From the IMG/VR virus record IMGVR_UViG_3300023297_001688, positions 1 to 32,174 of that record: DNA of 32,174 bases; one strand, given 5' to 3'. This DNA is from a virus. Shown piece by piece: positions 1 to 32,174 of this stretch; the stretch's first letter is position 1; every line of letters starts with the position of its first letter. The notes under the pieces were generated by a model. The model did no database searches. It was not told the DNA's origin and saw only the letters and a list, made by a program, of their open reading frames with translations. The position numbers and the translations under genes are program-made.

Positions 1-7
1 ATGGATT

Positions 8-40
8 GACCCGCAGACAAAGTTTTTCTAGGAAGGACCC
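8..40 (-). other. Possible cos-region motif
   Basis: Read on the minus strand, just after the last gene of the early operon, there is GGGTCCTTCC, a T/A-rich spacer, then GCGGGTC. From memory, similar G-rich pairs lie just upstream of small terminase genes in lambdoid-type phages. The position fits, because the operon ends here and packaging genes would be expected next, outside the window. No gene occupies bases 1 to 55. The assignment rests on resemblance and layout only. Confidence 0.3.
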
Positions 41-55
41 GTAAATATTTATTAG

Positions 56-373
56 TTATTTGGGCTCCATGTCGTGACTCTTTAATCGCTTTCTGTGTAT
101 GTTCGTTAGCCATGCTCTGATCCATCTCGCAATCCTTGGTTTGTTTGTAGCCTCTGCATATGCTGCCAGTGCTGTCCTGGCTGCTGAGTCATGCTCAGGC
201 AGTAAGACAAAAGCTCCCATTATCTCTTTGTTTGTTCTATTATCAATCACCTTAAAAACGCTACTTTTCTGCGATGAATTTAATATTTGGTTTTGACTTT
301 GTGATGGCGGTCCTGGCGGTGGTGGTGGCTTAATAGCATCCTTAGGTATTGGATTGGATTCTTTCTTGCTCAT
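56..373 (-). CDS. Small phage protein with proline-rich N terminus, function unknown
   Basis: This encodes 105 residues. The first 30 or so are low complexity, with a run of prolines around residues 17 to 22. The C-terminal half (about residues 50 to 95) looks folded and helical, with the stretch FVLLPEHDSAARTALAAYAE. I recall similar FVL.PE.D.AA..AL.AYAE segments in small unannotated phage proteins, often near the terminase end of the genome. The start is supported by AGGAGG nine bases upstream of ATG. It is the last gene before the left edge and probably belongs to the same leftward operon. No catalytic residues are evident. Function unknown. Confidence 0.6.
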   Translation of the reverse strand: MSKKESNPIPKDAIKPPPPPGPPSQSQNQILNSSQKSSVFKVIDNRTNKEIMGAFVLLPEHDSAARTALAAYAEATNKPRIARWIRAWLTNIHRKRLKSHDMEPK

Positions 374-386
374 TGTATCTATCCTC

Positions 387-659
387 CTATCTGTGAGTTG
401 CTTTGAGACTAAGATGCAAGTGTGGCCTGGTAATTAGCAGTCTCTTTGCTTTTGGTGGTTGGCCGGGAACAACGACAATCTTTTGTTCTGGCAACGAAAT
501 ATCTATTACCATCCCTGGTTGCATCAGATTATATAGTTTCTCAGCATACTGAGATATTTCCCCTAGAGTCTTCTTTAGCCCTTCCCCTGAATACTTTGCC
601 TCTTCACCTATCTTCTTTTCAACCTTTTCTTTTAGTTCTATTTTCTCTTTATTAGTCAT
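387..659 (-). CDS. Hypothetical charged protein
   Basis: This encodes 90 residues. The N-terminal 45 are rich in Lys and Glu and probably helical, possibly a short coiled coil. The C-terminal half is more beta-like, with IDISLPEQKIVVVPGQPP at about residues 52 to 69. An AGGAG site eight bases upstream supports the ATG. It lies 13 bases before the proline-rich gene and 19 bases after the short ASCH-like gene, in the same direction. I do not recognise a family. Confidence 0.55.
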   Translation of the reverse strand: MTNKEKIELKEKVEKKIGEEAKYSGEGLKKTLGEISQYAEKLYNLMQPGMVIDISLPEQKIVVVPGQPPKAKRLLITRPHLHLSLKATHR

Positions 660-678
660 TTTCTCTTCTCCTTTTGTT

Positions 679-1128
679 TTATCCTATATTCTTAAATTTT
701 CTTACCCAAAACCATTTATCCGTTCTCTCCTCTGCTCTTATATCTATTATCTCAAGCGTAATTCTTGAAAATTCACGAGGCATACTAGAAGCACGTTCCC
801 ACTTAAAGTCGTGGTCTGCATCTGCTCTATAATGTAGTCCACTTCCACAACAGTCATACTCATCTGATTCGGCAAAAAACGTTTCCTTAACCCACAATCT
901 ATCTCCGTCTTGACCAAAAGGAAATTTCCCTAATGCTTTATCAGCCAAACCATGTGCTGTTATAAAACCTCCTTCCGTTCCACTAGGAGCAACTCTCATA
1001 ACCCATTTGTTACAAATAGGGTCTTGTTCAGGTATTTTTTCTGTTGGAATAAACACCCCTGTAGCTGTCCTTCCATCCAATATTGCTCTAACCATTTCCG
1101 TGCTAAAGATTATCGACCTCTCTTTCAT
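679..1128 (-). CDS. Shortened ASCH-like phage protein
   Basis: The protein is about 149 residues and is a clear paralogue of the gene at 16431-17039. Shared landmarks are IIFSTEMVRAILDGR near the N terminus, GDRLWVKETF in the middle, and MPREFSRITLEIIDIR near the end. These are hallmarks of small phage proteins annotated as ASCH-like, a PUA-type fold thought to bind RNA or nucleotides. Compared with the paralogue it lacks the TRRVIKPQP segment and the whole ~50-residue block after the DIR motif, closing directly with FWVRKF. An upstream ATG at 1134 exists, but GGAGG sits one base from it. The ATG at 1128 has seven-base spacing, so I prefer that start. Function unknown. Confidence 0.7.
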   Translation of the reverse strand: MKERSIIFSTEMVRAILDGRTATGVFIPTEKIPEQDPICNKWVMRVAPSGTEGGFITAHGLADKALGKFPFGQDGDRLWVKETFFAESDEYDCCGSGLHYRADADHDFKWERASSMPREFSRITLEIIDIRAEERTDKWFWVRKFKNIG

Positions 1129-1144
1129 TCTCATGCCTCCTATG

Positions 1145-1903
1145 TTATTTATATATCACCCAGCCAGTTATGTTGTACTTCTTCTGCAATACCTTTCTAA
1201 ACTCCTTATACATCCTCTTTCTATATAAGAGATATTCATGGGGAACGCATTTAATATAGTTCGCAACGATATCCGGTGTCCAATACACGCCATATCCAGC
1301 CTGCTTAAAGCGCCAGAAGAAGTCCTCATGATCAGCTGTCTTTAAATCATTATCCCATCTGACGTGTTGTAGAGCCCATGTCTTTGCTATAAGAAACTGC
1401 CTGCAGATATCGCATTTTTTAACACGCAAGCTTGTTAGAATATCTATACACATAAGAACATTTTTTGTTAATATAAAATCCTCTTCGCCTAATTCCATAT
1501 CGTATTCCCAAGGGATTCTATCCTTTAAATCAAAACCAAGTATCCCCGCCTTATCAACAGAATTTAAAAAAACCGTAGCTGAATCAAGCTTCTTTACTGT
1601 GGCAGGAGTAAACTCAATGCTATCGGCAGTAACAATGCAATACTTTATCCCTCTATCCATTGCTTCCTGTACTAAAACATTGCGCGCCAGTGATACTCCG
1701 CAATCAAAAGGAAGTTTCGTATATTCAATAGCCTTGCCTGGATATAGTTTTTCGTAAAAGTCTAGCTTTTTAAAGTTTTCCCCTTGATCAGCTATCATTA
1801 ACACAAAATCATCACGCCAATTATCCACAATAGACTTTATTGTCCTCTCTGCTAACTCCTCCCGCAGGAATGTCGTATAGATTATAGCAATTTTAGGCTT
1901 CAT
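1145..1903 (-). CDS. GT-A fold glycosyltransferase with degenerate DxD
   Basis: This is a 252-residue single-domain protein. The N terminus (KIAIIYTTFLREE..ERTIKSI) is the nucleotide-binding start of a family 2-like GT-A fold. The stretch WDNDLKTADHEDFFWR at residues 183 to 198 resembles the galactosyl/N-acetylgalactosaminyl transferase C-terminal motif, W-D-x-x-LK-x-x-(E/D)H-x-x-F. The usual metal-binding DxD is replaced by TADS (residues 92 to 95), so metal use or activity may differ. There is no signal peptide or membrane helix, so it should act in the cytoplasm. It starts two bases after the KpsC-like gene, with its SD inside the end of that gene. It is the last gene of the glycan cassette. 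Donor and acceptor are unknown. Confidence 0.75.
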   Translation of the reverse strand: MKPKIAIIYTTFLREELAERTIKSIVDNWRDDFVLMIADQGENFKKLDFYEKLYPGKAIEYTKLPFDCGVSLARNVLVQEAMDRGIKYCIVTADSIEFTPATVKKLDSATVFLNSVDKAGILGFDLKDRIPWEYDMELGEEDFILTKNVLMCIDILTSLRVKKCDICRQFLIAKTWALQHVRWDNDLKTADHEDFFWRFKQAGYGVYWTPDIVANYIKCVPHEYLLYRKRMYKEFRKVLQKKYNITGWVIYK

Positions 1904-1905
1904 TT

Positions 1906-2886
1906 TTAATCCTTCTCCGTTAAATCCTCAATCAACCCCAAAATCTTTTCGGGATTATTTAGATCCCCGCTATGCCATTGCCGCTTAAAAAGGTAATGCA
2001 AAAAAGCACTGATCACGCCAATAGCAACCTTGCCCTTATTAGCCCACTCTACACCATCTTTAAACTCAGCATCATTAGTGACTCTATAAGTTAATCCACG
2101 AGCTTCGTAAAAAGCCCCTCCCAGATTGATGACCGGCTTATTGAAAGTCAGCGCCTCTACGCCCACTGTTGAATTGATTGTTACTACATACTTACAATGA
2201 GGCAGAAAATCTCCTATTGCGCCTACTTTGCATAATTCACAGCGGTCCGGAACTTTAATATCTGAAACATCTCCCTTTGGATGGGTTTTAAATATAATCT
2301 TGCCAGGGACAAATCTACATACATAATCCACAAGCTGCTGCATTTTCTTAAATCGAGGGGAATAATTAATGATCTGACTGTCGTTTTCAACCTGGAACGG
2401 GACAAACACAAAATCTTTAGGCGCCACAATGCTCGTTTTATCTATCTTCTTATGATATCCCTGTATCTTAGGTCTAAGCCAGTCTAATTGTTCCGAGGTT
2501 ATGCCCTTATGCTTCCAATCAACCATTGAACTGCCATAATTAACCCCCTTCCTGTCAAAATAAAAAGTTCCTCTCTGTGGAAACCATCCCAGCTCCATAA
2601 AATAAATGGGAATACCCATTTTTATGCACTTTTCAGCTAATATCTTCTCCGGCGATAATCCTCCATTCCACATAAACAACAAATCGCACTCAGGCAGCTG
2701 TTTATTAAACTCCGCCTCAGTTAGTGTGTCCTGTAGAGGTAGTATCTCGTTTTGCTTAGTGAAATACTTAACCTCAATGCCCGTGGCTGAAAATACTTTA
2801 GCCAGAGCCTTATAAATCTTAAAAATAGTATAGAGGTATCTCACCTGAGACTTAAAATAAAAAACCCCTACCATTATTATCTTCAT
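1906..2886 (-). CDS. KpsC/KpsS-like capsule polysaccharide (Kdo) transferase
   Basis: The 326 residues match the capsule polysaccharide biosynthesis family of KpsC and KpsS, which add beta-Kdo to the lipid anchor of group 2 capsules. Visible landmarks are MELGWFPQ (97 to 104), VPFQVENDSQ (162 to 171), KTHPKGD (200 to 206), TINSTVGVEAL (236 to 246) and LGGAFYEARGLTY (255 to 267). The HP and the NSTVGVEAL segment correspond to the family's conserved donor-site region. KpsC has two such modules, whereas this protein has one and is closer to KpsS in size. It overlaps the preceding radical SAM gene by ATGA, implying coupled translation. A phage copy suggests transfer of a sugar onto a surface glycan, but the actual donor may not be Kdo. 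Confidence 0.8.
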   Translation of the reverse strand: MKIIMVGVFYFKSQVRYLYTIFKIYKALAKVFSATGIEVKYFTKQNEILPLQDTLTEAEFNKQLPECDLLFMWNGGLSPEKILAEKCIKMGIPIYFMELGWFPQRGTFYFDRKGVNYGSSMVDWKHKGITSEQLDWLRPKIQGYHKKIDKTSIVAPKDFVFVPFQVENDSQIINYSPRFKKMQQLVDYVCRFVPGKIIFKTHPKGDVSDIKVPDRCELCKVGAIGDFLPHCKYVVTINSTVGVEALTFNKPVINLGGAFYEARGLTYRVTNDAEFKDGVEWANKGKVAIGVISAFLHYLFKRQWHSGDLNNPEKILGLIEDLTEKD

Positions 2887-3704
2887 TCTACTTCCTTCAT
2901 TTTTATTTGTCTCATCCTGGATTTTATTATTGCTGGTCTATCCCATATTTTTTGAAGATGTCTCCATTCTTTTGAGTGTTTTGTGTTCTTCTCATCCCTG
3001 TATAACATCGCAAATGGCAACGTGCCGATCTCCCATGCTCGCCTTAATCTTTGCTCAGCTTTCTCAATCGTATCATCTTGATAGCCTATTAAGACATAAC
3101 ATCGGATCTTGTTTCTGCCAAAATAATCACTCAATTTATTAACCGCTCTCCTTAATGGTTTTTCTGCATTAGAATGATCATAAGCAAGCCATAATTGATA
3201 GACGTTTAATCCTCGTAACTCTTGGACAATCCGATCAGTAACTCTTGCACTCTCAAGTCCACCGAGAAAATCAATTCGTCTTTGCTTAGATAACATCTGA
3301 AATACTTTATCTATATGAGATCTTGAGCAAGCAAGTAAATTGTTGTCTTGAATGATATTCCCTTCAACTATCGGTAATTCTCTGATTTTGCCCTCTCTTG
3401 CTGGAACAAAACAGAATGAACAGTTATTGGGACAACCCCTTGAAGTAATAACGCAACCTTTTTTTAAATATTTCCCCGCCACAAAATTATCTCCTGGATC
3501 ATTAAAAGCAGGACCACCAATTTTTACTACAGGATAATAAGCTTCCCAATTCTTTTTCATGTGCATTGCTAATTTAATATCCCACGTAAATGTAACGCTG
3601 ATATGAATCTCATCTGCTTTTGGTCTCCATAAATCAGGCAATCCAATCGCAACCCCAATAGGGGTCATAGATGTTAATCTTGGAAACACTCGCAATATCT
3701 TCAC
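2883..3704 (-). CDS. Phage-type radical SAM protein
   Basis: This 273-residue protein carries a radical SAM cluster motif CxxxCxxC at Cys91, Cys95 and Cys98, within TSRGCPNNCSFCFVP. Segments that recall a radical SAM group seen in phage and metagenome contigs are TFTWDIKLA (38 to 46), IGGPAFNDPG (62 to 71), a stretch around IIQDNNLLACS, and LPFAMLYRD late in the protein. The cluster should bind a 4Fe-4S centre and cleave SAM. The substrate is unknown. Translation starts at GTG, which overlaps the upstream TAG by one base (TAGTG). The next gene overlaps its stop by ATGA. Its place between a triple methyltransferase and a KpsC-like transferase suggests a role in the same pathway, though related phage proteins may act on nucleic acid. 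Confidence 0.8.
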   Translation of the reverse strand: MKILRVFPRLTSMTPIGVAIGLPDLWRPKADEIHISVTFTWDIKLAMHMKKNWEAYYPVVKIGGPAFNDPGDNFVAGKYLKKGCVITSRGCPNNCSFCFVPAREGKIRELPIVEGNIIQDNNLLACSRSHIDKVFQMLSKQRRIDFLGGLESARVTDRIVQELRGLNVYQLWLAYDHSNAEKPLRRAVNKLSDYFGRNKIRCYVLIGYQDDTIEKAEQRLRRAWEIGTLPFAMLYRDEKNTKHSKEWRHLQKIWDRPAIIKSRMRQIKMKEVE

Positions 3705-5506
3705 TATTTCCTCTCTATAATCAATGATGCATACGCATTACCCGGGGCGGGGATTATGGTATAGGTCACAGGTAGCCCCGAAAGAGCCTCTTTGATAGTC
3801 TTCTCGCTTATATATCGATGGTAATAAATCACTTTCTTGCCCGTAATAAGATCTGTTTCTTCGCATCGCCTGCAGACATCCTCGTCCTGAATATGTAAAA
3901 CTACATGCACAAACTTATCTGCAACATAAACCAGGTTTTCAAGCGCCCTCTTAAAATATGGCAGATGTATTAAAACTCTATAGCAGCATACAACATCAAA
4001 ATTTCTTGGCGAATAAATTTTAGTTAAATCAAAAATATCACCAGTAAAAAAAAGAGCATCCTCTTTTTCTTTTTCTTTATGAACAGCTTTCGCTGCCTCA
4101 ATAGCGCTTTCTTGTATATCTATTCCAATATAGTAAGATGCTTCATTTTTAAAAAACGTAGTTTTTTGCTTTAAAAAGTCATATACATATCCACCATAAC
4201 AGCCCACATCTAATATTTTTATTTTCCCATCCAAAGGACCGACAATCTTTTTCAGGGTAAGTAAATGAGATTGTATGTCACATATGTTATCCGGATTGGC
4301 GCACCAGCTTCTCACATCCTGCGATTGAGTCAGCTCAAATGGTTCCCTAACATTCTTTTCCTTGCCCGAGATCATAAAGTAATCAATATTATTAAAAGCT
4401 CCTCCTATTACTTTTACTTTTACTTTTCGGGCCCCTAATGCTTCATGGTTTTTTTGCAATTCTTCATGGTTATCATCACTTTTACGAAGTATCAACAACG
4501 ACTCATCCCGTAGCTTGTATTTATAAACAGACTCAACTACTGCCCCTATTTCTTTTGCTTTTCGCTCTAATAAATCCCGTTCTTTACATTTAACTGCTTC
4601 AATAACATAAATTCCGCCTTGCTTTAATTTATAATACAAAAAACCTAGGCTTGCTATCTGGCAATCAACTCTATGACTGCAATCGTCAATTACAATATCT
4701 AGTGTCCCGATTTCATTACAAACCTTATTTAAAAACACCGTATCTTCCTGCTTGCCTATAAATACCTTTTTTCTATCGCCTTCATAGTCCTTGCACTCCG
4801 GGACCATGTCAATTCCATTTATAGTCGCTTTGTCAAAATAATCCGCCCATATTTGCATCGAGGTCCCTTTTCCAATACCTAATTCAAGAACTACCCTTGC
4901 AGATCTCCGTAGGGGTTTAAGGTATTTCTCATACTCAACCATATAATCATGCCAATGACTGCTTTTATCGCTGCCATACTTTAATGCTAATTCATCAAGA
5001 CTCATCACTCTTTTATTCTTATGTGCTATTATACTCAAGTGCCAGGGTTGTATGTTTTTTTCTGCTTTTTCTACTGATTTAAACCCTATTGCTTTAAGAA
5101 TACTTGTCAACGCAACTTCAGTATATCCATAAAAATGCTGGTTAGCTTCTTCATGCCCTGGTGCCCAGCCATAAAGCCCTGCCATAGCATGCCTTATCTC
5201 ATCAGGAAAGCCACTTGTAACCTGCCCCAGTAATTGCTTAGCGTGAAAAGTAATATTAGGAACAGTTATAGCTACTTTCCCTGTTGGTTTTAATACTCTA
5301 TACCAATCTTTTAATATAGCCACACCTGCAACTCTATTAAAATGCTCTAACACATGCCTGCTACATACCTCGTCTATTGAATTATCCTCATATGGCAAGG
5401 GATTCACTATATCATGTACTAGATCCGGCTGAACATCTTCCCTGTTATCAATATTAATATAACCATCCAGCTTTTTATCCCCACATCCAATGTTTAACTT
5501 TTTCAT
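3704..5506 (-). CDS. Triple-domain SAM methyltransferase
   Basis: The 600-residue protein contains three class I methyltransferase domains. Domain 1 (1-165) has LNIGCG at 4 to 9 and a methyltransferase-11-type end of sheet. Domain 2 (about 167-342) resembles metal-dependent sugar O-methyltransferases of the MycE/ElmMI type, with LALKYGSDKSSHWHDY, LELGIGKGTS (207 to 216) and IDDCSH (273 to 278). Family members usually show IDDGSH and a later VIED, whereas here these read IDDCSH and VIEA (301 to 304), so the metal site may be altered. A repetitive NHEEL/NHEAL linker leads to domain 3 (about 400-600), with ILDVGCYGG (431 to 439). Its AAAGGAG site sits before ATG. Likely role: several O-methylations of one glycan. 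Confidence 0.85.
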   Translation of the reverse strand: MKKLNIGCGDKKLDGYINIDNREDVQPDLVHDIVNPLPYEDNSIDEVCSRHVLEHFNRVAGVAILKDWYRVLKPTGKVAITVPNITFHAKQLLGQVTSGFPDEIRHAMAGLYGWAPGHEEANQHFYGYTEVALTSILKAIGFKSVEKAEKNIQPWHLSIIAHKNKRVMSLDELALKYGSDKSSHWHDYMVEYEKYLKPLRRSARVVLELGIGKGTSMQIWADYFDKATINGIDMVPECKDYEGDRKKVFIGKQEDTVFLNKVCNEIGTLDIVIDDCSHRVDCQIASLGFLYYKLKQGGIYVIEAVKCKERDLLERKAKEIGAVVESVYKYKLRDESLLILRKSDDNHEELQKNHEALGARKVKVKVIGGAFNNIDYFMISGKEKNVREPFELTQSQDVRSWCANPDNICDIQSHLLTLKKIVGPLDGKIKILDVGCYGGYVYDFLKQKTTFFKNEASYYIGIDIQESAIEAAKAVHKEKEKEDALFFTGDIFDLTKIYSPRNFDVVCCYRVLIHLPYFKRALENLVYVADKFVHVVLHIQDEDVCRRCEETDLITGKKVIYYHRYISEKTIKEALSGLPVTYTIIPAPGNAYASLIIERK

Positions 5507-5518
5507 CTATCTCCTTTA

Positions 5519-5716
5519 TTAAACTTCATTTCCCCAAACATCCCAACCTAGAGTTTTTTCTCTCGCAAATAATTCTATTTTTTCTCCCACAAAGCACTTA
5601 TCAATTATATCTCTTACCATATCTGGTTTTTGAGAATGTTTTCTTCTAGGGGCTTCAAACCAAGTAGACCAATGTCTTTCTTTAGCGTTTATCTTTCCCC
5701 CAATCGCATAAACCAT
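5519..5716 (-). CDS. C-terminal fragment of an MT-A70 adenine methyltransferase
   Basis: Only 65 residues, but they match the C-terminal end of MT-A70-type N6-adenine methyltransferases. The landmarks are FEAPRRKHSQKPD, an ELFARE segment and a terminal GWDVWGNE, equivalent to the usual hSRKPdE...ELFAR...GWdvWGNE. The family's catalytic DPPW motif lies well upstream in intact proteins and is absent here. The preceding 35 bases overlap the end of the radical SAM gene in another frame. The SD (AGGT, four bases from ATG) is weak. I read it as the remnant left when an MT-A70 gene was replaced or deleted. A stand-alone small product that binds DNA or RNA cannot be excluded. Confidence 0.65.
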   Translation of the reverse strand: MVYAIGGKINAKERHWSTWFEAPRRKHSQKPDMVRDIIDKCFVGEKIELFAREKTLGWDVWGNEV

Positions 5717-6752
5717 TCTGACCTATATTGCCCCTAAAATTCATTTCATCTGTAAGAGGGTTGGCTCCCGCATAGAGATCTGTGCCAGGATATGCAATAA
5801 ACTTATACCATCCACCCCTGCCCACTTTTCCATAGTTCCTTTTAATAAAATCAATGGTAGCTTGCTTTTCTTCAGGGGTCTCAGTAGGCGCGCCATACAT
5901 AAAGGCTGCAGTTACCGGAAGCCCTATTTTATTGGCAATATCTATTGTTCTCTGGTTATCTTCTACTGTGGCCTGTTTATTTAAAAATTTTAGCATCCTG
6001 TTACTACCGCTCTCCGCTCCGAATCTGATACTCCCGAAATGCATCTCTTTCATAGCCAAACCAATCTCCTCAGTAAATAGAGAAGCGCGAACATAACCGG
6101 TCAATTGAGTTCGTTTATTTAATTCCTTTTCCATCCAGAGATCATGTATCCTGTAAAATCTTTTCTTATTGGCTATAAATAAATCATCAACTAAATAAAT
6201 GCCTTTTGATTCAGGGTATTTTTTAAGAGCATATTCAACCTCTTCTATGAAATACTCAGGCGAGGAGTACCTGGCTTTCTTCCAAAAAGCATGACTGCTG
6301 CAGTATTTGCAATTAAAAGGACATCCTCTGATAGAAAATATAGGGACCACAACACCACATTTGCCTCTGTCGGGGAAATTAAGAACGTCAATATCTTCTA
6401 TCAATGGTTCGCGCATGACTTTCTGGGTGGATCCGTCTATAATCTTCTGAAAAGCAATCTCACCCTCGCCAATAATGATGTGTTTAAAGTCATAATCCTG
6501 CAGACCATCCCATAATGTCCCATAACCACCAATAATCACAGGAATTGATGTGGAATAAAGGATGCTGATAGCCTCTTTTATTCCATGCGCAGTAGCTGTC
6601 AATCCTATCAGATCACAATCTACAAGATCTGCCCTATTCTGCACAATCTCTACCTCAGCGTCCTTGCAATTTGTCTTTAGATAGCCAAGACCCATATGAT
6701 ACTCTGTAAGGGACGGCTCATCTCCACACATGTATAGTTTTATTTTCATCAT
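5682..6752 (-). CDS. Radical SAM protein with B12-binding-like N terminus
   Basis: This is a 356-residue protein. Residues 1 to about 110 look like the Rossmann-type cobalamin-binding domain of class B radical SAM methyltransferases (DLIGLTATAHG, PVIIGGYGTL, HIIIGEGEIAFQKII), but the DxHxxG motif that ligates cobalamin from below is missing. The radical SAM core follows with Cys144, Cys148 and Cys151 in SIRGCPFNCKYC. Further landmarks are VDDLF, RFGAESGSNRMLKFLNK and a stretch ending in MYGAPTETPEE, typical of the Elp3/MiaB-like core. The gene overlaps the DNA methyltransferase by ATGA. In glycan or natural-product clusters such enzymes methylate or rearrange unreactive carbons. The substrate is unknown here. 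Confidence 0.8.
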   Translation of the reverse strand: MMKIKLYMCGDEPSLTEYHMGLGYLKTNCKDAEVEIVQNRADLVDCDLIGLTATAHGIKEAISILYSTSIPVIIGGYGTLWDGLQDYDFKHIIIGEGEIAFQKIIDGSTQKVMREPLIEDIDVLNFPDRGKCGVVVPIFSIRGCPFNCKYCSSHAFWKKARYSSPEYFIEEVEYALKKYPESKGIYLVDDLFIANKKRFYRIHDLWMEKELNKRTQLTGYVRASLFTEEIGLAMKEMHFGSIRFGAESGSNRMLKFLNKQATVEDNQRTIDIANKIGLPVTAAFMYGAPTETPEEKQATIDFIKRNYGKVGRGGWYKFIAYPGTDLYAGANPLTDEMNFRGNIGQNGLCDWGKDKR

Positions 6753-7381
6753 ATCCCTAATACTCCTTGTGATAGTCTTTTGGCAGTCATTTCGCAGTAT
6801 TCTTCCTTAGTATCAATCCCAATCGCTTTCCGGCCCTGATTTTTTGAGGCCAACAAAGTTTGCCCCGAGCCCATAAATGAATCTAATACTATATCTTGTA
6901 GGTCCGACCAAATATTTATAATGAAATTCATGTGGCTAATTTTACGCGGGCAGGGATGTTCTGTTTCTTTGCCAATTTTCCCAATGCTAGTAAATTCGCC
7001 CCTAATAAGCCTCCGCCCCGGAATAGATTTGGGAGGTGCGCCATATAAATACGCAACATTCGAGGTATTTAATAATCGTCCTTTGTGTCCTGGTAGATTA
7101 TACCTAAGCCAACAAACTCGAAAAAATTGCGTGTGGATAGGTCCTAATATCCCAGGATCAGAATCACAACCAAGTAAAATAGCAATTCTTTTTATCTCTG
7201 CCGGCAGTAGATCCGCAAAATCTTTAAATAATGAATATGGGTTTATGTCTTTAAATTCTTCTACTGAATTATTTGGCCATACTGGGTCTGTTATCACAAC
7301 GTCATATTTAAGGCCCGGCATAATCTCTCTGCAGTCGCCATGATAAATAGTGCAATAATCATCTTTATAATATGGTTTCAT
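6749..7381 (-). CDS. DNA (N4-cytosine or N6-adenine) methyltransferase, beta type
   Basis: A 210-residue complete-looking DNA methyltransferase. The catalytic motif IV comes first as TDPVWPNN (31 to 38), and the SAM-binding motif I comes last as LDSFMGSGQT (166 to 175), followed by GIDTKEEYCEMTAKR. This order is that of the beta group. The catalytic tetrapeptide reads DPVW rather than the usual DPPY/DPPW or SPPY. I recall DPVW in some phage enzymes. No restriction endonuclease is adjacent, so it is an orphan that probably protects phage DNA or marks it. It overlaps both neighbours by four bases (ATGA), tying its expression to the glycan cassette. Target sequence unknown. Confidence 0.85.
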   Translation of the reverse strand: MKPYYKDDYCTIYHGDCREIMPGLKYDVVITDPVWPNNSVEEFKDINPYSLFKDFADLLPAEIKRIAILLGCDSDPGILGPIHTQFFRVCWLRYNLPGHKGRLLNTSNVAYLYGAPPKSIPGRRLIRGEFTSIGKIGKETEHPCPRKISHMNFIINIWSDLQDIVLDSFMGSGQTLLASKNQGRKAIGIDTKEEYCEMTAKRLSQGVLGI

Positions 7382-7878
7382 AATAAATTTAAAACCCTCC
7401 TATCAGCATCTCTACGCACAACAGAAATTCCCAATTGATTCGCAGGGAAAGTCACAACGTCCAATGATATATGCCCTGTCCAAATATAATTAATAATTTT
7501 ATAAGAATCGGCGCAGCTTGTAGGTACAAGACGTTCCTGAGTTGACGGATCAGTATCATGTATTAAGATAGTTCCACCTAGATTCAATAATAATAAACTA
7601 TTTTCAAAGTCCTTCTTGAGCTGCTCAAATCTATGATCACCATCAATAAAAATGACATCAACCTTATCATGAAACTGTTTGAAGAACTCATCAGATGTCA
7701 TTTCATAGAACTCACACGGATATGTAAGTCTATTTTTAATGTCTACTCCAATAGCTCTCTTCACTAAGGGCTTAACCATATCAAACGTACTACCCTTAAA
7801 CACTCCAATCTCCAAATAAGTCTGCGCTCTTTGCGATTTTACAACCCAGCATACCAACTCAGGATAAGTTCCTAACAC
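7378..7878 (-). CDS. Class I SAM methyltransferase (Methyltransf_24 type)
   Basis: The 166-residue protein shows TYLEIGVFKGSTFD (residues 20 to 33) as the SAM-binding loop and IFIDGDHRFEQLKKDF (about 96 to 111), the metal- or substrate-site signature of the Methyltransf_24 group. A TILIHDTDP follows. This group includes sugar and small-molecule O-methyltransferases. Translation starts at GTG with AGGAGG six to seven bases upstream. The GTG overlaps the TAG of the glycosyltransferase gene by one base, and its stop overlaps the DNA methyltransferase start by ATGA. Neighbour glycosyltransferases suggest a sugar hydroxyl as acceptor. Confidence 0.8.
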   Translation of the reverse strand: MLGTYPELVCWVVKSQRAQTYLEIGVFKGSTFDMVKPLVKRAIGVDIKNRLTYPCEFYEMTSDEFFKQFHDKVDVIFIDGDHRFEQLKKDFENSLLLLNLGGTILIHDTDPSTQERLVPTSCADSYKIINYIWTGHISLDVVTFPANQLGISVVRRDADRRVLNLL

Positions 7879-8684
7879 TATACTCCTCCTCTAAGTTTAT
7901 TTAGATGATCCTTTAGCGAAGCAAATTTCGCTACCATATGCCCCTCGCCTAACCTATCTTTCCAAAGCGACATGCTTCCATAATGATGAACATATTTATC
8001 TAACTCCGGAATTGATATTTTATGCATTTTAAACCCTCTTGGATTATCAAATACCAACCTCGTTGCAAACTTCATGCCCGTATCATACTCAACTCTATCT
8101 CTAGTTAATTCAACGTCTTCAAACCATTCCGAAAGCTCTTTCTCATGTCCAACTATTTTATCTTTAAATTTACGCTTAAACTCGCTCATAGATTCTTTAA
8201 ACAAGCCCCAGTCATCAGCCTGCCTAAACTGCCGATAAAGATGCATGTTGAATACTAAACATGCAGGATGGAACCATGGAAGCTGCAAGAAATCAAATCC
8301 AGCCCTATTCATTCCCCTAACAAAACCCCCTATTCCCAAATCCTGTTCATAATTTGGAAGCTTGCTCATAAAGAAATCCAACCAATCGGATCTCATTATT
8401 TCAACATCGCTATCTAATACACAAGCGTAGTCAGTATCGCAATGAGTTAATAAAGCGTTCAATGATATTACATGTGCCTGCCTCTTTGGTACTTCTATCA
8501 ACTCCAAAATCCCGCCATCTCTGCAGGCTGCTAAATATGACCGCTCGGCGCTATCTACCGGAGATGAATCGCATACCACTATTTTATATGGCTTATATGC
8601 CGTTCGCTTCTTAATGCTCTCAATGCAAAGATACAGGGCTTCATGCGGACACCAGCTTGGTATTAAAATTGATACTGTTTTCAT
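7878..8684 (-). CDS. Family 2 glycosyltransferase
   Basis: A 268-residue GT-A protein. VSILIPSW at the N terminus begins the nucleotide-sugar fold, and CVLDSDVE supplies the DxD at Asp91 and Asp93. The C-terminal part is charged, with KMHKISIPELDKYVHHYG, and has no membrane helices. The start ATG has AGGAG five bases upstream. It lies eight bases after the upstream methyltransferase gene and abuts the next methyltransferase by TAGTG. An alternating glycosyltransferase and methyltransferase order suggests stepwise addition and methylation of sugars. Donor unknown. Confidence 0.85.
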   Translation of the reverse strand: MKTVSILIPSWCPHEALYLCIESIKKRTAYKPYKIVVCDSSPVDSAERSYLAACRDGGILELIEVPKRQAHVISLNALLTHCDTDYACVLDSDVEIMRSDWLDFFMSKLPNYEQDLGIGGFVRGMNRAGFDFLQLPWFHPACLVFNMHLYRQFRQADDWGLFKESMSEFKRKFKDKIVGHEKELSEWFEDVELTRDRVEYDTGMKFATRLVFDNPRGFKMHKISIPELDKYVHHYGSMSLWKDRLGEGHMVAKFASLKDHLNKLRGGV

Positions 8685-8692
8685 CGCTGCTC

Positions 8693-9235
8693 CTATTTTA
8701 AAGTTGCGAACTGTTTGATAAGCTCATCTTTTAAATCATCTAGGACTTTATTCTCAGATGCTATTCCTACAACAGTATGAGGAAATTTGGGATCTCCTAT
8801 AAAATCAACAAGAGCAAAAGTAAAAGGCTTTAAAAGACTCAAAAATCCCTCTGGGGTAAAACGCCAGTAATCATGTGTATCGTGTATCGGGCAACGCATA
8901 ACAGAACTTATAATGAAAAACCCTCCTAGTTTAAGAATTCTATAGGCTTCGTCAACTGCTTCCCTTAAATATTCTACATGTTCAAAGGTATCAAGACTAA
9001 GAACTGTTCCTGCGGACCCTAAAATAATGGGAGTGCTGCTCATATCCATCACCACATCGACTCCATCCCCATCTCTTATGTCAGCCCCCACATACTTCTT
9101 ACCCAGGAAAAGCGGTCTAAGATCAGCGAATCCTTTTTGCCCAGGTACTTGGTAAGAGCCAAACTCATATATAGGCTCCAGGATTGGGAGCGTCTTAGAA
9201 CATATTTCTACAAACTGTTTTATTAATGGCCGCAT
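8693..9235 (-). CDS. Class I SAM methyltransferase (Methyltransf_11-like)
   Basis: The 180 residues form one methyltransferase domain. PIYEFGSYQVPGQKGFADLR near residue 21 replaces the usual GxGxG loop with a looser EFGSYQVPGQ. VGADIRDGDGVDVVMDM gives the acidic end of strand 2. VLSLDTFEHV and EAYRILKLGGFFIIS are the family's post-motif helices and strand. HDYWRFTPEGF is common in relatives found in O-antigen and glycan clusters. AAAGGAG precedes ATG. It follows the 44-residue membrane gene by ten bases. Its substrate is probably a sugar in the same pathway. Confidence 0.8.
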   Translation of the reverse strand: MRPLIKQFVEICSKTLPILEPIYEFGSYQVPGQKGFADLRPLFLGKKYVGADIRDGDGVDVVMDMSSTPIILGSAGTVLSLDTFEHVEYLREAVDEAYRILKLGGFFIISSVMRCPIHDTHDYWRFTPEGFLSLLKPFTFALVDFIGDPKFPHTVVGIASENKVLDDLKDELIKQFATLK

Positions 9236-9245
9236 ATTAACTCCT

Positions 9246-9380
9246 TTATATTTTTTTCATATATGGCGTTAAACACATAAGTATAGCGGATAAAAGACCA
9301 TTAGTAATATCTCCTCTTTGAAAACTAATAATCCCCATGACCATCCAAATTAAAGCTAGAATTGTTTTAAATAGCCTCAT
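9246..9380 (-). CDS. Small membrane protein, 44 residues
   Basis: ATG at 9380 overlaps the stop of the upstream methyltransferase by ATGA and opens 44 codons to TAA at 9246. The product begins MRLFKTILALIWMVMGIISF, has a short RGD-containing turn, and ends with a second hydrophobic stretch before YMKKI. It is probably two short transmembrane segments. The overlap, the coverage of an otherwise empty 141-base gap, and the SD of the next gene just after its stop all argue that it is real. It might anchor cassette enzymes at the membrane, but no family is recognised. Confidence 0.6.
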   Translation of the reverse strand: MRLFKTILALIWMVMGIISFQRGDITNGLLSAILMCLTPYMKKI

Positions 9381-9949
9381 CTCTTCTCCCCTATATAAAA
9401 ATTACATAAACTATTACCAAAATACATTAATTCCGCCCTTTTAGGCTTATATCCCATACTCCAGAACCTATCTACCAGCTCATCCATGCCGTAATGCTTA
9501 AAATGAAACTTATTGCTCCCCATAGGGCATTTTAGATGCGGAGTAGATACTATAAATAGTTCGGGATTTATGGATTTAAAAATATGAAACACTTCATCAG
9601 TGTCTTCAATATGTTCTATTGCTTCAAAAGACACCACAACATCTATTTGCTCCCATAATGGAGGACTAAAATCCAAAAAATCCTGCGCCTTATATCTAAT
9701 GTTAGGTGATTTGTAATGCTCATTTGCAAACTCTATTGCCTCAACGCTATCATCAACCCCAATCACGTCCTTGGCTATCTTAGCCATGATATAGCTTCCA
9801 TATCCAACCCCGCAGCACATATCCAGCACCCTCTTGCCTTTAGCATATGCTGTTGCCTCGTAATATCTCTGTAAATGATCCTCTCTTATTTGAACCAATG
9901 TAGCGCCCCTCTGCCTTTCGCCCGACCTTAAAGACTTGTCTCTCCCCAT
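9377..9949 (-). CDS. Class I SAM methyltransferase
   Basis: A 190-residue methyltransferase with a well-formed SAM loop, RVLDMCCGVGYGSYIMAK (about 40 to 57), and VIGVDDSVEAIEFAN after strand 2. SFEAIEHIEDTD marks the motif after strand 4. It resembles methyltransferase-11/25 proteins of O-antigen clusters. ATG overlaps the TAA of the large glycosyltransferase gene by one base, and its TGA overlaps the small membrane gene by ATGA. It is likely translated in a fixed ratio with both neighbours. Acceptor unknown. Confidence 0.82.
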   Translation of the reverse strand: MGRDKSLRSGERQRGATLVQIREDHLQRYYEATAYAKGKRVLDMCCGVGYGSYIMAKIAKDVIGVDDSVEAIEFANEHYKSPNIRYKAQDFLDFSPPLWEQIDVVVSFEAIEHIEDTDEVFHIFKSINPELFIVSTPHLKCPMGSNKFHFKHYGMDELVDRFWSMGYKPKRAELMYFGNSLCNFYIGEKR

Positions 9950-11883
9950 TATATAAGCTCCTTTCTATATTTTTCTCTTAAAATTCCATGTGTTAGGGTA
10001 CTCTCTGCATTCCCGCATAAATGCTCACCGGCGTGTCTTCGATATATCAGTGTCGGTTTATCCAAAAACCTAAACTTAAATTTCTCAAAATTTCGCAGTG
10101 TATATTCATAATCAAATGCCCTTGCATAATTTTCATCAAATTTTTCCTTTTCCAGAACGTGCCTGCGCATGAAAAAAGTTCCTCCGGCAATCCATCCCTT
10201 ATCAAAGCAAAGTTGTTTTTTATCCACTGCTCCATGGCTAACCACTTTTATCCCCCCGGATATATCCTCTTCCTTGTATGCTGAATGGATAATATCTACA
10301 TCCGGTTTCATCGCTTCCAATTGATTCTTGATCCTGTCTGGCAGCATAATATCATCAGAATCCATGAGTACAATAAATTCCCCCTTCGATCTCTCAAATA
10401 ACTTGTTTCTCATATTGCATGAGCCGATTGATTGTTGTTTAATATAAATTTTTATTCTAGGATCCTGAAATTTTTGAATAACCTCTCCTGTTTTTGTCTG
10501 TGGTAAGCCGTCTATCCCGATTAATAACTCAAAATTCTTATAGCTTTGCTTTAAAACGCTTTCTATTGCGTCTTTTATATATTCTTCGTGATTCAGGGTA
10601 GGCATTAAAATTGAAATCAATGGCATAGTTAAGTGTTTTCTTGTAAAATCATTCCATCGTTCTTTGGGTATATCACGCGGTTGATACGTACCCCATTTTT
10701 CCTTAAATACCTGATCCGTCTTTGGAAGCAGCCTATATCCCTCGTCTTTACATCCCAATCCTCCTACATGCTCAACAAAGCCCTTGGAAATAACAGACCA
10801 AAATCCATGCCTTATTGCCCGCAAACAATAATCATCATCCTCGCCCCCATAGTAAGCAAATCGTTCATCCAATAAGCCCACCACGTCTAACACTCTGCGA
10901 GGAATTAATACAGCAAACATATTCAGGGTATTCGCTGTTTCCCATGAAAAATCTCCGTTATATGCTTCCTGATTGCTGCATCCTCCATGCTGGGTCCTTG
11001 CGCCAACCAACGTAGGCCCTAATTGTTCACAGCTTGAAATCATCTCCTCAAGCCAGTTTCTACGTGGGAGAGTATCATCATTTAAAATACAGATATATTT
11101 TCCTACTGCTGCTTCTATGCCCAAATTAACCCGATGAGCAAAAATAAACGGTCTATTAGTTAATATAACCTCGCCGTATGTTCTTAGTTTGTCCTGGAAT
11201 TCAACACTATTATCCATGACAAAAATAATTTCATAGCTATTTGTATTCTTAATAATGGCGTCTATGCAGTTTTTTGTGCAATCCCAGTTATTGTGGGTGG
11301 GTATAATTATTGAGGCTACTATTGATTTCTTTATAATCTTAATTCCGCGTTTAAGACATGCGTCCTGCAAAACTACAAAAAGTTCTAATTCTCTTCCCCA
11401 CCTGGAATTCTTATGATCTGTTTTAATATTTTCTAAATTCTTAACAAAATACCCCTCTCCTCTCATATCTGCGCCATATAACTTGATTGTTTTGGCGCCC
11501 TTTAGAACTGCCAGAGCTATTGCGGCAAAGACACTATACTCAGCCCATGAAAAATCCTTATTAAACGGCATGATACTCCCGAGGTCTTTGCCTGGATATG
11601 TCTCTTTCTTGGTCTGTTTGAATAAATCGTTTAAATCGGGACACCATCTATGCATGTGATTGTTCCAGTTCTCTGGGATCCATAATTTCATATCTTCTGT
11701 TTTGACTTCCTTTACACATCTCGTAAAAACAGCATAATCCATTATTGCCCAATATGCAACCTTAACATCTTTTAATATTGCCCCATTAACAGCTATTGAA
11801 TGCTCAGGGTCATATCGAAGCTTTTTAACTGAAAGCTTGCTCAGTGATGGCCCGGGACAAAATATAGTCCATTCGTTATTCAT
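9949..11883 (-). CDS. Three-domain MptE-like / GT2 / GT2 protein
   Basis: The 644 residues hold three units. Residues 1 to about 187 (TIFCPGPSLSKL, IAVNGAI, YWAIMD, IKLYGADMRGEGYF) match the MptE-like/DUF115 Rossmann fold found next to glycosyltransferases. Residues about 188 to 415 form a GT2 domain, with ASIIIPTHNNWDC, NDDT at 268 to 271, and GGEDDDYCLRA (346 to 356) near the catalytic base. Residues about 418 to 644 form a second GT2 domain, with SILMPTLNHEEYI and DSDD at 508 to 511. Both DxD-type sites look intact. The SD (GGAAGA) is weak, so coupling to the upstream gene three bases away is likely. It should transfer two sugars in turn. Confidence 0.87.
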   Translation of the reverse strand: MNNEWTIFCPGPSLSKLSVKKLRYDPEHSIAVNGAILKDVKVAYWAIMDYAVFTRCVKEVKTEDMKLWIPENWNNHMHRWCPDLNDLFKQTKKETYPGKDLGSIMPFNKDFSWAEYSVFAAIALAVLKGAKTIKLYGADMRGEGYFVKNLENIKTDHKNSRWGRELELFVVLQDACLKRGIKIIKKSIVASIIIPTHNNWDCTKNCIDAIIKNTNSYEIIFVMDNSVEFQDKLRTYGEVILTNRPFIFAHRVNLGIEAAVGKYICILNDDTLPRRNWLEEMISSCEQLGPTLVGARTQHGGCSNQEAYNGDFSWETANTLNMFAVLIPRRVLDVVGLLDERFAYYGGEDDDYCLRAIRHGFWSVISKGFVEHVGGLGCKDEGYRLLPKTDQVFKEKWGTYQPRDIPKERWNDFTRKHLTMPLISILMPTLNHEEYIKDAIESVLKQSYKNFELLIGIDGLPQTKTGEVIQKFQDPRIKIYIKQQSIGSCNMRNKLFERSKGEFIVLMDSDDIMLPDRIKNQLEAMKPDVDIIHSAYKEEDISGGIKVVSHGAVDKKQLCFDKGWIAGGTFFMRRHVLEKEKFDENYARAFDYEYTLRNFEKFKFRFLDKPTLIYRRHAGEHLCGNAESTLTHGILREKYRKELI

Positions 11884-11886
11884 TAT

Positions 11887-12405
11887 CTAAATCTTCCCTT
11901 CCCAAACTGTTTCAATGTCCTTTGACCTGGCAAAATCCGCAACATAGCAATGTTCAGGAGCTATCCCGCCCAATGCTCTTGAGCATTCTTTTTGTAGCGA
12001 CCAGAGAGCTAATTCAACACAGAAAAACAATCTTTTGCTTTGCTTAAATAGCCAACTGAAACGAAAAGCTAGTACACCCAGCCAATCATAAGAAAGATTG
12101 CATTTTGATGATGCCCAGAACGCCACCTTATATCTTTTTTTCCGCTCATACAAGCCGTTCTTATAACGAACCAGTCTTATAGTACGCCCCTTATGCCTTT
12201 TTCTAAAATCAACAACCTTTGTTTTAGGAGCAATTACGGAAACACTATATGGGCCGCCACCGCATATCTCTATATGCGTCCAGCAAGCTTCATCTTTAAC
12301 AAACCCCGCCTTTAACTGTTCTTTTTCAATCTGCTTAGAGATAAAGCCCCCATCTGACTTAAAAAGTATGAAGTAACCCATTCTAAATCTATTTAGATCT
12401 ATCAT
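11887..12405 (-). CDS. Permuted papain-like (NlpC/P60-type) hydrolase
   Basis: The 172-residue protein has the layout of circularly permuted NlpC/P60 enzymes (YiiX/YaeF type). The catalytic His comes first in CWTHIEI (His44), and the Cys comes late in LFFCVELAL (Cys129), with YDWLG (106 to 110) between them. These enzymes cleave amide or ester bonds in peptidoglycan, lipids or proteins. There is no signal peptide, so a lysis role would need a holin or another route. ATGA overlap with the zinc-ribbon gene places it in the early operon, directly before the glycan cassette. Precise substrate unknown. Confidence 0.7.
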   Translation of the reverse strand: MIDLNRFRMGYFILFKSDGGFISKQIEKEQLKAGFVKDEACWTHIEICGGGPYSVSVIAPKTKVVDFRKRHKGRTIRLVRYKNGLYERKKRYKVAFWASSKCNLSYDWLGVLAFRFSWLFKQSKRLFFCVELALWSLQKECSRALGGIAPEHCYVADFARSKDIETVWEGKI

Positions 12406-12575
12406 ATCTTTACCTCCGTAATTCTAGCCTCTTTAACATAATCACAAGAACAACAACTAAGCTGTCCAGAACCCTTAATAATTTCAAATTTCATAACATC
12501 CTCGCATTTAGGACACGGCACATAATCCCCGTCCCCATCCTCTTTCTCTTTAATAAAAACTATAACTACTTTCAT
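12402..12575 (-). CDS. Zinc-ribbon protein, 57 residues
   Basis: ATG at 12575 has a strong AAGGAGG six bases upstream, which lies within the preceding small gene. The 57-residue product contains CPKC (residues 21 to 24) and CCSC (41 to 44), a two-knuckle zinc ribbon, after a hydrophobic N terminus MKVVIVFIKE. The stop overlaps the next ATG (ATGA), and the start overlaps the upstream TGA (ATGA). Such proteins often bind nucleic acid or a protein partner. No family name is justified. Confidence 0.75.
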   Translation of the reverse strand: MKVVIVFIKEKEDGDGDYVPCPKCEDVMKFEIIKGSGQLSCCSCDYVKEARITEVKI

Positions 12576-12679
12576 TTTATCCTCCTTATTAAATCAACTA
12601 TCTGCGCAATCATTGCGCATAATACAATCGGATATCCCCAGCTAAAAAACAGAGCAATAATAATTATTTTTATAATCAT
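12572..12679 (-). CDS. Small membrane protein, 35 residues
   Basis: A 35-codon frame starts at 12679, overlapping the nuclease stop by ATGA, and ends at 12572, overlapping the zinc-ribbon start by ATGA. The product is one hydrophobic helix (MIIKIIIIALFFSWGYPIVL) ending in the basic LIRRIK, so probably N-out/C-in by the positive-inside rule. The back-to-back overlaps are the main evidence. No family is recognised. Confidence 0.55.
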   Translation of the reverse strand: MIIKIIIIALFFSWGYPIVLCAMIAQIVDLIRRIK

Positions 12680-13041
12680 CCCATTACCTTCTTATGTAAT
12701 CTTCTCTTGGATTTTCCCTGCCCTGGAATTGTGTATCCAGGAAGAAGCATGTCTATGAATTTAACCAACTCATCAATATTATCTCTAACTACGATATAAT
12801 GAGCACTCTTTTCTAATAAATGCCTTATCTCTTTTTGCTCATCCGTTAATTTTCCTTCCCCTGTTTTACATTCTATATAGAAATGTGGATAATACACCTC
12901 AAAGTCCGGATGCCCTGTTGCTTTTGAATTCTGCACCTGTCCACATTTAAAGCAACGATAGTTATCAACTCGCATATATCGCAAGTTCCTTGCATCTAGT
13001 AAGTCCGCAACTGCTTGTTCTAAGTCCTTACTTCGAGTCAT
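12676..13041 (-). CDS. VRR-NUC nuclease
   Basis: The 121 residues carry the PD-(D/E)xK core of VRR-NUC enzymes: GHPDFEVYY with Asp46, then YIECKTGEG with Glu57 and Lys59, then LTDEQKE with Gln69. A CFKCG knuckle (Cys30, Cys33) precedes it and could bind zinc with other residues. Phage VRR-NUC proteins resolve branched DNA during replication and recombination. It sits one base after the cysteine-rich gene and just downstream of the replication protein, as expected for a DNA-processing role. Confidence 0.85.
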   Translation of the reverse strand: MTRSKDLEQAVADLLDARNLRYMRVDNYRCFKCGQVQNSKATGHPDFEVYYPHFYIECKTGEGKLTDEQKEIRHLLEKSAHYIVVRDNIDELVKFIDMLLPGYTIPGQGKSKRRLHKKVMG

Positions 13042-13042
13042 C

Positions 13043-13372
13043 TTATCTCATCCCTATTATATTTACGCTATGGACCACGGGGTTATAAAATCCTTGACTC
13101 TGATGTAGTTTTTTACATCCCGGGCAGAACCTGTATCTTTTAGTATCGCTACTCATAAGCCATCTTCCACATACATCAAAATTAAAGCATCTTATTCTTG
13201 TTCTTTTTTGCTTGAATTGCGATTTCTTTTTCTCTAGCTTCTTATGGTAACCCTGACGATATACCATCATGTAACTTCTCATATATTCCCTAAAATAATG
13301 TTTTTTACATAATCCTCTACCATGATGCTGTCGATAACACCCCTCCACACTACATAGTTTTAATGTTCTCAA
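13043..13372 (-). CDS. Cysteine-rich zinc-binding protein
   Basis: This encodes 109 residues with two metal-site candidates. The first is CSVEGC...RGLCKKHYFR (residues 7 to 28), a common small phage or HNH-associated motif with the pattern C-x4-C-x8-C-x2-H. The second is CFNFDVC (about 62 to 68) with FCPGC (about 82 to 86). The middle is very basic, which suits DNA or RNA binding. The best start is TTG in a TTGA overlap with the replication gene stop, with AGGA seven bases upstream. No HNH catalytic residues are complete, so I call it a binding protein only. Confidence 0.65.
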   Translation of the reverse strand: MRTLKLCSVEGCYRQHHGRGLCKKHYFREYMRSYMMVYRQGYHKKLEKKKSQFKQKRTRIRCFNFDVCGRWLMSSDTKRYRFCPGCKKLHQSQGFYNPVVHSVNIIGMR

Positions 13373-14208
13373 AATGAAATCCTATGTTTTTCTCTAGTTT
13401 CTTTTGTTAATGCTTTATATCCCGGGCGTTGATCATAAGGCACAGACTTCTCTTTAGCTTTTAGTTCTGGTTCTGATTTCAGCTTTAAGTTCCCAACCTT
13501 CCACTCAGGGAATTTTTTTACTACAGTCTCTATTGTCCAAACCAATTTCTTCTTATCGCAATATTTCCCAGTTTCTTTCATGCATATAAATGATTGTTTA
13601 AGATTGCCGGTCAGTTCTAAAATTGCTTTTGCTGATTTACTAGCTCTAGCAAAATAATATTCATCCCAATTAGGGATTTTTTCAAAGCCCTTAATTAATT
13701 TATAATTAAAAACAATCTCCTGAATAGGAGATAGTAGTGTTTTCTTTTGTGAAAGAGTTTCTTTTGTTATGTTCACTTTCTGAACATGGTTCTTAGCACA
13801 ATTCCCATGTTCACTTTCTGGACATGCTAAATGTTTCCCATGTTCACTTTCTGAACATGGGGATTCTTTACCCAGAAAAACCTTTCCTAATCTATAAAAT
13901 ATTTTATTATGCCGTCTTTCTGCAGGCGTTTTAAGTATTTTGCCATTTTCGTTTCTTGTTTCAATCCACCCATTTTTCACACAACCATCAACGGCTCCGG
14001 AGATAGATGTAGGTCCTCTCCCAGCTTTTTGCTCTATTTGAGAACGCGTTATCCAGTCTTCCGTTTTTCTCATTCCTGTTGTATGGTCCACTTCCCAGCC
14101 AAAAGTAGATCTCGTTACGATTAAAACCACTCTCAATTCGGTATCAGACATCTTCTTCATTTCGTTATTGAAGAGTTCGTTGGGCGTTGGGGTGGTATTA
14201 GGTATCAT
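13369..14208 (-). CDS. Lambda-O-like replication initiation protein
   Basis: A 279-residue protein. Residues about 5 to 95 form the winged-helix domain of phage replication proteins: TPTPNELFNNEMKKMSDTELR, VLIVTRSTFGWE, TEDWITRSQIEQKAGRG, and an NGWIETR wing. The middle (about 117 to 147) is a low-complexity SEHG-rich linker encoded by three DNA iterons. The C-terminal half is basic, as in O-type proteins that recruit a helicase loader. AAGGA precedes the ATG at 14208. No helicase or loader gene is visible nearby, so the phage may use the host replisome. Confidence 0.8.
   Translation of the reverse strand: MIPNTTPTPNELFNNEMKKMSDTELRVVLIVTRSTFGWEVDHTTGMRKTEDWITRSQIEQKAGRGPTSISGAVDGCVKNGWIETRNENGKILKTPAERRHNKIFYRLGKVFLGKESPCSESEHGKHLACPESEHGNCAKNHVQKVNITKETLSQKKTLLSPIQEIVFNYKLIKGFEKIPNWDEYYFARASKSAKAILELTGNLKQSFICMKETGKYCDKKKLVWTIETVVKKFPEWKVGNLKLKSEPELKAKEKSVPYDQRPGYKALTKETREKHRISF
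13769..13858. repeat. Three palindromic iterons, probable replication origin
   Basis: Three 19-bp copies start at 13769, 13807 and 13840. Each reads ATGTTCA, CTTTC, TGAACAT (7-bp inverted arms, 5-bp centre). The middle copy has one change (TGGACAT). They lie inside the replication protein gene, as lambda ori lies in O. Copy 13769 is translated in a different frame from the other two, so the DNA rather than the peptide is conserved. The AT-rich stretch at about 13680 to 13725 next to them could be the unwinding region. Confidence 0.75.
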
Positions 14209-14224
14209 AGTTTATCCTTCATAG

Positions 14225-14887
14225 TTATAGGCCTGCAGGCAGGTGAAAGGAGGTGTCCTTCTTGACTTTGGCGTCAGCAAAAGCCCTGCCTGCAATATTC
14301 TTTAAAATTCTTTCCATAGAACTGGTTCCAATGAACGTGCCAACCAGCCAATATTTATCAATCTTTCTAAAATCAATCTCACTAATATTATTAATTATAT
14401 AACTTTTAATATCTTTATCTTTTATAAACCAATTGTCTCCCCCTTGCTGTTCGGTTCTTTTTGTGCCTCTACGTTTTGCCTTAAGTCTCATTTCGTTTAT
14501 TGCTCTTGTCACAAATTTAACGTCCACTCCAAAACAAAGAGCTAAAGATCTCGCACTCTGCCCGCGCAGACCATTAAGAAAGTGTTTCCTTTTTCTTTTT
14601 AAAACAATACCCGTAACGCTTCTCTTATAGCCTTCTTTTTTTAATTTTATCTGGCTTATTTCGGGAGTAAGATGCGCATTAAATTCTAATATTTTAAGTT
14701 CTCTTTCACTCCAGCTTGGTTCTTTATGCTGCTTGGCTATCCATCCGTGTTGAATTGCGTATCTTGAAACCTTCCATCGCGGAAGTCCTAAATTATAAGC
14801 AAATCTATTAATCTCTCCCTTTCCTGTTTTATCTAAATATAATTTTTTTATTGCCTCATGCATTGATTCGCTAATAGGATATTTCAT
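14225..14887 (-). CDS. DNA-binding protein with helix-turn-helix features
   Basis: The 220-residue protein is basic. LGLPRWKVSRYAIQHGWI (about 33 to 50) looks like a helix-turn-helix. SWSERELKILEFNAHLTPEI through VLKRKRKHF resembles a Myb/SANT- or GcrA-like three-helix unit. SARSLALCFGVDVKFVTRAI (about 110 to 130) is another recognition-helix candidate. Overlap with the next upstream gene is ATGA. It directly precedes the replication gene, so it could be a transcription regulator or an origin-binding partner. I cannot assign a family. Confidence 0.6.
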   Translation of the reverse strand: MKYPISESMHEAIKKLYLDKTGKGEINRFAYNLGLPRWKVSRYAIQHGWIAKQHKEPSWSERELKILEFNAHLTPEISQIKLKKEGYKRSVTGIVLKRKRKHFLNGLRGQSARSLALCFGVDVKFVTRAINEMRLKAKRRGTKRTEQQGGDNWFIKDKDIKSYIINNISEIDFRKIDKYWLVGTFIGTSSMERILKNIAGRAFADAKVKKDTSFHLPAGL

Positions 14888-15318
14888 GCTAATATTTCCT
14901 TTAATTCCCGACTGTTTTTTTTCATGAATTCTATTGTGAGTTGCTTACTCTGGGGTTTCCTTGATATTACCTCTGTCACTTTTTCTCTTATCCTTTCTGC
15001 TTCCTCATATGCGTCCAGATCTTTAAATTTTGGTTTTGGTTCCGGCTTCGCAGAAACATACTCTCGTTCAAGCTGATAATAATGGTCTTTCTGCCTTATT
15101 GTCTCGCGGTTAAATTCATAGGGTGGACCAGCCTTAATTTGATATTTCTTTTCTCTCAATGTTCTTATCCTGGCTGCTACCGGGAACATTCCCAGATCAT
15201 CAGATGGATCATAAAACCTACCCTTAATTTCCCCAGGGATGTCAAAGTTCCTGTGAGGCCTGTAGTCTTTTAAGATTGCAAGAAGCATTTCCCATTCAGC
15301 AAGGCTTGTATGTTTCAT
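14884..15318 (-). CDS. Hypothetical phage protein, possible winged helix
   Basis: 144 residues. The N-terminal part (SLAEWEMLLAILKDYRPHRNFDI, then MFPVAARIRTLREKKYQIKAG) has the look of a winged-helix domain of the kind that recognises phage DNA ends or operators. The second half is charged and helical. It overlaps both neighbours by ATGA. Its position in the early operon suggests a role in replication or regulation. No catalytic motif is seen. Confidence 0.6.
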   Translation of the reverse strand: MKHTSLAEWEMLLAILKDYRPHRNFDIPGEIKGRFYDPSDDLGMFPVAARIRTLREKKYQIKAGPPYEFNRETIRQKDHYYQLEREYVSAKPEPKPKFKDLDAYEEAERIREKVTEVISRKPQSKQLTIEFMKKNSRELKEILA

Positions 15319-15830
15319 TTCTTACCCTCTTTGAATTTTTTAATTAATTTAAACTTCTTAATAACTCCCCTCAATTCGTCATTTGATAAGATTTCGTTTT
15401 CCGCTATACTTAAAAAGAATTCTTGAAGTTTCGGTTCAAAGAAAGCTACCTGTTTATGGTGGGACCATGTTAAATCATCCCTGCGCATAGGCTTTTCAAT
15501 CCTACTGCAAATTGAGAGATCATTGCGTAGGATTTTTTGGTCAAATCCGTTCTCATCAATGCCCTGGGAAGATATCTCTCCAAACTTCTTCTCTCCTTCT
15601 AGCATCCAATCCCCAAGCCAGAAGTGTATGGATTTCGCTATATCCTTTAACCTCTTTCCAAGCGCTTCCCATTTCTTAAAATTCATATCTTCATCTAGTA
15701 TCAATCCTGTTTTAGCAAAAAAAGCCTGTGGTTTATATGTGCATTCATCATTACCTGCTTCATAATATCCACATTCATTGCAATCGTTAGTACCAAGTGG
15801 ACACGCTGATATTTTCGCTGGTATTTTCAT
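15315..15830 (-). CDS. Protein with N-terminal cysteine cluster and LmbU-like helical domain
   Basis: I start it at the ATG at 15830, which overlaps the upstream small gene by ATGA. An upstream in-frame ATG at 15908 has no comparable support. The 171 residues open with four or five cysteines (ACPLGTNDCNECGYYEAGND), a likely metal site. They continue with KWEALGKRLKDIAKSIHFWLGDWM, a GEKKFGE segment and DLTWSHHKQVAFF. The pattern W-E-x-LG ... WxGDW ... SHH is that of a helical DNA-binding-type domain seen in LmbU-like and plasmid or phage proteins. Function unknown, probably DNA-related. Confidence 0.6.
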   Translation of the reverse strand: MKIPAKISACPLGTNDCNECGYYEAGNDECTYKPQAFFAKTGLILDEDMNFKKWEALGKRLKDIAKSIHFWLGDWMLEGEKKFGEISSQGIDENGFDQKILRNDLSICSRIEKPMRRDDLTWSHHKQVAFFEPKLQEFFLSIAENEILSNDELRGVIKKFKLIKKFKEGKK

Positions 15831-15919
15831 TGTTTCTTGCCTCTTTTTTTTACTTCGTAGATTAATATTGCTATAACTAAACTTATTGCATAAACAAGCA
15901 TAATCCATTCTAATATCAT
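15827..15919 (-). CDS. Small membrane protein, 30 residues
   Basis: ATG at 15919 opens 30 codons encoding one hydrophobic helix (about residues 3 to 22) ending in the basic KKRGKKQ. It overlaps both neighbours by ATGA. AGGA lies upstream. It is the shortest gene I accept, and acceptance rests on the double overlap. Confidence 0.5.
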   Translation of the reverse strand: MILEWIMLVYAISLVIAILIYEVKKRGKKQ

Positions 15920-16023
15920 TTCTTATTCCTTGTATGCCATTCTACGAGTAAAACAGCTATAACCGGGCAAGCAAAACAGAATATTGAGCCGATTAGCATA
16001 GACCAACATAGTATTTTTTCCAT
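15916..16023 (-). CDS. Small membrane protein, 35 residues
   Basis: A 35-codon frame from the ATG at 16023 to the TGA at 15916 encodes one hydrophobic helix (about residues 5 to 28, with three Cys) and a basic tail HTRNKK. TAGGA sits eight bases upstream. Its stop overlaps the next small gene by ATGA. It could be a small regulator of a membrane process. No family is recognised. Confidence 0.5.
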   Translation of the reverse strand: MEKILCWSMLIGSIFCFACPVIAVLLVEWHTRNKK

Positions 16024-16024
16024 G

Positions 16025-16162
16025 TTATTTTCCTATCTTTAGTCTATCTTCTCTTACTTTCCAATATCTATATTCTTTTTTTGATTGCCGCCTTTCATCA
16101 CATATCATTTTAAGCTCTTCCCTAACTTCTTTTAATGCTTTTTTTCTTTCTTCTTCATTCAT
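16025..16162 (-). CDS. Small charged helical protein, 45 residues
   Basis: ATG at 16162 has a well placed AGGAG, which lies at the end of the MazG-like gene. The 45-residue product is almost all charged (MNEEERKKALKEVREELKMI at the start) and probably one long helix. It ends one base before the next ATG. This looks like a real small operon gene of unknown role. Confidence 0.5.
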   Translation of the reverse strand: MNEEERKKALKEVREELKMICDERRQSKKEYRYWKVREDRLKIGK

Positions 16163-16166
16163 ATCG

Positions 16167-16189
16167 CTATCTCCTATGTGTTAGCTTTT
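16167..16189 (-). repeat. 23-bp direct repeat copy A (SD cassette)
   Basis: Identical over 23 bases to copy B at 16431-16453. It encodes the last residues KLTHRR and the stop of the MazG-like gene, and supplies the AGGAG for the next gene. Confidence 0.7.
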
Positions 16190-16427
16190 CTGCAACATCA
16201 CATATCATCATAATTATATTTGCTACATCTGCACCTTCATTAAGCATACGATTACTTCTGTTTTTAAATGCTGTCAAAAATTCTGTTAGTTCTTCGTTGA
16301 ATTTGTCTCTAAGAAATTCAAAATCCTCTTCTTTATACATACCTTTCCAACCACCTTTATAGTCATTCTTTTGTAGCTTGCGTTCCATAGCATCAGCAAA
16401 TAATTCAACTTCTTTTCTTCTTTTCAT
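16167..16427 (-). CDS. MazG-like NTP pyrophosphohydrolase
   Basis: The 86-residue all-helical protein has the short MazG-type pattern: ERKLQKNDYKGGW, then EELTE (Glu45, Glu46, Glu49), then EGADVAN (Glu64, Asp67), equivalent to the EExxE ... ExxD metal site. Phage members are thought to hydrolyse non-standard or host nucleotides. The last six residues KLTHRR are identical to those of the upstream ASCH-like protein because both ends carry the same 23-bp repeat. AGGAG from that repeat lies before this ATG. Confidence 0.75.
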   Translation of the reverse strand: MKRRKEVELFADAMERKLQKNDYKGGWKGMYKEEDFEFLRDKFNEELTEFLTAFKNRSNRMLNEGADVANIIMMICDVAEKLTHRR

Positions 16428-16430
16428 AAT

Positions 16431-16453
16431 CTATCTCCTATGTGTTAGCTTTT
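16431..16453 (-). repeat. 23-bp direct repeat copy B (SD cassette)
   Basis: Identical over 23 bases to 16167-16189. It encodes KLTHRR plus the stop codon of the ASCH-like gene and provides AGGAG for the MazG-like gene. Confidence 0.7.
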
Positions 16454-17039
16454 TAAATTCTATTACCCAAACCCACGGATTATCTTCCCATCTATGCTCT
16501 TTCTTGTGGATTGAGTTCCAAAGCATTTTCATTCCACCTACCATAATGCAATATGGCAAATAATCTTTCCCTGTTAATAATTTGACAGCTAATTCAGGTG
16601 TCATACCTTCTGCTATGGCATCTTCTGAGGTCATGTTTCTTAATTTCTCTACTCTTATATCTGTTATCTCAAGGGTAATTCTTGAGTAATTACGAGGCAT
16701 ATGGATTGATGGTTTCCATTTAGGACTTTCTAAATAATTATCAGCTTTATAATAAATTCCTTTTGGTATAATTATTTTACCAACATAAGTAATATCCTTT
16801 TTTACCTCAATCCAAGTTTCCCTAACCCACAATCTATCTCCAACTTTGCCATAGGGACATTTATAGTATCGTTCTTCATCAAAAAATCCATAACCATTCT
16901 CGTCCCCTAAGTCATGGCATTCAATTGTAATTCCATTTGGAGGATATGGCTGTGGCTTAATAACTCTCCTCGTCTGTATTTTTCTTCCTTCTAATATTGC
17001 CTTAACCATTTCAGTATTAAATATTATAGGTCTATCCAT
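16431..17039 (-). CDS. ASCH-like phage protein
   Basis: 202 residues with the typical landmarks of this phage family: IIFNTEMVKAILEGRKIQTRRVIKPQP at the N terminus, GDRLWVRETW, HMPRNYSRITLEITDIRVE, then MTSEDAIAEGM and a late MLWNSI..WVWVIEF. The length matches the family's usual ~200. The ASCH fold is related to PUA domains and probably binds RNA or nucleotides. GGGGAGA precedes the ATG. It is the full-length relative of the gene at 679-1128. Confidence 0.8.
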   Translation of the reverse strand: MDRPIIFNTEMVKAILEGRKIQTRRVIKPQPYPPNGITIECHDLGDENGYGFFDEERYYKCPYGKVGDRLWVRETWIEVKKDITYVGKIIIPKGIYYKADNYLESPKWKPSIHMPRNYSRITLEITDIRVEKLRNMTSEDAIAEGMTPELAVKLLTGKDYLPYCIMVGGMKMLWNSIHKKEHRWEDNPWVWVIEFKKLTHRR

Positions 17040-17041
17040 AA

Positions 17042-17215
17042 TTATCTCCCCAAATGTGGAAAAGCATTTACAAGCACTCTATATGACCCATGTAATACCC
17101 ATATTTTGTAAACATTATAAATTATCCAGCTCAATATACCCCAGTTGAGTAGTTTCTGTATTTTTGATGCCCTATTTCGCTTTCTCATTCTCTCGCAGAA
17201 TATACCACCGTTCAT
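17042..17215 (-). CDS. Small basic protein with one hydrophobic segment, 57 residues
   Basis: ATG at 17215 overlaps the stop of the upstream small gene by ATGA, and the TAA ends two bases before the ASCH-like gene. The 57 residues have a basic N terminus (ERMRKRNRASK) and a hydrophobic stretch LLNWGILSWIIYNVYKIWVL (about 22 to 41), probably one membrane helix. Role unknown. Confidence 0.55.
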   Translation of the reverse strand: MNGGIFCERMRKRNRASKIQKLLNWGILSWIIYNVYKIWVLHGSYRVLVNAFPHLGR

Positions 17216-17343
17216 GATCTATCCTTTCTTAGAAAAATTAAAAACACTCCAAAAAACACCACAGCAAATCCATACATTCCTGCGCTTACAACAAATGCTG
17301 CTAATAATAAAAACACAACTGCCAGACACGTTTTATATCCCAT
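17212..17343 (-). CDS. Small membrane protein, 43 residues, first gene of operon
   Basis: ATG at 17343 has a strong GGGGGAGG seven to eight bases upstream and is the first start after the promoter leader. The 43 residues form one or two hydrophobic helices (LAVVFLLLAAFVVSAGM, then YGFAVVFFGVFLIFL) and end in the basic LRKDRS. The compact two-helix design is compatible with a holin, but the early position is not typical. No family is recognised. Confidence 0.6.
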   Translation of the reverse strand: MGYKTCLAVVFLLLAAFVVSAGMYGFAVVFFGVFLIFLRKDRS

Positions 17344-17358
17344 AATTATACCTCCCCC

Positions 17359-17456
17359 AATAAAGAAATGCCCGGGGTGTAATGAATAGCAAACCGTATA
17401 GACAGAGAGCTATCCCCGAGCATTATTGTTTTGATTTTAGTTGTACTATTCATTAC
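17359..17456 (-). promoter_or_regulatory. Structured 5' leader with interleaved stems (candidate switch)
   Basis: The transcript should begin near 17456. Segment A (17456-17446, GTAATGAATAG) is fully complementary to A' (17389-17379). Segment B (17424-17414, AATGCTCGGGG) pairs over 11 positions with B' (17377-17367, CCCCGGGCATT), with one G-U. The order A-B-A'-B' makes a pseudoknot if both stems form. A third pairing, ATAGC (17413-17409) with GCTAT (17390-17386), competes with A'. TCTTTATT follows B', then the SD. Attenuation or translational control of the early operon is possible. I do not recognise a known riboswitch. Confidence 0.55.
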
Positions 17457-17462
17457 GCTTTT

Positions 17463-17491
17463 ATTTTAGCACACACTCACAACCCTGTCAA
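17463..17491 (-). promoter_or_regulatory. Sigma70-type promoter of the early operon
   Basis: On the minus strand TTGACA (17491-17486) and TAAAAT (17468-17463) are separated by exactly 17 bases. The -35 is perfect and the -10 has one change from consensus. Start is expected near 17456. It should drive the leftward operon that begins with the 43-residue membrane gene. Confidence 0.8.
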
Positions 17492-17497
17492 GCCCTC

Positions 17498-17510
17498 AAC
17501 GCCTAGCGTT
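17498..17510. promoter_or_regulatory. 13-bp dyad next to the -35 box
   Basis: AACGC, three bases, GCGTT is a perfect 5-bp inverted repeat directly after the NHL gene stop and six bases upstream of the -35 hexamer. It may be an operator for a repressor or activator, or a weak hairpin ending the late transcript. No T-run follows, which argues against an intrinsic terminator. Confidence 0.35.
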
Positions 17511-18653
17511 TTATTTTCTCTTTCCAGCAATACCACGTAAAAATAAACCGGTTAATGGAAATTTTTTAATGTAATTTCCATCAAGATTAAATATTTGTAT
17601 ACGATAGTTTCCCCTGTCAGTCACAAAAAGCCGGTTTTTAATAACTTCTATATCAGTTGGAGAATTAAATTCCCCGTTTCCACTACCTCCGGACCCAAAC
17701 TCACTTACAAGCTCACCATCCACATCAAATACCTGGATATTATTACTCCCGGTAGCCGCTATATAGATTTTACCATCTGCGCCTGTGATTCCCTGAGGGC
17801 TAGATAAATCACCAAAAGACTTTATTAAGCTTCCCCCCAGGCTATATATCTGGCAGTTATTCTTTACTGTGTCAGTTATGTATATGATTTGATTATCCTG
17901 ATCAATATAGATTCCATAGGGCGAGCCATCCTCCTCAGTATTAAAAGAACTTTGATAGGTTCCGTATTCGTCAAATACCTGGACCCTTTTATTCCCTGAG
18001 TCGACCACATAGATTGTATCTTCCATCACCTCAATTCCCCTGGCATTCTTAAACTGCCCCTCTTCTCCGCCATATGCCGTACCGAAACCAAGCATAGATT
18101 CCCCTTTTGAATCATATTTTCGCACTCTGGGAGCATTACTGTATAGTCCGCCTACCCTAATATATCCACCAGTTCGATACAAAACCCAAGTTGGCATATT
18201 AAAAGGTCCTGTGTTTGTTCCTACGCTGTGATGAAAGCTACAATATTTCCAATTTATTGTATCTTGGGGAACCCAATATTCAAAATAATTAGTACCCTTA
18301 ACATATATGATTATAAAACGTGGATCTCCTTGGTCAGCGTACTGGAATGGATTATATCCGTCACCGTAGTCTCTTGCGTCACCTGACCATATAAAAGAAC
18401 TACCAATAATCAGACCTTCAATTTGTAATTCTGCCCCAAGATCTGTTACATAGATATTACTTTTTGTTACTCTGATACTTTGAGGACGCTGGAGACTTGA
18501 AATACTGCGGAGGCGCTTACCTTGTGAGCTATATTCCCTTGCAGATCCGCTAAAACTGCCTGTGCCACTAATAGGCCTGCCCTCATCAACTACATATACG
18601 CTCCCAATACTACCTCTATTAACTACAAAACCTAGCTGGCAAACCGCCAGCAT
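17511..18653 (-). CDS. NHL-repeat beta-propeller virion protein
   Basis: 380 residues. NHL-type blades are evident from about residue 175 on: GQFKNARGIEVMEDTIYVVD, NKRVQVFDEYG, PYGIYIDQDNQIIYITD, SPQGITGADGKIYIA, and GEFNSPTDIEVIKNRLFVTD. The first 150 residues look like an irregular propeller or receptor-binding part. NHL propellers bind proteins or glycans. As the last gene of the tail module it may be a receptor-binding or appendage protein. ATG overlaps the upstream gene by 35 bases. Its SD AAGGAGG is only one base from ATG, and a 6-bp hairpin covers the start, so translation may depend on coupling. No signal peptide. Confidence 0.75.
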   Translation of the reverse strand: MLAVCQLGFVVNRGSIGSVYVVDEGRPISGTGSFSGSAREYSSQGKRLRSISSLQRPQSIRVTKSNIYVTDLGAELQIEGLIIGSSFIWSGDARDYGDGYNPFQYADQGDPRFIIIYVKGTNYFEYWVPQDTINWKYCSFHHSVGTNTGPFNMPTWVLYRTGGYIRVGGLYSNAPRVRKYDSKGESMLGFGTAYGGEEGQFKNARGIEVMEDTIYVVDSGNKRVQVFDEYGTYQSSFNTEEDGSPYGIYIDQDNQIIYITDTVKNNCQIYSLGGSLIKSFGDLSSPQGITGADGKIYIAATGSNNIQVFDVDGELVSEFGSGGSGNGEFNSPTDIEVIKNRLFVTDRGNYRIQIFNLDGNYIKKFPLTGLFLRGIAGKRK

Positions 18654-20739
18654 ACCTCCTTATGTCTTTAATGTCCTTTATGTTGTCTGTTATTATTTTA
18701 CTCGCTGCTTTTATATCCGGGATATCCGGACTTTCCATTTGCGACATAGACACCATATCCATTTCAAAAAATCCCGTTTCTACCTGGGATGTTTTGGACC
18801 TGAAATCCCACATTCTCTGAGATACCACTGTTCCCACAGGCTCCTGATGCCATGAGCTTGAGGCTGATACAATAAATGTTCCAACAGGAGAAAAGCCAAT
18901 AATGTTTTTTAGGGTTAATGTTATTGCCGTTCTCTTCTGAGCATACCATGCCCTAGCCAACGCAGCGATTGTCCGTAAACGCGCACTATCATCCCTTATA
19001 ATGCCATCCCCTTCATATCTAACCAATTCGCCGTCTATGATATCAATGACCGTTCCCTTTAAAATATATGACAATTCAGCATCTTCAACATTAATAATTA
19101 AAGTCCTTGCTGATTCCGATGCTACGTTTTCACTTACATCAACCTCAACAGCCAGATAGGTATCTGTTTTGGCGCAGACAGTTGCAATGAGTGTTTCATA
19201 ATCAACGTCAGGATTGTTCGCGGATGGATTTGCGCCGTCCCAACTATTTAACGCCATTTCATGACGAGGGCTTCCCTGCAATTCAATTCCCATTTCCCTG
19301 TCCAGCATTCTAACCTGTATATTTGATCCGATTTCCGCATCAGCTAATTTATCCACAAAGAAATATAAGGTACCTGAGTCGCTATCCTCTACATCTACCT
19401 TGACTGCTGCGAAAGGTCTTCTATATTCAGGCTCTGAATTTGATGGATTTTGATTCTCCGGAGTATCTTCTGCATAATCGTAACCTTTAAGTAGAGGCAG
19501 TTCCCGTTCCAATATCCTGTTGAAGTTCCAGATAGGAGTAGAATTTACTATATCCAGGGACCCGTCTTTTTTTATTGTAGGTGAAACTATTTTCCCGTCT
19601 ATTGTCCAATCCCAATCACTTGGGATCCTGAAAGTCGTATATACCCGTTCAAATTTATCTGCTCCTCTGGCGCTATCATTTACCTTGGCATCTTCGTCTA
19701 AGAATGGAACTTTATATTCCTGCTCTAAAGCATCAGTCCAGCCATTCTCAAGAGTATCACTGGCATATTCAATAGTAAAACATGTCTTTATCCTCTCTCC
19801 CCTGACTATTATTTTGTCATATTTCGTTGAAGTAATAAGCCTGATCAATGCCTGCTCAATATCTATTGCATTATCAAAGGTCATTGTTGCCTGTTCCTGA
19901 TTTGGCGGTATTACAACATCCCCGACTGATATCGGCTTTTCAAAAACACTGAAAATATGGATTGAGACATTACTGCTTCCTATTGTTCTTATGCACCAGC
20001 CTAATCCCCTGCGTCTATCTATGAGTTTATTCATGGCCTGCCTTACTGTTAATCCTTCCATGCGCTGAACGGTTTTTATACTGTCCAGAATCTCGTATTG
20101 GCCGCCAAGAGTAAAGGTTATACCTCCTGGCTGATGATACTTCAGGATATAATTCAATATATCCAGATGGCTCCATTCCTCTCCTTCGCTTGAAAACTCA
20201 TAAACTTCGTCTGTATTTATATCTGTGGACCTGTTTCCGAGTAATGTAGAACCCCGGGTATGCCTTTCATTAAATGTTGGAGTCCATCCGATATTGATTG
20301 TCTCAGAAACTCCCTTACAGCGCGCTCCTGTTATAGCAACCCTGTCAAGTAGATGTTCCAGACCATAAGCTGTTATATGTTGATCTCCCTTTGGTGTAAC
20401 CGTGGATCCATGCATGTCATATTCGTTATCCTGTATGATACCGGTCCATATAACATAAGTCCCATTACTGTCTGCTCTGACTATCTGCACATAGTAATCA
20501 GCCAGATTTTTTGGCTTTGAATCAGTAAAGGTTGTTTTATCCTCTCTCTTGATGTTTCCGTAATGATGTATCAACTCAGCCCTAGATACGCTGGGATTCG
20601 CCGATTCTGTCGCTTTGATAGGCTCTAAATAAGAAACTGTCTTCCATTTATCTGCCCAGTTTTTCTTTATCCTGCAAATTATCTGTATTTTTTCCTGTAT
20701 CTTTGGGATTGTGATTGGTTTTATTTGTATTCTGGCCAT
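18619..20739 (-). CDS. Large tail / baseplate protein
   Basis: I use the ATG at 20739 (MARIQIKPITIP), which has GGGGG six bases upstream and lies one base after the previous stop. A TTG- or ATG-like start 27 bases earlier would lie inside that gene. The ~706-residue protein shows YYVQIVRADSNGTYVIWTG and a segment ending in HITAYGLEHLLDR, typical of tail hub or tail-tip proteins that define an oligosaccharide-facing baseplate. MEGLTVRQAMNKLIDRRRG and later beta-rich segments follow. It is soluble, with no membrane helix. It is probably the tail-tip platform onto which the fibre-like proteins attach. A precise family is not assigned. Confidence 0.65.
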   Translation of the reverse strand: MARIQIKPITIPKIQEKIQIICRIKKNWADKWKTVSYLEPIKATESANPSVSRAELIHHYGNIKREDKTTFTDSKPKNLADYYVQIVRADSNGTYVIWTGIIQDNEYDMHGSTVTPKGDQHITAYGLEHLLDRVAITGARCKGVSETINIGWTPTFNERHTRGSTLLGNRSTDINTDEVYEFSSEGEEWSHLDILNYILKYHQPGGITFTLGGQYEILDSIKTVQRMEGLTVRQAMNKLIDRRRGLGWCIRTIGSSNVSIHIFSVFEKPISVGDVVIPPNQEQATMTFDNAIDIEQALIRLITSTKYDKIIVRGERIKTCFTIEYASDTLENGWTDALEQEYKVPFLDEDAKVNDSARGADKFERVYTTFRIPSDWDWTIDGKIVSPTIKKDGSLDIVNSTPIWNFNRILERELPLLKGYDYAEDTPENQNPSNSEPEYRRPFAAVKVDVEDSDSGTLYFFVDKLADAEIGSNIQVRMLDREMGIELQGSPRHEMALNSWDGANPSANNPDVDYETLIATVCAKTDTYLAVEVDVSENVASESARTLIINVEDAELSYILKGTVIDIIDGELVRYEGDGIIRDDSARLRTIAALARAWYAQKRTAITLTLKNIIGFSPVGTFIVSASSSWHQEPVGTVVSQRMWDFRSKTSQVETGFFEMDMVSMSQMESPDIPDIKAASKIITDNIKDIKDIRRYAGGLPARFCS

Positions 20740-20740
20740 A

Positions 20741-23245
20741 TTAATCCCCCTGTTTTTGTTCTGCAATATCCTTAAAGAATATTCCTGCAGGTTCTGTCTT
20801 ATCCGGACCGCTTGTTGAGGCAGTTGTAGTAGAGATATCAGTATTTGTGCTATCTACATTAACAGGCCCGGCATCAATTCTTCTGGTCCTGACTATAATC
20901 TTTATTGTTTTCCCATCATCAAAAGCATCACTCAGCCAGTCCAGCTTTGCTATTCCATCTACCTTAACCATATCAACCGCAGTAGGAGTATCAACATCCG
21001 GATCAGGGTCAGATCCATCATCTGTTAAATAAATTAGGAATTGCGTTGCTTCTTCGCTGTCTTCTAAATAATAATAATTAGCTGCTACCCTGACTTTCCC
21101 ATCCACATCAGGCGTCAATGCAATATCTAAAGATGAAGGCTCTGATGGCACTGTTGCTTCTGCTGCTCCATCTGCGTCTACTACAAACGTCCATTCTGCT
21201 ATATTTCTGGAAAGCAAGTCCCATTTATTTCTTTTTCTCAGGACAAAGTAATAAGTATGATCTGCATCTAATGCCGGCGTATCATGCGGTAGGGTTGTAA
21301 AAGTTTCCAATGGCGCGCTGTCAAAGTCCGGAGAATCATCTGTTCCCACATATAATTCATATCTTTCGAGATCATCATCCGCAATACGATATTGCCCTTT
21401 TGCTGCATGCTGGAATATTCCTAAAATTCGACATGCTCCCCTGCCCAGCCATTCCCTGGATACATAAATAAGCTTATATTTTCCTCTGCCTAGAGATGTA
21501 AATGCTGCCTTAACGCTATGTCTACCCCTGCCCAGCCAGGTATAATCAGATAGATATAAAATGCTATCGTTTATAACAGGAGATTCCCCATCATCATTCT
21601 TAACTTTAAAATATACAACCTTCTCCCCATATCCTTCTGATAACGTGAAACTTGGCCCAGTAGCATATGTCAGCCATCCAGTGCCTGCATAAGTAACTAC
21701 TATTTTAGTAAGTATATTATTTATCCCTGGGTTTTCCTCCTCTGTCCCATTACCTAAATTATAAAGCAAACTGATTTCGTTTTCCGTTAGAACAAAATTA
21801 TAAAGTCTAGCATCATCAATATTTCCATCTAAATATCTTCCCTCAAATGTAGATGCTCCGATTTCTAGATCTGCTCCGCCCACATAGAAACTTCCTCCAG
21901 CGCCCGCAGTTCCTCCTTCGTTATCTATATATGCTTTTGCATTTACTCCATTATTAATAATAACAACATGTGTCCATGTAGATAAAGGTATATTCCCTTT
22001 GCCTGCCCCAGCTAGTACATTGCTCCCTGTTGTTGAATATGCTAAACCAACTGATCCTGTAGGTTGTATCTCAATCAAATAAGACAAATCACTCGCTTGC
22101 CATTTACTAAATATGCGAGCAGTTACTGCCGGATATGCATTCAAATAAACCCAGAATGAAAACGAAACTGCATTTGTAACATCCAGGCTGGCGCTATCTG
22201 GAACGATAATTATATCTGTGCTTCCATTAAAAGTTAATGCATCATTGATTTTGCCTGCAGTGCTTATATCTTCTGTATTTTGATCAGCAGCTCCATCATT
22301 ACTTCCTGCACTATCAACCACATTTTTTGTTGCTAATTTATCATTCATCTTCCACTGAGAGACAGGAGAGGCGACTACTCCGGTACTTCTTATCTCCACC
22401 CTCAGCCATCTATTATTGGCAGCTGTGATACTGCCGGTTATTCCATCCTGCCAGGCTCCGTAACTTGCTCCGGCTAATCCACCCTCAGTTGCTGCGGATT
22501 TACTTCTAAATTGGATATCTTCAGAACTCTGCAGGGTCAAGCTAAATAATTCCCAATCCACAGAACTTCCGGCGTCAAAATCCTGAACTTTATTGCCGGC
22601 AGAAGCGAGATTATGATTGCCCTGCCAGATTTCATTTAATACAAAGTCGGGATCCTCGCTTGCCATGTAATGCGTTGGATCCCCTGTACATACATTATCA
22701 AGAGTAACTTCTCTATCCTTGGTACTGCTTTCTCCTTCATCGATTGCAAAAGATGTAACAATTGGTTTACTATCGTCATAATAAAATTCCAGTTCTGACA
22801 CTACTATATGAACCGGAGTCTCAGATAGTTCTATATAAGCGTCATAACAGAACAACCTATAACGCGTATATGATGTTTCATTATCAAATGTTACTTCCTG
22901 CCATCCTTCAGAAGAAGCAAATAGAATTTCATCTCCATTGTATTGGCTTGCTCCTTCACTCCATCCGGTTGCAGGAATCTTTGTCCAGTTACTGCCATCA
23001 TTACTTCCTTCAAGCTTTGCATGTTTAATGTTTTTACCTGGATCCAAGCTTGCATAAAACCTGATTATATTGACAATCTGCCCTGAGTCAAAATGTCCGG
23101 CAACCCATTCGTTTGTTAAATTTCCACCTAGAGATGCCCACCATGCCCATTCAGTAGTATTGCCGTCAAATGCCTGTGATGAAGGACGGTCATATTTCTG
23201 ACTTGAGGCAGAACTTCCCGTAACAGATATTTTTATTTCAGGCAC
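20741..23245 (-). CDS. Discoidin / LamG multi-domain tail protein
   Basis: 834 residues starting at GTG with AGGGGG six bases upstream. Residues about 1-165 form an F5/8 type C (discoidin) domain (PSSQAFDGN, LEGSNDGSNWTKI, RYRLF, VSELEFYYDD). About 297-505 is a LamG jelly-roll (SQWKMNDK, ALTFNGSTDIIIVPD, FSFWVYLNA, GNIDDARLYNFVLTENEI). Residues about 568-620 hold four tandem ~14-residue LGRG-type repeats. The C-terminal third looks fibronectin-III-like. Discoidin and LamG modules bind sugars. This is a strong candidate for the receptor-binding protein of the tail. Confidence 0.8.
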   Translation of the reverse strand: MPEIKISVTGSSASSQKYDRPSSQAFDGNTTEWAWWASLGGNLTNEWVAGHFDSGQIVNIIRFYASLDPGKNIKHAKLEGSNDGSNWTKIPATGWSEGASQYNGDEILFASSEGWQEVTFDNETSYTRYRLFCYDAYIELSETPVHIVVSELEFYYDDSKPIVTSFAIDEGESSTKDREVTLDNVCTGDPTHYMASEDPDFVLNEIWQGNHNLASAGNKVQDFDAGSSVDWELFSLTLQSSEDIQFRSKSAATEGGLAGASYGAWQDGITGSITAANNRWLRVEIRSTGVVASPVSQWKMNDKLATKNVVDSAGSNDGAADQNTEDISTAGKINDALTFNGSTDIIIVPDSASLDVTNAVSFSFWVYLNAYPAVTARIFSKWQASDLSYLIEIQPTGSVGLAYSTTGSNVLAGAGKGNIPLSTWTHVVIINNGVNAKAYIDNEGGTAGAGGSFYVGGADLEIGASTFEGRYLDGNIDDARLYNFVLTENEISLLYNLGNGTEEENPGINNILTKIVVTYAGTGWLTYATGPSFTLSEGYGEKVVYFKVKNDDGESPVINDSILYLSDYTWLGRGRHSVKAAFTSLGRGKYKLIYVSREWLGRGACRILGIFQHAAKGQYRIADDDLERYELYVGTDDSPDFDSAPLETFTTLPHDTPALDADHTYYFVLRKRNKWDLLSRNIAEWTFVVDADGAAEATVPSEPSSLDIALTPDVDGKVRVAANYYYLEDSEEATQFLIYLTDDGSDPDPDVDTPTAVDMVKVDGIAKLDWLSDAFDDGKTIKIIVRTRRIDAGPVNVDSTNTDISTTTASTSGPDKTEPAGIFFKDIAEQKQGD

Positions 23246-23255
23246 TTACATCCCC

Positions 23256-24302
23256 CTACGCTGAATCAGCGCTCCATGCTATATGATTTTTAACAGTTAT
23301 TTCCGCAGTTGCTCCGGCAATGATTTTTCTTTCAATCCATATCCCGTAAATATATCCGGCCACTAATGTTCCTATATCAATTACATTAGCATCATCAACA
23401 GCAGTTGGATGTTCAAATGTAACTCCTGCCGGCGCAGAACCTTCTCCTGCCACGGTCTTATCCGTAAATGCTCCTGTTGGCTGAGATGCAGGGGCTTCTT
23501 TCCCGATCCGAATCCCTGGGATAGGCTGTATAACATCATTCTCTGTTCCTGCCGCTCCACCGGCCACATCAGACCAGATATCTCTACCTGCCGAAGGGAC
23601 CGTCAAAGCATCAGCCGTTCTTGAGGTATAATACATAACCTCGTCAGTAGTCTTATTAAATACATATCCGCTATCAGGCCAGTCTGAATAATCATCTGTT
23701 TTACAGGTAACTGTAATTGCTCCGCTTGATGCATAACCTGCCGCATTAACCGCCCTTGCTGTGCCCAGAAGCGCCAGCCATGCTGCAAGATTCTCTATTG
23801 ATACCGCAGATTCATCTTTTAAGCATAAGCATCTATATTCTGTATCTCCTGCTGCTGCTTCCGCACTGCTTACATTGTCCATGCCTACAAGGTTATTATA
23901 TTGCTCTGTAAGTGTGACTGTTGCAGTCCCTGTAAGGTCATCGGTAGATGTCCTGGAAACTCTGATATATTTCTCTTCTTCATCCCCTCCTGCTTCCAGT
24001 ATCTTTGTCTCGCCGTTAGCAATAGTAACCCCAGCGCCCTGTGTGCCATCCGGTGGAGTCCATTTTAATTCATTCACTCCTGAAGCTGTTAATGATCCGT
24101 CACCAATCCCGTTTTCTCCGGCTATAAACTCAATTGTAATATTACTGATAGGATTTACTATTTCGCTTCCTAATTGACTTGCTTCCGAACTTGATCGATA
24201 CTTTCCAAGACTTGCATCAGGGTCAGCTTGTGCCGCGCCATCACTAGCAGCGCCTGTTAAATACATCCATATACTATCTGCGTGTGTTTTTTCATCTGGC
24301 AT
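23256..24302 (-). CDS. Tail structural protein, beta-rich
   Basis: 348 residues, low in Lys/Arg and rich in Ala, Gly, Thr and Val. MPDEKTHADSIWMYLTGAASDGAAQADPDASLGKYRSS opens the protein, followed by beta-rich stretches (NITIEFIAGENG, KYIRVSRTSTDDLTGTATVTL). A late VTFEHPTAVDDANVIDIGTLVAGYIYGIWIER looks like an outer-surface sheet. AGGAGG lies before ATG. The neighbours are tail genes, so a tail or decoration role is likely. I do not recognise a named family. Confidence 0.6.
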   Translation of the reverse strand: MPDEKTHADSIWMYLTGAASDGAAQADPDASLGKYRSSSEASQLGSEIVNPISNITIEFIAGENGIGDGSLTASGVNELKWTPPDGTQGAGVTIANGETKILEAGGDEEEKYIRVSRTSTDDLTGTATVTLTEQYNNLVGMDNVSSAEAAAGDTEYRCLCLKDESAVSIENLAAWLALLGTARAVNAAGYASSGAITVTCKTDDYSDWPDSGYVFNKTTDEVMYYTSRTADALTVPSAGRDIWSDVAGGAAGTENDVIQPIPGIRIGKEAPASQPTGAFTDKTVAGEGSAPAGVTFEHPTAVDDANVIDIGTLVAGYIYGIWIERKIIAGATAEITVKNHIAWSADSA

Positions 24303-24315
24303 AATTACTTCCCTC

Positions 24316-24567
24316 CTACTTTTTAATTAATCCAAGACTGAGTATGGTTACTATATTCGCCAGTATTCCGGGCGACTTCTTGCTAGAATATGTTATTGTG
24401 GTATTACCATCCTTGTCTATTGTTTTTGTTATATCCATAGGCTTGTTACTATCCGCCTTCACACCTGTTGGAGTTATATCTAATGTGCCATGATATCCAG
24501 CACAACCTGCCATAGCGAGTATCGCCATTGCAAAAACTATTGATAATGCTACTATTGACATCTTCAT
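24316..24567 (-). CDS. Small predicted lipoprotein
   Basis: 83 residues. The N terminus is a signal peptide with lipobox AMAGC, where the Cys at about residue 22 would be lipidated. The mature part is short and mostly polar (DITPTGVKADSNKP) with a hydrophobic C-terminal LANIVTILSLGL. It overlaps the discoidin gene by ATGA. Small lipoproteins in tail operons can be spanins or superinfection-exclusion factors. No Rz partner overlaps it, so neither is supported further. Confidence 0.65.
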   Translation of the reverse strand: MKMSIVALSIVFAMAILAMAGCAGYHGTLDITPTGVKADSNKPMDITKTIDKDGNTTITYSSKKSPGILANIVTILSLGLIKK

Positions 24568-25670
24568 TCTGTTGTCCCCCTTTTAAATCTTACAAAATCA
24601 CTATATTGTTTTACTCCATCCTTAAACCATAAGCCTCCTATTAATAACTGGGAAGTAGTTGGATGGTCTACTGCCACTATAGTTCCATACATATTATCAA
24701 GATAGAAAGTGTTATCTGCATCTGCGTTGACTACTGTAACTATAATGCTATCAATCACATCTTTATTTGCGTTTGTAACTGCGGAGATATCCCAAGTTTG
24801 TTCTTCCCATGCTCCTGTTGAGGATATATTTGCTGTGTGTTCTGTGGTAGTTCCGCCAGAATCGTGTATGCCTATTTTAATCTGACTACCTGTTCTTGAG
24901 GCAGAATAGATATAATAAATCCATTTATTTATATCTGATAAATCTATTGCGGGACTTACTGTTCTTGTAAAAGTATCATTGAGACTATCTGTTTGGGCTG
25001 CTATTGCTTTAAGAGAATAAGAACCTTGTTGTTTTATTGTATCTTCGGAGTAGCATTGGAGATTCGGAGCAATTGCCTCCATCATCTCTAATTCAAAAAC
25101 TATCAGATACCCACCATCACCATTATTAGCTGAAACATCCAACCTATAGTATAGGTAGGCTGTAGTATTACTAAAAGAGTAAGTCCTCACATCCCCTTGA
25201 AACCAACCTGTCTGATTTGTCTGGGTATCAAGGGTATCCCAATCTGAACCGTTGTTACTTCCCTTGAAAGTCCAATCTTTTGGGTATCTTGTTAAATATG
25301 AACCATTATTACTACAAGCCCAAATAACATATCTCTGAATTGTCTTTGCTGATGTAAACTGATATTGCAACCATCCCGTAGGATTGCCATTAGCCGTTTG
25401 CCACATATTCCATGCTATAAGACTATCGTCAAATGCTTTCCAAGCAGCATGAGAGGTGCTACTAGCACTAGATACTCCACTAGGAGCAGTATCCGATGTC
25501 ATGTCAGGAATTAAATCATCAGTATAACCTGCATCTGCATCACTACTCACATAAGCCGCTTGAGCAGTGGCATCTGTTGAGTATTCAAAATAATCAAGTT
25601 CTACGTCAGCCGCAAATCCCAGATAGGAGAATGCAAATACTAATAATAATATAGATAATAGTCGTTTCAT
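24564..25670 (-). CDS. Discoidin-domain protein with signal peptide
   Basis: 368 residues. MKRLLSILLLVFAFSYLGFAA is a clear Sec signal with a likely AxA cleavage near residue 20. A discoidin domain covers about 55-195 (HAAWKAFDDSLIAWNMW, GWLQYQFTSAKTIQRYVI, a WTFKGSNNGSDWDTL block, YYRLDVSANNG). A second beta-sandwich follows (about 205-335). The C terminus GGLWFKDGVKQYSDFVRFKRG is fibre-like. AAGGA precedes ATG. It lies between a lipoprotein and a signal-bearing fibre. Virion proteins are not normally exported, so a cell-surface role is possible. Confidence 0.75.
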   Translation of the reverse strand: MKRLLSILLLVFAFSYLGFAADVELDYFEYSTDATAQAAYVSSDADAGYTDDLIPDMTSDTAPSGVSSASSTSHAAWKAFDDSLIAWNMWQTANGNPTGWLQYQFTSAKTIQRYVIWACSNNGSYLTRYPKDWTFKGSNNGSDWDTLDTQTNQTGWFQGDVRTYSFSNTTAYLYYRLDVSANNGDGGYLIVFELEMMEAIAPNLQCYSEDTIKQQGSYSLKAIAAQTDSLNDTFTRTVSPAIDLSDINKWIYYIYSASRTGSQIKIGIHDSGGTTTEHTANISSTGAWEEQTWDISAVTNANKDVIDSIIVTVVNADADNTFYLDNMYGTIVAVDHPTTSQLLIGGLWFKDGVKQYSDFVRFKRGTTE

Positions 25671-25686
25671 ATTATATCCTTATAAA

Positions 25687-28053
25687 TTAGCGAGTAGCCA
25701 CATATGAACACCGAATTTCACCAATTCTCATACTCTGACCTTCTGCCGCCTCAAGGTGTAGCTTGATTGTCATATGCTCCCCTGCTGTATAAGTCCCGGA
25801 AGGTTGCATTGTCTCATCTACTGCCCATGTGCTGGATGATAATACTACTGAACTATCTGCATCATCGTTGGAATCGTATAGAGAAACTGTTGCTGTATCT
25901 TCCTGTACAGTATCACTATCATACTCTACCCTGAAAGTCGTCATAGAAGAATAATCCGCAGGAATTGGTATTTTGATTATCACATCGTAATCACTTACTC
26001 CTGCTTCGGTAGAGGACCATTCTATGTATGGAGTATCATTGTTATCAGAATCGCCCAGAGTACCTGCAAATGCTACGATTATGCCACTATCTCCGGCGTC
26101 ATTGCTTCCACCATCTGCCGAGAGAGCATAGCCATTATATGCCGGACTCCAGTGTAGATAACGAGTATAAGCATTAGCAGCCAATATTGCCCTACCTGTA
26201 GCTGTGCAAGCGATTTCTTCTACATCTCCCGCACCAGATACTCTACCTAATATCTTATCTGAGCCAGATATATGTTGCATTTTGGCATAGGTTACAGCCT
26301 CAGCGGCAATGATTACTGTACCTGTCTCATCCATAGTTGCATCAGTATCCATTGTCTGCCAAGTTGGGTCTGCAGTATTTTGACCTAAAAGCATTTGCCC
26401 ATTCGTGCCTACATCAATCAAGTTTGCAGCCGAAGTTCCATTGCCTACTAGAAGTTTATGAGCAGTCAATGTTGCCAGACCAGTTCCACCATATTGCGCG
26501 CCTACTACTGTTGCTTTCCATGTTCCAACAACTACCTCATCGTCTATTATCTGCACTTCCTCTATCGTTACTCCACTTCCAATGGTAGATTCAAGTATGG
26601 TATCAGCTTGGATACCATCTTGAAAGTCCTGTCCCCCTGTAAATGGTCTACCGCTAGCGACAAGAGCAAATATAGCTGTATCTGTTAAATCTAGTTTATC
26701 TGTAACAGTATTCCAGTCACTTGAATTATCAGTTACTGCAGAGTAATTACCAGATCCATCACATTTCACAAGCCCATTAAGAGCATCTAATACTCCCTTA
26801 AGACTGTAAGCTGCGTCCCAACTAGCTGAATCCGCTTCAACTTTATCTGTAACTGCTTGCCACGCTACAGACTCGTCAGTAACAATAGAATAATTCCCTG
26901 CTCCATCTGTTTTCATCAAGCCGGCAGAAGCAAATTCGCTATCCTCAAGATAATCTCCGGTTGCTTGCTTTCCTGCAAGCCCCTGAGTAAGCCCCCATAG
27001 CGTTACATAATCTGAATCATCTGCAGCCTCATCAGCATTTGTAATCTTAAATCCACCCATGCTTTGATTCGCTGTAAAGTCTATTGAGCCATCATGCCAA
27101 ACAAATAATGTTGAATCAGCTGTGTCTAATAAATCAGAAATAAGACTACCGCTATCTTTAACCAATTTACCTGTAACTCCGTCAAATACCACTATTCTAT
27201 TATCTACTGCCTCTGCGGGTCCGACTACATCACCAGCAGGTGTTTCAAAAGTAGGAGCAACAGCCTCCCCATTTGACATAAGATAAGTTCCGTCTGCTCC
27301 AAAAGCAAGTTCCGTTACATCTCCATCTGTATCAGAATAAAATAATCTCCACGCTGTTTGATCTACAAATTCAGTTAAATTAGTATATCCCGCAGCAGCA
27401 GCACCCCACTCCAATACAGTTCCAGCAGCAGGAACTTTTAATATTTGAGCCGCAGTGCCTATGTCTGGAGGAAATTGATAATTACTCCCAATATTTATTG
27501 AAGCGAATACTGGTGTGTCAGTAGATTCTAACTCGTCTATTCTTGTATGCTGTGCATTAGTCATATGATAATACTCATCAACAGTTCCACCTTGTTTACC
27601 AAGTAAATCATTATGCTGAATAAGCGCACTATCAGCTTGGTCTACTTTACCTGCAAGCTCGGATGTTATCTTCTCAGCTGTCCATAACTGTGTATTAGCC
27701 TCTGAACTATCATCCACATCTACATCAAGAATTGGATTCTTGGCTGTGCCTGAATTTGTGATAAAGTCGCCATCTGTGACAGTCTGCACTCCTGAATCCA
27801 GTCCGGTTATATCATCCATAGTAGCCAATACATTTGCGGCAGAAGGACTATTTGCCCCTGTCATAGCAGCCTTCTCATCAGCAGTTGGTATTTTAGCTTT
27901 GAGTACAGCTTCTAACTTAGTATCATTCACCGCCTCATCATCTAGTTTGGCAGTAGTTATAGCTTGATCCTTTATCTGCTTTGTGCCTATCTGTGTTGCG
28001 CCCACATTTATGCTTAATGCAAGTATCATAAATAAAAATATATACTTTTTCAT
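25687..28053 (-). CDS. Large tail-fibre protein with signal-like N terminus
   Basis: I place the start at the ATG at 28053 (GAGG six bases upstream). A GTG at 28059 is the alternative. About 788 residues. The first ~20 (KKYIFLFMILALSINVGA) look like a signal peptide. Next comes TQIGTKQIKDQAITTAKLDDEAV, a common tail-fibre opening, then EYYHMTNAQHTRIDEL, another phage fibre hallmark. Two similar units contain GLVKCDGSGNYSAVTDNS and GLMKTDGAGNYSIVTDES. The C-terminal ~150 residues form a beta-rich tip domain (WSPAYNGYAL, PYIEWSSTEAG, RIGEIRCSYVATR). Confidence 0.8.
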   Translation of the reverse strand: MKKYIFLFMILALSINVGATQIGTKQIKDQAITTAKLDDEAVNDTKLEAVLKAKIPTADEKAAMTGANSPSAANVLATMDDITGLDSGVQTVTDGDFITNSGTAKNPILDVDVDDSSEANTQLWTAEKITSELAGKVDQADSALIQHNDLLGKQGGTVDEYYHMTNAQHTRIDELESTDTPVFASINIGSNYQFPPDIGTAAQILKVPAAGTVLEWGAAAAGYTNLTEFVDQTAWRLFYSDTDGDVTELAFGADGTYLMSNGEAVAPTFETPAGDVVGPAEAVDNRIVVFDGVTGKLVKDSGSLISDLLDTADSTLFVWHDGSIDFTANQSMGGFKITNADEAADDSDYVTLWGLTQGLAGKQATGDYLEDSEFASAGLMKTDGAGNYSIVTDESVAWQAVTDKVEADSASWDAAYSLKGVLDALNGLVKCDGSGNYSAVTDNSSDWNTVTDKLDLTDTAIFALVASGRPFTGGQDFQDGIQADTILESTIGSGVTIEEVQIIDDEVVVGTWKATVVGAQYGGTGLATLTAHKLLVGNGTSAANLIDVGTNGQMLLGQNTADPTWQTMDTDATMDETGTVIIAAEAVTYAKMQHISGSDKILGRVSGAGDVEEIACTATGRAILAANAYTRYLHWSPAYNGYALSADGGSNDAGDSGIIVAFAGTLGDSDNNDTPYIEWSSTEAGVSDYDVIIKIPIPADYSSMTTFRVEYDSDTVQEDTATVSLYDSNDDADSSVVLSSSTWAVDETMQPSGTYTAGEHMTIKLHLEAAEGQSMRIGEIRCSYVATR

Positions 28054-28055
28054 AA

Positions 28056-28619
28056 TCACCCTCTCAATATTAATGTGTCATCTTCTGTTAATTTGTCAGC
28101 TACGAAAGTTATTGTAGTTGTGTCTGTCTCTGCATAATCGTCTGTAACGCACTGTAACATGCCATTTAAGAACACTTTTAGCGAATCATTGCCTGTTGTA
28201 TAGGCTGTTACAGTTATGATGCCTGATGTCTCTTCTCCAGCCGTTACTGTGTGTTTTAAATAATAGCCAACTACGTCCTTAGCATCTTCCCAACCTTTGG
28301 CGAGATTATTAGATACTGCTTTGTCTAAGTCTGCATTTGTATCAGCCTCATCAACTGTTTTCACGTCAAATAATTTAACTGCTGACATTGTATATTCCGT
28401 TATTCCTGTGCCAGTGACTTTAATATCATAACTACCATTCGCTGCATAAAAATTAGTCCTACCATACGCATCTGCTGTAAGTGGGTTTCCTGCAGCAGTA
28501 GAGCCATCATCTGAATATATTGTTGACACGTCCACTGTACCTGCATCATAAACCGTAACAGTAGCAGCAGCACCAACTCCGCCCACATCTTTTAATATTG
28601 TTATATGTAAATGCTCCAT
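28056..28619 (-). CDS. Tail fibre-related protein with Ig-like N terminus
   Basis: 187 residues. The first ~70 (ATVTVYDAGT, GNPLTADAYGRTNFYAANG, YDIKVTGTG) resemble the carboxypeptidase-regulatory/Ig-like segment that opens many tail-fibre and baseplate proteins. The rest alternates helix (NLAKGWEDAKDVVGYYLKH) and beta segments (SLKVFLNGMLQ, TITFVADKL), the latter a common fibre-tip sheet. It overlaps the large fibre gene and has no signal peptide. It may connect the fibre to the tail. Confidence 0.65.
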   Translation of the reverse strand: MEHLHITILKDVGGVGAAATVTVYDAGTVDVSTIYSDDGSTAAGNPLTADAYGRTNFYAANGSYDIKVTGTGITEYTMSAVKLFDVKTVDEADTNADLDKAVSNNLAKGWEDAKDVVGYYLKHTVTAGEETSGIITVTAYTTGNDSLKVFLNGMLQCVTDDYAETDTTTITFVADKLTEDDTLILRG

Positions 28620-28628
28620 AATAGCCCC

Positions 28629-29084
28629 TTATGAAATCGTTGCTGTCCACTTCAATGTCAATTCAACATCCGCAACTTTTGGTATTGCTGAATCAAAATG
28701 AACATAACAAAGCATAATCCCGGCTGAACTCGCATTGAATATCCCCGCCTCTGTTACTGTTCCTGTGCCAACCCCAGCAGCCCAAACACATTGATATAAT
28801 ACCTCATCCGCAGAAGCCCCTGCCTGTTGATCTCTTGATGTCAATGCTAATCTGCTCAATGCTGTTGTTAAAGCTGTTGGATCTGCTCCTGCATCCGCTC
28901 CTGAACCTGTTTCCATCCAGCCCATTTCAGCCTCGTTGTGTACGCTTGCTAACTGGTCAGCTATATGATATTTCCCAACAGTGGTAGATACATTATGCTT
29001 TGCTTTATATAAAATAACTTTGTCATGTCTTGTTAAAATAGCCTCTACATTATACTTTGCTCCAAAATTCATATTTAATTTCAT
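28629..29084 (-). CDS. Phage tail or fibre-like structural protein
   Basis: 151 residues. YHIADQLASV early, then TALSRLALTSRDQQ and a VTEAGIFNASSAGIMLCYVHF stretch, which I recognise from many siphovirus structural clusters, end with a beta strand VELTLKWTATIS. It overlaps the upstream gene by ATGA. It is probably a tail-end or decoration subunit. Its exact place in the virion is unknown. Confidence 0.65.
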   Translation of the reverse strand: MKLNMNFGAKYNVEAILTRHDKVILYKAKHNVSTTVGKYHIADQLASVHNEAEMGWMETGSGADAGADPTALTTALSRLALTSRDQQAGASADEVLYQCVWAAGVGTGTVTEAGIFNASSAGIMLCYVHFDSAIPKVADVELTLKWTATIS

Positions 29085-29443
29085 ATTGACCCCCTAAATT
29101 CGATATTTATTGTCCCCCATCCGCTTGCTGTTTCCTCATCAACACTTACAGAAGAACAAGCCATATCGCCATAACTACGCCCTGCAATCTTCACTTCTGC
29201 CTCTACACTATTAACATATAATCTAACCCCAACCGTTCTTGGTACTCTTGCTTCTTGTATTCCACTTGGCTTGAGATAATTTTTAATAAGATCCTCTACC
29301 TCTGCCCTGAATAGTTTATTTGTTGTTTTGCTAATTTCACATTTAACTCTTAATGTAGCACCACCACCATCCGCACTATATCCTGTACTCATACCCACGT
29401 CTGAAAGTTTTTTAGTCCCAAAATACACTGTTGATGTTGCCAT
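29081..29443 (-). CDS. Small tail protein
   Basis: 120 residues. MATSTVYFGTKKLSDVGMS, then a basic helical middle (LFRAEVEDLIKNYLKPSG) and two beta segments (VGVRLYVNSVEAEVKIAGRSYG, ASGWGTINIEFRGS). It lies directly after the tape measure gene, where distal tail proteins are usual. AAGGAG precedes ATG. I do not recognise a family. Confidence 0.6.
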   Translation of the reverse strand: MATSTVYFGTKKLSDVGMSTGYSADGGGATLRVKCEISKTTNKLFRAEVEDLIKNYLKPSGIQEARVPRTVGVRLYVNSVEAEVKIAGRSYGDMACSSVSVDEETASGWGTINIEFRGSI

Positions 29444-29444
29444 T

Positions 29445-31808
29445 TTATGCTCCTTGTCCTGCTAATTGTTTTATACTTAATGCCTGTCTAGTAACTGTTT
29501 TTGCAAGTGCGTTTGTTTTGCTTGTAAGGTTTTTAACTACGCTAATAACTTGACTGAGCACACTTGTTTGCGCGCTACTTAAACTATTTGCCTTAGCCGC
29601 ATAACTGGCTATACCCTTTGCCAACTCATCTATGCCAATCTTGCCGTCTTTATAGTTTTGTATTAAATCACCCAGCATACCCTCTGTTGCTGTTTTTAAA
29701 CTATCTAATGCTTGATTTTGTGCTTTAGCCTCTTCTACTGTTTTATCAAACTTTTCTGCCGACATTCCTGCTGGCTGTTCTTTTGTAAATACTGTTTCTT
29801 TTCCCAACATTCTTACTCTACCCGTTTCTACTGGTATCTTTGTCCTTGCTTTTTGTAAAACATCATATATTTTCTTTCTTTCTTCTAGTATTACGTTTAT
29901 ATCTTTTTCTTTACTGACTTGCTTGTCAACTGTTCCCAATCCTTCTTTACCAAGTCTATTTATATCTGCTTTGAATTTTTTAATCCATTCACTAATTCCG
30001 CCACCCTTAGTACCTTCATCAACCCCTAAATATGTTTTTCTTAAAAAATCAGATACAGGAGTTTGTGCTTTGCCACCATAAATACTTTCAGCTAATTTGT
30101 CGCCTTCTTCTGTATATCCCTTAAAATATGCCTTCGCTGCTTCCAATCCTTCTTTATAATATTTTTCTCTCGATGTACCTTGATGCTTTTTCAATTCCTC
30201 TTCCCATCTTTTAATTGCTTTTCTATAATCCTCAGCCATTTCATATTTCTGCTTCATTATGCCGATTTTTCCCCAGTCCTTTATCTTCTGAATAGCCTCA
30301 AAAGCGATAAGCACAGCAGCTAATGCCGATAACCATTTATTAGTTGCTAATGTTAAAAGCCCAATACCTAATCCAACCCATTTAACATATTTTAATATAT
30401 CTTGAAATGCTATTTTTATTCCTTCAAATGGAGAATTCGTCTCAAGCCATTTCCTAAAACCAATAAACTTTATTTTCCATTTCTCTAAATTAGCCTGAAC
30501 TTCTTTTGGTGTTTCACCAAAAACCTTTTTAATCCATCCCAATATATTAAGATGTTTAGTCATGCTTCCCATTATATCCCCAAACATATCTTGAAATGCC
30601 TTTACAATTCCCGACTTATCTACATAATCCTTAACAGCTTTTATCTGCTTCTGGAATTTAGTAGCAAACGCCTTTAATGCTGGCGCAAAAACATCACCCA
30701 ATCTACTCGCCATAATCTTTACAGCTTCCCAAATACTCGCAAAAGCAGAGGTTAATCCCTTAGCTCTGTTTTTGTATTCATCCATCAAACTACCGCCTTC
30801 TTTCCATTGATCATTGGCGATTTTTATATTATCTGATAGTAATTTAGTGTTTTCACTCATGGCTACAAGTGCAGGAGCTACCCTTACTCCACTAAGCTGT
30901 AATTCCTTTAACGCTGCCATTCTCTTAAATTTATCCAACTTACCAAGTCCTTCAATAAATTTCTTTATTGCTTCCATCGGCTTTTCTTTAACCAACTTTG
31001 CATATCTAGTAAATTCTATTCCACTTACATGAGCAAATCCTTTCGTATCTAATAATGCCTGATTAAGCATTCTTGTGATTGCAGAAGCTCCTACTTGTGT
31101 TTCTACACCCACATCAATCATTGTTGCTGCAAATCCCATCATTTCAGGGATAGTCAATCCAAATGACTTACCCATTGAACCTGCTCTTTTCGTTATCTCT
31201 CCAATTTGTGTAGCAAAAGCAGTTGTTCTATTAGATAATTCATTCATTACATCACCTAACATTTCTGATTTAGAAATAGGCAAATCCATTACTTTTGCAA
31301 TTTTAGCCAAATCCAATGCCGCTTCTTCTGCTGTATATTTTGTAGCAATAGCCATCATTTCTACCGCCTTTGAAAAAATCCCTATATTCTTTGCTCCAGT
31401 AATACCCAACTGCCCTGCAATTGCAGAAGCATTTAAAAGCCCTTCCATTGTCATTCCTCGAGTAGTTAATACAAGGTCTTCTAAACTCTTTCGCAACTTT
31501 TGTATTTCCTCATTAGACATTCCTGTTGTTTTTTGCACATCAAGCAATCCGCTTTCCAACTTAGCAAATTGCCGAATAGAACCCACTACCATTGCTGTTA
31601 ATGCTGCCACACTTACCAATGCTGCCCATTTTGCCTTGCGGGCAATAGATGACATAGCTGTACCAAATTTCTTTGATAACTGCTTAAACCCACCTGCAAC
31701 CCTACCAACCTGTGATTTAAACTTATTTAAACGCCCCTTGATTGCAGCAAAAGTCTTTGCGCTTTGATCCTTTGCCTTAATAACCAATTGTAATTCAGCG
31801 GCAGTCAT
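29445..31808 (-). CDS. Tail tape measure protein (TP901 type)
   Basis: 787 residues. The N-terminal ~80 residues are helical and basic, with a hydrophobic segment ALVSVAALTAMVVGSI (about 62-77). The TP901 core spans about 78-400 (FAKLESGLLDVQKTTGMSNEEI, SAIAGQLGITG, MMGFAATMIDVGVETQVGASAI, QLSGVRVAPALVAMSENT). A second hydrophobic region lies near 470-500. By the usual ~0.15 nm per residue, a tail of about 118 nm is predicted. It starts in ATGA overlap with the frameshift extension of the chaperone gene, which is the expected order. Confidence 0.9.
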   Translation of the reverse strand: MTAAELQLVIKAKDQSAKTFAAIKGRLNKFKSQVGRVAGGFKQLSKKFGTAMSSIARKAKWAALVSVAALTAMVVGSIRQFAKLESGLLDVQKTTGMSNEEIQKLRKSLEDLVLTTRGMTMEGLLNASAIAGQLGITGAKNIGIFSKAVEMMAIATKYTAEEAALDLAKIAKVMDLPISKSEMLGDVMNELSNRTTAFATQIGEITKRAGSMGKSFGLTIPEMMGFAATMIDVGVETQVGASAITRMLNQALLDTKGFAHVSGIEFTRYAKLVKEKPMEAIKKFIEGLGKLDKFKRMAALKELQLSGVRVAPALVAMSENTKLLSDNIKIANDQWKEGGSLMDEYKNRAKGLTSAFASIWEAVKIMASRLGDVFAPALKAFATKFQKQIKAVKDYVDKSGIVKAFQDMFGDIMGSMTKHLNILGWIKKVFGETPKEVQANLEKWKIKFIGFRKWLETNSPFEGIKIAFQDILKYVKWVGLGIGLLTLATNKWLSALAAVLIAFEAIQKIKDWGKIGIMKQKYEMAEDYRKAIKRWEEELKKHQGTSREKYYKEGLEAAKAYFKGYTEEGDKLAESIYGGKAQTPVSDFLRKTYLGVDEGTKGGGISEWIKKFKADINRLGKEGLGTVDKQVSKEKDINVILEERKKIYDVLQKARTKIPVETGRVRMLGKETVFTKEQPAGMSAEKFDKTVEEAKAQNQALDSLKTATEGMLGDLIQNYKDGKIGIDELAKGIASYAAKANSLSSAQTSVLSQVISVVKNLTSKTNALAKTVTRQALSIKQLAGQGA

Positions 31809-32174
31809 CTCTCTTCTCCAATAATCATCTGCATTAACTCTATATTTCTATTCGGCTCGCTTAATACCTCACTTGGCAACTTGTGTAGTTCTTTGCATAT
31901 TCTCCAAACATTCATATCTGATACAATCTCCTCATCAAACTTTGTCAGTCCTCTCGCTCCCTGATGTATCTTTCTTATGCTGGCAAGTCTTTTTTTTTGC
32001 TTTCAATCGCCTCCAGCTTGTCTATTTCCTCACAAAGTTTGTTCCTTGCTGACTTCGTTAGCTTTCTTATACTACCTGCTGTTATAGGCTCTTTCTCGCC
32101 CCATCCACAACCCTCTTTAGTCAATGCAAGTAGTAATTTCTCAGCTCTCATCTTTGCCGAACTCAATACAAACT
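31805..32174 (-). CDS. Tail assembly chaperone, -1 frameshift (GT-like) product
   Basis: The upstream frame reads AGC then nine A (31998-31990). A -1 slip on A AAA AAA would continue in an open frame for 61 codons to the TGA at 31805, which overlaps the tape measure ATG. The extension contains KFDEEIVSDMNVWRICKELH and a PSEV segment, like the C-terminal extension of lambda gpGT. The gene enters from beyond the right edge, so the N terminus is incomplete. Together with the short product below, it fits the conserved two-product tail chaperone. Confidence 0.75.
31975..32174 (-). CDS. Tail assembly chaperone, short (gpG-like) product, partial
   Basis: The zero-frame product ends at 31975, just after the slippery run (KKKDLPA at its C terminus). 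The frame is open to the right edge of the window, so a start at TTG 32166 or ATG 32151 is possible but the true start is probably outside. The visible part is helical and charged. Short and long forms in a fixed ratio assist tape-measure loading in siphoviruses. Confidence 0.7.
   Translation of the reverse strand, partial: FVLSSAKMRAEKLLLALTKEGCGWGEKEPITAGSIRKLTKSARNKLCEEIDKLEAIESKKKDLPA
31990..31998 (-). other. A9 slippery sequence, -1 frameshift
   Basis: Nine A on the minus strand (T9 on plus). The 0 frame is AGC AAA AAA AAA GAC. A shift of -1 yields AGA CTT GCC and stays open to the tape measure gene. Confidence 0.7.

Follow-up and report, generated by a model that had tools for sequence, protein, structure and literature searches.

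The window, i.e., the whole stretch of DNA analyzed here, is one whole virus record of 32,174 bases, and its probable genes all lie on the minus strand. It comprises a cassette at 1.1–11.9 kb, replication-type genes at 12.7–17 kb, and tape measure and tail genes at 17.5–31.8 kb. Gene calls combined with Pfam, PHROGs and NCBIfam searches confirmed the inventory that a preliminary description of the sequence had given for positions 1145–11883 (Table 1): five glycosyltransferase (GT) domains plus one MptE/sialyltransferase-like domain (MptE-like by fold), six class I methyltransferase (MT) domains, two radical SAM enzymes, one DNA methyltransferase, one truncated MT-A70, and one 44-aa membrane peptide.

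Table 1. Genes of the cassette and two small genes downstream of it, in order of transcription.
Position	Strand	Feature	Evidence and remarks
9949..11883	-	GT3x, 644 aa, first cassette gene: N-terminal MptE/sialyltransferase-like domain (~1-187) + GT2 + GT2	PF00535 twice
9377..9949	-	Class I methyltransferase, 190 aa	PF13847 1e-13; counterpart in the L189 cassette 55% identical
9246..9380	-	44-aa membrane peptide, single span	Sequence and translation
8693..9235	-	Class I methyltransferase, 180 aa	PF08241 2.5e-7
7878..8684	-	GT2 glycosyltransferase, 268 aa	PF00535 1.8e-10; DSD and ED motifs
7378..7878	-	Methyltransf_24 (MT24) protein, 166 aa	PF13578 5e-11; MT24 also in the L064, L186 and L191 cassettes
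6749..7381	-	N6/N4 DNA methylase, 210 aa, probable passenger	PF01555 1e-16; phrog_67 2e-32
5682..6752	-	RSAM2, B12-type radical SAM enzyme, 356 aa	PF04055 4e-20
5519..5716	-	MT-A70 C-terminal remnant, 65 aa	PF05063 positions 124-172 of 172; 35-base overlap with RSAM2
3704..5506	-	Triple class I methyltransferase-domain protein, 600 aa	Pfam and phrog_21658 at ~1-150, 168-308, 406-551
2883..3704	-	RSAM1, stand-alone radical SAM protein, 273 aa	Separate widespread phage family
1906..2886	-	KpsC-like protein, 326 aa, predicted retaining beta-Kdo transferase	PF05159 1.7e-17
1145..1903	-	GTa, GT2-like, 252 aa, last and best conserved cassette gene	53-62% identical counterparts ending four other cassettes
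387..659	-	g387, small conserved phage protein following the cassette	Homologues near the cassette in L175, L189, L191; also in cassette-free relatives
56..373	-	g56, small conserved phage protein, last gene before TerS on L005	Homologues in L064, L189, L086

Motifs of catalytic type are found in the GTs (DXD-like and ED) and in both radical SAM proteins (CxxxCxxC), and most of the cassette MTs have SAM-binding motifs, three of which are found in the 600-aa protein, at positions 5, 208, and 433. GTa has no Pfam match, its assignment as GT2-like being derived from weak NCBIfam matches (WcaA, 3e-7) and the motifs TADS and HEDFFW. Membrane spans are not predicted in any cassette enzyme. The cassette contains no genes for nucleotide-sugar synthesis, a flippase, or a polymerase, which supports the earlier view of a phage-borne glycan and methylation cassette without these functions.

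From right to left, the junctions between the cassette genes measure -1, -4, +10, +8, -1, -4, -4, -35, +12, -1, -4, and +2 bases; hence, ten of the twelve internal junctions range from -4 to +10 bases, the exceptions being -35 and +12. With a G+C content of 38.2%, compared to 39.0% elsewhere in the window, the cassette reveals no compositional sign of recent import.

Phage context and a second cluster among the virion genes

Overlapping contigs connect the window to further phage genes on both sides. L005 is 100% identical to the window over 3,886 bases and extends past the left edge into TerS and TerL, while L002 (99.96% over 4,614 bases) extends past the right edge, where it encodes tail tube, tail terminator, head-tail adaptor, and capsid genes. 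L004 is 100% identical across the whole cassette. Identical cassette sequence is present in three other contigs and is flanked by phage genes, so that the misassembly of host genes which the preliminary description had reckoned with is ruled out. The cassette is phage DNA. Co-occurrence with phage structural genes, likewise named there as decisive, was also found elsewhere: on L064, L189, and L187 (which continues L186), the cassette is followed by TerS and TerL.

Cluster 2, a second group of GT and MT genes, resides on L002. A GT2 gene follows the capsid gene, and the interval from the head-tail adaptor to the gp10-like genes encodes three proteins: a 580-aa fusion of a methyltransferase with a GT, a protein of GT4 type, and an FkbM-type methyltransferase. 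Overlaps of 4, 4, 11, and 20 bases join these genes to one another and to the structural genes. Cluster 2 lies outside the window and was hence invisible to the preliminary description. In the corresponding interval of three relatives, no such genes were found.

The link of cluster 2 to the window phage depends on the 4.6-kb overlap and is weakened by L003, which shares cluster 2 and the tail genes with L002 at 100% and then joins this same upstream region to a different replication and terminase module. L002 stops where the two versions diverge, which suggests that two recombinants co-exist. Since L003 retains cluster 2 and the tail genes with another downstream module, cluster 2 appears to move together with the virion genes.

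A recurrent core with variable inserts

Homologues of GT3x were identified in five related elements. A search with the KpsC-like protein found L064, whose contig encodes a related terminase as well; L189 and L191 were found with a GTa alignment, and L175 and L186 originate from Omnitrophota genomes. The cassettes of L064, L189, L186, and L191 start after ParB-like or other replication-region genes, with the MptE/sialyltransferase-like gene first, GTa last, and variable GT, MT, and radical SAM genes between them. Two types can be distinguished. Type A (window, L064, and L189) is composed of the domain, GT2-GT2, one or more methyltransferases, the KpsC-like protein, and GTa; type B (L186 and L191) consists of the domain, a GT2-like protein, MT24, a different radical SAM protein, and GTa. 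L175 has only the MptE/sialyltransferase-like domain and one methyltransferase. Identities to the window amount to 38–46% for the domain, 55–56% for GT2-GT2, 62% for the KpsC-like protein, and 53–62% for GTa.

The cassette thus consists of variable inserts and a recurrent core with fixed ends, which in related phages and Omnitrophota prophages occupies the same site, behind replication or ParB-like genes and upstream of TerS and TerL. A single twelve-gene unit is ruled out by the L064 and L189 cassettes, which bear the core without a radical SAM gene, and by RSAM1, whose family occurs at 49 viral loci with no shared neighbors and mostly without GTs. RSAM1 is an independent, widespread phage family unrelated to the core; its AlphaFold model (pLDDT 91.6) is nearest to RimO/MtaB, and a fold search revealed a general methylthiotransferase-like fold only. 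In some phages, RSAM1 adjoins DNA methylases. The DNA methyltransferase and the MT-A70 remnant are probably passengers. The cassette genes share one strand and have mostly overlapping junctions. The one translation programme proposed in the preliminary description does not hold as a programme of twelve genes.

Accessory genes gathered loosely at an insertion hotspot, with no joint product, would also show variable middle genes and apparently independent members such as RSAM1, the DNA methyltransferase, and the MT-A70 remnant; the peptide deformylase, ACP, or reverse transcriptase genes carried near the cassette by relatives fit this picture as well. The core itself does not: domain, GT2-GT2, MT, KpsC-like protein, and GTa keep their order and their catalytic residues in three phages at 45–62% identity. 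We therefore regard a loose collection as improbable.

Within this phage group, the module is an accessory that only some phages carry, since PF00535 occurs in only 2 out of 50 records sharing TerL, which rules out a trait of the whole group. In the TerL tree, the carriers are located outside a 73-row clade (SH-aLRT 99) and are not ordered among themselves.

Among the genome loci with a terminase of at least 53% identity, 20 of 25 are named Omnitrophota, and two of these 20 lie in the complete Ca. Velamenicoccus archaeovorus genome. L186 adjoins cellular-type genes on an 82-kb contig, so the phage group includes prophages. The window phage is tailed, probably with a temperate lifestyle and an Omnitrophota host. 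A chromosomal origin of the module in Omnitrophota was rejected based on searches of 285 genomes, in which the KpsC-like protein gave one partial 35% match and GTa one prophage and two weak matches.

Predicted activities of the core enzymes

For the N-terminal domain of GT3x, candidates of a structure search were realigned against the domain model (pLDDT 69). The model aligned to the M. jannaschii HPPK (MptE) structure 8sd5 with Z 9.9 (148 residues, 3.6 A) and to the sialyltransferase CstII (1ro7) with Z 8.1 (146 residues, 4.2 A), sialyltransferases generally scoring around 8. MptE and CMP-dependent sialyltransferases range at Z 6–10, while unrelated rows do not exceed 4.5, and the modeled domain shares its fold with both groups. 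In terms of sequence, it has no match in Pfam, including PF01973 and PF06002; hhalign against an MptE-like alignment aligned one 26-column motif, and a sialyltransferase PHROG (phrog_4603) matches weakly (7.5e-4). The MptE-like assignment of the preliminary description is therefore borne out by fold, but not by a Pfam family. The adjacent GT2-GT2 part of GT3x resembles chondroitin synthase (2z86, E 6e-23).

Maf proteins belong to the MptE-like (DUF115) transferase family. Maf flagellin glycosylation, which takes place in the cytoplasm (PMC4065374), is a proposed analogy for cytoplasmic glycosylation of proteins by an MptE-like transferase. The locus is not of the Maf type, as nonulosonate synthesis genes and flagellin are absent from the window and the flanking contigs.

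The KpsC-like protein belongs to the Capsule_synth/KpsC-WbbB sequence family, and its profile matches WbbB (5fa0, 6e-9) and KpsC (6mgd, 6e-7). Residues E158, N179, Q228, V229, D232, S233, and H265 of WbbB correspond to E98, N116, Q165, V166, D169, S170, and H202, and all seven are identical in the three phages of type A. D232 is the nucleophile and E158 the base of WbbB (PMC9587256); the aligned catalytic trio thus consists of D169 as nucleophile Asp, E98 as general base Glu, and H202 as the His of the HP motif. Since the seven active-site residues are kept, the KpsC-like proteins are likely active retaining beta-Kdo transferases, as predicted from their relationship to WbbB (GT99) and KpsC (GT107). 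The phage protein differs from these enzymes in being a single short module; the bacterial enzymes have O-antigen or a lipid-linked capsule linker as their acceptor. The donor CMP-Kdo is made by KdsB, and of 117 Omnitrophota genomes, 110 contain a kdsB match that exceeds the cut-off.

RSAM2 matches TIGR04013 (3.6e-22) and B12-dependent methylase families, in all cases below cut-off. Among structures, it matches 9ccb (4e-9) and AprD4 (6fd2, 7.5e-4). These similarities class RSAM2 as a B12-binding radical SAM enzyme that is close to several methylases and bears a weak resemblance to AprD4, which acts on sugars.

Candidate acceptors of the proposed glycan

The position of the cassette among packaging and structural genes makes virion proteins the most likely acceptor. 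GT and MT genes lie within or next to virion genes in two places, the cassette upstream of TerS/TerL and cluster 2 on L002. The nearest precedent for such a modification is the cluster O mycobacteriophage Corndog, where gp35–gp38 (an O-methyltransferase, two GTs, and a GlcNAc-transferase) lie inside the virion operon and a complex modification of the capsid by methyl groups and glycans was proposed (PMC4351075). Corndog shares the combination of GTs and O-methyltransferase within a virion operon; it differs in having four genes, located between portal and protease, in its actinobacterial host, and in that descriptions of its cluster mention neither a KpsC-like nor an MptE-like nor a radical SAM gene. 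Virion glycans in mycobacteriophages have been reported as well (Freeman 2023, as cited in PMC12619734). In view of these cases, the earlier statement that no described phage system has this set was too strong. The module itself was not found described in the literature, and isolated phages contain no close relatives of the core: their GT2-domain matches all remain below 60% identity, and there are weak matches to the KpsC-like protein (two) and to RSAM1 (ten).

Alternatively, the enzymes could cap or extend the host O-antigen or capsule on its lipid carrier, with beta-Kdo and methyl terminators as in ABC-transporter-dependent O-antigens, and block the adsorption of competing phages. Methyl caps are a known chain terminator, such a pathway does not need a phage flippase, and relatives are integrated in Omnitrophota genomes. 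Because WbbB caps the O-antigen in the cytoplasm before its export (PMC9587256), this is the strongest rival. A host-surface target is compatible with soluble enzymes, given that the glycans on which WbbB and KpsC act in the cytoplasm are lipid-linked, and lysogens may express the cassette, as there are prophages in the phage group. On the other hand, five GT domains exceed the needs of a cap, the genes stand in line with replication and packaging instead of forming a separate lysogeny unit, cluster 2 is interleaved with virion genes, and the cassette encodes neither GtrA nor a membrane-anchored GtrB nor an O-acetyltransferase. With gtr seroconversion operons, it has GT2 proteins in common, two GT2 domains weakly matching GtrB-like PHROGs; it differs from them in its soluble enzymes and several methyltransferases. 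Host-surface conversion, one of the functions suggested in the preliminary description, thus falls in its gtr form, whose defining parts are absent, and is retained as O-antigen or capsule capping, which we consider rather unlikely.

Hypermodification of DNA, in which the GTs and methyltransferases would decorate modified phage bases against restriction, appears improbable. A DNA methylase and an MT-A70 remnant do lie inside the cassette, the neighborhood of RSAM1 in some phages points in the same direction, and virus-encoded GTs that glycosylate DNA have been reported (Pyle 2024, as cited in PMC12619734). However, the relatives of the KpsC-like and GT2-GT2 proteins act on saccharides, and the cores of L064, L189, and L186 contain no DNA-modifying gene. 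DNA glycosylation is further made less likely by the covered sequence, i.e., the window and the flanking contigs up to a gap between portal and capsid, which revealed no hydroxymethylase, TET/JBP-type oxygenase, or base kinase.

We thus favor, with a probability of slightly below one half, a soluble pathway that draws on host sugar donors to make a methylated glycan containing Kdo and links this glycan to virion proteins. Gene position is the argument for the virion target, and we infer the order of substrates, the acceptor, the benefit, and the host. The cassette would represent a cytoplasmic glycan-assembly module in a tailed, probably temperate Omnitrophota phage. Sugar nucleotides of the host would supply the MptE/sialyltransferase-like domain and the GT2 enzymes with the building blocks of a short oligosaccharide, and the KpsC-like enzyme would extend it with beta-Kdo, or a related ulosonic acid, taking host CMP-Kdo as the donor. 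The class I methyltransferases, perhaps together with RSAM2, would methylate this oligosaccharide. One or more virion proteins would receive the glycan in the cytoplasm, either ahead of particle assembly or in its course, by analogy with the proposal for Corndog, and the resulting glycan coat may change adsorption or shield the particle. A more specific version is tentative: a recurrent module of Omnitrophota phages with fixed first and last genes might produce a methylated, beta-Kdo-bearing virion glycan, with host CMP-sugars feeding both a retaining Kdo transferase of the phage and a sialyltransferase-like enzyme.

Very few phages are known to have glycosylated virions, and the cassette would be a larger, differently equipped version of a modification already suspected in a few cultured ones. 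The enzymes of the locus can be tested, among them a likely phage beta-Kdo transferase whose active-site residues are intact, and the series of six elements separates the core from the variable inserts. If the proposed function holds, it would add a trait to the phages that infect Omnitrophota, a phylum of which hardly any members have been cultured.

Genes within and around the cassette

RSAM1, a stand-alone radical SAM protein of 273 amino acids, belongs to a family represented at 49 viral loci, at some of which its neighbours are SSB, DnaB-like or DNA methylase genes. In two relatives, L186 and L189, an acyl-carrier-protein-like gene lies near the cassette, one of the two being confirmed by PF00550. 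Two phrog_874 paralogues flank the replication/cassette block of the window, one on each side; they share DNA segments of approximately 50 bases with 83-87% identity, and the left copy is the shorter.

Coordinates of the features
Feature	Location
RSAM1 family	window 2883-3704; L008-L053
Acyl-carrier-protein-like gene	L186 2450-2698
Acyl-carrier-protein-like gene	L189 12143-12382
phrog_874 paralogue, left	window 679-1134
phrog_874 paralogue, right	window 16431-17039
Tail-region protein, signal-peptide-like start	window 24316-24567
Tail-region protein, signal-peptide-like start	window 24564-25670
Tail-region protein, signal-peptide-like start	window 25687-28059
Recombination fork, tail-fibre-like gene	window 27113-27561; also L061, L062, L002
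Reverse-transcriptase-like gene and two proteins with tryptophan-rich C-terminal parts	L191 11367-14105

Tail region

Three adjacent tail-region proteins carry a signal-peptide-like hydrophobic stretch at the N-terminus, which is lipoprotein-like in one of them; despite these starts, one of the three matches a phage tail protein family. Similar proteins occur on the compared contig L061. At a recombination fork in a tail-fibre-like gene, two phages share an identical upstream module, while their downstream replication and terminase modules are unrelated.

Retroelement-like genes in a relative

In the related element L191, a reverse-transcriptase-like gene adjoins the cassette, and two proteins of the same region have similar tryptophan-rich C-terminal parts. 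Judged by inspection, this region looks like a diversity-generating retroelement.
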